From: Prorocentrum cordatum
Taxonomy: Eukaryota; Sar; Dinophyceae; Prorocentrales; Prorocentraceae
Length of the DNA: 64,000 nt
NCBI GenBank assembly: GCA_963575745.1
Contig: CAUYUJ010020579.1
Span: forward strand, 90,173-154,172
Direction: 5' to 3'
Below, one piece after another: positions 1-64,000 of this stretch. The position numbers were made by a program, and so were the translations under genes. Within the stretch, counting starts at the first letter, position 1. Each line of letters opens with the position of its first letter. The notes beneath the pieces were generated by a model that saw only the letters and a list, made by a program, of their open reading frames with translations, did no database searches and was not told the DNA's origin.

Positions 1-184
1 GTCGGCGTAAGAGCGCTTGTCGAGGTTGCCCCCCTGAAGATGAACCTCGGCTGAAGGCTAACTGTGATATCCCCCCGCCACCTCCACGCATTTCCAGCGC
101 GTCCACCTTGTTTCGTCCGCAGCGATTGGTTAGGATTATGTAATGCACATCAGTATGTGTGTCCGCAGGTAGCCCCGCTGATGA

Positions 185-613
185 TTAGATGTTTTCCCCA
201 TCTTCATCGCTGTCGGAGCCCAGAGGAACGTCAGCGTGGCATGCTCCACGTCCAAGGCCCTTCAGGCCCTCGCCGTTGTCATCGTTGCCATCTTCGACCT
301 TCCTGGGTATCTTGCGCGGTTTGATGATGGCTTCTTTGTCAGCTTTCTGCTTTTCTTCCTGCTTTATCCAGGCATCAATAGGTAGTGCTGTCTGTTGTTG
401 CTCAGCGCCGGGTGCAATTAGTGCCGGCAATTCTGGAAAAAGGGGGTAGTGCGCGGCCACGCCCAGTCGAGGGGGGAGGAAGACGGTCGTCACCGACGGT
501 TGCAACTCGCCTGGGGCGCGGTCGCTGGCCCTCGTTGCTGAGCAGGGCTGGGGCTGGAGGCCCCCAGTGCAATCAGGTACGGATGTTAGTTGCTCCAGTC
601 GGCAACGGTGCAC
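185..613 (-). CDS. C-terminal open segment of an unrecognised minus-strand gene
   Basis: This minus-strand segment is open for about 142 codons and ends at a stop at 185. It has no ATG near its upstream end, so it is a terminal exon or a fragment. The last 65 residues look like real protein: a charged Lys/Glu stretch (KQEEKQKADKEAIIKPRKIP) is followed by an acidic tail (GSDSDEDGENI), typical of a disordered nuclear or nucleic-acid-binding tail. No catalytic motif is visible and I do not recognise the family. It lies downstream, on the same strand, of the gag-like piece at 6.6-7.3 kb and could be the 3' end of that unit. The reading frames between them are broken, so this link is inference. 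Confidence 0.3.
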   Translation of the reverse strand: MHRCRLEQLTSVPDCTGGLQPQPCSATRASDRAPGELQPSVTTVFLPPRLGVAAHYPLFPELPALIAPGAEQQQTALPIDAWIKQEEKQKADKEAIIKPRKIPRKVEDGNDDNGEGLKGLGRGACHADVPLGSDSDEDGENI

Positions 614-3600
614 TGTAGTTGTATCCGATGGGTTGGCCCTGAACCTTGATACCCTGCACGATAGTATTGTCGTCGAGGTTTATCGTCGCCCAGCGCGCCA
701 CATGGTCCCAATGAGGGTAAATCTTAAGAGACAGGACGTAAATCCGAGCTCCTTTTATCTATTCGGGTGTGCACGCTGAGATGTACAACGCTTGCATGAC
801 TTCTTTGTATCTTATGTATATCTGTTTGGTCAATCAGCCGCGCAGTACTGATAACGATCGTTTTGATTCGCTATTCCGCCCTCTGGGCGCCTAGGCCGTG
901 CCAGTGTAACACGCTTTCTTCCAGTGGGCTTCCCCGCAACCTGGCGCGCGCATTTCCACTGATTGGCTGGAATGCGCGCGCATGTGGCTACCACCTACAA
1001 GCATGAACCGCTCGGCAAACGACTCGAACGATCGAACTGCAGACAAAAGTGACAACATCGCATTCGCATGCCTTGCAGGCCAACGCCTTCAATCGCATCA
1101 CGCGTGGGTCCCAGTCTCCAAAAGCATCTTGGAGGCCCCGCAACAAAAACCGCAGACATACGCAAGGCCCGATCTTTGACCATGAGATTCTGGATGTGCT
1201 GATAATGCGGCCCCGGCCGCTATCCTAGCAATCGCGCATGCCAGTCAGCGGGAGTCGCCGCCAATAGAAGTTGATTGTCTCCCGGAAGTAGACCACCTAA
1301 GTACAGTGTACCGGTAGAGGTCATAACCACTGCGTGTGATGCAATCACACATGCATCCTCCAGCTCGGAGTTCAGCGCAAGCTGTTCGTATATCTGCAAA
1401 GTGATATTGATGAGACGAGCGGTATTTTTCTGCAGCGGCCTCACAGCCGGGTCCGCCGCTGCCCCTGGCGCGCGCAGCCGGCGCTGGGGAAAAGTGCGCA
1501 GGCGTCTCCGCGCCTGTAGACAACGCCTCAGTTGCCGGCCTCTGGGCAAGCGCGAGTGGCCGTGGCACGCGCCTGCCCCTGTCACTCATTTTCAAGCGAT
1601 GGGGGCGTCCAAAAGCTCGCGCCATGGGCCGCGGAAGCACTGCTCGAGGTGAAAAAAATACTTCCCGGCAGTGTCGCTCGATGATGCGGGTTGCCCCGCG
1701 GTGGCAGCCTGCCCCGCGTTGCTGCAGGGTGGCGCCCACTTGCTGCCCTCTTTGTAAATAGCTCTATAGAGTTTCGCCTGCGGGTTCTTCGCGGCGAAAT
1801 CCTGATCCGCGGGCGTGGGTTTGCCACTATGCACGGGATTCCTGCGCCACGAAGTTTTCGGGGCGTTGTCCGCCGTGGCCCCTGGCGTCCTGGGACATCA
1901 TGCATGCGCGGGCGCCCATTGGAGGAAGTGGCCCCGCGCCGCTTGAAGCAGGTTGCCCCGCAATCGGCTCCCCGTCTGCAGTCTCCATGATGAGCGCGGG
2001 AGTTTCTCCCCATAGTGTATTGACGGTGATGGTGAAAGCTGTCGCTTCATCGGCATCCGTTGCTACACCGTACTCATCAACCTTGATCGCCAGGTGCCCT
2101 GATGGTGCCCTTACCAGATCGAGCGCCCTTGCGCCCACGCCAGGGAGGAGCTTGTGCATGCGCAGGCTCGTGCCTGGGATGACCATCCGTTCATTCCCGT
2201 TTTCATGGATCAGGTGGCCCGCGCGTTCGCCATGCTCCTCAGTCCTAGGATTGCGAGCAAATTCTCGCCATCACCTCGGCAACGCTGGCTGAATTGGTGT
2301 CTAGCCTCGCGATAGCGGGGTCTCTCGCAGAGTCTCCTCTGCATGTGCAAGCAATTTTGTAGTCCCCTGATGTCCTGCGCACTGCGGCCCCTTGGCCCAG
2401 TCTGGTCACGCATATCGTATTCTTAAGGTTCGGTTGATTGGTAGCGTCGCCATGCGAGCGTGACAATCGCTCAAATGTCTGCGCAGATTTTAAAACAAAA
2501 ATGTGTATGTTGTTGCAAATGCCCAGCAATAGAATCAGCATTCCATCGATCATGGTCCCACTGTTTGCTGCTAGGGCTAACTCATGCCGATCACCGAATA
2601 TGCCCAGCACAATGGACAACGTTGTGTCATGCGTGCCCTTGCTGCGCCTTTGGTCCAATATCTAATGCGTCCTCGTCATAGGAGTTAAATGCGCCGAGGC
2701 GCGCCCTATCCTCCTCCTCTGTAAGTGGATATTGCGGGAGAGTTCAATCATAATAGTATTCATCATCTCGGAAACGGTACCTGTCCGTAAGTGGCACGTT
2801 CCCAAAAGTGTCCGCATCGGCACGGACTGCGTTCTGGCCTCCCGCGTTGACCATCAGCACCGTTTGCAGCATGCCGCGCTCGAATATGGCGCTGGCGCCA
2901 CTACGCGCACTGACTGGGCGCTCAGTCCTACGCGAGCGTAGCGGGTTTCCCCGCATTCTGCCATCTGGCGCGTTGGATCTTTCCACGCGCCTGAGCCATG
3001 CGTCATTTGCAGGTGGCCCCGCAAGCGTCGATACAGCAGGTGCCCCTGCAATGGCAGCTGACTCGGCAATCGGCGGCATCTGCGCGTCTGCAGCTGGCGT
3101 CGTTGCTGCTGGGTTTGACCGCGCGCATGGAGGTGCCGCAGGGTGCCCCGCAGAAGCAGCAGTTGTCCCGCTGGCGCCGTGGAGCCTGCCATCATGGCCG
3201 TGCTCCTGTTCAGTTCTTCACGGAGGTCCCTGAGTTCATTTGTCCCGCGGAGTATCTCCTCGTGTCGGTCCTCCGCATCGCGTTCTCCTGCGATGGTGTA
3301 GTGAGACCCAGCTGAGATTAGACCTACGCCTCGGCATGCGGCACACGGTGCCTTCTTTGGGGCGGCCTCCAGCTGTCTGCCCACGTGCGCCTGCGCAACA
3401 CGGTCCCAGCACAATTACCGCCACTGATGATCGGCGGCGTAACTGATGTCCATGTGCGCGATTGCCGCTCGATTATAGTTTCTCTTTTTGCGTAGCGGCT
3501 GACGTTCGATGGCCTCTCTGTCGCACGCGTTGCGTCACATGCAGTCGAGAGCTGTACTACTCTGCATCGGCTATAGAACCATCGTCAGCATTGGCCCTGC

Positions 3601-6600
3601 ATGCTGGGTTAACCATCATCTGTTGGGGGCGCCTGGTGTTTTCCAGCAGCGCTTGCCCCATTATTCGTTTCAGGGATAATAGCAGGTTGCCCCGCAGACG
3701 CAGACGCAGATGCACCGGGCGCCCCCGCTGAACCTGAAGCAGCAGCGGGCGCCGCGGGCGAACTTGCACTTCCAGGTGGGCTGGTGGGTTATTATCCTCT
3801 TCGCGGATATCAAAACACTGGCACCCGCTCACCTTCGGAGATGCACCTGGTGCCTTGGATGCCGTCTGGAGCGTCGTCCCTTCCGCGTCAGGCTGCGAGG
3901 CGCGATGCATTGTTGCGCCGTCCAATGATGGTGACCAGCCAGCTCCCCGGCGGGCCCCGCCAGGAGTGGGACTGCGCTGCGTAACAGGTTCCATCGGCTC
4001 GGGCGCGCTGCTGCCGCCCTGGAACGCTGCCGCCGCGGCCGCCGCGGCTGGCCCCCTGGGGCATGATCTACGGGCCGGTTTCTTACCTCCAGGGTCGGCC
4101 TCTACCGAGCCGACTCTCTTCTTCGACCTAGGTGACATTCAAGTGGGCGACCTTGGAATGTTTGATGATGGAGATATATAATCATCTCAGAGCGCATCTT
4201 CTCAGAACGCTTCGGGGGCTTCGGGGGCTCGTCTGCTTTCCCAGCGGGCGTCCCCGCACTAGCGGACGCAGCAGGTTTCCCCGCGCCCTCGGGCGAGGGT
4301 CTGTCTGGCGAAGGCTTCCTCATCGGTTTGTCGAGTGCCGTGTTTTCAGTATTCGCCTTACTTCTGTAATCCGAATTGTATCTCCCATTGGGCAGCATGC
4401 CTCGCACCATGGAAGTCACCCACCCCGCGCACCTGGCATGGTGCGCCACTGTCATGCCCATGTCCAAATCCATGTCCTCCGTTATGGGAGCAGAGATGCC
4501 CCATTCGGATCAGCGGTTTCGCTTCTGTCGGATTCATATGAATATTCCAGCCCAGACGCAAGCACAATGGGATCTACAGCAGGTGCGAGGCCCGAAGCCT
4601 CCCCTTCTATCAGCCTCGGGCTCGTCAGCAACTTCGCGAGAGGAGGAAGCGGGCTGCCCCGCAGAAGGCCGCTCGAGCTTCGCGCATGGCCTCGCGGCAT
4701 CCTCGATTGCACAGCTCGAGCCGGTGATTATCACCGTGTTCTTTCCATGATTGCTCAACGCGTTGTGCCTGGTGATAATCCAGCGGCTGGTAGTCCTCCT
4801 TGGTCAGAATTGCCTTTCTGGGATTGCAGGTTGGATCAACCCTGCGGCCTACGCCATCTCCGTGGGACCAGGCCCACGGGGCCCGCTCGAAGTTGGGGCC
4901 CCTTGAAAGGCGCCCCATCGGGCAAGTCGGCCCGTGGTCTGCAACATGTTCGCATCCGCAGACCTTTTTCTCGATGTGCCTTCCGACCCGCGATGGTGGC
5001 TCTTTTTGCGTCCTCCCTTCCCAGCGTAGCAGCGGTCTTGGTGCCGCCTTCTCTATTGGTGCGGACGAGTTTGCCTTGGTCATCCCGCTTCGCCTTGCTC
5101 AATGACCGCCAGTGGCGGAGTTGGTGCTCGGTGCAAACCTTGTCCAGCCAATGCCCCATGTCGTCGTCTGGTATATACTGGCGGGCAAGCCCGTCGTTTC
5201 GTTCACCGACAAGTCTGAGTTGACGCGGGCCATCGGATTCACCTGGGCAATCGTTATCCTGACGCGGGGTTCCTCGCGGACGCTCCTTTCTAATCGAATT
5301 TCCCAGATCGCGCGGGCGTGGGCGCTGCGCGCCGCTGGAGCGGGCGCGCGAGCACCTGCGCGAATGACTCCGCCGATGGCGGCGCGTAGTTTGGCTCTCG
5401 GTCCCCACGCTCAATCATCGCCACCAGTTCGACGCGCGCGTCTCCAAACTGGGCGGCTCGAAGACCTGTCGCGCAGTACGAAAGTAAAGTGAGAGCCTTC
5501 ACAGTGTCCGAAGTCATAATGAGCACGCCCAGAAAGGTCGCCTGCGTCGCGCGGGTTGCCCCGCGAAGGATCGCCGTCGCAAGTTCCCCATGTGCGCGGG
5601 ATTCCCAACCACCTGCGGTCGGGGCGCCAACTGGAAATCCTCCTCCGTAGCTGGCATCGTATCACTGGAGTGTGCAGGCGCCCCCGCCATCTCGCGATCC
5701 GAGTCGGCGGGCATGCGGGGGCCCTCGATGCACTCTACGCGCGCGCGCAGGTTGTCCCGCGATAGGAATGCCCAGCCAGTCCGCAAGGTCGATCTCATCG
5801 TGGCCGACGTAGATCTCTTCGAAGATCTCGTCGGCGCACCTCTCGAGGGATAAGCTGGCGCGCAGATGCCTCGCGGACGCGAGATGGACGGCGGCTGCGG
5901 GGTTGTCTTCCGACTCGGCGAGAGGAGTCTCCCAATCGACACTCTGAGTGTCGGAATTGGCCTGAGCCGAATGCATCGACGGACCCCTGCCTCTCCCATC
6001 GCCCCAGGGGCGCTCGCGACGAAAATGCTGGGTGCGATGGCAGATGTCACGTGCCATGGTTTTACCGTTGGCATCTTTCGGGTTGCCCCGACGCCCCGCT
6101 CCCTGTTCCTGAGGCGCGCCCACGGTCTCTACCTTTCCCCCAGAAGATTTCTTCACACTGCGGTTCCGTAAGGGATGCCAAGGATGTGAGCATGCCTCTG
6201 CCGTGGAATCTCCGTCGTTTACCCCCCCCATTTGACCTGGGCGCCCGTCGGGCTGCGCGTCGCACCGTTCGAACTGGTTTCCCCATAAAACGTCTCCACC
6301 GGCGCTTGTGCTTCTGGCATCCTGGGAATATGCACTGCGCCTGCTGCTCTTCAGTAGTGAAATGCACAGGCGTGCCGGGGTAATCCAAGTTAACAATTCC
6401 CTCACCTGATGGAGCGCCAGCGTCGGTGCCCAGAGTCAAACTCGCACTCAGCAGGTTGCCCCGCCGAGCCTACGAACGCAGTGGCTTAGGCACGGGCCGC
6501 CTTTGCCGACGGTCCCTGATATCGGGCCCAGGAGTCTTGCGACCCCGTGCGCTGGCCACCTTGTTGGCTTAATAAAGTGGTGGCCTCGTTTGGTCGTGGA

Positions 6601-6626
6601 TCGCCATTCCAGACGTTGTCAGCAGG
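614..6626 (-). other. Broken minus-strand coding region, probably decayed retroelement or many-intron gene
   Basis: Protein-like minus-strand segments change frame many times here and no segment exceeds about 250 codons. One at 1,827-2,186 contains APSGHLAIKVDEYGV; it resembles the segment after the protease in dinoflagellate copia-like polyproteins, though I rate that match weak. One near 4,630-4,990 has clustered Cys and His residues that could be a zinc knuckle. I found no reverse transcriptase YxDD box and no integrase HHCC/DDE set. The region is peppered with 14-nt hairpins, annotated separately, that fall in more than one reading frame. It could be a decayed retroelement or a gene with many short introns. 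Confidence 0.35.
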
Positions 6627-6635
6627 TTACCCTGC
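1686..6635 (-). repeat. Dispersed 14-nt hairpin family A (5-bp stem, GNRA-type loop)
   Basis: On the minus strand the consensus is GCGGG-GCAA-CCYGC: a 5-bp stem closing a 4-nt loop. Copies on the plus strand start at 1,686, 1,948, 2,941, 3,009, 3,036, 3,138, 3,682, 4,244, 4,271, 4,649, 5,551, 5,747, 6,078, 6,451 and 6,622, with weaker ones near 5,262. Stems co-vary: GCGGG/CCCGC, GCAGG/CCTGC, TCGGG/CCCGA, and GCGGG/CCTGC, whose odd pair is G.U only in minus-strand RNA. Minus-strand loops include GCAA (six copies), GAAA (two) and GTAA, all GNRA tetraloops. All copies share one orientation. Read in one frame they encode AGQPA, in another RGNLL. Confidence 0.85.
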
Positions 6636-7340
6636 ATGAGTGTCTCCATGAAAGACGTCAGCGCGGCGGTCATGGCTAAATGCACCACCAATGTTGCCAG
6701 GGGTTCGCTCAGCAATATGGGCGCGCGCCCTCATGCCCTCTAGTAAGGCGTCGATATGCTGCTGAGTCCTTGGCATTTGGTGGTTCGATGGTTGCAGTAG
6801 TTGCTGTGCGCGCGATGTGCCAACGCCTAGGACTCTGAACAGTATAACTGTTAGGACCTGGAAGTTTGGAATGTTGGAACCCGCAGTGTCAGCGTCGAAG
6901 CGTGCTATCTCGAAGCGGGCCAGCGTCTGGTCGATCCGGTCTCCAGCATGGACGCGAAAGTCAATGAGAGCCGTTCCCGGATTGACTTGGCATTCCTCTT
7001 CCAGGTTTTCGAACTTAGTGTTAAGGAGGAACGTGATATAGGTTGCGCCATCGGCGTGGCGACCACAAATCCTAACACCGAAGCTAAGTGCTGCGCTGGG
7101 GACTCTCATGGCTATGGTCCTTACGAGCCCGCCGGCAGTGCGTGCGTCGTCTCCGCCACGCTGCAGATGCCCAACAGCACATCCGATAGCGACCCATAGA
7201 AGGCCAACTATGGTAATACCAACCCAATGGCCTCCTAGGTCAAAATCGGTTGTATGTTGCTGCTGCTTGTGCGGTGACGTTGCCGTTTGCTTGCGTGGGA
7301 GTGGAAGCGGCACAATGTCATATCGCATGTTGCCATGCAT
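6627..7340 (-). CDS. Gag-like N-terminal segment of a retroelement
   Basis: The segment is open on the minus strand. The first ATG is at 7,340; the frame is open further up to 7,418 without an ATG. Residues near the start contain a hydrophobic segment (VGITIVGLLWVAIGCAVGHL) that could be a membrane helix. The second half contains LLQPSNHQMPRTQQHIDALL and then ERTPGNIG. This pattern of a Leu/Gln-rich stretch followed by PGNI recalls the gag region of dinoflagellate copia-like elements; I base that on general familiarity, not a search. The stop lies at the first family-A hairpin (6,622). The membrane segment is odd for gag, so a short host membrane protein is the alternative. Confidence 0.35.
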   Translation of the reverse strand: MHGNMRYDIVPLPLPRKQTATSPHKQQQHTTDFDLGGHWVGITIVGLLWVAIGCAVGHLQRGGDDARTAGGLVRTIAMRVPSAALSFGVRICGRHADGATYITFLLNTKFENLEEECQVNPGTALIDFRVHAGDRIDQTLARFEIARFDADTAGSNIPNFQVLTVILFRVLGVGTSRAQQLLQPSNHQMPRTQQHIDALLEGMRARAHIAERTPGNIGGAFSHDRRADVFHGDTHAG

Positions 7341-7419
7341 CGTATCTTCGTTGAAGTTACCAAATGCTATAGGTGGGTGGACGTCAGGAGTGTAGGAGCG
7401 CACAGAGGAAGGACTCAAG

Positions 7420-8805
7420 TAGGAGACCTCCGCGTGGGCAGCGGAATCACTGCAAGTGTCCTTGCGATTGTGCGTATGTATTTACACTACTCCGCGCAGA
7501 GCCATTGCACCCTGATGTTCCACCATGTCGGTAGTCCACCAGATAGTGCCGTGGATGGTGAGGAGTAGAGCGATCGCTCTTTTCCACAAGGCAATTCCGC
7601 TATCAAGTTTTGAGGGGGTCGGGAGGCCCAACCAGATGCTTCGCCTAAGGCGAAGCCCATATCCAACTCTGTTATACCGTAGAAACGATAGCCCCATGAG
7701 CAGGAGAGAGTCGCGGGAGCGACGAGCCAGGTCAAGTGAAAATGTTGTCGGGCTCAATGGCAAATAGTGTGCCTCGCGATGAAGCGCAGTGATATCTTGG
7801 CGGCCAGCCGCTTCAGCACAAACGGTTGCGGACAAACGCTCGCTACCTGTCGCCTTTGCCCAACTTCCTTTAGAATAAGATGCCGCAGGCAGCCTCCGAG
7901 AGGCCCGCGAGACGCCCTTAGAAGGTAAAGAGCACTGATGTTCTATATGTGATTGAAAGATATTGAGGTTCTCGCATGTCTGTGTTCCGATCGCCCAGGA
8001 CTGCCCAAAGGCTTTTAAGATAGCTCCAACAGGCCTGCGAGACCCCCAAGCGGGCCCCATTGCGGCCCTAAAGCGAGTGCACTAAGACGGCCCAGAAAGG
8101 CCCGAGGAGAAACACGTGGATGTTCGATGGTGTTTGCTGGATGTGAAGTTCTCGATTGCTGGGGCATCAGATCGCCGAACACGGCCCAAGAGGCCCCCAA
8201 GATCGCTCCACGACAGCCGAAAAGAGCCATCAAAAGGGCCCCAAGTCGGCCCAAAAGGACCCCAAGACCGCCCAAGAGGCTCCCAAGAGGGCCCCAAGGC
8301 AGACCCAAAGCGCCCAAAGGAGTCACCAGTCACCAACATGGCCCCAACAAGCCCTCGAGACGGCATCTGGAATCCTTCTCCTCCACGTCTTCATATTGGT
8401 CAATATCCTCTTTCTCCTCCTACTCCCCCTCCTCCTCTTCATCTATACCGCGCGGACGAAGACGAGGTCGATCGAGATCGCGACCCTTCCCAATTCAGAC
8501 CTCTTGCTGAACTGCCGCGGGGCGCGAACTCGACTTCCTTCCTACCGCGCCGACGTACAAGGTCGAATTCACGACCCGTCCTAGTTCAGACCAGTGGTCG
8601 GAATTGCGCTGCTCCTACACTCGGTCTCCTTCCTGCTGAGCGCTGTTGCAAAGGCGCAGTGGCTGGGTTTGCCGCAGGCAGCTGGATACGGATATGGTCG
8701 GGCCCTGGGGGGCAGCCCAAGGGATATCAAGAAATCCATATCCGATGCCCCCTGGGGCACTGAGATTCCGGTTCTGGAAGCGGGGGATGTCAATGTCTAG
8801 TCTTG

Positions 8806-8838
<33 letters not shown>

Positions 8839-9900
8839 GCACAAATCTGGCATCGGAGCCACGGCAGCGGCGACGGCAACGATAGTACCGGCGGCCTGTC
8901 CGACGAGTCATCGGCGGTGAAATCCCGGGCAACTCCTGGCAACTGCGCGAGCCTCTCCTGCACCGGGCGCGAGCGCGCGGCGAGCCCCCTCGCCAGGGTC
9001 CCCTCCACTGTGGCTTTCCTGGCCGCTCCAGGCCTTCGGGGGCTCCTGGAAGGTTTCGCGCCCGTCCCCCCTCCCTGGGGCGGCGTTCCATCGGTCGACC
9101 CTCGCCGAGTGGCCTCCATGTACGCTAGAACTGTGCCAGACGGCCGCCTCAGGCCCGAGGGCACAGCCCAGAAGCGGGCCCTGGGGAGGAGAACCTCGAG
9201 ATGAGGGCTGCGCGTGTGAGATCCGAGCCCATAGGAATAGGAGGGGCGACGACAACACCGCCACCACCGTCGAGAGGAGCTGTGGGTGCGGCTCTCCTGG
9301 TGGTTGGGGCCCATCTGTTTTGTGGCGTCCCGCTCGAGGCATGTCCAATCTCCAGCTCAGAGCTTTGTGAACCCTGTCTCTACTAGAGCTGGTGGTGGAC
9401 TTGTCGCTTCTCCCTGCTCGGAGCCCAGACCCCCTCGCGTCGTGAAAAAACACGACGGACAATGTATGACATTGTTCTGCTTCGGGGACCCTTGCTGGGT
9501 TCCAGGGTCGTCGAAATAAAACGCCTCCAGATAAAACAAAACAGCCCTTGAGAAGGGGTCGAGACCTCTGGTGACTTCTAACAGGCCCTTAACATAATCG
9601 AACACCGGCCGAAGCGACAGCGATATTGACCGACCCGAAAGACCAAGCGCAGCCTCTAGGGGGACGCAACCAACGCAATAACCGGCTGAACCGAACCGAA
9701 CCGACCGAACACAGCAGCCGAACCGACCGAACGGCTGACACCCCCTGGTGGCACCTAGCCCGTCCTGACCAGGCTCGAGCTCATCCCCGTCTCTAAGATT
9801 AGCACGCCAGAGGCGATGTCAATCTTAGAGAGAGCGTGATCCACCGCCGCTTTACTGTGGAAAATTGCCGCCCTTTTCCCCCGGAGCCCGGGGTCCCCCC
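7420..9900. other. No recognised gene; short repeats and microsatellites
   Basis: Several frames are open, but none shows a domain I recognise or a codon pattern that stands out. At 8,190-8,330 there are repeated CCCAAGAGG/GGCCCAAAAGG words, related to words at 10,050-10,150 and 12,720-12,830. A TA dinucleotide run occupies about 8,806-8,831. At 9,670-9,740 there are repeated GAACCGAACCGACC words. Confidence 0.5.
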
Positions 9901-9928
9901 CGTAAAAGGGCGAGAACGCCCTATAGGT

Positions 9929-9991
9929 CCGTTCCCGTTCCCGTTCCCGTAAACGTTCTCGTTCCCGTTCCCGTTCCCGTTCCCGGCCCGG
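9929..9991. repeat. CGTTCC hexamer microsatellite
   Basis: About ten tandem copies of a CGTTCC-type hexamer, interrupted once near 9,951 by a variant unit. Low complexity; no coding meaning inferred. Confidence 0.85.
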
Positions 9992-10159
9992 TCGCGTGCC
10001 CGTCTACCCCCCCTAAGCCTTCTAACCGACCCAAGACACGCGAACGGGAACAGGAACGGCAAGCCTCCCACGGCCTCCCAGGGCCTCCCAGACGACCCAA
10101 GAAGCCTCCCAGAGGCCTCCCAGACGACCCAAGAGGCCGCCCAGAGGCCTCCCAGAGGC

Positions 10160-10245
10160 CTACTGCTGCTACGACTACGACTACGACTACGACTACGACT
10201 ACGACTACGACTACGACTACGACTACGACTACGACTACGACTACG

Positions 10246-10301
<56 letters not shown>

Positions 10302-10490
10302 GATTCTATATAATACTAACTACTCTATTACTACTATTACTACTACTACTACTTACTACTACTACTACTACGACTACTACTACTACTACTACTATTCGCG
10401 TACACGACTACTACTACTACTACTACTACTTCTACTACTACTTATGCCTTCTACTACTAATTACTACTTACTACAACTAATACTACTAAT
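10160..10490. repeat. TACGAC then TAC microsatellite tract
   Basis: A run of TACGAC hexamers gives way at about 10,246 to TAC trinucleotides and then to degenerate TAC/TAA sequence. Translated it gives a poly-threonine or poly-tyrosine run that is not a plausible protein. Confidence 0.9.
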
Positions 10491-10803
10491 AATATAATGA
10501 TATATAATGACTCCGACGGAAGAACCCCTCATAAGAATCCTCTGGGCGAATCTGGAAAAAGCCATAACCGTCGTCCTCGCCGCGGTTGGTGAGGCGTCCT
10601 GGCTGTCTCTTCTGCGTATATTCCTCTCGCCTTGGCGCGGGCCCCCCTTCCACTCCTTACGTTGTCCCCATCCTCGCCCCCCTGTTTGTTCCGCGCCCCG
10701 CCACCTCCTCCCCTTCCTGTTGCATGAGCGCGCATGTCGATGTTCCTCGGCGCCGTCGCCGCCACGGCCAGCACAGGCGCGTTCTCTACTGGTCACGTCG
10801 CGC

Positions 10804-10895
10804 AGCCGTTGGGACAACCCCGCGGGCCAGGCTGTCGGGACAACCCCGCGAGCCGCTGGCGCGCAATACCAAGCCGTTGGGACAACCCCGCGGGC
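10804..10895. repeat. Hairpin family B: three copies of GTTGGGACAACCCCGCGGG
   Basis: Three close copies start near 10,804, 10,831 and 10,872. Each contains GTTG-GGA-CAAC (or the variant GTCG-GGA-CAAC), a 4-bp stem with a 3-nt loop, followed by CCCGCGGG, itself a palindrome. They lie just downstream of the helicase-like minus-strand segment. The sequence differs from families A and C but has a similar scale and GC-rich stem. Confidence 0.7.
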
Positions 10896-10917
10896 TTCGA
10901 GCGAGGCGCAGCCGCGC

Positions 10918-11529
10918 TCAGGCGGAAGGCAGCACGAAGCCCAGCTCTGCCGCGAGCTGCTTCGCCTCCGCCCTGGACAAAACCGCTCTCTTGTCGAACT
11001 CCAGGAGCGCCTTCCGCAGGGACGCCGGCGGCCCGCACTCCAGGAACTCTCGCGGCGGCGGCCGCAGGATCAGCATGTTCCGCATGCACGTGGCGCGGGA
11101 GAACATGACGTAGAGGTGCAGCCACCACTGCTCGTCCGACATGCCCGTGCGGCCAGCGTCCTCGTCTCTCGCGCAGTCGATGGGTGACGCCCTGCGCTGC
11201 TGTCTGGCCTGCGTAGCGTGGAGGTCAGGTAGGACGCGGCGTCAGGGGTGACCGAGCGGCGCACGCTGTGCGCCCCCGAGCTCTGCACCCGCCTTTTCCT
11301 TTCGCTTACGGGCCTGCTCCATCAGCGAACTCCGCGCCCGCGCCTCGGCCTGGCCGTCGTCGTCGGCGCCTTTGGCGCCCTGTCGCAGCACCTCGGCGAC
11401 CTCCTGGTAGATCGGAGACTCCTTGAAGCCGTGCACCTGCAGCCAGATTCCTGACCCGCTCGGATTACCAACATGATCTGCGGGCCCCATAGGGAGGGGG
11501 TTCCCGCCTGAGACTTCCTCGCAGTTCAC
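10918..11529 (-). CDS. C-terminal helicase-like fragment (superfamily 1 type)
   Basis: Two minus-strand segments in different frames, 11,529-11,242 and about 11,175-10,918, look like successive exons. The second contains HLYVMFSRATCMRNMLILRP, which resembles motif VI of UvrD/Pif1-type helicases (usually YVALSRA), followed by a helical, charged tail. The first holds IWLQVHGFKESPIYQEVAEV and a Lys/Glu-rich helix. The Walker A and DEx(Q/H) motifs are not present, so this is only the 3' end of a gene; the upstream part is replaced by the 160-bp tandem repeat. Such helicases occur both in host genomes and in mobile elements. Confidence 0.4.
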
Positions 11530-12112
11530 TCACAGACGAGGCTCCCGCCTGAGACTTCTTCCAAATTCAGGCTTGAGGAGCCCAAGATTGACGACAGTTA
11601 CAGGATTCCGATGACCCGCTCGGATTACCAACATGCTCTGCGGGCCCCATAGGGCGGGGGCTCCCGCCGGAGACTTCCTCACAATTCACTCAGAGACGAG
11701 GCTCCCGCCTGAGACTTCCTCCAGTTTCAGGCTTGACGAGCCCAAAAGTGACGACAGTTACAAGTTTCCGATGACCCGCTCGGATTACCAACATGATCTG
11801 CGGGCCCCATAGGGAGGGGGCTCCCGCCTGAGCCTTCCTCAGAATTCACTCACAGACGAGGCTCCCGCCTGAGACTTCCTCCAAATTCAAGCTTGAGGAG
11901 CCCAAAAGTGACGACAATTACAGGTTTCCGATGACCCGCTCGGATTACCAACATGATCTGCGGGCCCCATAGGGAGGGAGCTCCCGCCTGAGACTTCCTC
12001 CCAATTCACTCACAGACGAGGCTCCCGCCTGAGACTTCCTCCAGTTTCAGGCTTGACGAGCCCAAAAGTGACGACAGTTACAGGTTTCCGATGACCCGCT
12101 CCGATTACTAGC
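11453..12112. repeat. 160-bp tandem repeat, four copies
   Basis: The word GACCCGCTCGGATTACCAAC recurs at 11,453, 11,613, 11,773 and 11,933, with a diverged end copy at 12,093, so the period is exactly 160 bp. Within each unit CTCCCGCCTGAGACTTCCTC-like words occur more than once, showing an older internal duplication. It abuts the helicase-like fragment. Confidence 0.95.
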
Positions 12113-12282
12113 CGGCCGCTCTGCGGTTGATCGGGAGTTTCTGTATATAGAAGACCGGGCGCGCGCTTCTGGGCGAGAGGGAAATGATCGAGAGGAGAAA
12201 GAGCGTGAGCATCAGGAAAGCGAGGCTCGCGGGGGGGGAACCAGCGGCGAAAAGTCTGCGGAAATCGCGCGCCCCGAGAAAT

Positions 12283-12630
12283 CTCCTCCTCCTCCTCCTC
12301 GCCCACCTCCTCTTCCTCCTCCTCCTCCTCCTCCTCCTCCTCCTCCTCCTCCTCCTCATCATCATCATCATCATCATCATCATCGTCATCATCATCATCA
12401 GCATCATCATCATCATCGTCCTACCGCATCCTCCTTCTTCTCCTCCTCCTCCTCCTACTCCTGTTCATCCTCTTCCTCCTCATCCTACTCCTGCTCATCC
12501 TCCTCCTCCTCCTCCTCCCGCACCCTGGTCCTCCTCTTCCGCCTCCTCCGCCTCCTCCTCCTTTTCCTCCTTTTCCTCCTCCTCCTCCTCCTCCTCCTCC
12601 TCCTCATCATCATCCTGCTCTTCCACACAC
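12283..12630. repeat. TCC/TCA polypyrimidine tract
   Basis: Near-continuous TCC triplets with a TCA block at about 12,357-12,415. Open frames through it encode poly-Leu/Ser/Pro or, on the other strand, poly-Arg/Glu and are not genes. Similar tracts lie inside introns elsewhere in the window. Confidence 0.9.
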
Positions 12631-12719
12631 CGCATCCTCAGCCCCCGCGGCCCCAGAACGTCCCGACCCCTTCCCCAGATCCGTCTTTGCTGCGCCATGA
12701 TGCCAGAACGCGGCCTCTC

Positions 12720-12840
12720 TTGGAACCGTCTTGGGGCTCTTTTGGGCCGTCTTGGGCGCCTTTTGGGCCGTCTTGGGCCTCTCTTGGGCCGTCTTGGGCC
12801 CTCTTGGGGGCATCTTGGGCGGTTTTGGGGCAGTCGCAGT
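12720..12840. repeat. CTTGGGCCGTCTTGGG short tandem repeats
   Basis: A degenerate repeat of roughly 15 bp based on TTGGGCCGTC and TTGGGCSTC. It is the reverse complement of the CCCAAGA-type words at 8,190-8,330, so one repeat family is present at both loci in opposite orientations. Confidence 0.75.
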
Positions 12841-13089
12841 GGCAGTTGATGGGGCAAGCCATGCTCGCCTCAGGCGGCCGCGCCCGAATCCCAAGCGGCC
12901 ACGAAGAAACTCCCCAAATTATGCTATCGGAGTTCCCCAAAATTATCCCGGCAAAGCAACCTAACAGCGATGTGTAGGAGCATATCTGGAAGCATTCCCC
13001 TTAAGATTCAAATGAGAATCCAGTTGTAGAGTTCTGCTGTTCTCGCAGTCGTAGTCGCATTCGCGATGACAGTCGCAGTGGCAACGGCA

Positions 13090-13440
13090 GTCGCAGTCAC
13101 AGCCTCAGCCTCAGCCTGCCTCAGCCTCAGCCTCAGCCTGCCTCAGCCTCAGCCTCAGCCTGCCTCAGCCTCAGCCTGCAGCCTCAGCCTCAGCATCAGC
13201 TCAGCCTGCCTCATCAGCCCGCCTCAGCCTCAGCCTCAGCCTGCTTCAGCCTCAGCCTCAGGCCTCAGCCTCGGCCTCAGCCTCAGCCTGCCTCAGCCTC
13301 AGCCTGCATCAGCCTCAGCCTCAGCCTCAGCCTGCCTCAGCCTCAGCCTGCTTCAGCCTCAGCCTCAGTCTGCCGTCGGCCTCGGCCTCAGCCTCAGCCT
13401 GCCTCAGCCTCAGCCTGCATCAGCCTCAGCCTCAGCACGA
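13090..13440. repeat. CAGCCT hexanucleotide microsatellite
   Basis: About 55 imperfect copies of CAGCCT with periodic CTGCCT variants. The open plus-strand frame would encode a Pro/Gln/Ser/Ala-rich repeat; I see no evidence that it is translated. Confidence 0.9.
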
Positions 13441-13730
13441 AGCAACCCAGCTAGAAGGACAAAGCGCTGAATGTACACCGATGTGTTCGACGACTGCGTA
13501 TGTAATGATGTGACGATATACAGACTGAGCCCTTCGTGAATGTCTACATGTTTTTCTGACGCCTACAAACGGCGCTGACGTGTGTGTGAAAAGTGTCCGC
13601 GCAGCAAAAGCCGGCGAAGCGTGCAGACAGCCAGCTGCAAAAGGTTGCGAGCGGCTCTTGGAAGACGTTTACGGAACGGAGCTACGGTGTCTGAAAACAA
13701 TGGCATCGAAGCGAAGAGCCTCGGAGCCCT

Positions 13731-16095
13731 GCAGCCTGAGAAACACCGCAGGAACTCGCATACTGAAAAGGAATGCATTGCAAACCGCACGTTGCGAACC
13801 CTGCAGGCTGAGAAGCACCGCAGGATGTCGCATGCTGAAAAGCACTTGTACTGCAGAGCGCAGGCTGCGAAACCTGCAGGCTGAGAAGCACCGCAGGAAC
13901 TCGCATGCTTTCGAACACTACTGCTCGAGACCGCAGCTGGAGAGCGGCAGACCGCAGGCTGAGAAGCACCGCGGGCAGAGAGACTTGCAAAACTCAGATG
14001 TCCTGATCGTCTTGGAGGAAGTCACGCCAGTCCGGCGGCTGCCAAGAATCGATGATGCGCCTGGAGCCACCGCCCGTGCTGCCGCCGATGTCCAGGTAGT
14101 CGCCATCGCCCCTGAACAGACGGCCGTGCCCGCACGCCAGAATCGCTTGGTTGCGGATTTGAAGCAGCGCTCCGCTCTCAAACATCTGCAACACGTCCTG
14201 CTGCCTGCGCGTGAAGTTCGGCTTTGCCTGGCCAGCCTGGGCAGACAGATATAGGGAAAGCCGCTCCCCCTCGTTGTAGCGCGCGATGGCCTCGGCCTTC
14301 TGGTGGTGCAGCCGGCGCCGCTGTTGCCGCAGAGCTTCCTCGGGAACTGCTGCATCACGGCCCTCACTGTGATCAGCTTGCAACGCTTGCGTTAACCAAT
14401 CAACGTCGAAGCGCCCTGAGAAGGCCAGCACCTCCCAGATCTGTTTAGTACCGGCCACACGTTGCAAATGGCGATGCCACCGCTTACGCTTCTGGTCTTT
14501 CACAAACTTGGCGACGCTACCCAGACCTGCACCCTTGGCCTGGCCACCTTTTCCCGCAGGCTGAGAAGCACCGTGAGAACCTTTCTTACCGCCTGGCCCT
14601 TTGTTCGGACCCTGCGGAACCGCATGGCCCCCTTGTGGCGCAGACTTGCCTTTCGCTTTTCCCTTTTCGATATCCCGTTCCTGAAGCGCACGCTGCTGCC
14701 GCGACTGCTCGTACTGGTCGCGAGCTACTCTGACCAATTCCTGGCGCTCAGGCTCCGTGAGAACGTAGCGCATGTCGTCGATGTTCTTGCTCCGCAGAAA
14801 GTCATGTCGAAGCTTAAGGACAGAGAGAATGGCTCGGCCAGTCTCCTCCTGAGACGCAAAGGCCGTGTCATATTCCGAGCCAGGCTGAGGAGCGCCAGCT
14901 GGATCAGTGTCCGCTGGCTCCGTGGACTTCCTCTTTTTGAAAAGCAAGAGACTGAGATGATGGAGGACTTTCGGATCGTACTCCTCGTCGTACCTGTCGT
15001 CCCAAAGCTTCCTCAGCTCCCTGTGCAAGTCGTCCGCGCGATTCTGAACGACATCCTCGACGTAGTCGGGATCACCCGGTGAAGTCGGTGAAAGCGGAGG
15101 AGCAGAACTCGGCGACCGATCCCAATGCACAGAAGACTCGCGGTCCGCCTGTACGCTGACGTCGGCGTCGGAGACGTTTTCGACGACAATTTTCCGCCTC
15201 TTGCTCTCCCCAGGCTGAATAGCACCAGGGAGAGTGAGCACAACCGCCACCGCATCGTGTGCGTCGTTGCGCATGCCACGATCCGTAAAAGACGCGCCAA
15301 CGGCAATGGAGCAGAAACGGGCGACTGCTCCGCAGACCGCGACGTGGTCGCCTTTGAGGTCGGCCGGAGTGGCATGGACCTCCCATACCTTCTCGTCGTT
15401 CTGCTCGCGCTGGTAAGCCTCCCGCGCCTCCTGGAAAGTGAGGTTGTCGTCGCCGACTACAAGCACAACGACTGCCTCGTTTAGATTCTCAAGAATCTTG
15501 GCCAGGCCGTCCAGGTGCAAGCGGAGATGGCGAACTGTCCGCTTTCGAGTCTGGATGCTCGGCGGTTTCTTGCCGCACACGATGTGCATGTTGGCGATCA
15601 CCACGTGGAACTTGTCATGGCCTGGTTTGTTCACCTCAAAATGTGAAATAACAGCATCAATATCTCGGCCGCTAGGAGGCCTGTAAACTTTGCTGTCTTC
15701 GCACAGAGTCAGTTCCGCAGGCTGAGAAGCACCGCGGAACCCCCAGAGAGTCAAGTAGTTGTCGACCTCCGAGAAGCGAATGCCATCACCGAAAGGCTTA
15801 CTGAGGATCTCTGTCACGTTGATCCCTGCTCGGCGAAAGCCTTCACGGAACGCACCGACCTCGCAGCCACAGACCATATCAGCATCAGCGGTCTCCACTA
15901 TCTTGGCGCACAACCTTCCGAAGTTAGCGCAGTGAGTGGCCGCCTGCTTACCAGTCATCATGCCCTGCTCGAACCCGAAATTGAACGAGGCGACCGTGAA
16001 AGACGCAGGCTGCACAGCGCCAGAACCAGGCGTCTGTCCACCTTCCTCCGCAGGCTGAGAAGCACCGCGAGGCGGCGCAGGCTGAGAAGCACCGC
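13731..16095 (-). repeat. Dispersed 19-nt hairpin family C, in and beside the EEP-like gene
   Basis: The minus-strand consensus is GCGGTGCTTCTCAGCCTGC. Plus-strand copies start at 13,731, 13,803, 13,876, 13,954, 14,556, 14,879, 15,210, 15,717, 16,005, 16,050 and 16,077, with a further partial at 13,860. The core forms a GCT/AGC stem around a 4-nt loop, extended by outer GC pairs around a mismatch. Four copies lie downstream of the stop codon and seven lie inside the coding sequence. All seven coding copies are in the same frame and encode GASQPA or close variants (GAVQPA, GAPQPG, GAIQPG). All have the same orientation as the gene. Confidence 0.9.
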
Positions 16096-16180
16096 GAGGC
16101 GGCGACACTTCGGACGAGCCTCGCGGAGCAGAGGCTGCGGATGAACGTTGGACATGGGGGTACGGCCAGGGGAACGCCAT
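13994..16180 (-). CDS. Endonuclease/exonuclease/phosphatase-like protein with in-frame hairpin inserts
   Basis: A single uninterrupted 728-codon frame starts at the ATG at 16,180 and ends at 13,994. Residues about 55-335 resemble the endonuclease/exonuclease/phosphatase fold: a first strand (VASFNFG), a glutamate-containing segment (VCGCEVGAF), a central IANMHI with His, then VVVLVVGDDNLTF (the GDxN position) and a distal DAHDAVAVVL where the family has its catalytic His. The second half is basic and helical (about 520-700) with KGKAKGK and KDQKRKRWHRHL, probably nucleic-acid binding. Such domains occur in non-LTR retroelements, nucleases and phosphodiesterases; no reverse transcriptase is attached. 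The N-terminal 50 residues and the linkers hold repeated GASQPA segments made by hairpin family C. I call the fold with moderate confidence and give no substrate. Confidence 0.65.
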   Translation of the reverse strand: MAFPWPYPHVQRSSAASAPRGSSEVSPPRGASQPAPPRGASQPAEEGGQTPGSGAVQPASFTVASFNFGFEQGMMTGKQAATHCANFGRLCAKIVETADADMVCGCEVGAFREGFRRAGINVTEILSKPFGDGIRFSEVDNYLTLWGFRGASQPAELTLCEDSKVYRPPSGRDIDAVISHFEVNKPGHDKFHVVIANMHIVCGKKPPSIQTRKRTVRHLRLHLDGLAKILENLNEAVVVLVVGDDNLTFQEAREAYQREQNDEKVWEVHATPADLKGDHVAVCGAVARFCSIAVGASFTDRGMRNDAHDAVAVVLTLPGAIQPGESKRRKIVVENVSDADVSVQADRESSVHWDRSPSSAPPLSPTSPGDPDYVEDVVQNRADDLHRELRKLWDDRYDEEYDPKVLHHLSLLLFKKRKSTEPADTDPAGAPQPGSEYDTAFASQEETGRAILSVLKLRHDFLRSKNIDDMRYVLTEPERQELVRVARDQYEQSRQQRALQERDIEKGKAKGKSAPQGGHAVPQGPNKGPGGKKGSHGASQPAGKGGQAKGAGLGSVAKFVKDQKRKRWHRHLQRVAGTKQIWEVLAFSGRFDVDWLTQALQADHSEGRDAAVPEEALRQQRRRLHHQKAEAIARYNEGERLSLYLSAQAGQAKPNFTRRQQDVLQMFESGALLQIRNQAILACGHGRLFRGDGDYLDIGGSTGGGSRRIIDSWQPPDWRDFLQDDQDI

Positions 16181-16324
16181 TGCAATCAAAACTCAGTGGA
16201 CTGCAGTGAATGAATGTAGTGGCCAATTGAATGCAGAGGACTGCAGTGTCACTAGCAAGTCCTGAACCAAACACAGCTGTGGCGGAAGGAATATGAAGCG
16301 TCTGGCTATTCAAAATGTTGCCCG

Positions 16325-16440
16325 GCAATGTCCTCCTCCTCCTCCTCCTCCTCCTCCTCGTCCTCCTCCTCCTCTTCCTCCTCCTCCTCCTCCTCCTCCT
16401 CCTCCTCCTCCTCCTCCTCCTGGTAGTCCTCCCCCTCCCC
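16325..16440. repeat. TCC polypyrimidine tract
   Basis: TCC triplets interrupted by single CTT/CGT units, directly upstream of the EEP-like gene on its strand and abutting the 73-bp minisatellite. Confidence 0.9.
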
Positions 16441-16449
16441 TCCTCCTCC

Positions 16450-16885
16450 TGGTAGCCCAGGAATGGGAGTTTTGGGAACTCGAAGAGCACGAAGTGGCCT
16501 ACAGTTGGCTCCGGGCATTCAAAATGTGGCCCGGGAATGGAGTTCTGGGAACTCGAAGAGCACGAAGTGGCCTACAGTTGGCTCCGGGCATTCAAAATGT
16601 GGCCCGGGAATGGAGTTCTGGGAAATAGAAGAGCACGAAGTGGCCTACAGTTGGCTCCGGGCATCCAAAATGTGGCCCGGGAATGGCGTTCTGGGAACTC
16701 GAAGAGCACGAAGTGTGTGACTGTTGCATCCGGCCCCCCAGAATGTGGCCCGGGAATGGCGTTCTGGGATGTCGAAGAGCACTTTGTGTGTGACTGTTGC
16801 ATCCGGCCCCCCAGAATGTGGCCTGGGAATGGAGTTCTGGGAAGGCGAAGAGCACGAAGTGTGTGACTGTTGGTGAAAAACGAGC
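16450..16885. repeat. 73-bp minisatellite, about six copies
   Basis: The word AATGTGGCCCGGGAATGG recurs at 16,522, 16,595, 16,668, 16,741 and 16,814, a spacing of exactly 73 bp. Copies fall in two subtypes: the first three share CCTACAGTTGGCTCCGGGCA, the last ones CTGTTGCATCCGGCCCCCCA. Because 73 is not a multiple of three and several frames stay open through it, the encoded peptides are incidental. Confidence 0.95.
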
Positions 16886-17099
16886 CCGGCTCATGCCGCC
16901 CGGAAACGCCCCAACACCTGCCCGGACCCCCCTGTGGAGTGATCTGTGAGCTCTTTTGAGTCAACTAGAAACCTATCAGTCTTCGCTGTTAGGTAAAAAA
17001 CTTTGATTGACTCGCGGGCTTACGGAAAACACTTTCGCCGTCCTCGCTCTGGCCGGGCCTCCCTGGAGGAGGGGAAGGGGCACGAATCCTGACCAGTTG

Positions 17100-17590
17100 G
17101 AAAGGGAAGCCGAGGAGGGCGCCGGTTTGGGATTCGTCGGCGGATCCACCGGATCCAGCGGATCCGTCCGGAAACGGTGCCGGAGGCCGCTCTGGGCTCC
17201 TCTGGGCACCTCCCCCGGGGCCCGTTTTGTAAGGATGTCTCAGGCGAGGGCGCCGGTTTGGGATTCGTCACGGATCCACCGGATCCAGCGGATCCGTCCG
17301 GAAACGGTGCCGGAGGCCGCTCTGGGCTCCTGTGGGCACCTCCCCCGGGGCCCGTTTTGTGAGGATGTCTCAGGCGAGGGCGCCGGTTTGGGACTCGTCA
17401 CCGGATCCAGCGGATCCAGCGGATCCGTCCGGAAACGGTGCCGGAGGCCGCTCTGGGCTCCTCTGGGCACCTCCCCCTGGGCCGGTTTTGTGAGGATGGC
17501 AAGCGAGGGCGCCGGGGTGGGATTCGTCGGCGGATCCACCGGATCCAGCGGATCCGTCCAGAAACGGTGCCGGAGGCCGCTCTGCCTGAA
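17100..17590. repeat. Satellite S1: about four units of 130 bp
   Basis: Units contain CGGAAACGGTGCCGGAGGCC, then CTCTGGGCTCC, GGGGCCCGTTTTGTGAGGAT and a run of GGATCCRSC nonamers. Spacing between GTTTTG words is 130 and 131 bp. The same family appears at 34,108-34,250 and 44,505-45,255 in the same orientation. The right edge passes into AT-rich sequence (17,600-17,700) with GTTAGTAACAGTTAG words. Confidence 0.95.
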
Positions 17591-17828
17591 GGCCCTGCGT
17601 AGTTAGTAACAGTTAGCGGAACTTCTAATTGTTATTAACGGAGTTATAACTAGTTAGGTTTGGCCAGTTTGAAGCTGTTTTTTTAAATGTTTATGTTATG
17701 TTTTTGCATCTCATGTAGTTGGAAATTGGGGCATCATGATTGGGCGCTTCGTCGATTTGGATCTGCTCAGGGGCCTTCAGATGTTTTTATCGTCCTGGGG
17801 CAAACGCGACGGTCCGCAGCGCATCATG

Positions 17829-19911
17829 TTAGCAACATCGCGATTTGTATTCTACTGGCCAAATGCACGTGATGTCGTTCTCTATTTTCCTGTAAATCAC
17901 AGGAGCTTTCAGCGAGGTCAGAGGCATCAGAACAGGGTCTGTATCATCTAAAAAGATGTGTCTGGAAAAACCTTCAGCGGCGTTCACATGCTTAGTTGCA
18001 AGCTGCTGGACAAGCACCTGCGACTCGCCATCGTCGCATTTCACGTGAAACCACACTTGCATTGCTGCATGCATCCCGCCCGACCCCAGAAGTACGATAT
18101 CACCGCGCTTGATGCGGCCGAAATCTGTCATGGCTTCGATGCTGGAGACGGCTGTCTGCGTCCCAGGGCACATGCGTTTCAACGCATTCAGCAGCTTCTG
18201 TGTTGCTTTCGTTGGGTCGACTAAGCCAGGTGAAACACGCATGGTCTTTAAATCGTGCGCGTGCTGCGCAGTGAGTTGGACCATGAGAGCCTTCTCTGGC
18301 CCCTTCTTGCACATGTGGTCTTTGACGAAACGTTTTACGTTTTTGTGCTTGCGTTCCTGGACAAAGCAACTGAGCGACCCGTGTTTTTTCAAACATTTCT
18401 GGCAAATGTGTTGCCATATGGTGCTTATACACCCAATAGCTTTCACCATGTGCGTCCTGATGGCACCGAAGATGTTTCACTAACGCTGACTCTATCTGCG
18501 CGGTCGTGACTGGAAGCCGCCGCGCCGCCGTGATGATTATGTCAACGGCATCTTGCAATGCCAGCATACTTGCGATCTGGGGGGCCACTTGATCCGATGA
18601 AGGATGCATGGCAATTACTTGCCGAATATACCTGCACAAAACAGGCAACGCAGAGATCTCTTCTGAGGCACTTGCTTGGAGCTCACCAGTCTCCCATACA
18701 GTTGCGGCTGAGTGGTGTTTACTCGGCCGCGTCCACTTCATGAAATACTCATGCAACTCCCTTGCATCACACAAACACTTGAACTGCGCATGCCCTAAAA
18801 GTGTTTTTACTTCTCTGTCGAATATACCAGACACAAAATAAATATGCATCCAGTCAAAGCAAATGAATGACGCAGGGAGATATCGCAAACCTGGGTCCAG
18901 CGCTATGTGTTCGGGGTGGAAGTTCCATCCTTTGTGCAGTGTGATGGTCGTGTACTGCCCCTCTGAAAACTCCCCCCACTGATATTTATCCCAATCGGGT
19001 CGAAGTCGTTCCAGGATCGCGATGATTGTCGCGTCATCGTTTCTGCGTATCTTTGACGCATCCAAGCGCGCGTCTGTCACAAAGAAACCAGATACATCAT
19101 ATGTCAAATAATCAAACTTTCTATTCAAGACGTTGCGACATAACGCACAGGGTTTGGAACCAGCGTGCCCTTTGTTCATGTGTAGTTCCCGCAATGCCTC
19201 TTCGTCCCCTATGGCGCACGACAGCTTCGCGACGATCGTCGCGTGCGACGTTGCGTCGCCGTTCTCTGACACGTCTAATGTAACACCGCTCGTCTCAAAA
19301 TTGAAACCACCAGCAGAATTTAAAACAACTTCTGTGAGGATCATCTTGATGCACTGCCCGATGCCACCTGGGATGCTTTTTATTTTTGCGCACCGCGCAG
19401 TGCTAAGCGTGAACCACGCATCTTCGTTACCCAAGGACTCGTCGGACTCAGCGAACGACCAGTAAACAGCATCACCCCCCCGATAATCTTTCCCCTTCGC
19501 CAGGGGGTCTCGCGGTGAAATACCATCGAAATATAAAATGATGTGCCACGGCGACGCCAAGCTGCATGGGCGCTCCTGAAGTGAGCGGCGAAACATCTCC
19601 CTGACTGGAGCGCTAGCCTTGCAGCAGGAATACAAAAATGGCCCAGGACAGCACACCCAGTTCTCGAAAGTTCTACCACTGACTAAAGGCGTGTCTATGC
19701 AACGCAAGACGTTCCCATATGCGTTCGACTCTTTGGCAATGATGTTTTCGTTTGCCCTGTATTGTGAGCTCCGTGAAATATTGTCGGGCAACCCATGGTC
19801 TCGCACATATTTTAGGACACCCGACAGAGCACGCTGTGACAGGCATGGGCCCCTGTGGAGCCCCACCAGCGCCTCATCCGCCTTGCGTTTCCTGGCGGCG
19901 GACGCGGCCAT
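17829..19911 (-). pseudogene. DDE-transposase-like gene, copy 1, with one frameshift
   Basis: The ATG at 19,911 directly follows a relict spliced leader and starts MAASAARKRKADEAL. About 510 codons later the frame shifts at an A6 run (T6 at 18,384-18,389 on the plus strand); after it, the frame ending at 17,829 continues the homology. Landmarks: IILYFDGISPRDPLA near residue 130 (first acidic site), a Cys pair in SKPCALCRNV, FICFDWMHIYFVSG near residue 355 (Asp-x-Met-His, as in En/Spm-like transposases), and a C-terminal LSCFVQERKHK. Copies 2 and 3 at 36.9-38.8 and 49.2-52.0 kb share these landmarks. The family is DDE-transposase-like; assignment to CACTA/Tnp2 is tentative. The single shift could be real decay or an assembly error. 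Confidence 0.6.
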
Positions 19912-19913
19912 GG

Positions 19914-19935
19914 TTTCAGCCCAAATGGCTACAGA
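19914..19935 (-). other. Relict dinoflagellate spliced leader abutting the transposase start
   Basis: The minus strand reads TCTGTAGCCATTTGGGCTGA then AA, two bases before the ATG at 19,911. The known leader is (D)CCGTAGCC-ATTTTGGCTC-AAG; I count 18 of 22 matches. Such relicts arise when trans-spliced mRNA is reverse transcribed and reinserted. Confidence 0.6.
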
Positions 19936-20046
19936 CTCGGTAACGATGCCAATGCGCATCATAGGATGCATGCGTCGCGTTATGGTAGGGGCACGCTGCA
20001 TGATGCATCTGAATGCAGCGAGGCGATAGATCACAACAGAAGTGCA

Positions 20047-20170
20047 CGTTGCATATCGATGCATATGGCATGATACGACGTCGCATCAGAAGGACATGTA
20101 GGTGCATATTGATGCATACGAAGTGCGACGGTAGCTCGCAAGAGAAAGGAGTGTTGCATATTGATGCATG
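20047..20170. repeat. Three spaced TTGCATATTGATGCAT elements
   Basis: Copies at about 20,047, 20,102 and 20,154 (spacings near 54 bp) each hold TGCATATYGATGCAT, containing the ATGCAT palindrome. They lie between the stop of the 20.4-21.7 kb gene and the start of transposase copy 1, both on the minus strand. A regulatory role is only a guess. Confidence 0.6.
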
Positions 20171-20352
20171 CGACTTGCGATGAAAAGATCGCAACAGACT
20201 TGTGGTTTAGACATCATGGTGCAACGTCACACAAGCAAGAGAGAGTTCGTCGATGTGGCGCCGCCCACCGCCGCGCTGCAGCTGCGATGCGAGCTCCCAG
20301 CCCTGCTGGTCCTCAACAACCCCCTGGTCATCCCCCTCCCCGCGTCGAGCAC

Positions 20353-21720
20353 CTAACACTTGGCGTCGATCCACGCCAGCGCCGCGCTCCAAGCCTCAAT
20401 GCGATTCATCGTCGCATTGCGGTCGAAGCGGACGCGGCGACCTGCCCTCCCCACAACGGCCCTGAACACCTTCTGTGAAGGCTTGTAGATCACGTAGCCG
20501 CACCTGTACGGCGTGTTGCACTCGCACGTCGGCGGCTTGGGCAGCACGGCGGGCTTTGGCACGGCAGCCGCGGGTCGCCGCATGGCAGGGGGCCGCGCCT
20601 TCTTCATTGGCACAGCCCCCTCGGCGTCTTCGACGCCTGCCCCGCCCTCGGCGTCGCCGACGCCTTCGCCAGCCGCGGAGGGGCGCTTCCTCGCCTTGGC
20701 GGTCTTGGCCTTCTTGGCGAGGAGCGCCCTGAGCTTCTCCTCCTCGTCGGTCAGGTCTGGCTCGGGCTCATCATCGCGCGGCTCATCGCGCGGCTCCTCG
20801 CGCGGCGGAAGCTTCGGCTCCTGCTGCGGCTCCTCGCGCGGCGGGAGCTTTGGCTTCGGGGGCTCCAGCTCCACGCGCGGCTGCGCAGGCGGCTCGGGCG
20901 GCCTGAGAGCCGCGGCCGCCGAGTTGGCGAAGAGCGCCGCGCACAGCGGTGCACCGAACAGGGCCTGCATGACTTGCAGCTGCCCGCCAGCCGCAGGGTC
21001 TGGGGCTGTCATTGGGGGCGCTGCAGCTGCAGGCGAGGTCTTCGCCGCGTAACGCCTGCTCGACTTCCTCACGTAGTCTGGCGCGTCCGTCTGGATCTCC
21101 TCCAAGGCGGGCCCATCGTCCTTGTAAGCTGATTTCCACCACGGCTCAGCCGACATGTCCTCGATGCGGTCGAAGTTCCACACCGTGGCGTACCCAAGCG
21201 TGGACCAACCCTTGCACGTGATGGCCTTGGAGATGGCACCCTTCACCTCTCCGAGGAGCCTGAGCCAATCGCCCCCATGCCCCTTGCCGCTGCCCCACGC
21301 CACGAGCGCGGCCATCTTGCCCTTGGAGCTCCCGGAGAGCGCGTGGGCGCCGATCAGCTTGCACCGAGCGGCGACCAGGCGTATGCACGCCTTCTCACTC
21401 AGGTCGCCGCTCTTCAGCGATTTGATCTCGCTCGCCGCGAAGACCCTCGATGCAATGCTAATATATTGCCATTGCTTGGATCCGCCTGGCATTGACAACA
21501 TGCCTGTCTTGGTCCCGACGCTCTGGCACAAGCGTGCGATGTTCTCTTGAGTCCAAGTGTTCAGCGAGTGCTCCCTGATTGTTTTCACCAAGGCTGTCGC
21601 CTCGTCAGTACTGATATGTGACAGGTTGTTGATCTTCATGAGGAGGCTGTCGTACTGGTGCTGGGCCACGGCTGATGGGCACAGGCCGCGTGCGATTTGT
21701 GTCGGTACCCACTCTGACAT
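20353..21720 (-). CDS. RRPAA-tail family protein 1, function unknown
   Basis: The frame from the ATG at 21,720 to 20,353 encodes 455 residues. The frame continues upstream to 21,759 but only with a GTG, inside an inverted repeat, so I chose the ATG. Residues 1-190 form a predicted helical domain with conserved-looking Trp/Gly positions (GWSTLGYATVWNFDR). The middle (about 250-370) is Pro/Glu/Ala-rich with repeated KLPPREEP and then an acidic/Lys helix. Two MRRPAAA-type basic motifs precede a C-terminal domain of about 60 residues with CECNTPYRC, RVRFDRN and EAW. The genes at 42.9 and 59.2 kb have the same layout: helical front, RRPAA linker, short tail domain ending in a Trp helix. I know no function for this layout. 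Confidence 0.65.
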   Translation of the reverse strand: MSEWVPTQIARGLCPSAVAQHQYDSLLMKINNLSHISTDEATALVKTIREHSLNTWTQENIARLCQSVGTKTGMLSMPGGSKQWQYISIASRVFAASEIKSLKSGDLSEKACIRLVAARCKLIGAHALSGSSKGKMAALVAWGSGKGHGGDWLRLLGEVKGAISKAITCKGWSTLGYATVWNFDRIEDMSAEPWWKSAYKDDGPALEEIQTDAPDYVRKSSRRYAAKTSPAAAAPPMTAPDPAAGGQLQVMQALFGAPLCAALFANSAAAALRPPEPPAQPRVELEPPKPKLPPREEPQQEPKLPPREEPRDEPRDDEPEPDLTDEEEKLRALLAKKAKTAKARKRPSAAGEGVGDAEGGAGVEDAEGAVPMKKARPPAMRRPAAAVPKPAVLPKPPTCECNTPYRCGYVIYKPSQKVFRAVVGRAGRRVRFDRNATMNRIEAWSAALAWIDAKC

Positions 21721-21732
21721 GTGCTGCAGTTC

Positions 21733-21784
21733 CGCGCGGAGGTTCGGAACCGTCGTCACATGACGACAGTTCCGAACCTTCGCG
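21733..21784. repeat. 25-bp inverted repeat at the gene's 5' end
   Basis: Arms 21,733-21,757 and 21,760-21,784 match at 23 of 25 positions with a 2-bp spacer. As a result both strands encode TTVPNLRA outward from the centre. It disrupts the region between the relict leader at 21.85 kb and the ATG at 21,720. Confidence 0.9.
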
Positions 21785-21856
21785 CCTCGCGCCTCGCGAT
21801 AGGTCGCGCCTCGCGAAAGATCGCGCCTCGCGATAGATCGCGATCGATCGCGATCG
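21781..21856. repeat. Short TCGCGCCTCGCGATAGA tandem repeat
   Basis: About four degenerate 17-bp copies of TCGCGCCTCGCGATAGA, ending in overlapping CGATCGCGATCG palindromes. Confidence 0.8.
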
Positions 21857-21874
21857 AGCCCAAATGGCTATGCG
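21853..21874 (-). other. Relict spliced leader upstream of RRPAA-tail gene 1
   Basis: The minus strand reads GCATAGCCATTTGGGCTCGA, matching TAGCCATTT and GGCTC of the leader. It shares the CATTTGGG variant with the relict at 19,914. It is about 130 bp upstream of the chosen ATG. Confidence 0.45.
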
Positions 21875-22249
21875 ACGCGGGCCTGTGTGATCGATATTCG
21901 AAACGAGAACCCGACACCAACTGATGCCAACTTGCAATGCCCCACGCATCGAAGATTGGTTTCGGATGGCAGTGCGAGTCTACCACCTGCAACGGGTTGC
22001 ATGCATCTTGGCATACATAGAACCGACGCGTATATGGCGATGTAAGTGTTGCCGCGTCGCGTATCCCCGCCAGCCCATCCTACTCGAACGAAGAGCGCAG
22101 ACCACCTGCAGTTGTTATCATCATATGTCTCATCATCATTTTCGTTAAGTGCGCGCGCGCTGATGCCGAGGGGACGGTCCAAGACATCACTCACAGAACT
22201 GGCGTTCTGGATTTAACCTCACCAGTCGGGAGCATCCCAAAGTCGCGAT

Positions 22250-22700
22250 CCTCCGTATCCTCCTCCTCTTCCGCCTCATCCTCCTCATCTTCCCCTCCTC
22301 ATCCTCCTCATCCTCGTCCTGCGGTTGCGGCCTTGGGGCTCTATATGTGGTTCCTCTTGGGGTTTTGGTGCTGCGTCATCCTACAGATATCGTGAGGCGT
22401 CGGATGATCCTATGACGCGAAAAGGCGGAAACGCATAGCACCAATGCCATTCAGAGTGCGAAGCAGTTGTGAGGGAGCGATGGGGGGGGGGGGCACGGCT
22501 TAGTAGCGTAGTAGGATGGGCAAGAGCATCAGCACCAGCAGCAACAGGAGGACAACGACGAGGAGGGACGAAGAGGGACTGATGTGATGGGGAGGACGAG
22601 GATGGGGATGAGGATGAGGATGGGGAGGGAGGGGGGAGGCGGAGGCGGAGGAGGAGGGAGGAGGAGGAGAAGGGGGAAGATGAGGAGGAGGACGAGGCAC
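22250..22700. repeat. TCC tract and GGA tract
   Basis: TCC-rich sequence at 22,255-22,320 and GGA-rich sequence at 22,580-22,700, with a short G10 run near 22,485. No gene recognised in between. Confidence 0.8.
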
Positions 22701-22804
22701 CTGCGCTATCATGCCGACATTATCAGCCCAGACTCATCTTGCATTGATGCATGCAAGTTTTTTTTCTCTGACCCCTCCACCCGTCGTCCGTCGCCCCCAC
22801 GCCC

Positions 22805-22939
22805 CTAGCGGGCATCGCGCTCGGCGCGCGCCAGCTCAGTCTCGGCCCGAACGTGGGCCGCGCTCGCATCATCCGCGTCGAGCAGCTCGTTCATCCACGC
22901 GTCCTTGCTCTTCAAAAACGCATTGAACCTCTTCTCTGC
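22805..22939 (-). CDS. Terminal exon of a charged coiled-coil protein
   Basis: The minus strand opens after a TAG|GCAG junction near 22,939 and runs to a stop at 22,805. It encodes AEKRFNAFLKSKDAWMNELL and a further 24 residues that are Ala/Glu/Arg-rich and strongly helical. No start codon is present, so an upstream exon is missing or unrecognised. Similar charged helical ORFs lie at 23.1, 23.8 and 24.3 kb. Confidence 0.35.
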   Translation of the reverse strand, partial: AEKRFNAFLKSKDAWMNELLDADDASAAHVRAETELARAERDAR

Positions 22940-23079
22940 CTATCGGGGGGGGAGGGTGGGGGGCGATCGCACGGAGGCGGGTGGGACTGGCGACACCGAT
23001 GGGGCCATTGACTAAGGGGGTGGGCTCGAGAGCCCATCCCCTCCCCCCTGGCCTCGGGGGGCCCTTGTGTTGTTGTTAG

Positions 23080-23241
23080 TTAACAACCGCCTGCCTTCTT
23101 CTCAGCCTGCGTCTTCGCTGCTTTGGCATGCCTCAATGCCGTCTTGGCAGTCTTCACTGACCGCTGGTGTTCCTGCTTCTCATCCTGCAGCTCAAAGCGC
23201 ACCTGCGCTTCCATCGCGATCGTCTTCGCTGATTTTCCCAT
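23080..23241 (-). CDS. Small Lys/Gln-rich helical protein, 53 aa
   Basis: ATG at 23,241 and stop at 23,080. The product starts MGKSAKTIAMEAQVRFELQD and is rich in Lys, Ala, Gln and Glu with heptad-like spacing, ending in a basic stretch (KTQAEKKAGGC). No known family. It could be the last exon of a larger gene, but its ATG and composition make a small protein possible. Confidence 0.35.
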   Translation of the reverse strand: MGKSAKTIAMEAQVRFELQDEKQEHQRSVKTAKTALRHAKAAKTQAEKKAGGC

Positions 23242-23478
23242 GGACACGTGAACCACAAATGGGGACGCGTAAGCCACGCGTGAACTGGTTCGCAAAGGTG
23301 GGCGAATGAACCACAAATGCTGCTGACGGTTTGCCAAGCGTTCAGCCCCGCCATCGTTGGCGACATGTAGTAAGCTGGGGGGGGGGGGGGCGCGAGAGGT
23401 GTGAACAGGAGAGGGGTCGAGATGAGGAGGCGGCTGGGGGTGGACATGCAACGGGAGTGCCCGATCACGGCGTCGATG

Positions 23479-23480
<2 letters not shown>

Positions 23481-23564
<84 letters not shown>

Positions 23565-23578
23565 GCGTGTGTGTGTGT

Positions 23579-23610
<32 letters not shown>
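23481..23610. repeat. GT dinucleotide run followed by a G run
   Basis: About 48 GT repeats (23,481-23,577) lead into about 33 consecutive G residues. Such runs are error-prone in assembly, so exact lengths should not be trusted. Confidence 0.95.
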
Positions 23611-23758
23611 ATGAGTAGGGCAGCGATGTGTGATCGCATGGTTGGCACTCATGCCATGCGACCGCGTCGCAGACTACATGCGTTTTCACGCAGCCCGGTT
23701 GGTTGAGGGCTGAGAGAACGCAGCTTGTAAGCTGCGGCGCGCGCGCGTGTGCGCGACT

Positions 23759-23980
23759 ATGCCTGCCACGTCAGCCGACTTGAAGGCACTGCGTGCCAAG
23801 CACCGCAAGGAGGACACGGAGCACTTCAATGAAAGGTTGGATACCCTGATCAGGCACAAGCAGCATTGCCAGAATATGTCCAAAAAGGCGGACCGCAAGG
23901 CAGCCAGTATCTCATGCCTGACATGTTGCAAGTGGTTGCAATCCATGCACGTCGAAATATATTTGCTGATTAGAGCATAA
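23759..23980 (+). CDS. Small basic helical protein, 73 aa
   Basis: ATG at 23,759 gives MPATSADLKALRAKHRKEDT and ends at 23,980. The first 52 residues are charged and helical; the last 20 (CLTCCKWLQSMHVEIYLLI) are hydrophobic and may be read-through into an intron or UTR. The start resembles that of the ORF at 24,309 (MPTRKADAAYKKMEKL). Function unknown. Confidence 0.35.
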   Translation: MPATSADLKALRAKHRKEDTEHFNERLDTLIRHKQHCQNMSKKADRKAASISCLTCCKWLQSMHVEIYLLIRA

Positions 23981-23993
23981 ACGTTTGGGCATC

Positions 23994-24175
23994 ACCCGAT
24001 GCAGTTGTATGCATGTTCGGTTGTGTTGAAACGCATTGCAATCGGCTGCGAGTAGTTCGCGTCGAAGGGCGCACTTGTGACACTATGGGGGGGGGGGGGG
24101 AGGGGGGGGCGTTGAGGCAACGCCCAATGCAGTCGTATGCATGCGCGTTCGGTTGCGTTGACACGCAGGTATGTA
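23994..24175. repeat. Pair of direct repeats with ATGCATG core
   Basis: CCGATGCAGTTGTATGCATG near 23,997 and CCAATGCAGTCGTATGCATG near 24,124 are each followed by TTCGGTTG, GTTGA and ACGC words. The second copy lies about 180 bp upstream of the ORF at 24,309. Confidence 0.7.
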
Positions 24176-24308
24176 CTATCATGATGTCAGGGTGTGAAAT
24201 TGGTTGTGTAATGGCTTGGCGTTGCGACTGTGGTCGCATGGTCTCAAGCGGTTGGGCGAACGGTCGCACTTAGCAACGGCGTGTCAACGCCACGTCTGAA
24301 CCCCGTCC

Positions 24309-24521
24309 ATGCCCACTCGAAAGGCAGACGCTGCATACAAGAAGATGGAGAAGCTCGTGAAGAAGGCGGAGCAGGCCGCGGATTCGTTCACGTTGCTCTT
24401 GGACAACGCCGAGATGTGCAAGGGTGCGGTTGATCGGGCGAATAATCGCCTTGTGGAGGCAGGTGCTGCCGATCGTGCGCGGGGGCGCAAAGCCTTGGGT
24501 ATCGGTGAATGCGCCGCCTGA
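24309..24521 (+). CDS. Small Lys/Ala-rich helical protein, 70 aa
   Basis: ATG at 24,309, stop at 24,519-24,521. The product starts MPTRKADAAYKKMEKLVKKA and stays helical through residue 55, ending in a short basic and Gly-rich tail. Charge pattern and length resemble the neighbours at 23.1 and 23.8 kb, suggesting a local family. It could equally be a first exon. Confidence 0.4.
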   Translation: MPTRKADAAYKKMEKLVKKAEQAADSFTLLLDNAEMCKGAVDRANNRLVEAGAADRARGRKALGIGECAA

Positions 24522-24639
24522 GTGCGGTTGTCGGGGCGCACTTAGATGGGGGCTCGTTGGGGTTGTGCGTGCAAACGCATGTATGCGAGCCTTCAGGTTC
24601 TCGTTGCAGCTTTTCGCGCGATAAAGCACCATGCGGAGA

Positions 24640-25500
24640 GACCGATGATACGAATACGAATGAGGACGAGGAGAAATAAGAATAGGATGAGGAGGGTTAG
24701 GCGGTAGAGGTGAATGAGACGGAGAAGGAGGATGATGGGGATGAGAATGGTGAGGAGGGATAGGGGGGAGGAGAAGGAGGACGAGGACGAGGAGAAGGGG
24801 GAGGGCGAGCAGGAGGAGGAGCAGGATGAGACGCCCCCGCCGTCGTCTCCGCCGCCGTCGAACTCGTCGCAGCCAACTCGTCGCCACCAACTCTTCGCCG
24901 TCGCCGTCGCTATCGCAGCCGCCATGGCAATTACTCCTCCTCATCTTCGCCCCCCTCCTCCTCCTCCTCCTCCTCCTCCTCCTCCTCCCCATCGTCCCCC
25001 TCTTCCTCCGCGTGCTCCTTGTCCTGCTCCTCCTCATGCTCCTCCTCCTACTCCTCCTCATCCTCGTTGTCGTTCAATCGTGGTCGTCACGGTGGCCGCC
25101 GCCCTCTCCTGCACCGCGCGCGCAGATGACGGCGCAGGCGACGGCTTCGACGGCGACGGCGGGAACGAGGAGGAGACATGATGAGAATGAAGAGGGTGAG
25201 AATGAGACGGAGTAAGAATGAGGAGAATGAGGATGATGAGGAGGAGAATGAGGATGAGGAAGAGGAGGCAGAGGAGGAGGAGGAGGTGGGGGAAGATGAG
25301 GAGGGTGATGAGGCGGAGGAGAAGGAGGAGGAGGAGGAGGCGGCGGCGGAGGAGGAGGAGGAGGAGGATAAAGGTAGGAGGGGGAGGATGAGGATGAGGG
25401 GGAGGATGGGCCTTCCCCTCCCCCTCCTCCTCCTCACCCCCCACCTCCTCCTCAGAATCCTCCCCCCTCTCCTTCTCCTTGTCCTCCTTCTCCCGCGCAT
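24640..25500. repeat. Long GGA/GAT and TCC low-complexity stretch
   Basis: GGA/GAA/GAT-rich sequence (24,640-24,830), TCC-rich (24,945-25,075), GGA-rich (25,150-25,415) and TCC-rich (25,420-25,510). The short unique islands near 24,840-24,935 and 25,080-25,160 show no recognisable domain. Long open frames across it are compositional. Confidence 0.85.
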
Positions 25501-25684
25501 CCTCCTCTCATCCCACTTCCCCTTATTCTCGCTCACGCCACGCTCATGCATCACTTATCAACATGATCCAGCGCAGCCGCGGGCAGCGCAGCCAAGCAGA
25601 CAAGCCAATTCTAGGCGCAACGTCGACCACGAGCGAGATGGAGACCCTCGAAGTTTACTCTAAACATGAGCTCAAACCCTTGGT

Positions 25685-25985
25685 GTCGTATGTCAGAATC
25701 TCACATGCGACAAATCTGTCGTATGTCAGAATCTTACATGCGACAAATCTGTCGTATGTCAGAATCTTACATACGACAACGTTGTCGTACGTAAGAATCG
25801 TACATACGACATCTCGCTCTTATATATCATAAGGATTCTATTAACACATCCGTCGTATGTTAGAATCTTACATACGACAACGGTGTCGCATGTCAGAATC
25901 TTACATACGACAACTTTGTCGTATGTTAGAATCTTACATGCGACAACTGCGTCGTATGTTAGAATCTTACATACGACAACCCCCA
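25685..25985. repeat. Array of eight 29-bp palindromes, period 33 bp
   Basis: Each unit has arms TGTCGTATGT and ACATACGACA around a 9-nt centre (CAGAATCTT or variants), with 4-nt spacers such as AATC or ACGT. Four units span 25,685-25,815 and four span 25,853-25,985, split by a 37-bp AT-rich spacer. Arm changes are often compatible with pairing, for example GTCGCATGT opposite ACATACGAC (a G.T pair). Spacers are too short to be CRISPR spacers. Confidence 0.95.
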
Positions 25986-26209
25986 CCATAATAGATCATG
26001 CCCGACGGAGGAGAGGCAGCGCGCGGTCTAGAATGGACTCCACGCCTGCTGCCGCGCTGGTGGCGGCACGGGCGCTCGAGGCGCAGTGCGACAGCGGCGG
26101 CTTCGGCGCCGCTTTGGTAGTGGTGTCCGGCGCTACTGATCAGCGGCGAACAGCCGCCTCCGCCCAGATGTCGGGCGGAGGAACACATTCCATATCCAGT
26201 TCTTGGCCC

Positions 26210-27478
26210 TCATCCTTCCCCCTCGTCCTTGGTGAGAACCGTTGAAGGAGGGATGAGGGGGCCCGGTAGAACTAGATCTGTATTGTTTTCCTCCACCCAG
26301 ATGCGCCAGTGCGTCCGCTTGCTCCACCTGACGTAGTCGGCCTTGCCGCGGTCCGACATCAGGTCCTGCAGCCCGTCCAGCTGCTCCTTGGTGGCAAGGG
26401 CCTTCGCCAGCCTGATGTGGCGCCCGCCGCGGGGCTTCTCCTCGCGCCAGCCCTTGCCGCCGTCGTAGCCTTTATCGCCCTTGCCGCCGTCGTGGCCCTT
26501 GCCACTGTCGATGCCCTTGCCACTGTCGTAGCCTGTATCGCCACGGTCGTAGCTTGGATCACCGCCGTAGCCCGTGTCACCGTCGTAGCCCTTGCCGACG
26601 TCGTAGCCCTTGCGATCATAGCCCTTGTCGCCCTTGCGATCGTAGCCCTTGTCGCCCTTGCGGTCGTAGTCACGGCTGTCGTAGCCACTGTTGCCGTAGT
26701 TGTCGTAGCCACGGTTGTCGTAGCCACTGCTGTCGTATCCGCGGTTGTCGTAGCCACGGTTGTTGTAACCACGGTTGTCGTAGCCACGCTGGTAGTTGCC
26801 ACTCTTGTCGTAGCCCTTGCTGTCGTAGCCTCTGTTGTCGTAGCCCTTGCTCGAGCCCTTGTCGTAGTCGCCCCAGCGCCTGCGGTCGTACCACCTGTTG
26901 TCGTAGTCTTCGTCGTCGCGGTCGTACCACGAGCTGTGGCGGTCATACCACTTGGAGCTGTACGGGTCGTAGCGGCGGTCGTAGCCCTTGTCGCCCTTGC
27001 CACCGTCGTAGCCCACGTCGCCCCTGTCACCGTGGTAGCCTTTGTCGCGGCCCTTGTCGATGTCGTAGCCTTCGCCGCTGCCCTTGCCATCGTCGTGGCC
27101 CTTGTCGAAGCCCTTGCTCGAGCTGCCGTTGCCGCCGCCGTAGCCCTTGCCACCGTCGGTGATGCCCTTGCCACCGTCGTAGCTGGCGTAGTCGTAGCCC
27201 GTGTCGTCGCCATCGCCGTCGTCCATGAACTCCTGCAGGCCCTGGAACGAGTTCAACTCGGGATCCAGCGCGGGCGCCATGCCCATGTCATCGAGCAAGC
27301 CGTCGGCCACGCGCGAGCGATCGTACTTCGCCAAGACCTTCGCCGTCGGCGGCGTGCTTGGCGGCCGAGGGGCCACCTTGCTGGTGGGCTGCAAGACCTT
27401 GGCGGCCGCGGCGCGCCGCCGCTGGCTGAGATCCTCCGCCGCCTCCAGGAGCAGCGTCACCGCGGTCTCGTCCGCCAT
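26210..27478 (-). CDS. GYD-repeat low-complexity protein A
   Basis: From the ATG at 27,478 the product has 422 residues. Residues 1-60 are a helical, Ala-rich front (MADETAVTLLLEAAEDLSQR). About 95-345 is a tandem array of KGYDxxGYDNRGYD-type units, rich in Gly, Tyr, Asp, Arg and Lys. The tail holds HIRLAKALATKEQLDGLQDL, then MSDRGKADYVRWSKRTHWRI. The repeat resembles Tyr/Gly/Arg-rich disordered proteins that form condensates with RNA; that role is inference from composition. The paralogue at 28.1-29.4 kb, in the opposite orientation, shares the HIRLAK...DGLQD tail motif and the repeat unit. Confidence 0.6.
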   Translation of the reverse strand: MADETAVTLLLEAAEDLSQRRRAAAAKVLQPTSKVAPRPPSTPPTAKVLAKYDRSRVADGLLDDMGMAPALDPELNSFQGLQEFMDDGDGDDTGYDYASYDGGKGITDGGKGYGGGNGSSSKGFDKGHDDGKGSGEGYDIDKGRDKGYHGDRGDVGYDGGKGDKGYDRRYDPYSSKWYDRHSSWYDRDDEDYDNRWYDRRRWGDYDKGSSKGYDNRGYDSKGYDKSGNYQRGYDNRGYNNRGYDNRGYDSSGYDNRGYDNYGNSGYDSRDYDRKGDKGYDRKGDKGYDRKGYDVGKGYDGDTGYGGDPSYDRGDTGYDSGKGIDSGKGHDGGKGDKGYDGGKGWREEKPRGGRHIRLAKALATKEQLDGLQDLMSDRGKADYVRWSKRTHWRIWVEENNTDLVLPGPLIPPSTVLTKDEGEG

Positions 27479-28137
27479 GGTGCTGCTGGTTGCACTGGTG
27501 ATGCTGCTGCGGGTGGTGCTGCTGGTTGCACTGGTGGCGCTGCTGCAGCTGGTGCTGCTGCGCGTGGAGCTGCTGGATGCACTGGTGGTGCTGATGCAGC
27601 TGGTGCTGCTGCGCGCGGAGCGCTGGTAGCTGCTGCGCGTGGAGCGCTGCAGCTGGTCGCGCACTGTCGCGACCCAAGCAACGCTCGGGCCTAAACGGCG
27701 GTGGCAACGGAGGAGGATGAGGTCGGGGAGGGATATTCACATCATAGCGTAGCATTGCATGGCATACCATAACCAACATCATGGTTCGCGGTACTGAGTT
27801 CATTGTGAGGTCGTGTGGTGCTGAGTGAATTGTGAGGCTGTCTCGAGCGAACGCAGACGACGATGTTAACGCATCTCATTTTCAAGTTCACATCCCCAAG
27901 TAGACTCTGAAACAACCGCATGCATTGCTGCATGCACCCGTGAGTGCACAGCGCGAAACGATTCGCGACGCAGCCACGCCCCCTCACCCGAATCGCACCC
28001 TCACCTGAATCCCCCCCCCCCCCTCCCCCCATTTGCGCGCGCTGCTGTTTCTGGGCCGAGGCCCCCTGGAGGGCCCCTTTCTCCTCCCAGGGGGGCGTGG
28101 CCGCGCGCGGGTGGCCGCGCGCGCCGCCCGCGCCGCC

Positions 28138-29410
28138 ATGGCGCGCCATGACAGCGCCTCCGCGGAGGCGCTGATCCGCCTGCACGAGGACTGCTGGGGC
28201 GAGAGCCACAGGAGAAGGATGAAGGGGGATGAGGAAGACGAGGAGGAAGACGAGGATGATGAGGAGGAAGAGGAGGAGGAGAAGGAATCGGAGGAGGAGG
28301 AGGAGGAGTGGGAGGAGGAGGAGGAGGCGGAGGAGGAGGAGGAGGGAGGTCGGCGGATTTTCGCCCTCCATACAGGAGCTCCAGCGGGAGCGGCGGATCA
28401 CAACTAGGCTGCTCGACGTCACCGAGCTCTTGATTAAGGGCTACGACAACAGTGGCTACGACAACAGTGGCTACGACAACAGTGGCTACGACAACAGTGG
28501 CTACGACAAAGGCTACGACAAGGGCTACGACAAAAGCTACGACGAGGGCTACGGCAAAGGCTACGACAAGGGCTACGACACGGGCTACGACAGCGATGGC
28601 AAGGGCTACGACGACGGTGGCAAGGGCTACGGCGATGGCAAGGGCAAGGGCTACGACGGTGGCAAGGGCAAGGGCTACGACAGTGGCAAGGGCCGCGAGA
28701 ATGACGGCAGCGGCAAGGGCCGCGACAGAGACGGCGACAGCGGCAAGGGCCACATCAGGCTGGCGAAGGGGCAGCGTGACGGGCTGCAGGACATGATGCC
28801 GGACAGCGGCAAGGCCGACGACAAGGGCGACGGTGGCGCGGGCAGCGCCAAGGGCAGCTCGAGCAAGGGCTTCGACAATGGCTACGACGGCGGCAAGGGC
28901 AGCGACAAAGGCTACGACCCGTACGGCAGCTCGAGCAAGGGCTACGACACGGTCTACGACACGGGCTACGTCAATGGCTACGACAAGGGCTACGAAAAGG
29001 GCCACGACGATGGCAAGGGTGCTGATGGCATCGGTCGCGGCTGTACAAGCTGCGACGGTGGCACGGGCATCGACGACGAGGCCATGGGCTACTACGACGG
29101 TGGCAAGGGCTACGATGGTAGCAAGGGCAGCACCGACGGTGGCAAGGTCTACGACGGTGGCCAGGGCTACGACGATGGCGAGGGCTACAACGGTGGCAAG
29201 AGCATTAACGACGGTGGTAAGGGCAAGGCGACGGCCCTCGACAGCGGCGGGGGCTACGATGGTGGCAAGGGCTCCGACGAGGGCAAGGGCATGAGCATGG
29301 GCAGGGGCGCCGATGTGCCGAACAGCGGCATGCGCGACGATGGCCCTCCGCATCTTGAACTGAGTTATGTTACTGAGTCCCCGCCGCCAGCGGGGCCAGA
29401 TTCGGACTGA
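28138..29410 (+). CDS. GYD-repeat low-complexity protein B
   Basis: ATG at 28,138 begins MARHDSASAEALIRLHEDCW. A GGA-rich stretch at 28,215-28,350 interrupts the frame and is probably an intron, with CAG|GAG words at both ends (near 28,206 and 28,376). The frames do not join cleanly at those words, so the exact junction is unresolved. The second part reads ELQRERRITTRLLDVTELLI and then tandem KGYDNSGYD units, later changing to DGGKGYDDG units. HIRLAKGQRDGLQDMM sits near the middle. Stop at 29,408-29,410. It is head-to-head with protein A and is its paralogue. Confidence 0.5.
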
Positions 29411-29484
29411 GCACGCGAGGCAAACATAGAATAGAGATTGGAGGGAGAGGGAAGGGGAGGTGGGAAGGCGAAGAGGGAGTGGAG

Positions 29485-31203
29485 CTACTGGAAGCTAAGC
29501 GTCGTCTGGCGCATCTCCCGTCGGCGAGTGAAAACAGAGGGCGGCCCATCACCTGGTGGCGAACCATCGCCTGGCGAACCATCACCTGGCGGCGAACCAT
29601 CGCCTGGCGAACCATCGCCTGGTGGCGAGCCATCGCCTGGTGGCGAGCCATCGCCTGGTGGCGGGCCATCGCCTGGTGGCGAGCCATCGCCTGCTGCGAC
29701 TGGCGGGTCATAGTACTCCTCGGACCCATCAGCTTCAGCCTCATCACGTGCCTCGTTATCTAAGCGATCACGAAGGGATTGGGCTGCGTTGTTGATGTAC
29801 GTGGGAGTCCAATCGTCCACTCGCTCCTGCAGACGCTTGCCGTCGACCACCATGAACACCGTCCTGCGACGTTTGTCGCATTTCACACCTTCCACCCCTG
29901 CTGGTGCTGACCGCAAGCGATGTGTTGCCTCCTGACTGCATGAAACCGCTGCTGCGATAGATGCAACCCGTATGTACTCAAGTCCCGTTGGCGTACATTC
30001 GACCCACACCTTCTTAGTAGCATTCAGCTCAAACAGAAGCTTCAAGGTAACTGCATCGTGACGCAAATGCTCATCACCATGGTCGCACTGGACTGCGGGC
30101 ATATATATCGAGACAGTTTCTGGTAGACCACCATCCCGTCAGGGCACATGTCTAGAATGCGTTCTCTTCTACGCCCTTCATCCCCTTGGGGGAGTGGTTT
30201 GCCTGGACGGTGGTTCCAAGAGGGGCTCATATATACTTCAAGATGTCCACGGATATGTCGCAATATCACGCGATGCCTCAACATGCAGGCATGGATATCA
30301 CGCGACCCAAGATTGCCCAAGCTTGTCCAAGATATCACGCGATCCAAGATTGCCCAAGAAGTCTCAAGGTCAAGAAATCGATCCAAGAGTGGTCCAAGAG
30401 CGGCCTATTCACGCAAGCGAATTAAGGCATCTCCTATTCCTCCTCCTCATCCTTTTTTTGTCATCCTTATGCTCCTTCCTCCTCCCCCTTTCCCTCCTCC
30501 CATTTCTCCTCCACCATCCCCCACTGTTTCAGCCCCTCCTCCTCGCCCCCCTCCCCCGCCACTCCACCTCATCATCCAATGTATCATCCTCCTCCTCTCC
30601 TTCCTCCTCCCCTGGTGGGAATGCGCGAAGCGTCCACGATTGCGACATATCCAGAGAACTCCTATTGTTCTTAATGACGCTGGCCCTGTCGCAATCTTGC
30701 TGAAGCAATGGGTCGGCCTGCTTCAAGTGGTCCCAAATGGCCTCGGTGCAAGCGGCGTTGCGCATCTTCAAGATCTGATCGAAAAACGAATTTGTCGCCA
30801 GAGGCGATTGGCTCTTGGTGGGGTTGGGCACAGATATAAATTTTTGCAGCTGCCTATCCGCTCTCGACAGCTCCACGAAGAGCCCCCCTGCCGTATGCAT
30901 CACCGCCCTCGGGGCCCATGGCTCGCGATCCTTACGGCCGCCCCCCTCGATGACCGTGCGGAGCTGCACGCTTACTGCCATCTGCAGCTGCAGTGCGTGC
31001 GCAGATGCAGCGTGCACTCGCTTGGACACAGCCAAACGCCTGCGGGCCGATGCAATGGACAATTGCAGACGAGTCCGATGCGCGTTGACGCAATGATGCA
31101 ACGATTGCAGAGGCACGATACCGACGATGCTTTCATACATTTCATAAACACCCCCCACGACACATGGTATGTGTAACCGATGCTGCCAACACGCGAGCCT
31201 CAT
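29485..31203 (-). CDS. Unrecognised gene with GDGSPP repeat tail
   Basis: Two minus-strand parts are separated by a TCC-rich stretch (30,430-30,620), probably an intron. The upstream part (31,203-30,625) contains HRTRLQLSIASARRRLAVSK and AACTEAIWDHLKQADPLLQQ; the first ATG at 31,203 overlaps the stop of the next gene, so an internal Met near 31,140 may be the true start. The downstream part (30,102-29,485) contains CTPTGLEYIRVASIAAAVSC, then RRRTVFMVVDGKRLQERVDD, and ends in about ten GDGSPP or GDGPPP units encoded by an 18-bp repeat (29,540-29,705). The joint between the parts is not resolved. No family recognised. Confidence 0.4.
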
Positions 31204-33614
31204 CGCTTCCTGGCCTTCTTAGCCGCGGGCGCAGCAGGCACATCGTCTACCTTGCGCTTGGGCATGAGCGATGCCAGCTGGGCGCTAAGGGCATCGCCCT
31301 TGTTGATGGCGCACTTGTTTGTCAAAATTGGTACATACACTGATGGGGCAGCTGTAGACTTGACGGCCTTGAGCTTCATGTTGGGGGCGCCGTGCTCACC
31401 TGAATCCTGTGCGAGCCAGAAGGAGATGACGAGCGAAGACGGTGCCTGCTTCAGCCCTCCAACGCCAGCGTTCGTCTCAGCCTTAGGCATCTTGATGCCA
31501 CCACTGGGGGCCAACGCGATATTGAACGTCAATCCCTTGGGGCCCTTGTATGTCTTCATGAACACATGCCCACGCTGAACTATATCAGTCTGCTTCTTCA
31601 AGTAGATTGCCGAAGAGAGTGGGACAAGCACCAGCTCTTCAGCCTCAAACGAACGCGTTACGGTGAGAGCACGAAGCTTAACAGGCGTAATCACGCCACT
31701 CAAGTACTTGAGACAGTTGCCGTTCTGGCTGTATACATCATCCAAGGCCAGCCTGATTTTGGCCTCCTCGATACCCCACTGGTAATCGACAGACTTGAGG
31801 GGGCCATGGTCAGCGAACTTGTCGATCGTTTCCTCTATGGGGGAGCAGCGGGAAAAAAAGATGAGACATGACGACGCAGAGCCAAATGAGATGAGGGAAC
31901 GACGAACGAGAATTCAAAGGTGTGGGGGTGTATATGCATTCCACATGCATTGCGACGAGGTCGCAAGACTGTCCTTCATAATCGTGGACACGACGAACTT
32001 GCCACGTAAGAAGTCGTCGATGGGGTGGCATGTCGCACTGCCCGTGGCCTGAAGCTTCAACTTCACGCCAGTCGCAGCGTCGATGGAGATCAGCTCGTAA
32101 ATGTTCTCACCCAAGGTGTCGCTCGCCAAGGCGACTTTGGCGCCAACCTCAAACCCCTTGTCACTGAGCTTGTCCACTTGGTTCGACCACTTGCCCGAAG
32201 CGGTGTACTCTTTCACATCTGAGCTACGCGCCTGCCCTGTCACGGCTTTGGATGCGCCCTCGCGACCGATCTGCTTCCATGGGCTAGCAACTGCTTTGCC
32301 AACGTGCGTTGCCAACGCAGTGGTGAAGCTGACCCCGATGTCATTCAGCGTCTTGCAAGTGCCTAAGCGCTCATCGGGCTTGTTGAACACGAAATGAACT
32401 ACGCGAACGTCAGTCAATCCCACGATGGTGCCGTAGGCGACCGTGTCTGCCGTGATGCCCTCACCGCATGCGATCTGTCGCACTTTCTGAAGAAATTCAT
32501 CGGCCACCATTACAATCGTAGACTTCTTATCGCTCGACAAGGCGGTCACGTCGCCTGGCTTCAAAAGCATCTGATGGCCATCCCTCGCGAACTTACCCGT
32601 CGCACATGTCATCGCCTTCATGCATGCGAGCTTGAATGTCGCAGCGGCCCCCTCATGCTTGATCTGCACCTCGGCGAGAGACTTCGCCATTGAACCCGTG
32701 ACCACGCACTGGGAGGTCAGCTGCCGCGAGAAGTCGCGAAGCTCGTTCAGAAAGATCGGGTTGCCGAGGCCGCCAGACAACTCCTTCACATATTTTACTA
32801 AGCCATCGATCTCCCCAGGAAAGAGAGAGCCTGCGCGAGTCGCCTCGCGGATCACACTATCCCAATCGATCATGGTGCCACCCGTGTGGTGTCGGTTGGC
32901 AATTGCTGCGATCTTGTACATGAGACTCATGCGAGATTCGCATCTGGCAATTTGTTGGCCTGCATTGCCAGCCTCCTGAGCAAGATTACTAATCCACGGG
33001 AACTCCTTCACGAACTCGTACCGAAAGACCTCCCACTCAATTCCTTCGTCACACGCCTTAGCGTAGTCTGGTTGAACCCCCGTAACCTCGTCAGTGACAA
33101 TTTCCCTTGGTGCGAGATTCTGTCGAAACGCTCTGGCATGACCGTGGGCACTGGAAACCCTGCGTTGATGCAACGCAAACCCATGGATGTGTGGCCGCGC
33201 GTATAGGATGCGAACTTTGCATCGCAATCATACTGCGGCAGCTGGCCCGCTGAGTCCTCCATTATTTTGAAATTGAAGTTCTTGGTTGTATTGTGCTCAG
33301 GCGTGCCCACTGGTGGAAGTTCCATGCAAGCTGGATTCTGGAGGGCTGAGTTCTTGAATCCATTTTTGAAGATCTTGGAAATCAAATCCATAACCTCGCT
33401 CGGAATGATTCCATCTCCGTAACGATTCTCTGTGCACACCGTCATATACTTCGAGTGTATTTTTTTCTACCCTCAGGCAGTCTATGCCTCTTGCAATGCT
33501 GCATGCGTCTTCAAGTAATGAGACCACCGCTGCATCAGGATGCAAGTACATGTCCTTGATGGCCATCATCTTGGGGCGGACCTCCGCGATCTGCTGTTCA
33601 CGGGAGGCGTTCAT
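31200..33614 (-). pseudogene. Unrecognised dinoflagellate gene with at least three frame breaks
   Basis: Coding-like sequence starts at the ATG at 33,614 (MNASREQQIAEVRPKMMAIK) and ends at 31,200 (KRKVDDVPAAPAAKKARKR, an NLS-like tail). The frame changes at a T7 run (33,460-33,466), again near 33,130, and near 31,850-31,930. The longest part, about 33,130-31,914, includes IEWEVFRYEFVKEFPW and SLMYKIAAIANRHHTGGTMI, then a Lys/Val-rich second half. EWEVFRY also occurs in the gene at 53.2 kb, a possible link. Breaks at homopolymers could be assembly errors; the third may be an intron. Function unknown. Confidence 0.45.
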
Positions 33615-33924
33615 CACGCCGCGTGCAGGAGGACGCCACAAGCGCCAGCAGCAATCCTCGCCCAAACGGCTGGAGCCCAAACTCTAGTGACATTCAAAAA
33701 CATGTGCAACAGAGGGTTGCGAATTCGAAATGATATGTTGCATTTGCAATGCACAACATTCTTGTAACGCTCGATACAATATTCTGAATGCGTTCGCACG
33801 CAAGTCTGGATCATGATTTCCGATATGCGTGATCCCGAAAATCCAAACACATGCATGCGTTTCTGGAGGCAACATCCAAGGACAACCCGATGCAGCAGCT
33901 CTGTTTTCAAGTAAGCATGTAAAA

Positions 33925-33951
33925 GTTAGCGAAGTTAACAACTTCGCTAAC
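33925..33951. repeat. 27-bp perfect inverted repeat
   Basis: GTTAGCGAAGTT and AACTTCGCTAAC are perfect 12-bp arms with a 3-bp AAC spacer. It sits in an AT-rich segment (33,905-34,080) with GTTATAACTTACTTGCAAC-type words at the left edge of satellite S2. Confidence 0.95.
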
Positions 33952-34107
33952 TCAAGCTATCTACCTCCAAATGCACCGCCCGAGTTAGCCGACTTAGTAA
34001 CATTACTAATGGTTATAACTTACTTGCAACCTAGTTGCAACTTACTTATAACCTACTTACAACTGCTGCTAACAATTAGTAAGGCCGAGGGCCTTCAGGT
34101 GGGCTCC

Positions 34108-34250
34108 TCTGGGCATCCCCCCCGGGGCCCGTTTTGTGAGGATGTCTCAGGCGAGGGCGCCGGTTTGGGATTCGTCGCCGGATCCAGCGGATCCGTCCGG
34201 AAACGGTGCCGGAGGCCGCTCTGGGCTCCTCTGGGCATCCCCCATGAGAA
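34108..34250. repeat. Satellite S2: just over one unit
   Basis: One full unit and the start of another from the same family as S1 and S3, in the same orientation, including CGGAAACGGTGCCGGAGGCC. Confidence 0.95.
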
Positions 34251-34263
34251 TCTTTTTTTCCCT

Positions 34264-34425
34264 TATTGAAGGAAATCATCATTATTTAACTCCGACGACG
34301 CTAATTAACGCTGTAGACGCTAATTAGCGCCTGTGCCATTAATTAATTCTGAGGATGCTTAATTAAGGATTCCAAGGGTTCTGGGAAAAGCAATAATTAA
34401 CGAAACAACGCCGTTAATTAACAGG
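34264..34425. other. AT-rich segment with TTAATTAA words
   Basis: Contains CGCTAATTAACG, CGCTAATTAGCG, ATTAATTAATTC and GTTAATTAAC, several of them palindromic. A matching segment lies at 44,330-44,495. Together they bracket the 34.4-44.3 kb gene block. Confidence 0.8.
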
Positions 34426-34719
34426 AAGGGAGCTTTTGGCCGAGGGCGGCGCTTATCGCGCGAGCCCGAACGGTGGGGGGTCCACGGGGGGCTCCTCGGG
34501 CAGGACGGCCCCGGGGCAGGGGCCCTCGGTCGAGGGCCCCTCGGGATCGAGAGTTGGGGAGGAGGGCCGCGGCCGCGGGAGCGGGGGGAGAGCGGCGCCA
34601 GCAGCAGGGCGGCCACGATATTTGTCAAAAACCCATTCCGACGATCCTGCGCTCGGGCGCCCGCAAGTTCAAGGGGGGAAGCGCGGCGGAGGAAGGGGGG
34701 GGAAGAGGAGGCAAAAGAG

Positions 34720-34845
34720 GGAGGAGGAGGAGGAGGAGGAGGAGGAGGAGAGGAGGGGGAGGAAGAGGAGGAGGAGGAGGAGGAGGAGGAGGAGGAGGAG
34801 GAGGAGGAGGAGGAGGAGGAGGAGGAGGAGGAGGAGGAGGAGGCT
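34720..34845. repeat. GGA microsatellite
   Basis: Nearly pure GGA triplets just downstream of the stop of the 34.9-36.6 kb gene on its strand. Confidence 0.9.
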
Positions 34846-34867
34846 CTTCGGGCGACCGCCGCCCATC

Positions 34868-36597
34868 TCAGAGCGACCTAAGGTCGGCCAGCCTCTCCGT
34901 CGCGCACTTCTTGTGGGTCTCGCCGTCCTGCGTCGCCTCCCCGAGAGCCTTCGCGAGCTTGGCCATCTCGTCCTTGTCGCTGTCCTCCGTGCAGATATCG
35001 GCCCTCGCACAGAGCTCCTCGGCCTCGCCGATGAAGGTCTGCAAAACTTCTTCGACGTGCTTGATACCGTCAAGCTTTGCCGTCAGCGCCTCGCGATCCT
35101 CAGGAGGCGTATGTTTGGCTTTCGCCGCCGTGGTCACCTTCTGCTTGATGACCTGCTGAATCTTCGGGAGCAGGGCGTTGATGCATTTCCTCTTGGGCCC
35201 ACGCCGAACCCCTCTCCCCCGATCCCGCCGAGGCCCTGGCCCGATCCCCCCCTTCTGGTCCGCTGCTGTCCTCAGCGTCTTGGCGCTGTGGCGGCAGGCA
35301 GAGAGCTCGGTGGATTCAAGCTCGACCTCAATCTTCTCCTTCGCGGCGACGCCCAGCGACTGAAAGACCCCCCCGTCCGCCAGCGCTCTCACCTTGCTCT
35401 CGCACGGCTTTCCCGTGAGCATCTGGGACGTCCCCGACGTGATATCCCTGTCGGGCCATCGTCCCCTCCTCGTCGTCGTCGCCGCCGTCCTCCTCCCACT
35501 TGCCCTCCTGCTCCTCTCCCTCCACTTCCTCCTTCGCTCGCCTGTCCCTCCTCTACCTCCTCCTCCTCGTCCTCCTCTCCCCCCTCCCCTCCCAGCTCTC
35601 CTCCTTCCCCCGTCCCACCATTGTCCTCCTCGCCCCTCCCTTTCATTCCATCTCCATGTGTTCTGTCGAATCTCCTCCTCGTCCTCCTCGCCCTCCTCCT
35701 CCTCCTCCTCCTCCTCCGCCTTCCCCCGGCCTCCAGCCCCCTTCCCCCTCGTCCTCCCCCGCCCCCGTCCTCGCCCCCTGCGGGCGATGTGCGGTTTGCC
35801 GCGCCTGGTCTTCCCGTGGTCGACGATGAAGTAGTAGCGGCTCCGCACGGGGTCGGCGTGCTCCTGTCAGGCGCCCTCAACAGGGCCCCTTTGAAAGCGG
35901 ATGGGGGGAGGAGGCGGTCCTGCGGCGGGAAGTCAGTGGCCGTGCCGTATTGCTTCTGGTTGTCCTCGGCCTCGGCCACAGCGAAGGCGATGGCCGTTTT
36001 GACGTCGTCAAAGTCGCTGATCTGATACCCGACCTCCTTCAAGATCTGGCCAGGCGTGCGCCAATTGGCATTCGAGCCAACGGTCGTCTCGTCGCGCTTG
36101 CCGCGCGACTCCCTGAACTGGACCGTCCAGGCGAGGGACCCCTTCCAGGAAGATCCGTTCTTGCGCCACACATCAAGAAAGCTCTCCTGCTGCTCCCAAT
36201 CCATCTTCTTGTAGGAGTCGAGCGCGACCTGCGCCTCGGAGGCCCTCTCGCCGTCCTTGGCCTTCGCCACTTGCCTCAATCCAGTGAGCATCGTGTTGAT
36301 CTGCGCCTGGTCGCGAGCCCCTTTCGGAGCTTTCTTCGGGGGGGGCGAGCGCGCCTCCTCTTTCGTCGGCAGGGCACGCGCCTCCTGCGCTGCGGCTGTC
36401 GCCTCCGCTGCCGCCTCCTCTGTCGCCTCCGCTGTCGCCTCCGCTCGCGGCGCTGCGCCCTCGACCCCCACGGCCTCTGCGAGGCGCTCGCCGCCTCCCT
36501 CTCCCGCCCTCGCCTTCGACTTCGCCGCGGTCCGCCGCCCAGGCTCGGGGGGCGACTCTGGAGCGGCGGCGGCGGCAGGCCGCTTCCTGGGCGCCAT
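34868..36597 (-). CDS. Unknown dinoflagellate protein with basic front and helical tail
   Basis: ATG at 36,597 gives MAPRKRPAAAAAPESPPEPG; two upstream in-frame Mets exist at 36,648 and 36,720. Residues 1-130 are disordered and Ala/Glu-rich. About 150-225 holds YKKMDWEQQESFLDVWRKNG and LAWTVQFRESRGKRD. The frame breaks at 35,889-35,864, where a 26-nt copy of hairpin family E lies; skipping it gives SAFK then EHADPVRSRYYFIVDHGK. An intron at 35,777-35,448 (CGCAG|G to GACAG|G, phase 2) holds the TCC/GGA tract. The last exon encodes a long helical tail (LTAKLDGIKHVEEVLQTFIG) ending at 34,868. No enzyme motif seen. The MAPRKRPAAA front recalls the RRPAA-tail genes. Confidence 0.5.
35448..35777 (-). 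other. Intron with TCC/GGA tract
   Basis: On the minus strand the boundaries read CGCAG|GGGG and GACAG|GGATAT, with phase 2 at both sides. The 330-nt interior is almost wholly GGA/GAG on the sense strand. The donor GG is non-canonical, so the 5' edge may be off by a few bases. Confidence 0.45.
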
Positions 36598-36923
36598 GCA
36601 CGCGGTCCAGAGAGGAACGAGCAGGCCGAAGCACGACGGGGCGGCCATGGCTCGCAAGAAAATGCGAGGTGGCTGTCGAGGCGGAGCGTGCGATCGCTGG
36701 TGGATGGTTCGATCATGCAAAAATGCATTTACATGGCGATCCCAGCAGGGGTGCCATGGCGGGGGAAAGCAAGGAGGGGGAGGATGAGGAGGAGGCGGGG
36801 GGAGGAGGACAACGGGGCATGGGGCCCTCGGTGAAGGGCCCCCTGCAGGAGAGAGTCAGTGGAAGGGCCTATTGGGCAGGGGCCCCTCGGGCAGGGGCCC
36901 CGCAAGGGAAGGAAATGCTATTT

Positions 36924-38775
36924 TCAGAGATCCAGCATGCGAATGGGCGGTTGCATCGAAAACTTCGACACGACGCCCGCGCTGACGCCCGCCACTGTGC
37001 AGCTGCTCCCGCGCCTCCTGCCGACATTGCTGACGCTGCCTCCGAAATCCTCGTCTCGGTAGCACCAATGGGAGGTCGGGTCGCCCCCCTCCGCGCAGGC
37101 TTCCAGCCACGCGTGCATCTTCGGCTTTATTCGGAAACACTGCGGCAGTAACTTGGCCAGCGCGGTGTTCTGAAGGGCGAATTTGACGGAATTCGTGAAC
37201 AGGGCAGTCTTGTCCTTGGTCGTTAACGTGTTGTAGCACTCATTCAAGTGCCACATTGCCCAATACATGGCGTCTTCTTCGGGCACTGACCTGTCGCACA
37301 GCTCGGTGGCGATTTCCATGCCAAACGGCACAAGGTGCCGGCAATGGGCGGCTTGCATCTTCAGCTTCGGGCTTTTCTTATCACGTTTTATGATGGAAAC
37401 CGTCAGCTGTCTGATCTTGTCATTCACCTTCCTCCGTGCGTAATAATCCAACATCTTGTCTGAAAGAACAGACACCCGAGTCTCCCGGGATCCCCCGGGC
37501 AACTTCGCTTCCAACGCCCAGAACAAACCACCCGAGAAGTCCGCGGTCACGCCCATGTCGGCGCAGTGTAACCAATCTATTTTGATGGTGTCCAGGCACA
37601 CCCACGGGAGCTGAAACAATGGATTCACAGTGGCCCCGCTCCGTAAAATGCACGCGATGAGATCTTGCCAAGACTTTCGCCGCGTTCTCCAGGGCGCAGA
37701 AGCGCCCACCTGCTCGGATACCTTGGCAGGGGCGTGAGCGACTCCGTGAGAACGCAGCGGGGTCTCCAACCGCGCGCCCGCGACACATAAAAACGCACGT
37801 GGGGTATCGCCCTCGCAAACAAACAGTAATCGAACATTGCGTTCTGGGGGCGGGGCGCGCGTTTGAAGGGCCCGCTTCGGCCTCGTCGGGTCGGATCCAG
37901 CACCTGTAGCAGCATCCCGATTGGGTGTCCCACCTCGGCAGGTGGAAGATGTCCCTGAACATCTTCCAGTCACCTCTGATCTGGATCAACCCGCACTTCA
38001 CTGGCAACGGGTGCCCAGCCGCAGCTGCGCGATCACGGTCACCGTTTTTCCGCTGCCACATGCCGTCGTCGTGGCGCAGGGACGGGTGTCTCCCGAGCGC
38101 TAGCCACTTAAACGACCACGCAAGAACCTTGCAAATATCGTCGATCGTGTGAGGGCCTATTTGGTGTTTGAGTATTGCGCAAAGGGGAAGACGCAGGCCC
38201 TTGCAGTTGCCCGCCTGGCCAGGGAGTGAGACAGAAAATATTTCTAACGACGCAGTCCGGTCCCAATTGGTTGGGGCCCCATCTTGCCAGAATCCAAGCC
38301 CAAGAATCTGTTCGCCGACCTCCTCGTCAATCCCTGCTACCAGCCGCCGCGATACGTCGTCCAGACCGCTTCTGTCCAGGATGATGTCGCGGTCCCCGAA
38401 ATGAAAGAGGGTGTTGATCAACTCGTGAGGGAGCCAAAATGCACAGTTCGTCCACTTCTCCTCAGTCTGGCCCCTCTGCGTGGCCCTGATAGGAGCCGTG
38501 TAGGCGCGTGGCCAGCCACCTTTCCTTCTGAAAAAGTTTCTCATGAAACGGGCCGCGTTGGGCAACCTCCCCGCTTTGCTTGCTGAGGCGCCTGTTTTAT
38601 GCACAAATTGCATACCAGAGGCGCCAGACGCCTCCGCGTCGCGACATACTTCCAGACCCCGCTCTCCAGACAGAGTATTTGAAGCCACCAGATCTCCCAA
38701 GTTCGCCCTCAACCTCTGCGCTGGCGGCAGGGAGGCCGCATCGCACGGCCTCGCTCGCTTGGAGAGCAGGCCCAT
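36924..38775 (-). pseudogene. DDE-transposase-like gene, copy 2, frame-disrupted
   Basis: The first ATG is at 38,775 (MGLLSKRARPCDAASLPPAQ). The first frame carries ILGLGFWQDGAPTNWDRTAS near residue 165, LSGERGLEVCRDAEASG near residue 40, and a Cys pair in SGCCYRCWIRP. The frame then changes between about 37,930 and 37,850. The second frame holds CLDTIKIDWLHCADMGVTAD, the Asp-x-Leu-His landmark of this family, then KMHAWLEACAEGG and HWCYRDEDFGGSVSNVGRRR near the C-terminus, ending at 36,924. It is more diverged from copies 1 and 3 than they are from each other. The break may be an intron, but I found no good AG|G pair. Confidence 0.5.
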
Positions 38776-39059
38776 GAGGGCGTCAAGCACCAAGAAAAGG
38801 CTCGAGCCAATGTGGGCACGGAGGGCGAGGAGGAGAAGGAATAGAGAGAGTCGCGCGAGGGGGAGGAGTAAAGGAAATCACCCAAGGGGCCCCTCGGCCA
38901 GGGGCCCCTGAGACAAGGAAGAGGGCGTTTCCGCAAGCGCACGGCGAACGGCCAGGGACGCCGAATCTTTCAAAGTGTCGCTCTTGTCACAAGAGCGGGC
39001 GAAGGCCCCCGCGCCCGGGAGGCGTCGTCGCCCCTCATCAGCCGACGAAAAATAGAATA

Positions 39060-39111
39060 TTATATGTTGCTTGCTTTCCTCATCAGAAAGGAGAAATCTG
39101 ATTCCGACGAA

Positions 39112-39148
<37 letters not shown>

Positions 39149-39475
39149 GATGTGCATCTCGAACATTGTATGTTCGAGGCGCACCAACAAACCTTGAAAC
39201 CGTGCATGCCTGAGGCGATCCACACCTGCTCCGTTCCGCTCCGCTTCTTCTCCCTTCCTTGTTTTGGGTCACCACAGCAGAAGAAACCAAAAACAAATAT
39301 TTTATTTTATTGTTTTCGGTTGTCTGTTACAACAGGAGGAAACAAAATAAAATATTTTATTTTGTTGTTTTGTATTGTAAAACGCAACGCAAAATCACAA
39401 CATAAAATATGTTATTTTGTCTGGTGGCGTTGTGCAAGGCAAAACAACTAAACAAAATAAAATATTTTATTTTTC
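39060..39475. repeat. AT-rich palindromic elements
   Basis: Four related AT-rich words near 39,293, 39,342, 39,400 and 39,449. The copy at 39,342-39,365 is a perfect 24-bp palindrome with arms ACAAAATAAAAT and ATTTTATTTTGT. Copies are about 50-60 bp apart and separated by unique GC-rich bits. A short GAC microsatellite lies at 39,105-39,150. Confidence 0.8.
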
Positions 39476-39599
39476 GTCGGCGTCCGCTGCTCCCCCCTTG
39501 CGTCGGCGCCCTGGCCGAGCCGCCGACCTGGCGCCGCCTCCGCTGGCGCCTCACCTCGGGGGTGCAGGAAGGGCAAAATCGAACTTGAAAATAACTGCC

Positions 39600-39638
39600 A
39601 CGACGGTCACGACGACGACGACGACGACGACGACGATC

Positions 39639-39678
<40 letters not shown>

Positions 39679-39989
39679 TCACGACGACGACGACGACGAC
39701 GACGACAACGACGAAGACGACGAAGGCGGCGACGTCGGCGACAACGATGCCGACGACGACGACGACGACGACGACCACGATGCCGAAGACGACCACGACG
39801 ACGACTGACGACTGAAGAGGGCGATGACGAGGAGGATCACGACGACGACGACGACGGCGACGGACGATAGCCGAAGGGCAAGAGAGATTCAGGGTTAAAA
39901 CTGAGGCCTCAGTTTTAACCCTCACGACGACGACGACGATCACGACGATGACGACGACGACGACAATCACGACGATCGCGATGACGCTG

Positions 39990-40064
<75 letters not shown>

Positions 40065-40090
40065 ACGACAACGACGAAGACGACGATCGC
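39600..40090. repeat. GAC trinucleotide microsatellite, two blocks
   Basis: GAC triplets with ACGATC interruptions at 39,607-39,865 and 39,925-40,085, separated by a unique piece that contains the 32-bp palindrome. Open frames across it (poly-Asp, -Arg, -Val, -Thr) are artefacts of composition. Confidence 0.95.
39891..39922. repeat. 32-bp perfect palindrome
   Basis: AGGGTTAAAACTGAGG is followed at once by its exact reverse complement, with no spacer. It is the only unique sequence between two GAC microsatellite blocks. Confidence 0.97.
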
Positions 40091-40124
40091 GTTGGCGTCT
40101 TGCCCCTGGACCCGTCGGGGCCAT

Positions 40125-40169
40125 TCTGTGTGGAGAAACACATGAAAATAATGTGTTTCTCCACGCAGA
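40125..40169. repeat. 19-bp inverted repeat with 7-nt loop
   Basis: Arms TCTGTGTGGAGAAACACAT and ATGTGTTTCTCCACGCAGA pair at 18 of 19 positions around GAAAATA. It lies between the GAC microsatellite and the 3' end of the Gln/Met-rich gene. Confidence 0.95.
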
Positions 40170-40379
40170 GAATTCGAGGGGAGTTTTCGGCCACTTCATT
40201 TTCACGAGAATTGTGGGTTCGAACGCAAAAAAAACTTGTTTTTTTTGTCTTCGACCCCACTTCTGTGGCTGGCCCCCGAGGCGGGGTGCCGGGGGCTCGC
40301 CTCGAAGTGGCCTCTCCGGAGGGGTTGGGCCCCCCGCGGGTGTGTAGGTGCAGTCTCCATCCCAGTCCCGCTGACCTGC

Positions 40380-42317
40380 TCATGGGGCTCTGCTGGAGTG
40401 CCATGGCGCCGTCTGCGGAGACTGCCCGTGCATCTGCGACAGCATCATGTGCGCAAACTGCTGCGTCAGAGGTTGCGGTGGAAGCTGCATCGGAGGCTGC
40501 AGCATCGGAGGCTGCTGCGTCGGAGGCTGCTGCGTCGGAGGCTGCTGCATCGGAGGCTGCGGTGCAAGCTGCTGCTGCTGCATCGGAGGCTGTTGCTGCG
40601 TCGCAGGCTGCTGATGCATCGGAGGCTGTTGCTGCATCTGCGGAGGCTGCCAGATCTGTGGAGGCTGTTGCTGCATCTGCGGAGGCTGCCAGATCTGTGG
40701 AGGCTGTTGCTGCATCGGAGGAGGCTGCCAGATCTGTGGAGGCTGTTGCTGCATCTGCGGAGGCTGCCAGATCTGTGGAGGCTGTTGCATGATCGGCGGC
40801 TGTTGCATCTGAGGCTGCTGCTGCATCGGAGGCTGTTGCTGCATCGGAGGCTGCTGCTGCATCGGAGGCTGCTGCTGCATCGGAGGCTGTTGCTGCATCG
40901 GGGGCTGTTGCTGCATCGGGGGCGGCTGCATCGCAGGCTGCTGATGCATCGGAGGCTGTTGCTGCATTTGCGCAGGCTCCCAGACCTGCATCGTCGGAGG
41001 CTGCCAGCTCTGTGGAGGCTGTTGCATGATCGGCGGCCGTTGCTGCATCGCAGGCTGCTGCATGTGCTGCTGCATCGGAGGCTGCTGCTGCAGCATCGGA
41101 GGCTGTTGCTGCATCGGAACATGCTGCGTCGGAGGCTGTTGCTGCATCGGGGGCTGCTGCTGCATCGCAGGCTGCTGCTGCATCGGCGCCTGCGAGCCGC
41201 TGCTGCTGCTGCTGCTTCCGCCGCCAGCGGCCGCAGCAGCCCCCACCTGGGGAGAGAGGGCCAAACAGGAGAGGGAGGATTAGGAGCGCCTCGATCAGGC
41301 GCTCCTCGATCAGGAACCCCTCGATCAGGGGCCCCATCGATCGGAACCCCCTCGATCAAGGGCCCCCCGCCCCGCTCGCGCCACCGTGAACAGAGTCTGC
41401 ACCACCTCCTCCCACCACTGCTGGCGCCCCTGGTCCTCCTTCAGCTGGCGCTCCTGGTCCCTCTTCAGCTGGGCCGCAGCGTTCTCGGCGGCGGAGGTCG
41501 CGTCCCAGCCGCGCGGCATCGGCAGGCGCGGGCGCCGGCGCGCTGCTGGTGCCTCTGGTTGCGCCGGCGCTGCTGGTGCCACTTGTTGCGCTGGTGCTGA
41601 TGGTGCGTCTGATTGCGCAGGTGCCGCTGGTGCCTCGTGTTTCGCTGGTTGTGCTGCTGGTGCGTCTTGTTGCGCTGGTGCAGCTGGTGCCTCTTGCTGC
41701 GCTGGGCGCGGAGGCCGCGGCTGCGTCGGCGGAGGCGGCGGCGGATAGGCACCGTCTCCATATATCGCGCGCTGGCGCGCGAACTTGTCCTGCTGGAACT
41801 GGCGCCGCTTCGACTGGTCGCCAGTCCGCCTCCGCTTCACGATGACCTGCGGCTGCCCCTGCTGGGGCGGCTGCTGCTGCTGCTGCTGCTGCTGGCGCCT
41901 CTGCTGATGGCGCCGCACGCGCGAGCGCAGGCAGCCAATGCCGAAGCAATTCCCGCCGCCCATGTAGCCATGCTCGCCGCAGATCCTGCACGGCCTGAAG
42001 CGCATGCCCATGCCAGCGGCGCGCTCCATGAGCAGGGCAACCAGCCGCCGCAGGCTGCCGTCATCGTCAGGATCGGCCCAATCCAGCAGCTCCTCCACGC
42101 CTGCTTCTGGGGGCGGCCTCTCGCCTCCGTCGCCTCCGTCGCCTTCGCCGCCAGCCCCTGCAGCAGGACACTGCGGCTGGCCGCCGCCTGCCACGTCGAG
42201 CCCAGGCTGCCCGGCCGCCTTTCGTGTTTTTTTGTGGTGGGGGGGGAACGAACTTTCGTTTTCCTGTGTGTTTGAGGCCCCGAGTTTTTTTGCAAAACCA
42301 TGGGGTCTCAAAGCCAA
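40380..42317 (-). CDS. Gln/Pro/Met-rich protein with Cys motif, two exons
   Basis: The frame is open from 42,317 but the first ATG is at 42,029; residues before it (VEELLDWADPDDDGSLRRLV) look coding, so a 5' exon is probably missing. The exon to 41,385 holds FRPCRICGEHGYMGGGNCFG then IGC, a possible zinc-binding Cys cluster, a Gln run, and repeated APAAPAQQ units. An intron (41,384-41,247, 138 nt, GT or GC donor, CCCCAG|GTG acceptor) contains a cluster of family-E hairpins. The second exon (41,246-40,380, 289 codons including stop) is almost wholly PPMQQQ and PPQIWQPP units. Such Gln/Pro-rich tails occur in transcription and RNA-binding cofactors; function unknown. Confidence 0.5.
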
Positions 42318-42901
42318 CGAAGATATATGATTCTAATCACTATAATATTCCTCATTTTAAGAGGCGGAGCCGGCGTGGCGGGCGAAAAAAACAACTCCCC
42401 CTTCCCCCCCCGCCTCCCTCCTATCCTCCCCGCCCGCCGTGGACGCGAGGGCGGCGAGCACCAGCGCCAGCGCGCGTGGCGGCGTCATGGCGCCGCGCGA
42501 GCCTTCCGCGCGAGGGCCGCGCGGGGGGTGGGGCCAGGGGCGCGCTCGCGGGGGCTGAAAGCCACCGCGCGCGGCGACCCCGCCCCGTCGGGAAGCGCGA
42601 CGCGGGGCCCCTCGATCAGGGGCCCCAGATCGGGCGAGAGGAGCTGGCGGAGGAGGAGGATGGATGAGATGAGGAGGGGCCCCTCGATCAGGGGCCCCAG
42701 GGGATGGATGAGAGGAGGAGGGGCCCCTCGGTCAGGGGCCCCGGCGTCGGGGAAGATGAGGGGGGATAACGGCGGAGGGCGAAGATGACGTGGAGGCATT
42801 TTTGGTGCATTGCAATTCCGCGCGCACGAATGCTTCGCGGCCCCTACTTCAAACGAGCCCCTCGACGAGAGGAGCCCCGTTGGCTCATCCTACACGACGC
42901 G

Positions 42902-44237
42902 CTACGGCGCCCACGCAAGGTGGGACCTCGCATACTCCCACGCGTCCTCGAACAGGAGCGTGCCGTCGTTCAGCTGCTGCCTTGCGTCTTCCCCGACCTC
43001 TTTCATCTCCTCCTTTGAACTCGTACAATTCTCGCCGCCGGTGGAGAATATTTGCGACCCGCCGCCAGCCAGGCGCAGGGCGACGCTGTGCGAATTCTTG
43101 TAGTACATCGATGGGCCGATCTCCTGCGCATGGAAATCGAACGCGGCCGCTGCTGGCCTCTTCCTGGCCGCTGCTGGCCTCCTCATGGCCGCCGCCGCGG
43201 CCCCCTTTGGAGCGCCGCGCTCGTCTGCGGTCGCGGTGGCGACGGCGGCTTCCTCCTCGGCGCTGGTCATGCTCGGCTTTTTCTTCACGGCGCCCTTCTC
43301 GACGATGGCGGGCTGCTCCGCGGCCGCTGGCTTCTTGGAGATTTTTCCTGCGGGCTTCCCCCTCTTAGGCAACCCTTCCTCCCAGGCGGCGTACGTGACA
43401 TTCGTCACCTCGGTCTCGATCGGCCCGGCGGCGCCGCGCGCCGCGCAGAACCCTTTCGGCCCTGGCGCGAGCGGCAAAGCCGTCTCGGTGCCGTCGTCAC
43501 TCAGGAACTTCAATTCCATGGTCGCGTAGTCGATGGTAATGATCTCCTGGGGCCTGGCGGCCTCGCTGCCCGCGAGCTCCTGCTGCGACGACTCCTGCTC
43601 GGCAGCTCCTGCGGCGGCCTCGCCGTCGCGCGGCGCGTCCTGGGGGGCGAGCGGACGAGAGAACAAGAGGAGAGGTGTGGGAGCACGAGAGGGGCGAGTC
43701 CTGGGACGCCACGATCAACTCGGGCGACTCCAAGTCCATCACCGCCGAGGATTTCTTCGGCGTGGCCATCCCGTATAACCCTGCGACGCTCCTGCGTTTC
43801 TTCGCGGGCGACCGCGGCCCCGCGGCGGCCGTGGTCGGCCCTGGCGCCGCGGCGGTCGGGCTCGGCCCTTGCGCAGCGGCGGTCGGGCTCGAGCCCTGGT
43901 CGCGCATGGCCGCGATCACCGCAGCCATGGCTGGCGAAACCTTCTTGACGTCCTTGCTGCGGTGCGCCGCGCAGTAGCTCAGCCCGTTCTTCATCGCAAT
44001 GGCCCAACTGGTCAGTTCGGTTGCGGACTTCTCTGGGGCGTACTTCTTGGCTTGCTTGGCCAAGTCGGGGTGCCCCAGGCGAGTCGTGACCGCGGCGCAC
44101 TCGACGAGGAAATCCCTGTACTCTGCAATCGTCTGCTCGATCTCGGCGCTGCCCTTGAAACGAACAATGTCCAAGCTGTACTTCTTGCACAGGGCAGAAA
44201 GGAAATCCTGGTCTGCCTCGCACTTGCGCCTCGACAT
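42902..44237 (-). CDS. RRPAA-tail family protein 3, two exons
   Basis: Exon 1 runs from the ATG at 44,237 to 43,701 (179 codons) and exon 2 from 43,639 to 42,902 (246 codons with stop). The 61-nt intron has a GA donor: CCCAG|GACTCG and CCCCAG|GACGCG, so CAG|GAC is repeated at both ends and the frame joins as IVASQ-DAPRDGE. Total 424 residues. The front is helical (KKYSLDIVRFKGSAEIEQTI). The middle is Ala/Pro-rich, then come KKPAAAEQPAIVEKGAVKKK and MRRPAAARKRPAAAA, and a tail domain with MYYKNSHSVALRLAGGGSQI and a final DAWEYARSHL helix. The same layout is seen at 20.4-21.7 and 59.2-61.2 kb. Function unknown. Confidence 0.65.
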
Positions 44238-44329
44238 GTCGGGGCGCGGAGGCTCTCGCGGAAAGGCGGGGGGCGGGGGCGCGACGCGACTTGAGCGGGG
44301 CGACTGCGTGGGCGAGCCCCGAGTTCATC

Positions 44330-44495
44330 GTTAATCAAGGAACAGACGCCCCTTAATTAAGGAACGCGCGACGCTATTTAAGGCGTACGAAAACGCTATT
44401 TAGCGAGCCTTATTTAGTTAAATCCTTAATTGCCGTGGACGACGCTAATTAGCGCATCGGGCGCTAATTAGACCTAGGAATTAAATAGAGGAGAA
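44330..44495. other. AT-rich segment with TTAATTAA words, mirror of 34.3 kb
   Basis: Contains CCTTAATTAAGG, ACGCTATTTAAGGCG, CGCTATTTAGCG, ACGCTAATTAGCG and GGCGCTAATTAG. The last words match those at 34,280-34,340. It lies between the start of RRPAA-tail gene 3 and satellite S3. Confidence 0.8.
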
Positions 44496-44504
44496 AAGAA
44501 CTTC

Positions 44505-45255
44505 ATGGCCCCCCGGGGCCCGTTTTGTGAGGATGTCTCAGGCGAGGGCGCCGGTTTGGGATTCGTCACCGGATCCAGCGGATCCAGCGGATCCGTCCGG
44601 AAACGGTGCCGGAGGCCGCTCTGGGCTCCTCTGGGCATCCCCCCCGGGGCCCGTTTTGTGAGGATGTCTCAGGCGAGGGCGCCGGTTTGGGATTCGTCAC
44701 CGGATCCAGCGGATCCAGCGGATCCGTCCGGAAACGGTGCCGGAGGCCGCTCTGGGCTCGTGCTGCGGGGGGTGAGGATGACGTGAGTCCGCCCGCCGGA
44801 TCTGTCCGGAAACGGTGCCGGAGGCCGCTCTGGGCTCCTGTGGGCACCTCCCCCGGGGCCCGTTTTGTGAGGATGTCTCAAGCGAGGGCGCCGGTTTGGG
44901 ATTCGTCCGCGGATCCGCCGGATCCGCCGGATCTGTCCGGAAACGGTGCCGGAGGCCGCTCTGGGCTCCTGTGGGCACCTCCCCCGGGGCCCGTTTTGTG
45001 GGGATGTCTCAAGCGAGGGCGCCGGTTTGGGATTCGTCCGCGGATCCGCCGGATCTGTCCGGAAACGGTGCCGGAGGCCGCTCTGGGCTCCTGTGGGCAC
45101 CTCCCCCGGGGCCCGTTTTGTGGGGATGTCTCAAGCGAGGGCGCCGGTTTGGGATTCGTCCGCGGATCCGCCGGATCTGTCCGGAAACGGTGCCGGAGGC
45201 CGCTCTCGGCTCCTGTGGGCACCTCCCCCGGGGCCCGTTTTGTGGGGATGTCTCA
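44505..45255. repeat. Satellite S3: about six units of 122-131 bp
   Basis: GTTTTG words fall at 44,522, 44,653, 44,862, 44,993, 45,115 and 45,237. Units are 131 or 122 bp, and the 9-bp difference equals one GGATCCRSC nonamer. The larger 209-bp step contains an inserted GTGCTGCGGGGGGTGAGGAT segment. Later units differ from earlier ones by shared point changes, so the array grew in at least two rounds. Confidence 0.95.
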
Positions 45256-45269
45256 CTTGGCGCGCGCCT

Positions 45270-45605
45270 GGGTTTGAGCAGTTAGAACTTGAGTTATAAC
45301 CCAGACATGTCAGCATATAACATCAACAACCCAACGTATAAGTCCAACACGTACGCCCATGTAAGATACAACTGTCCAGAAACTTACATCTTTCATCGCC
45401 ACATATAAGCCCACATGTTCACATACCGTAGCTGGAACACAAGTGAGATATACATACCGTTAACCTACATGCGACTTTGCACCAACAGACATACAACTCG
45501 TTGTAGCACATACAACAATTACGACAAGTTACAAACAGTTACTAAATACATACGAACACATACAAAATAGTTAGAAACAGTTACGAAATAGTTGCCACAA
45601 CCTCC
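45270..45605. other. AT-rich boundary region
   Basis: Rich in ACATACAAC, GTTAGAAACAGTTA and TATAAC words, with no gene recognised. Similar words occur at 17,600-17,700, 33,905-34,080 and 63,790-64,000, that is next to each satellite and at the right end of the window. Confidence 0.7.
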
Positions 45606-46731
45606 AAAATGGCCCAAGACCTTCTAGGTGGCCTTCAAGCGAGGAGGAGAAGGAGGAGGAAAAGAAAGAGAGGGGGGAGGGGGACCAGGAGGAGAGGGGG
45701 GAGGGGGACCAGGAGGAAGGAGGACGGAGAAGGAGGAGGAAGAGAAGGAGGAGGAGGAGGAGGCGACAGGAGGCTGCCCACCGTTGTCTCATGTCTCACG
45801 TTGCCCTCCCCCGAAAGACGGCCCCATGAGGCTCAGGAATCCGCGCAAGGCCCCAGGGGGCCATCGGGGATCAGGGGGCCTCGTCGACCGCCGCGTGTTG
45901 GCTCCGCCTCGCGCGGCCCGCGCGGGCGGCCCGGGCGCGGGCGCTGCGATATTGCAGCGGTGCAGGCCCGATTTCTTCGAGTGGGAGGGTGGGAGAGAAG
46001 GAAGGAGCACCTGTGGACAGGAGGGGCGATCTGAAAACTAACCCCACAAGCCAAGTTACAACCCCCCAACCCTCCCCCCAGCCTCGAACCGCTCCCACGC
46101 GGTAGGAGTTGTTATCCCTGGCCACGTTTCGGAAAGGATGTAATTCAAACAGATCGCCCCCCCTTTCGCTCATCATATCAATAATATGTGGGGGCAAATT
46201 GCCGAAACATGGGAGGAAGCCATCTTGGGTTCGGTCGTGTGCTCGATCCTCAGCTACCTATCAGATCCTACTAGCTTTCTTATCTTACTGCTCCTCCTCA
46301 TCATCCTCCGCCCCTTGGCGTTTCGCAATCCTCCTCCGCTCCCTGCCGCTCGCAAAGTTCAGTGCCCTTCCCCCTGCCCCCCTTCCTCCTCCCTCCTGTT
46401 CCCCCCTCTCTCCATCCACTTCTCATGTCTCTTCTGATCGTTCTCACTTCCATTTCAGCTGCAGTCGCGTCCTCCATAAGATCCTCCTCCCGCCTCCTCC
46501 TTGTCCTCATCATCCTCCTCCTCGCGCTTCTACCCCTGTCAGCTCAGCGAGGTTCAGAACAATATCGGAATGAGGGGTTTCCGCTCACGCGAATTCATTT
46601 AAAAACGTGTGTTTATTATGATGGGATGCCCTTTCCAGCTTGGACCCGCCAGCGTGTAATTCGTTTCTTTGTGGGTCTATGTTCACTGGGCATGTGTGCT
46701 CGTGCTCCCGATCTGCGTTATCGTGGGCACA
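45606..46731. other. No firm gene; GGA and TCC tracts
   Basis: GGA tract at 45,640-45,770 and TCC tract at 46,285-46,520. Short plus-strand segments such as MWGQIAETWEEAILGSVVCS (46,186) and HLKTCVYYDGMPFPAWTRQR (46,600-46,660) look protein-like and may be exons of a degraded plus-strand gene, but I cannot join them. Confidence 0.4.
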
Positions 46732-46753
46732 TCCGTAACCATTTTGGCTCCAG
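46732..46753 (+). other. Relict spliced leader, 20 of 22 bases
   Basis: TCCGTAACCATTTTGGCTCC then AG differs from the dinoflagellate leader at two positions only (G to A at the seventh, A to C at the twentieth). It is 50 bp upstream of the ATG at 46,803. This marks the downstream gene as a reinserted copy of a trans-spliced mRNA. Confidence 0.8.
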
Positions 46754-46802
46754 CGGGTTTCGCTTGCGAGGTGCTGCGCGCGCCCGACACGTCGCCTCCG
46801 CG

Positions 46803-47543
46803 ATGGTGCTGAGCGCGCCCACGGCATCGCAGCTGCCTGTGCAGGGGCCGCGCGCGCCTCCCGGGCTCGAGGCACCTGCAGGGGCGCACGAGGCGGAGAC
46901 GTTCGACGCCTTCGCTTGGCCATCGGTTCAGCAGTCTGCCGCCGATGCGATCGAGGAGTCGGAGCACGAGGACGCCGACGACATCGTCTTGCGAGCGGTT
47001 CCGCATTTCTCCGCGTCGAGCGGAGGCGCGAGCTACTGCGGCCTCGCGCGGATCGGCCCCGTCCCCATGGTCGGCAACCTGACCATTCAGGACAAGACGG
47101 CTATCCGACAGATGTTCGGCTGCAGAGCGTCGTTCAGGGCGCGCCGACATGGTCATCGCTCGCTCACGGTCGTCGGCCCGCAGAGCATGGTGCAGTTGGC
47201 TTGGGAATTCGCTCGGGATCGTGTCCGCCTCGAAGCAGCAACGCGCTCGTGTGCGGGGTCCCGCTTTGTGGAGGCGGAGTGCAGGTTAGAGGATAGCGGC
47301 GTCGTTGCAGCAGCAGGCGTGCAACACCTTGAGGGAGTCTGTTTGGTGCGCCCAACGCTAGGGCCCGAGAAGATCCTTGGCGACAGATTCCAGCCAGCCT
47401 ACGTGTACGTTCGCGCCGACGCTTATGCGGGCATAACGCCTGCATCTTGCGAGCACGGTCGCACGTGTAATGTCTGTCTCTTGCGCAGCACTAGTGCAGC
47501 CTGTGCCGATGTTGGAGACACGCGCGCACCCCTGGCCTCCTGA
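46803..47543 (+). CDS. Intronless retroposed gene, unknown protein with KH-like segment
   Basis: ATG at 46,803, stop at 47,541-47,543, 246 residues, no introns. The first 80 residues are disordered and acidic. Residues about 80-160 contain GNLTIQDKTAIRQMFGCRAS and GHRSLTVVGPQSMVQLAWEF, which recall a KH-type RNA-binding fold (strand, helix, helix with a GxxG-like turn); I rate this as tentative. The C-terminal third has Val/Arg-rich strands and a Cys-rich end (CEHGRTCNVCLLRST). The relict leader 50 bp upstream and the lack of introns indicate retroposition. A GA microsatellite follows. Confidence 0.55.
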   Translation: MVLSAPTASQLPVQGPRAPPGLEAPAGAHEAETFDAFAWPSVQQSAADAIEESEHEDADDIVLRAVPHFSASSGGASYCGLARIGPVPMVGNLTIQDKTAIRQMFGCRASFRARRHGHRSLTVVGPQSMVQLAWEFARDRVRLEAATRSCAGSRFVEAECRLEDSGVVAAAGVQHLEGVCLVRPTLGPEKILGDRFQPAYVYVRADAYAGITPASCEHGRTCNVCLLRSTSAACADVGDTRAPLAS

Positions 47544-47564
47544 AGAAGTGCGGGGGCGGGGCAG

Positions 47565-47815
47565 AAAGAGAGAGAGAGAGAGAGTAAGAGAGAGACAGAG
47601 AGAGAGAGGTAATGATATGGAGCTGCACGATGCATACCTGCGTTTCAAGTTCACACGGCGTTCTTGCCTGAATTGCAAACGCATGGGGACCTGTTTTTCA
47701 ACGGTGGGCTGTTCGCAGCCCTGGAGCACTTTCTTTGGGGAAGGAGTGGGGAGAGCGAAAGAAAGTGAGTAAGCGAGAGAGAGGGAGAGAGAGAGAGAGG
47801 GAGAGCGTGCTTGGG
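47565..47815. repeat. GA microsatellite blocks
   Basis: GA runs at 47,567-47,612 and 47,765-47,812 on either side of a short unique segment. Confidence 0.9.
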
Positions 47816-48359
47816 ACGGGGGTGCCTTAGTCTAGCTGACGCGTCCTGTCTTTACCCATGGCGCGTCCTCCTTCCCCAGCCCTCATTCCCCTGGTGATTA
47901 TACTTCTCTTCGCCCCCCTCGCCCTGCGTCCTCTTGCACTCGTTGGAGTTTCCTCGCGGCCCCCTCGGGCCTTCTCGAGCCTACTCGCCAGGTGCACGCA
48001 AGAGGCCCATCGAAAGCTCTCAGAGTTCCCTGCGTGGGCTGCAGTCGAACTCAGAGTACGTAGCGTTGGCTCAGTTGGGACCTCTTCAGCCCCTCTCGTG
48101 GCTAGCTTGCGCTAGCTTGCTTTCGGGTTCGCAATGCGAGGCCTCGCTCAGGGGCCGCCTCAGTCCCGCCTGAGATCAGGCCAGCCCCGAAAGAGGCCTT
48201 AGAAGCCCGAAGCGAGCCCCCCCAATAGGGCTCCAAGCAGACCAGCTGGCATCACTATTTTGTTTCTGCGTTGCGTTGGGGCTCCCCTGGGGAGGAGGGT
48301 GGCGCGCCTGGATCTCGCCTGAAAGCCACCTGCGGTCGACTTGGAGCTCTCCGAGGGAA

Positions 48360-48631
48360 GACGGACCAGGAGGAGGAGGAAAAGTAGGAGTAGGAGGAGG
48401 AGGAGGTGGAGGAGGAGGCGGAGTACGAGGAGGAGGAGCACGAGGAGGAGGAGGAGGAGGAGTACGAGGAGGAGGAGTACGAGAAGGAGGAGGAGGAGGA
48501 GGAGGAGGAGGAGGAAGAGGAGAACGACGATGGTGGAAGAGGAGGAAGACGAGGAAGAGGAGGAGGAAGAATGGGAGCCTCTGGATGGGGAAGCGCAAAG
48601 CGTTCACCATTCTAGCCTTCTCTCTCACACA

Positions 48632-48688
<57 letters not shown>

Positions 48689-48715
48689 CTCTCTTGCTAT
48701 CTCTCTCTTTTTTTG

Positions 48716-48767
<52 letters not shown>

Positions 48768-48790
48768 GCCCTCTCTCTCTCTCTCTCGCT
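48360..48790. repeat. GGA tract then two CT runs
   Basis: GGA/GTA-rich at 48,365-48,575, then CT dinucleotides at 48,629-48,683 and 48,716-48,788. Long frames across it encode poly-Glu, poly-Arg or Ser/Leu repeats and are not genes. Confidence 0.9.
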
Positions 48791-49005
48791 GCCCCGCCAC
48801 CCCGGGCGCCCCGCAGGCCAGCCCATGGCAGATGGGGCGATCGTCGGCCGCGACTCGGCGATCAAGAGACGCAGGCGACCTCTGCTCGCTGCGTCGCCCT
48901 CCTCGTCGATTTCGGCACTGGCATCGGTGCTGGTCGGACATGTCGGAGCCGACGGCGGAGAGTTCGTAGACGACGACGAGGATCAGGTCTCCCAAATGAG
49001 GCCAC

Positions 49006-49180
49006 AGTAGATTGGGTCGGAGGATCGCACCGCATCGCGATGAATCGGCGATGCTGCGACGCGATGCGGGGCCCGATTTCTCCAACGCTGACTGCGACGA
49101 TGACTCGACGAATCGACGACGTTGCCGACGCATCGGCGGTGCATCTGCCACGCGGCAGCCATCCTCCGACCCCATCTACT
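49006..49180. mobile_element. MITE-like foldback element, copy 1
   Basis: Terminal arms AGTAGATTGGGTCGGAGGAT (49,006-49,025) and the reverse complement of AGTAGATGGGGTCGGAGGAT (49,161-49,180) match at 19 of 20. The interior includes CGATGCGGGGCCCGATTTCT. The element at 62,461-62,581 shares the TGATTGGGTCGGAGG arm and the GATGCGGGG-TTTGATTTTCT interior. Both lie directly upstream of plus-strand coding exons. Confidence 0.7.
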
Positions 49181-49197
49181 CAGACCCCAGTTGGACT

Positions 49198-51960
49198 CCC
49201 AGGAGGCGTCGGACATCGATCGGGCGAAACGTGAAATCCGAGGCTGTCTGAATGGGTTTGCGTCCAGCGTGACGCCATACGGACCTCTGATCGATAAACT
49301 GGTTTTGGCAGCATCCCCTGGGCCAGATGTGGAAATGTATTACTGCAACCCTATGGCGTATTTGTGGAAGGCGTGTCAGGACAACACAGAATTTTCAGAC
49401 TATTTGCGCCGACACGTTCGAGGTCTCGCAGGGTCCCTGATTCTCTACCAAGACGAATGCACGCCCGGGAACCAACAGCGGCCAGACCATGGGCGCAGCG
49501 TCATGTGTCAGTACTTCACTCTTAAGGACACGAGAGCGAAATGTGCCCCTGGGCGCTTGGCCCGCCCGCCGCCCACTGCGTTAGGATCGAATGAACGAGC
49601 CAGCGGGCACGGCCCACCCCCACCGTAAAATCAGGCGCAGGAGCAGCAGCAACTGAATAAGAGGGCGAAGGCAGGGGCAGGCGAGAACAAGAAGGGGATG
49701 AGGAGGAGGGGGGGAGAAGGAGGAGAAGGAGGAGGGAAGGAGGACGAAGGAAGGAGGAGGAGGAGGAGGAGGAGGAGGAGGAGGAGGAGACGGAGGAGGA
49801 GGGGGAGAGGAGGATTTGTTAGTGCACAAGACGCAGATTGGCGGCGGGATCGAGGCTAATCGCCTGGTTCGGCACCTTTCTGCTCACACATAGGAGTTCC
49901 CACCAGACTTCAGGGCCCAGATCAACGGTTGGTTTGTCTTCAGCACGCTTGAAACAAAACATTTAGCACGCGTGGTTGGCGGGATGAGCGTCGTGACGGC
50001 TTCCACATTGAAGCGATTCTTCCCGCCAGAGGGCTTCTGTTTTGATCGAACTGGCATCATGTTGCCAGGTAGGGGTGGCGAGTTTCACTTTCGAATGCAG
50101 TTCAAAATCATCTGCCAGGACGAGAAAGCGATGAAGGCTGCTTTCGGGGCCATTGGATCAGCGGGGCTTAAGCCTTGCCTCCTGTGTAGAAATGTAGTCG
50201 CGGCCTGGGCTGGGATTGAAGATGAGTATTTCGTATCAGTCGGGGCTGCCAGAGCGAGGGATTTAGACTTACACGACCGAGCCTCGATAACGAAGCCTCT
50301 GGCCCAAATTCCGCCGACGACCCCCGATGGGCCCGCATGTCAGGACGTATACATCCACACGTGGTTGAGAGCACGCACGAAGATGCACAACCGCACTTCA
50401 ATCATGCATAATCATGCGCCGAAAAACGGGAAAGCTTTAGCAAGCTCGGCGCCTTGAAATGTGAGGCAGCGGTCGCAGGGCGTCCTAGATGCCGTAAAGC
50501 AATGTTACGAGCGCTACCCCCCCTTGCCGAATGGGAACATGCGCCAGAGATGTAAGGATGGCTTTAAACTACACGGTTTCAAGCACGTCCCTTATGGCCT
50601 TCTTCAGGATGCACATTGCAGGAAGATAGTAGAGCCGTCAGAGTGCGTCATGTTTGACAACATGCACAACATTCTGGCGTCGGGAGGCCTCGCGCAGTAT
50701 CAGGTAAATGGGTTCATTAACACAGTTTTGCGAGAGACGGCCATCACAACTGCCGATCTCGATGAGTTCATGTCGACAGTGGTTGTTCCCCGATCGTATT
50801 CGAAGCCCCCCGCATCATTTTTTTCCAGCCGCATCGTGCGCAACGAGACTTCACACTGTAAGGGGTTCGCAGGTGAGATGATCACAATTGTGTCAATGCT
50901 CGTGTTGTTTTGCGAAGTTGTTCTGGCTCCTCGGCGCATCCTGGACGATCACGTCGTGTGCATGTGCTTGTTGGGCCAGGTCGTTGATTGGTGCGTGATT
51001 GCCCACGAGTCGGTCTTGTTGCGGCACTGCCAGACGTTGACTGATATATTAGACAGGTACCTGGATATGTCCACGAAACTGTATCCCTCGATCGAAAGGC
51101 CGAAATTGCACTACTTACAACATACCCCTGGCACCGTGGCCAAGCACGGCATTAACCTCACGTGCTTCGCACCAGAGCGGCGCCACAAGGTAACGAAATC
51201 GGTCGTTGAGCATACATTTGCAGATCACAACACAGCCACGCACCCCATCAAGAAACTTGTGTTCTTGCACATCCAAGGGCTGATGGAGCCCAAGACGTTC
51301 ATGGGCACCTACCTGCACCGAGCTCGGAGCTTGGGGGACATTAGTAGCTGGACTTTGGGCTGGCAGAAAGCGCTCGTTCTGCTAGGGCCCAAGTGGCCTT
51401 CGAGGTTCTTGGGGACTCGGGGCCCGCGCGGGCCGATTCAGGAGACATGGCCGTTGCCAACCCAGGGGATGACGAAGGCCCCGGGGAGAGAAGAGTAGGA
51501 GGAGGAAAGGGAAGGCAGCGCAGAGCGCAGAGGATGGAGGCCAAGGGGGGGAGACGGAGGAGGAGGAGGAGGAGGAGAAGGAGAAGGAGAAAGACGAGGA
51601 GGAAGCACGCGCGTTTCCCCGAGGATCTCAGAACTGATGGGTCTTCACCGACACGAGATCAACATGTGGGCGTCGACCAGCATGAGAACGCCCCGAGGCA
51701 CGTTGCATCTCTCCGACTTGCTGTGGTTTGTGCAAGGGGGCCAGCTGATAGTAGCCAGGCCAGTAATGTTCATTGAAGTGAATTCAACATTCGCAGCGTT
51801 GGCAGATGTATTTGAGAAGGGCGGTGATTCCCTGTACCGCCCAAGCGGGAAGGGCCCAGCTTTCCTTCCAGTCTCGGAGCTGGGGGGCACCCTCGCTTTC
51901 GTGAGAATGCCAGGGCAATCGATTCGGCCCCTTTTTCCAAAATTGCCGATCGAGCTCTAA
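49198..51960 (+). CDS. DDE-transposase-like gene, copy 3, several exons
   Basis: Exon pieces: about 49,198-49,530 with SLILYQDECTPGNQQRPDHG; about 49,892-50,330 with AGLKPCLLCRNVVAAWAG, beginning at ATAG|GAGTTCCC; about 50,465-51,490 with CVMFDNMHNILASGGLAQYQ (the Asp-x-Met-His landmark) and NLTCFAPERRHK; and about 51,622-51,960 with LHLSDLLWFVQGGQLIVARP, homologous in pattern to the end of copy 1. Intervening stretches hold GGA tracts (49,680-49,810 and 51,490-51,610). No ATG is assigned; the 5' exon may lie before the foldback element at 49.0 kb. Exact junctions are unresolved except the acceptor at 49,891. Order and landmarks match copy 1 throughout. Confidence 0.55.
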
Positions 51961-52527
51961 GCTTGAGGCGCGCAGCAATGCGAGAAGGAGGAAGAGGATA
52001 ATACAAGAAGAAAGGCGGGGAGAACGAGGGAGGATGACGAGGAAGAGGAGGGAGAGGAGGAGGATGAGGATAAGGGGGAGGAAGAGGAAGAGGCCACATA
52101 TATGGAAACCGACGCGGATCGGTCCCGATTGCATAGTTTCTGATGGCATCGTTCAGTTGTCAACTAGGTGCGCTTGTCTGTCGCTGGCGATGTACAGTGC
52201 CACGTGGCATCGCTTGCCTGTTGCTGGTGGTGTACAGTTCTACTGCACTGTCAACTGTGCGAGTGCCAATCACGTCCACCTCCTCCTTCACCTCCTCCTC
52301 CAACTTCTCTGCCTCCTCCTCTTGATCCCCCTCTTCCTCCTCCTCCTCGTTCGCCGAAGGCGTCGGTAAAGCAGGCGCCCCGAAGTGCCCCTAAGAGCCC
52401 ACGCCGCCACAAAGCGGCCCTTATGAGTCCCCCAGCGAGGCTTCAAAATATTCCCGGGCAGCCCTCCTCGAGGACTCTGAAGACCCCAACCAGCAAACTG
52501 GGGGGGAACGTGATTGATGTCTGCATT

Positions 52528-52594
<67 letters not shown>

Positions 52595-53143
52595 AGAGAG
52601 AGAGGGAGAGCGAGGGACACAGGGAGAGGGATAGAGATTATGACCGAGAGAGAGAGTGAGAAACTAAAGGGGAAGCTTGTGTACTTGGAAGGATTCAAGA
52701 GGCCGCAAAGAAAGATAATGTTAGGAAGCGTATGAGGAAAACGATTGGGAGGGCGACAACCATGAAACCGTTCCTGGAGGCGCCCGAGAGGGTTCTAAAT
52801 GCTGTAAAGGGCCCGCCTGTGCATGCCCCAGGGGCCCTCCGACATTCGAGGCCGAGTGACCCCCCTCCCCCTCGCTTGACGAAGCCGAAGATGTCGAACG
52901 CGCTGGCACCTGCCCGGGTCCGAAAGCCCTGCCCTCACTGATCGCAACCGCTTGACATCTCCAACGCTGTCACAATGGCCGTCGTTCCCAAACAGTGCAT
53001 GCACGACAGGACTAGGGCTTGGATTGGCCTGCTGAAATTGTTTGAACAAACAGATGTCGGGCTTGGATTGGCCCCTCCGAAAAAGCTTCGCACGCGTTGC
53101 TGGTCTACAGACACTGTTTGGGGTGCACGATCTCATGACAAGA
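51961..53143. other. No recognised gene; GGA, TCC and GA tracts
   Basis: GGA tract at 51,985-52,095, TCC tract at 52,280-52,350, GA run at 52,529-52,605. Short open segments show no domain. The last part (52,975-53,143) is unique 5' flank of the gene at 53.2 kb. Confidence 0.6.
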
Positions 53144-53167
53144 TCAGTAGCCAAATTTTGGCTCCAG
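53144..53167 (+). other. Relict spliced leader with 2-bp insertion
   Basis: TCAGTAGCCAAATTTTGGCT then CCAG matches the leader apart from AA inserted after GCCA and a few changes. It shares GGCTCCAG with the relict at 46,732. The ATG at 53,231 follows 63 bp later. Confidence 0.65.
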
Positions 53168-53230
53168 CTGTTCAGCACCGTCAGCTTGCGCTCTCACGTC
53201 CGACTTGCATTTGCAGCTCACTGCACAATC

Positions 53231-54259
53231 ATGGCCGCTGCTGCAGCGCCCGTTGTGGAAGCAGTCTCGGCGGAGTCAGCTAGCGAGCAAGCGACTCCGA
53301 AAAAGTGCACCACCTGCCACTTGTGCATCCCTGACGGCGGAAAGTGCTCGGCGATCTTCAACCCAGGCGAGGGCAAGAGCAGCAAGGCGTATTGGCGTTG
53401 CCAGAAATGCGTCGCGCTCAAGGCCCGTCTCAGGCGCGCCATGGTCGTCGAGGACAGGTTGGACTTCAACAATCAGCCTGATGATGAAAAAAAAATGTTC
53501 TTCCAGAGGGCCGCTGAATTATACGGCCCCAACCTGAAGTTGTTCGTTACCCAGACGCTTGAGAAAATCAGGACTACGACGAAGTCAGCATCTTACGAGG
53601 GCGAGGCGTTCTGGCATACCGAGGACGAGCTCAATAAGAACTTCAAGCCGCATGTGGTGGCACACGTCAAAGCGAACGCCCGCAAACTCATGAACTCAAC
53701 TACAGGGGAAGTGGAGTGGGAGGTGTTCCGCTACAAGACGAAGACCGTGGACGCCACCGAGGACAAGGAGGTCTTGAAGCGCAAGGCCGAGGTGGAGGAG
53801 ACCAAGAAAGCGCCGAAAAAGGTGAAGCAGGAGCAGGCGAAGCCTTCGGATGATGGGGAGGCTAATCCTGACAAGGGCCTCTTCACCGAGAAGCAGCTGA
53901 AGCGGGTCCAGACGGCCTACGACAAGATCGTGGGTAAGGCTGATGAGTTGGACAAGCTATTCCAGGAGTGCTCGGACCCTTCGATGAGTGAGTACGTGCA
54001 GACCAGACACATGACGGCGGCTGAGAGAACCTTGGAGTCCCTCGCAGTTCTCCAGACGATGATGAAGACGGCGCTCGATACCAAGAAGGCTCCTCAGGCG
54101 GACTTCATGAAGAGCTTGGCGGGCGTCGTGAAGGCCGCTTTGGACTTGGTGACGACCTCGACGAAGAAGCTGACGTCCTTCAAGCAGGAGGCTGAGGATG
54201 ACCTAGAGGAAGGCGCTGAGGGCGAGGAAGGTGCTGCTGACCACGGTGATGTGGAGTAA
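53231..54259 (+). CDS. Intronless zinc-ribbon and coiled-coil protein
   Basis: ATG at 53,231 gives 342 residues with no intron. Residues 26-64 form a zinc-ribbon-like unit: KKCTTCHLC, then YWRCQKCVALKARLRR. The middle (80-160) contains RAAELYGPNLKLFVTQTLEK and VEWEVFRYKTKTVD. From 190 on it is a long Lys/Glu coiled coil (LFTEKQLKRVQTAYDKIVGK) ending in an acidic tail (EEGAADHGDVE). The WRCxxC-LxxR pattern recurs in the gene at 62.6 kb, and EWEVFRY recurs in the 31-33 kb gene. The relict leader at 53,144 and the absence of introns mark it as a retroposed cDNA. It may bind nucleic acid or protein; function unknown. Confidence 0.65.
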   Translation: MAAAAAPVVEAVSAESASEQATPKKCTTCHLCIPDGGKCSAIFNPGEGKSSKAYWRCQKCVALKARLRRAMVVEDRLDFNNQPDDEKKMFFQRAAELYGPNLKLFVTQTLEKIRTTTKSASYEGEAFWHTEDELNKNFKPHVVAHVKANARKLMNSTTGEVEWEVFRYKTKTVDATEDKEVLKRKAEVEETKKAPKKVKQEQAKPSDDGEANPDKGLFTEKQLKRVQTAYDKIVGKADELDKLFQECSDPSMSEYVQTRHMTAAERTLESLAVLQTMMKTALDTKKAPQADFMKSLAGVVKAALDLVTTSTKKLTSFKQEAEDDLEEGAEGEEGAADHGDVE

Positions 54260-54729
54260 CGTCCTGATCGCTACGTCCCTGCCGCGCGTGGGCATGAGCC
54301 CACAGGAGCCGACTCCGTGAGAGCTCTACAGGTGCTGTGACATGCTTGCCTTTTCAATGTGCATTGCCCTGAGGCCCAGCCTCGCGGCCTCATGTTCAGG
54401 CCCGGGCACAGAGGGCGATGGGCCGATACGCGAGGAGGCTAGCCCCTCGAAGCTCAAGTTTGTTCTTGCGAGCAAGTGATTTTGCCTCAAAGGCGTATGC
54501 CATGCGCGTCGTCACGTGACCTCCACTCCTCCTCTACTAGACTTCTTTCTCCTGCACACATGTATCGCCCTGTGTGTGTATGTTCTCTGCCTCCAATCTC
54601 TGCTGCCCTCGCGCTCTCCCTCCCCTTCCGACCACCATCCAGAATGTTCTGAGATACGGGATCGAGGGTCCAACTGATCACGTCGGCTGCGTCTGCCCAT
54701 GCACGTCTCAACTGTCACCCCCCCTGTTC

Positions 54730-54893
54730 CCGTGTACGCCCCGTGTACGCCCCGTGCACGCCCCGTGCACGCCCCGTGTACGCCCCGTGTACGCCCATGA
54801 CCCCCCGACGCACAGCGTACACGGGGCGTACACGGGGCGTACACGGGGCGTACACGGGGCGTACACGGGGCGTACACGGGGCGTACACGGGAC
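54730..54893. repeat. Large hairpin of inverted 11-bp arrays
   Basis: Six copies of CCCCGTGTACG (two with GCACG) run left to right, then a spacer of about 22 bp (ATGACCCCCCGACGCACAGC), then seven copies of the reverse complement (CGTACACGGGG). Arms of about 66-77 bp could form a cruciform. Confidence 0.95.
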
Positions 54894-54925
54894 GTCGTCC
54901 CTCCTCCTCAGCTGGTGCTTCTCCT

Positions 54926-55112
54926 CCTGACCCGCGAGGGTCCGACGCAATCGAGCAAGTCCTGACCCGCGAAGGTCCGACGCAATCTAGCAAGTCTTGA
55001 CCCGCGAGGGTCCGACGCAATCTAGCAAGTCCTGACCGTCCCCCTCCTCCTCCTTACGCAATCTTGCAAGTCCTGATCCGCGAGGCTCCGACGCAATCTA
55101 GCAAGTCCTGAC
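54926..55112. repeat. 35-bp tandem repeat
   Basis: TGACCCGCGAGGGTCCGACG followed by CAATCTAGCAAGTCC recurs at 54,928, 54,963 and 54,998, with diverged copies to 55,112. A TCC tract follows at 55,128-55,190. Confidence 0.9.
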
Positions 55113-55412
55113 CCTCCTCATCCTCCTTCTCGTCCTCCTCCTCCTCCTCCTCCTCCTCCTCCTCCTCCTCCTCTCCCTGACTCTGCTCACTGCTCAGCGT
55201 GCCCAGGGGATGGCGCGGCCCCCCCTGCCCGCCGATTCGATCGATGCGTTGGGAAACGTCGAGGTGCCTCCCCTGCCCTTCTCGGCAAGCGTGCCATGAC
55301 GATCGCTCCTGCCCCTCCCCGCAGCTTCGGGCTCAACGAGGCTAGCCCGTGAGCCCACAGCTGCAATCAGAGTTTGAAGATACAGATCTTTACTTACATT
55401 CTCGCCCCCACC

Positions 55413-58206
55413 ATGCCTGCCGCTCGATCGAAGGCTTCGGATGGGGGGGGGTGAGGAGGAAGGAAGCAGAGGAGGTCGAAGGAGCGACTTGCGAGGAGGA
55501 GGGGGGAAGGAAGGAGAGGAGGGGGAGGAGGAGGAGGAGGAGGAGGTAGGCAAAAGGACGATGAGGGAAAGGTGGGGTAGGAGGAGGAGGAGCAGAAGGA
55601 GGAGGAGGAGGAAAAGGAGGCCCCTGATCAGGCTGCAACACGTCGGAGTCAGACGGCTGTGGAGTCCTGGGGGAAACGATGCAAGGAACTGATCGCCCTT
55701 ACGCCGCAGGTCGATTTCAAGCATGGCCAGGACTTCGCTAACTGCTTCCAGCGCCCGCTTCGGATCTGCCTGCCCTGCGTTGGGGTCGACGGGTGCGGCG
55801 CTGCGTTCTCTCTCATGAACGTCTCTGTGGTCGGCCGCAATGTGATGGACATTGAGACGTCATATGACAAAATTTTGGAGGGCCATTTTGGTCCAGGCTC
55901 CCCCCCGGGCCCAAACGATCCCCCTCCCCTGCAGGCTCAGAAAGCTCACCCTCCCCAGGCTTCGAGAAAACGCCCCCGCAAGACAATCCATCCTCCGCCC
56001 ACAGAGGCGTCGCGTCGCTCGGGGAGGGCAGCGGCGACGTCACGCAGATTCAGCTCGAATCAGTCTATGGATGCGATGGGTTGGTGATAGTGCGAGAGCA
56101 AGGGTGGGCCACGAATGGTGCTTCGGGGTCGGCTGAGCGCTGGCGCGTTTGGCCAAGCGCTCAAGGCTAACCCCAACGCGCCATTCGTAACCACGCCCTT
56201 GCTCTCGCGCAAGGTGAGCGGTCCACCGTGCCCCCCCTGGTCGACCGTTGGCCTCAAGAAGGGTCGAGATGACCCCCGTTCTGACATATACTTTCAAGTG
56301 CTCACGATGGCAATCAAGCTCATCAAGGATCTATTTGGGCGGTTCCAAGCGATGCATCAACCCATCCCCAAACGTTGCGATCTTCCTTTTCCTTCTCGTC
56401 CTCCTTCCCTTCCTCCTCCTCCTTCTCCTCCTCCTCCTCCTCCTCCTCCTCCTGCTGATACTCATCCTCGACCTCCCATGCCACCCCCCCCTCCGTTTCC
56501 AACACCTCCCCTCCCACCTTACCTCGCTACTTGTTCCTGGGGGAGGGGGTGATGGCATGCCTCCTAAAGGATGGTGTCGCTCTGTTCACGCTGCTCGAGA
56601 ATGTGCCTGGCACGTTGGGAGCCCAATTGGCATCGGCTCGGTCGGTTCGCTTGGATCGCTCGGGGCCCCAATCGGGGCCCACGTCCTGGGTTGGCCCCGG
56701 GCTTGGTCAGCTTTGCCGTGGTTTGGTCTGGCCGCCTCGCCTGGTGTTTTGTCGGCCCTAGGCATTGCAGATCTCCTGGACTCGGTCCTGGGTGTCCTCC
56801 GCAAGGAGGTCAAGGAGTTCCAATGGGACGCCGTCAGCCTTGACTCGATTGATTACGGTTCGGCGCAGCAGAGGCGCCGCGTATGGCTCAGAGGCCTCCG
56901 CGCGGCCTCTGGGCCCATGCCTCCACCTCTCCAGCCGTTCGAGACACGCCCGCTGCAGGAAGCGGCCATTTCGTCGTCGCCACCCTCCCTGCACTCCTTC
57001 TTGTTCTCATCTTCCCCGTCGTCCCCCATTCCTCCCTTTCCTCCTCCTTCTCCTTCTCCTCCTCCTCCTCCTCGTCCTGCCCCTGCTCCTCCTCCTCCTC
57101 CTGCTCCACCTCTTCTCGTGTTCCTCCTCGGCCCTCTTCTCGCGCTGGTAGGATTTCCTGGCCCAGCTGCCCCCGGGTGACCTGGAGGCGCTCACGCCGA
57201 TGATGAGGAGAAGCTTAACGTATTACGAAAAGAGGGTGCGCCGCCTCCTGGCCCAGGGGCTCGTTTCGGAGTCGAGCATCTGCTGTTTCAACGTCGACCG
57301 CTCCCAGAACGGGGCTTGGGGGAAGGACATACTCGTCGATAGGTGCCCCACATTGACCACTAAGAACCGATACATCTGGGTACTCAAGGCTGGCGACGCA
57401 CGCCTCCCTTACGCGAACCGCCAGTACTGCAGGACCGATTCGAAACGCATGCCCCATCCCTGAACCAGTCTGGCCAACGAGCGAAGAACGAACAGAAGGA
57501 AGAAGAGCGAGGATGGAGAGAAGGAAATTGATAAGGGGAAGGAGGATGCGAATGAGACGGGGGAAGATAATGAGGAGGAGGAGGAGGAAATGGAGAAGAG
57601 GAAGGAGGATATGTACACCGCTTTTGAAATGGTGAGTAGCTCAGGTCAGTTACGTGCGTTCGTCTGGGCCCCGCTTTGGTTCCCAAGGTTGCTGACCCCT
57701 GTGGAGCGGTTTGGGCTACAAGGGCTACCCCTGAACAGTGTCAAGGATTTGCCGTCTGAGTCCCTGGCCCTGAAGGCGTCGGGAAATGCGTACCCCGCGC
57801 CGATGGTCATTGCAGCAGTCGCCCCGCTTTTAACTAAAGCTCGCGAGCTTCACGGTGATCCCAATGCTTCGCAGATCCGCCGCCCAATCATGGTTACTTG
57901 TATGTGCTACATTCAAATGCTTGAAACTTATAAAAGGTATGCCCGCTTGGGCGGCATGTTCCTGCTTGAGCTCATGTACCTGCCTGACGGTGGCAGGCGG
58001 ATTTGGCAGAGTCGTCTGTTCTTTTGCCGCCCGGGGACTGCGCTGCCTCTGTGTCGGAGGCCAAGCGCATCCGCGCCCTCTTCGAATCTGCAGGGAAATC
58101 CCCGGGCGGAGGCAAGCCGCTTTCACGCAGAGAGCAGCAGCAGCGTGCCAACGCTGAGGTCAAGAAAGCACGCAAGCTCATTTCCCAGTTCACTCGGCCA
58201 AGCTAG
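55413..58206 (+). CDS. C5 cytosine DNA methyltransferase, nine-exon model
   Basis: Model: 55413-55433, 55632-55896, 55935-56089, 56214-56327, 56570-56609, 56762-56958, 57152-57432, 57688-57854, 58010-58206. These join in phase to 478 codons. Motifs of the C5 family appear in order: I (VGVDGCGAAFSL, residue 57 on), III (GDVTQIQLESVYGCDGLVI, 129-147), IV (VSGPPCPPWSTVGL, catalytic Cys153), VI (LLENVPGI, 193-200), VIII (DYGSAQQRRRVW, 229-240), then RLLTPVERFGLQGLP (358) and LKASGNAYPAP (386, motif X). The enzyme would transfer methyl from S-adenosylmethionine to cytosine in DNA. At 478 residues it is little more than the catalytic domain, so a role near retroelements is possible. Weakest points are the first exon, the 38-nt gap at 55,897 and the last intron. 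Confidence 0.75.
55434..55631 (+). other. Intron 1 of the methyltransferase gene
   Basis: AAG|GCTTCG to TCAG|GCTGC, phase 0, GC donor. The interior is GGA/TCC-rich. The AG|GCT word is repeated at both ends. Confidence 0.5.
56090..56213 (+). mobile_element. Foldback intron (introner-like) in the methyltransferase gene
   Basis: A 124-nt GT-AG intron, phase 0: GTGATA|GTGCGAGAG to CGCAAG|GTGAGC. Its two halves are imperfect reverse complements along nearly the whole length: GCGAGAGCAAGGG pairs with CCCTTGCTCTCGC, then CACGAATGG with CCATTCGTAA, then GGGGT with ACCCC, then TGAGCGCT with AGCGCTCA. Removing it joins motif III to motif IV exactly (GLVI then VSGPPC). Confidence 0.85.
56328..56569 (+). 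other. Intron with GA donor and TCC tract
   Basis: ATCAAG|GATCTA to CTAAAG|GATGGT, phase 0; AAG|GAT occurs at both ends. Removing it gives IKLIK-DGVALFTLLENV. Confidence 0.7.
56610..56761 (+). other. Intron with GC donor
   Basis: GTGCCTG|GCACG to CCCTAG|GCATTG, phase 1. Removing it gives LLENVPG-IADLLDSV, which matches the usual ENVPG(I/L) form of motif VI. Confidence 0.7.
56959..57151 (+). other. Intron with GA donor and TCC tract
   Basis: CTGCAG|GAAGCG to GGTAG|GATTTC, phase 0. Removing it gives ETRPLQ-DFLAQLPPGD. Confidence 0.65.
57433..57687 (+). other. Intron with GA donor and GGA tract
   Basis: ACTGCAG|GACCG to CCCAAG|GTTGC, phase 2. Removing it gives NRQYC-RLLTPVERF. Confidence 0.6.
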
Positions 58207-59224
58207 GGTGACAGTGCCTTTTTTTCGCACACCGCATCGCATGATGATCCTTGGGAAGGTCGCGGCCAGAAGGGCACTGGCCTTGCAGATACCAGTTCGC
58301 AATTTGCGAATCATCGAAAGGGGTCGATGTGTATCTCGTATCTTTGCTGATCACTTTTGGGATGTACAGGAGTTCTGATGCGTGCGTCTAGTTGGAAAGA
58401 GAGCCACCTGATCACATAGCCTAGCGCGCAGTCGAAACCACACTTAGCAAGCTAAAGTACCACCAGAAAACCGTTTCGAGCAAGCATTGTTTGGTTGTCA
58501 GCGTGTGTTTATCATAGATCAATGCCGCTACAAGTGACAGGTGCTCTCCCGCTTTTTGTCTTGCTTCGCCGAAGGCTAGCCTCGCGAGGTATATGCAATC
58601 GAGATCATTTTTTGCCGCAAAACAAAAAGCCCATGCATGGACGGCAGGAGGAGGATGGGAGGAGAGGAGGAGCGGGAGGGAGAAGGGAAACACAGGAAGC
58701 AGAGAACGACTGGGAGGAGGACGACGAGGAGAGCGGAAGGAGAACGCAAATGCGTATAATGGAGGGACGGGAAGGCCCCCCATGGGAGCGGCCCCTAGTC
58801 ACTGTGCCGCGCTTGGTACCTTCTGCCTCGGCACCCCACCCAGGAGCCCCCAAGAAGGCCCAGCACCCAGCAAGGGACTTGCTTCTAAACCAAATTCCCT
58901 ACGGGGTTCGTTTCCAAAACATGTTGCGCACGAAACTAGAACAACTCAATGGGCCTCTCGAGACCCCCGACAAAGAACATGAATATCAGATGTGGTCCGT
59001 TTCAGACGGCTTGTGGGGCACTCTTGTCGGGCCCTTATCGTTGGGCCGCGTCTTGCTCCACTTCCTCCTGCCACCTTCCAAGTGATTATCCTCCTCCTCC
59101 TCCTCCTCCTCCTCTTCCTCCTTCTCCTACTCCTCCTCCTCCTCCCTTTTTTGGTAACATTCATGCTCGAACATCTCTTGGAGCGCCGACTGTCCATCGA
59201 GCTTGCACCTTCGAGGCTTTGGCC
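58207..59224 (+). other. Between genes; one possible unrecognised exon
   Basis: A plus-strand segment at about 58,760-59,085 is open and reads RDLLLNQIPYGVRFQNMLRT and LEQLNGPLETPDKEHEYQMW, protein-like but of no family I know. A GGA tract precedes it (58,645-58,740) and a TCC tract follows (59,093-59,150). It could be a 5' exon of the gene at 59.2 kb. Confidence 0.35.
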
Positions 59225-61199
59225 ATGGCAGTGCAAGCGGCGATTGCTGCTGCCAGCAGGTATCTGGCGGCGAGCGTGGCAAACGGGATGGCGGTTGGAT
59301 CGCAAGATTTCCAGGCGGCGGTTCAGCAGCAGCGCCTTCTCATCGACAGGGCGATTGCCACTCAAGGTGCCATTGACACCGCTGCCGCCGCAGACGCCTT
59401 GAACGACCTCGCGAACAGCCTCTTCCCGGACGCAGATCGCGCTGCGATCGCCAGGGCCGTCAACGCTGCACAGACGACAGGGGTGGCACCAGCGCATCGG
59501 CAACAACTCCAAACGTTCCTTCACATTCACCACTACCTCACGGAGGACGATTGGGCAGTGCTTCTCGACCCTGCAACAGCCATGGGCCGCAAGCTCGAGG
59601 TCATCATGCTCCGCATGCGGGCGCTCAACGTGATGTACCCATCGGAGCCGACGAAGGTGCACGTCGTCGCGTTGCTTGCCTTCGCCACAGGAGACGCCAG
59701 TGGGCCTGCGTCCATCGACCCCATGGCCACCCTGAGGGACGTGACGACGTCCGTGAGGTACTGGCGCGGAGTCACGCCCCCTCGGGCATTGCCATTCATC
59801 GTCACGTGGGGCCAGAACCCGAATGATCTTCGCATTGCTCACCCGCAGCTCTTCGAGGCCGCCTACGGTGAGAAGCACCCAGTGGCGTCGAAGGTGGACT
59901 CGGTCCAGCTCGGTCTTTTTCAGAGGACGTTGCCTGCCAGACAGAGCCACAGCGCGGTGGCCGCGGGGGCGAAGCGGGCTCGCGTTGCCCCCGCGGCATC
60001 CCAGCACGCTTTCCTTCAGGCTCGCATGGGGGGACGCGCGGGAGGAGGAGGAGGAGAAGGAGGAGGAAGAGGGGGAAGAGGAGGAGGAGGAGAAGGAGAA
60101 GGAAGAGGAGGAGGAGAAGGAGGAGGAGGAGGAGGTGCAGGAGGAAGAGGAGGAGGAGGAGGAGGAGGAGAAGGAGGAGGAGGAGGAGGAGGAGGAGGAG
60201 AAGGAGGAGGAGGAGGAGGAGGAGGAGGAGAAGGAGAAGGAGGATCCAACCCCCCGAAAGGTCCTTTCGGGGGTCGCGGGGATGGGGAAGCTCGGACAGC
60301 TTTGGAAACACAGTTTTCAGGAAAACCGTTTGGGCACGATAATGGAGGAGGAGGGTTGGGGCTACAGGAGGCAAGGGGTTGGGCCTCCCGAGGCGCTCGC
60401 TTCCAACTGGATGAACGCGATGCAGCATGGGCAGCAGCCTGGCATTCCTGGCTTGCAGATCTTCGCGCGCCCGCAGCAGGCGCCCGGGCTCCCCGACGTC
60501 GGCCAGTCCATGCTGCCAGTTGGCCGCGCTGGGTCGGGCGGGTTCGCGCTCATGGACGGGGCGGCCGCCGCGTCGCCATCGGCATCGCCGACGAGCGAGT
60601 CGTCGGGCAGCCCGGGCCTTCAGCTTGCACTGCCGTCCAACGCATGTTCGCCTGCAGAGGCGCCGCGCCCTGCAGCGAGTGCGTCTGCCGAGGACGTCGC
60701 CAGTCGGCTGCAGGCGAAGCTCGGCAAGGCGCGCGCAGCGAAGGCGGAGGACACGGGGGGCTCCGAGGAGACTGCCGACGAGGATGAGACCTCCAGTCAC
60801 CTGAGGAGGCCCGCTGCTGCGCCCGCTGCTAAACGTGTTTTGCGTCGGCCCGCTGCTGAGTCATCGCCTGTTTCTGCAGATGCCCGCGGCAAGGGCCGCG
60901 GGCAGGGGAAGGGCAGGGGCCGCGGCCAGGGGAAGGGCAAGGGCCGCGGCAGGGGCCGCGCCACGAGTCATGGCGCAGGCACGGCATCCAGCAGCAAGCA
61001 CCCCTACCCTGGCCCCCCCACCAAGAAAAAACCAGCCATGTGTATCGGCCAATTCGGCGTGTACACAGATCCGCGTACTTTTGCCTGGCGCGTTCTCAAG
61101 AGGGGCGAGCGCGTCGATCAGAGGTTCAATTGCAAGCGTTTCAACAATCCCGAAGAGACGTGGAGCCTGCTCGTCAAGCATTGCCTCAGCAACTCCTGA
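59225..61199 (+). CDS. RRPAA-tail family protein 2, two exons
   Basis: Exon 1 is 59,225-60,019 (265 codons, ATG at 59,225, MAVQAAIAAASRYLAAS). Exon 2 is 60,321-61,199 (293 codons with stop). The 301-nt intron reads CTTCAG|GCTCGC to TTTCAG|GAAAAC (GC donor) and holds a GGA tract and a 23-bp palindrome. Total 557 residues. The front is helical (IHHYLTEDDWAVLLDPATAM; PSEPTKVHVVALLAFATG) and similar in spacing to the front of protein 1. Then follow LRRPAAAPAAKRVLRRPAAE, a Gly/Lys/Arg run (GKGRGQGKGRGRGQGKGK) typical of RNA or DNA contact, and a tail domain with FGVYTDPRTFAWRVLKRGER and a final Trp helix. Function unknown. Confidence 0.7.
60020..60320 (+). other. Intron with GGA tract and palindrome
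   Basis: GC-AG intron, phase 0. GGA/GAA triplets fill 60,036-60,242. A perfect palindrome follows at 60,251-60,273: CCCCCGAAAGG, T, CCTTTCGGGGG. Confidence 0.65.
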
Positions 61200-62460
61200 T
61201 TTTGATTGCGAGGTGTCCAGCTGGTGCTCACAACAAATCATAACCTTGGCACGCACGGTACAGATTTGTGCGGTTGCCTCGTGTTGAGATCTCCGTTTCG
61301 CCGAGCTTTGACGGCTAGCCTCGGCGCGCGATGCGGAGGAGTCCCAGCTTAACCATCGCTCAGTTGCAGCATCAGCTTTTTGAACTCCTGGTTTGCCTAG
61401 AGCGCTACGTACGTTTGTTTGTTTGCGCTCTGTCAGAGCTGAAGGCTAGCCTCAGCTCGGACTGCGATGCGACAAAATGCATGCAGCCTCCTCCCCTCCG
61501 TCCCCCTCCACCTCCCTGTCCTCCATCTCCCGCTCGGTCACTTGCTCACTGAAAGACGTCACGTTGGAGAATGTTCGCGGCCGCGCGCCGACTTTCCCAC
61601 CTGGCCCTGGACTTGCCGTTGACCCAATGCTCTCGAACCCAAGAGGTTCCCCAGGAAATCCAGAGCTCTCGATGTCCAGCGTTCAAGTTTGAATTCCAGA
61701 GCTGTTCCAATAACTTCGGATGCGACTTCACAAACAACTGCCCGGACGGTGGCCAACATTGCAATGCAAGTTCTGTTTGGGAAGCTAGTTCGGTTAAACA
61801 CAGCGTGGACATGAACAATGACTGTCGGACTGCTAGATCAGAAGGGAAGGCAATGTGGCAAACGGAGTAGGCAAGTCTTCGTCATCATTATCCTCGTCAT
61901 CCCCCCCCCTCTTGGCGCTGCTGCACTATCGCATGTATCGCTCACCCTCTCCCAAGTCCTGGCGCTTCGCGTGTCTCCACCAGCCCATCAAGGAGCGACC
62001 CCCGAGGACGTGCTGTTATCGGGGGAGGGCGACATCATTTTGAGAACGCAGGGGCCCTGTTGAACGGGAGCCTTTGTGAGGCAGGTCCTCGGAGCCTCGT
62101 GGGAAGGTTAAAGCCTTTTAGAACCCTCTTGGGGCAGATCGGGGATTGGTTGGCGTCTTTTGGAATGCCATTGGGATCATTTGTGGGCGCAGGCTTGGTG
62201 CCATCTTGGAGGCCATCGAGGAATCAATTGCAGTGAATGCCCCCATCTAGCGTGAGCCCGATGAGTTGCAAGGCGCCGTTGCAAGGATGGCGCAAACCTC
62301 CCGAAAGGGGAAGAAGGCGGTAGGACAAATGAAGCGCTCGAGATGCCCCACCCCCCAAACAAGTTGTTAACGTAGCCTGTCTGTGTCAAGCCAGTTCCAG
62401 GCTGCGTTCATTCTCGAAGCCCAGTTTCAGGCTGCGTTCGTTCTCGCAGCCACCCATCTG
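61200..62460. other. No recognised gene
   Basis: Unique sequence with two family-G hairpins (about 61,299 and 61,436) and scattered short open frames without recognisable motifs. GCTCTCGAACCCAAGAGG-type words near 61,630 and CAGTTTCAGGCTGCGTTC (tandem pair near 62,394 and 62,425) are the only repeats seen. Confidence 0.5.
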
Positions 62461-62581
62461 GGGCCTGAGTTGATTGGGTCGGAGGTTCGCGCTGCGTCGA
62501 CGACGCATCGCCGCCCGATGCGGGGTTTGATTTTCTCGACGCCGACGCGGCGCGAACCTCTGACCCCGTCAACTCAGGCCC
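62461..62581. mobile_element. MITE-like foldback element, copy 2
   Basis: A 121-bp element with arms of about 39 bp: GGGCCTGAGTTGATTGGGTC and on, paired with the reverse complement at the right end at about 35 of 39 positions. Arms and interior are related to the element at 49,006-49,180. It ends 27 bp before the ATG at 62,609. Confidence 0.75.
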
Positions 62582-62608
62582 TCAGACCCCATCAACCCGG
62601 GCTCCGCG

Positions 62609-63139
62609 ATGGCTGTGTGCAGCCGCTGCGCCGACCCGTCCGAGACGAACTTGGTGCATGTGCGCGCAGCGGATCGCATGGCACGCAACCACGCAGGTGT
62701 ATGCATCTGGCGGTGCCGACCATGCGAGAGGCTCCGCATGCGATTGTATCGCCTGCGGACCTCCCGCCCGGAGGTGTTCGCTATGTATCGGCGGCTCGGG
62801 GCGGGGGGCAAGCAGCAGGTGTTCCAGCACGGCAAGCATATGTATGGCGATGGGTTAGTGCAGCTCATCGGGGACACATTGCAGATCCACCAGAATCCCG
62901 TGGCTGATGCGCCCCCCATGGTTGATGTGGCGATGCACTTGCCCGACTTGATGCTCCCAGATCTCATCCCCGAGCCTCCTGTTGATTGCATTTGGGTAAC
63001 GCCAGAAGAGGCCGCGAAGCTTTTTGGCGGTTTCATTCCCGAGGCCGTCGAGGCAACGCTGATAAGGAATCCCGTTTCACTGCAGAGTTTCGTTTGGATC
63101 GATCGCGTTCGCCCCGCTGTAGAGCTCGAGCAGGCGTAA
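62609..63139 (+). CDS. Zinc-ribbon-like small protein, 176 aa
   Basis: ATG at 62,609, stop at 63,137-63,139, no introns seen. An N-terminal zinc-ribbon-like unit has Cys4/Cys7 (VCSRC) and a second cluster CIWRCRPCERLRMRLYRL at about 32-49, the same WRCxxC-LxxR pattern as the gene at 53.2 kb. The middle (60-95) has YRRLGAGGKQQVFQHGKHMY, and the rest is Pro/Leu/Ile-rich (PDLMLPDLIPEPPVDCIWVT). A foldback element lies directly upstream. Probably a stand-alone member of a dinoflagellate zinc-ribbon family; it may be truncated at the C-terminus, since a TCC tract (63,195-63,355), often intronic here, follows. Confidence 0.55.
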   Translation: MAVCSRCADPSETNLVHVRAADRMARNHAGVCIWRCRPCERLRMRLYRLRTSRPEVFAMYRRLGAGGKQQVFQHGKHMYGDGLVQLIGDTLQIHQNPVADAPPMVDVAMHLPDLMLPDLIPEPPVDCIWVTPEEAAKLFGGFIPEAVEATLIRNPVSLQSFVWIDRVRPAVELEQA

Positions 63140-63194
63140 ATTTCGAGCGCAGGCTTCACTGAGCCATGCGCATAGCGTAGCAATCCTTCCAACT

Positions 63195-63355
63195 CCTCAG
63201 CCCCTCCTTCCCATCCTCCTCCGCATCTTCCTCCTCCTCCTCCTCCACCTCCTCCTCCTCCTCCCTACTCTTCCTACTACTGCTACTACTACGACTCCTC
63301 TCCCTTCTCTCCCTCCTCATCTTTCCCCTCCTCCATTTCCTCCTCCCCCCCCTCG
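63195..63355. repeat. TCC polypyrimidine tract
   Basis: TCC/TCT-rich tract with a TACTAC block near 63,270. Confidence 0.9.
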
Positions 63356-63790
63356 CCATGAGTTTTGCTTGAAATGCTACCGCAACGCTCTGCTGGCCCC
63401 ATCACGCCCCTCACGCGGCGCGCATGTACAGTCTGGCGCTTGCCGAGAAAAAAACAGAAAACGTGCTGCTCCCTTTCCTGTCCGCGGCCCGCCCCGCCCC
63501 TCCGAATCGGCGTCGATGAGGGTCGTCGGGGCTCGGCTTGCCTTGCCTGCCCTGTTCAGGGGGTGAGGGGAGGAGAGAAGGGTGGAGGGAAAGAGAGCTG
63601 AAGGGGGGAGGGTGGGAAAAGAGAATGGACGAAGAAGGCAAACCGCGGCAGCAGCGCAAGTGTCTGGTGAGCGCTCCCGTCTTTCAATATAGCTCCCAAG
63701 AGGGCCACAAGAGAGCCCATGATGGTTCCAACATGCATTCAAGCTGGCCCAAAATGCCTCCAAGACGGTCGCCGACGCAGAACGCCCAAA
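63356..63790. other. No recognised gene
   Basis: Mixed unique sequence and a GGGA-rich part (63,555-63,640). CCAAGAGGGCC-type words at 63,698-63,765 recall the repeats at 8.2 and 12.7 kb. Confidence 0.5.
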
Positions 63791-63791
63791 A

Positions 63792-64000
63792 CAGTTAGAA
63801 ACAGTTAGGAATAGTTAGAAACAGTTAGAAATAGTTAGAAACAGTTAGAAATAGTTAGAAGCAGTTATAAAACAGTTACACAACAGGCCACTTAACCTTC
63901 GACATACAACATCAGGTTGTGGCAGTTCTACAAGTCAGATTATATGCGGGTGAAGTGTAAGTCCTTAAGTGGACAGCAACTCATGTTATATGCTGTATAA
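63792..64000. repeat. AGTTAGAAAY decamer array and AT-rich boundary
   Basis: About nine copies of a 10-bp unit (AGTTAGAAAC or AGTTAGAAAT) at 63,792-63,880, then AT-rich unique sequence to the end. The same words occur near 45,565-45,590, beside satellite S3. Confidence 0.85.

What the first reader, a model, noticed from the sequence alone, without database searches (positions are those of the whole stretch)
56090..56213. An intron that is one near-complete foldback, between catalytic motifs III and IV
The intron's two halves are reverse complements almost end to end, with the arms starting at the splice sites. Its removal joins GDVT...GLVI to VSGPPC in phase, so it is a real intron by protein logic. 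Terminal inverted repeats at splice sites are the signature of introners derived from non-autonomous DNA transposons, known from several protists. This copy is well enough preserved to look recent.
Basis: partly seen in the sequence, partly recalled or inferred. Interest (0 to 1): 0.85.

Follow-up and report, generated by a model that had tools for sequence, protein, structure and literature searches.

The report
Foldback transposon turned intron, no family
A short hairpin-shaped mobile DNA element inserted into a DNA-methylase gene of a probable dinoflagellate and apparently became an intron, a kind of event already known from such algae, but no sister copies were found elsewhere in the genome.

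Summary
The foldback is real (RNA fold -91.5 kcal/mol, z -9.6, 0 of 200 shuffles as good) and splits a C5-methyltransferase gene just before its GPPC motif. The genome (4.13 Gb, 21,875 contigs) fits Prorocentrum cordatum. Two corrections. First, 5-bp direct repeats (GGTGA, 56083-56087 and 56213-56217) flank a 125-bp element. The better donor lies in the left repeat (intron 56084-56213): it gives CDGLVSGPPC, as read in 7 of 17 paralogue loci without this intron. Second, the proposed mobile family was not found. All 13 places matched, the window's own included, are this one site in copies of a larger repeated unit. Nor is it recent: copies 86% identical share it. Insertion is supported by the direct repeats, the inverted repeats, and 114 of 127 paralogue matches running unbroken across the site, including one locus that seems to keep other introns. 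It works like a dinoflagellate introner and meets their structural definition, but not the many-copies criterion. Splicing is inferred; no RNA was examined.

The parts
56083..56087 (+). left copy of the 5-bp direct repeat GGTGA (target-site duplication); supplies the likely 5' splice site G|GTGA
   Evidence: sequence; conserved in L068
56088..56212 (+). inserted foldback element, 125 bp, too short to encode a transposase
   Evidence: bounded by the direct repeats; fold
56092..56104 (+). left arm of the perfect inverted repeat (GCGAGAGCAAGGG); pairing extends outward to 56090
56196..56208 (+). right arm of the inverted repeat (CCCTTGCTCTCGC)
56213..56217 (+). right copy of the direct repeat GGTGA; its first G completes the acceptor AG|GTGA
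   Evidence: sequence
56084..56213 (+). most likely intron (130 nt, phase 0, GTGATA...GCAAG); splice inferred, not observed
   Evidence: homologue spacing and paralogues without the intron
56018..56083 (+). upstream coding exon (LGEGSGDVTQIQLESVYGCDGL)
   Evidence: weak tblastn matches with P0010 (E 0.28) and P0004 (E 0.35); alignment with L068/L069; alignment A1
56214..56336 (+). downstream coding exon with motif GPPCPPW (VSGPPCPPWSTVGLKKGRDDPRSDIYFQVLTMAIKLIKDLF)
   Evidence: tblastn; Pfam PF00145 on the typed joined peptide, E 1.2e-19
55752..55892 (+). methyltransferase exon A (approximate ends)
   Evidence: tblastn
56549..56617 (+). methyltransferase exon D (approximate ends)
   Evidence: weak tblastn matches with P0002 (E 0.29) and P0004 (E 0.60)
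56776..56961 (+). methyltransferase exon E (approximate ends)
   Evidence: tblastn
57155..57433 (+). methyltransferase exon F (approximate ends)
   Evidence: tblastn
57680..57862 (+). methyltransferase exon G (approximate ends)
   Evidence: tblastn
50000..63400 (.). minimum extent of the repeated unit that carries the gene and its intron in the close copies (true ends not found)
   Evidence: 51-61 kb aligned; 63.0-63.4 kb found full-length at all ten close copies; 50.0-50.4 kb at nine of the ten, the tenth (C17053) lying near its contig end, and at 83-84% near the three diverged copies

Best explanation
A 125-bp non-autonomous foldback DNA element (MITE-like) inserted into an exon of a C5-methyltransferase gene and duplicated 5 bp of target, GGTGA. 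The left duplicate supplies the 5' splice site (G|GTGA). The element's right end plus the first G of the right duplicate supply AG|G. Removing 56084-56213 takes out the element plus one duplicate and restores the pre-insertion coding sequence (CDGL|VSGPPC). The foldback may also bring the two splice sites together; this is inferred. After the insertion the intron multiplied only passively, as part of a larger unit that was copied whole. Shown here: foldback, direct repeats, frame, absence from most paralogue matches scored, presence at one site in 13 copies. Inferred: transposase-mediated insertion, actual splicing, the aid of the hairpin.
For: Foldback z -9.63, 0 of 200 shuffles as good. GGTGA on both sides in the window and in L068, 86% identical. 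Exact D/H/E-x4-GPPC spacing with donor 56084, as in the 19 homologues aligned and in 17 of 17 paralogue loci read, 7 of which read CDGLVSGPPC; some of these loci are near-duplicates of each other. 114 of 127 paralogue matches run in one piece across the junction; 100 of these start at residue 12 or earlier, and 14 start at residues 13-15 and so have only 3-5 residues left of the junction; many are copies of one another, not independent cases. The nearest paralogues outside the 13, L102 and L104 (57%), have gaps of 366, 591 and 637 nt (L102) and 346, 591 and 670 nt (L104) between exons A/B, D/E and E/F but none here, so their lack of this intron is not explained by wholesale retroposition; their splice sites were not worked out. 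Codon differences against L068 lean to third positions (32, 33, 69), so the gene was under some constraint while it already carried the element.
Against: No dispersed sister elements were found, whereas transposons normally leave families. A 5-bp repeat is short. No RNA evidence. Constraint is weak: synonymous against nonsynonymous codons are 61:58 versus L068, 61:50 versus L069 and 55:55 versus L070, and the 97%-identical copy L071 shows 2:16, as a decaying gene would. In L070 the upstream exon end and donor are deleted.
Confidence: 0.8

Rival explanations
1. The element is a transposon insertion that is not spliced: it simply breaks a methyltransferase gene that is decaying, and the in-phase splice signals are luck.
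For: No transcript evidence. Relaxed codon pattern in L071 (2 synonymous, 16 nonsynonymous codons) and a 5' deletion in L070.
Against: Splice signals sit exactly where removal restores the residues of paralogues without the intron. The exons of the window and L068 lineages, both with the element, differ mostly at third positions. The gene has other apparent introns.
Confidence: 0.1
2. Ordinary old intron, lost from the paralogues by retroposition or deletion; the foldback arose inside it later.
For: In Symbiodinium more than 90% of methyltransferase genes are intronless, and the expanded intronless families lie in retrotransposons (PMC5890265, passages read), so loss is a real possibility for many paralogues.
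Against: L102/L104 appear to keep other introns but lack this one. Direct repeats lie exactly at the element ends. The foldback fills the whole intron.
Confidence: 0.05
3. The palindrome was made on the spot by a replication or repair error (template switching) rather than by transposition, and was then used as an intron.
For: No sister copies found in the assembly. One 14-nt exact match to the end of the element, GTGCGAGAGCAAGG, lies on the minus strand at window 35392-35405 (E 0.085), though 20 kb away.
Against: Apart from that 14-nt match and the element's own other arm, blastn finds nothing in the window better than E 0.3. The 5-bp flanking duplication is typical of DNA transposons (recalled).
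Confidence: 0.05

Closest known systems
Introner elements of dinoflagellates (reported in P. cordatum PMC10666404, Amoebophrya PMC7789003, Symbiodinium microadriaticum PMC9860276)
   Same: Inverted repeats of 8-20 nt near both intron ends, direct repeats of 3-5 nt at the exon borders, predicted hairpin. S. microadriaticum introners are described as carrying their 3' splice site and taking the 5' one from the duplication, as proposed here (passages read).
   Different: Gozashti et al. (PMC9860276) treat introners as elements that put copies of themselves into many genes; here no copy was found outside one repeated gene. The duplication here is 5 bp, against 4 bp in the S. microadriaticum family.
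MITEs (non-autonomous TIR DNA transposons)
   Same: Terminal inverted repeats, flanking duplication, 125 bp, too short to encode a transposase.
   Different: No sister copies found; a cognate transposase was not looked for.
Methyltransferase-bearing retrotransposons of Symbiodinium (PMC5890265, passages read)
   Same: The host gene is one of many C5-methyltransferase copies in the genome (127 matches from 150 scored of 490 candidates).
   Different: This copy has several apparent introns. Nine window ORFs scanned against Pfam gave no reverse transcriptase, but only three of the nine lie within the proven extent of the unit, so the unit is not cleared of one.

Membership tests
Dinoflagellate introner element (structural definition quoted in PMC10666404 after Farhat et al.) | inverted repeats of 8-20 nt within 30 bases of each intron end | tested here: met
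   13-nt perfect pair 56092-56104 / 56196-56208, 8 and 5 nt from the ends of intron 56084-56213
Dinoflagellate introner element (structural definition quoted in PMC10666404 after Farhat et al.) | direct repeats of 3-5 nt within 30 bases of each intron end | tested here: met
   GGTGA 56083-56087 and 56213-56217
Dinoflagellate introner element (structural definition quoted in PMC10666404 after Farhat et al.) | it is a spliced intron | not testable with these tools
   protein logic only; no RNA data
Introner family (sense of PMC9860276) | similar copies as introns at many different sites in the genome | tested here: not met
   13 of 13 places, the window's own included, are one site in copies of one unit; very diverged relatives could be missed
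Introner family (sense of PMC9860276) | intron gain at a site empty in relatives | tested here: met
   114 of 127 paralogue matches uninterrupted; CDGLVSGPPC in 7 of 17 loci read; orthologues in other species not read at DNA level
MITE | terminal inverted repeats and target-site duplication, no room for a transposase gene | tested here: met
MITE | multiple dispersed copies | tested here: not met
MITE | cognate autonomous transposase with matching ends | not tested
   no search made

The most novel reading that the evidence does not exclude
An orphan introner: a foldback that became an intron in a single insertion without ever forming a family, and that has since spread only as a passenger of a repeated unit of about 16 kb carrying a methyltransferase gene. 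If real, intron birth would not need a bursting transposon family, and a mobile or tandem host unit would do the copying.
Probability: 0.12. Interest if true: 0.55.

Novelty: new member of a known kind. Interest (0 to 1): 0.35.

Why it matters
It is a clean single case of intron gain by a foldback insertion. Element, duplicated target, empty sites in paralogues and restored reading frame can all be read in one genome. It also warns that a high copy number of an introner can come from copying of the host gene, so counting near-identical introns does not by itself show mobility. The class of event is already reported for this group of algae.

Tried and rejected
Search for sister elements: whole element (23 matches, of which 10 are the opposite-strand self-match of the same copies, leaving 13 places), half element at E up to 10 (13 places), exact paired arms (9 places, each on both strands). 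All are the same-site copies. A looser arm pattern allowed 3 mismatches and a gap of 65-95. It gave 129 forward and 127 reverse matches against 48 and 36 for the reversed control; only part was listed. By my own mistake that gap range excludes the focal element itself (gap 97). Most listed rows are one other repeat (GGGCGAGCGCAAGGGCGC...). Three listed rows have 2 mismatches, with interiors that look unrelated by eye; no listed row has fewer. The corrected pattern (gap 90-120) did not complete, so an excess of loosely related ends is not excluded.

A 15-base arm pattern in IMG/VR gave 59 stretches; not studied further, as I judged that a pattern this short matches by chance. Covariance-model search of 21 held sources found the known copies and one weak match at window 47776-47897 (21 bits, E 0.01), besides three at E 1.5 to 5.4; its fold is ordinary (z -0.94) and I rejected it as a purine-rich stretch. 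Covariation in the hairpin: 1 pair of 43 changed on both sides, and 74 of 500 shuffles reached the observed covariation score, so no evidence that the hairpin itself is under selection. Of the window's 49 pairs, 43 remain pairable in L068. Rfam: 0 matches in 54500-64000. The first version of my introner scan dropped the focal element because I required four letters in the arm; I relaxed this, and also admitted GA donors and wider low-complexity filters, so that rank was obtained after seeing the target. Pfam found nothing above cut-off in the nine window ORFs scanned; one had a sub-threshold RYYR-CCHC match (14.8 bits, cut-off 27).

Full report
What was checked. The window is G000:C19730:90173-154172 of an assembly of 4,128,499,153 bases in 21,875 contigs; its G+C is 59.6%. 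Published figures for Prorocentrum cordatum CCMP1329 are 4.15 Gbp, 22,724 scaffolds and 59.7% G+C (PMC10666404, passages read). I infer that species or a very close one; no call confirmed it (a test with a named P. cordatum protein did not complete).

The foldback. The stretch pairs with itself almost end to end: 49 pairs in 135 nt, -91.5 kcal/mol, z -9.63, 0 of 200 dinucleotide shuffles as good. It is the third most extreme of 1421 windows by excess over 12 simple shuffles each. The first two are the inverted tandem array near 54.7 kb and another foldback near 62.5 kb, so strong foldbacks as such are not unique here. What stands out in this window is the combination with splice signals and a direct repeat: 16 candidates met the scan's rules, and the focal one has the longest arm, 13 nt, against at most 11 in 40 local shuffles (the rules were changed once, see Tried and rejected).

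The boundaries. GGTGA stands at 56083-56087 and again at 56213-56217, exactly outside a 125-bp element whose ends are imperfect inverted repeats. Nineteen homologues aligned have four residues between the D/H/E position and GPPC, with no insertion. Seventeen of seventeen paralogue loci read in the same genome show the same spacing, and seven of them read CDGLVSGPPC. Donor 56084 gives exactly that; donor 56090 gives CDGLVIVSGPPC. I therefore place the intron at 56084-56213, phase 0. It takes its 5' splice site from the left duplicate, as described for Symbiodinium microadriaticum introners in PMC9860276 (passages read).

Gain, not loss. A 62-residue peptide across the junction gave 127 matches in the genome, from 150 scored of 490 candidates. 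Thirteen start at residue 17, just at the junction; these are the intron-bearing copies, the window's own included. The other 114 run through it. Fourteen of the 114 have only three to five residues upstream of the junction, so 100 are firm; many of them are copies of one another. Because methyltransferase genes in Symbiodinium are mostly intronless and the expanded families lie in retrotransposons (PMC5890265, passages read), absence alone could mean loss by retroposition. But L102 and L104, among the nearest paralogues (57%), have gaps of 366, 591 and 637 nt (L102) and 346, 591 and 670 nt (L104) between other exons and none here. With the flanking duplication, insertion is the better reading.

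No family. The whole element matches 13 places. Ten, the window's own included, are 99-100% identical, two are 86% and one is 81%. In the eight loci compared, one of them the window's own place, 60 bases on either side are identical. Over up to 10 kb the nine other close copies align with the window at about 97-99.9% identity in their main blocks, and the three diverged ones at about 71-87%. The half element and the exact paired arms found nothing else. The unit reaches at least 63.4 kb in all ten close copies and at least back to 50.0 kb in nine of the ten; the tenth, on C17053, lies near its contig end. Sequence 83-84% like 50.0-50.4 kb also lies on the three contigs with diverged copies, at the expected distance on C18922 and C13915 but some 10 kb further off on C11736, and one partial match (71%) lies on C2869, where no methyltransferase match was seen. 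The three diverged contigs are not among the matches listed for 63.0-63.4 kb, where only 40 of 2374 candidates were scored. In contig C1858 two copies lie 16.4-16.5 kb apart. So the known copies of this intron come from copying of the unit. The genome search has limits that it states itself: it scores only candidates of a first look. The weakest match found was 81% identical; I infer that much more diverged relatives may be missed. A looser, corrected pattern search was asked repeatedly and never answered.

Age and constraint. The window and L068 introns are 86% identical by BLAST and 89% in a gapped alignment; the nearer exon stretches are 85-93% and the later ones about 84%. The insertion therefore predates that split and is not recent. 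Coding differences against L068 are 32, 33 and 69 at codon positions 1, 2 and 3, with 61 synonymous and 58 nonsynonymous codons; against L069 29, 27, 68 with 61 and 50; against L070 30, 31, 64 with 55 and 55: some constraint, not strong. The 97% copy L071 shows 2 synonymous and 16 nonsynonymous codons, as if decaying. L070 has lost the upstream exon end with the donor.

Verdict. The event is a foldback insertion that supplies an intron, which is what dinoflagellate introners do, and P. cordatum introns are already reported as enriched in such elements. It meets their structural definition. It does not meet the family criterion as far as it could be tested. Literature seen: passages of PMC10666404, PMC9860276, PMC7789003, PMC5890265 and PMC11453091; listings. 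Roy et al. 2023 (Curr Biol) is known to me only through reference lists and the review PMC11453091. Motif names of methyltransferases are recalled.

Noticed in passing
window 50000-63400 and G000 contigs: A unit of at least 13 kb carrying the methyltransferase gene exists in ten near-identical copies, with three diverged relatives; two copies in contig C1858 lie 16.4-16.5 kb apart. Its ends and mode of copying are unknown.
   Followed up: partly
window 62461-62595: Another very strong foldback (-94.1 kcal/mol for the 135-nt window, arms of about 33 nt, imperfect) next to the start of an ORF at 62609; not tested as an intron or element.
   Followed up: no
window 54721-54900: Strongest foldback of the window: tandem copies of a GTACACGGGGC-type unit facing their own reverse complement.
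   Followed up: no
window 35392-35405 (-): A 14-nt exact match to the outer end of the element (GTGCGAGAGCAAGG; E 0.085), within a gene-like ORF; chance or a remnant, not decided.
   Followed up: no
G000: 127 matches (from 150 scored of 490 first-look candidates) to a 62-residue methyltransferase peptide: the genome appears to hold a very large C5-methyltransferase family.
   Followed up: no
window 18100-20061 (-) and 49972-50454 (+): Two gene-like ORFs share a 61-residue stretch at 38% identity; neither has a Pfam match, and the first has no match in solved structures. The second lies in or at the edge of the repeated unit. ORFs 53042-54256 and 62609-63136 also share a weak match (24% over 93, E 1.8e-4).
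   Followed up: partly
L071 versus window, exons A-G: The 97%-identical copy shows 16 nonsynonymous against 2 synonymous codon differences, 13 of 19 changes at second codon positions; an odd pattern not explained here.
   Followed up: no
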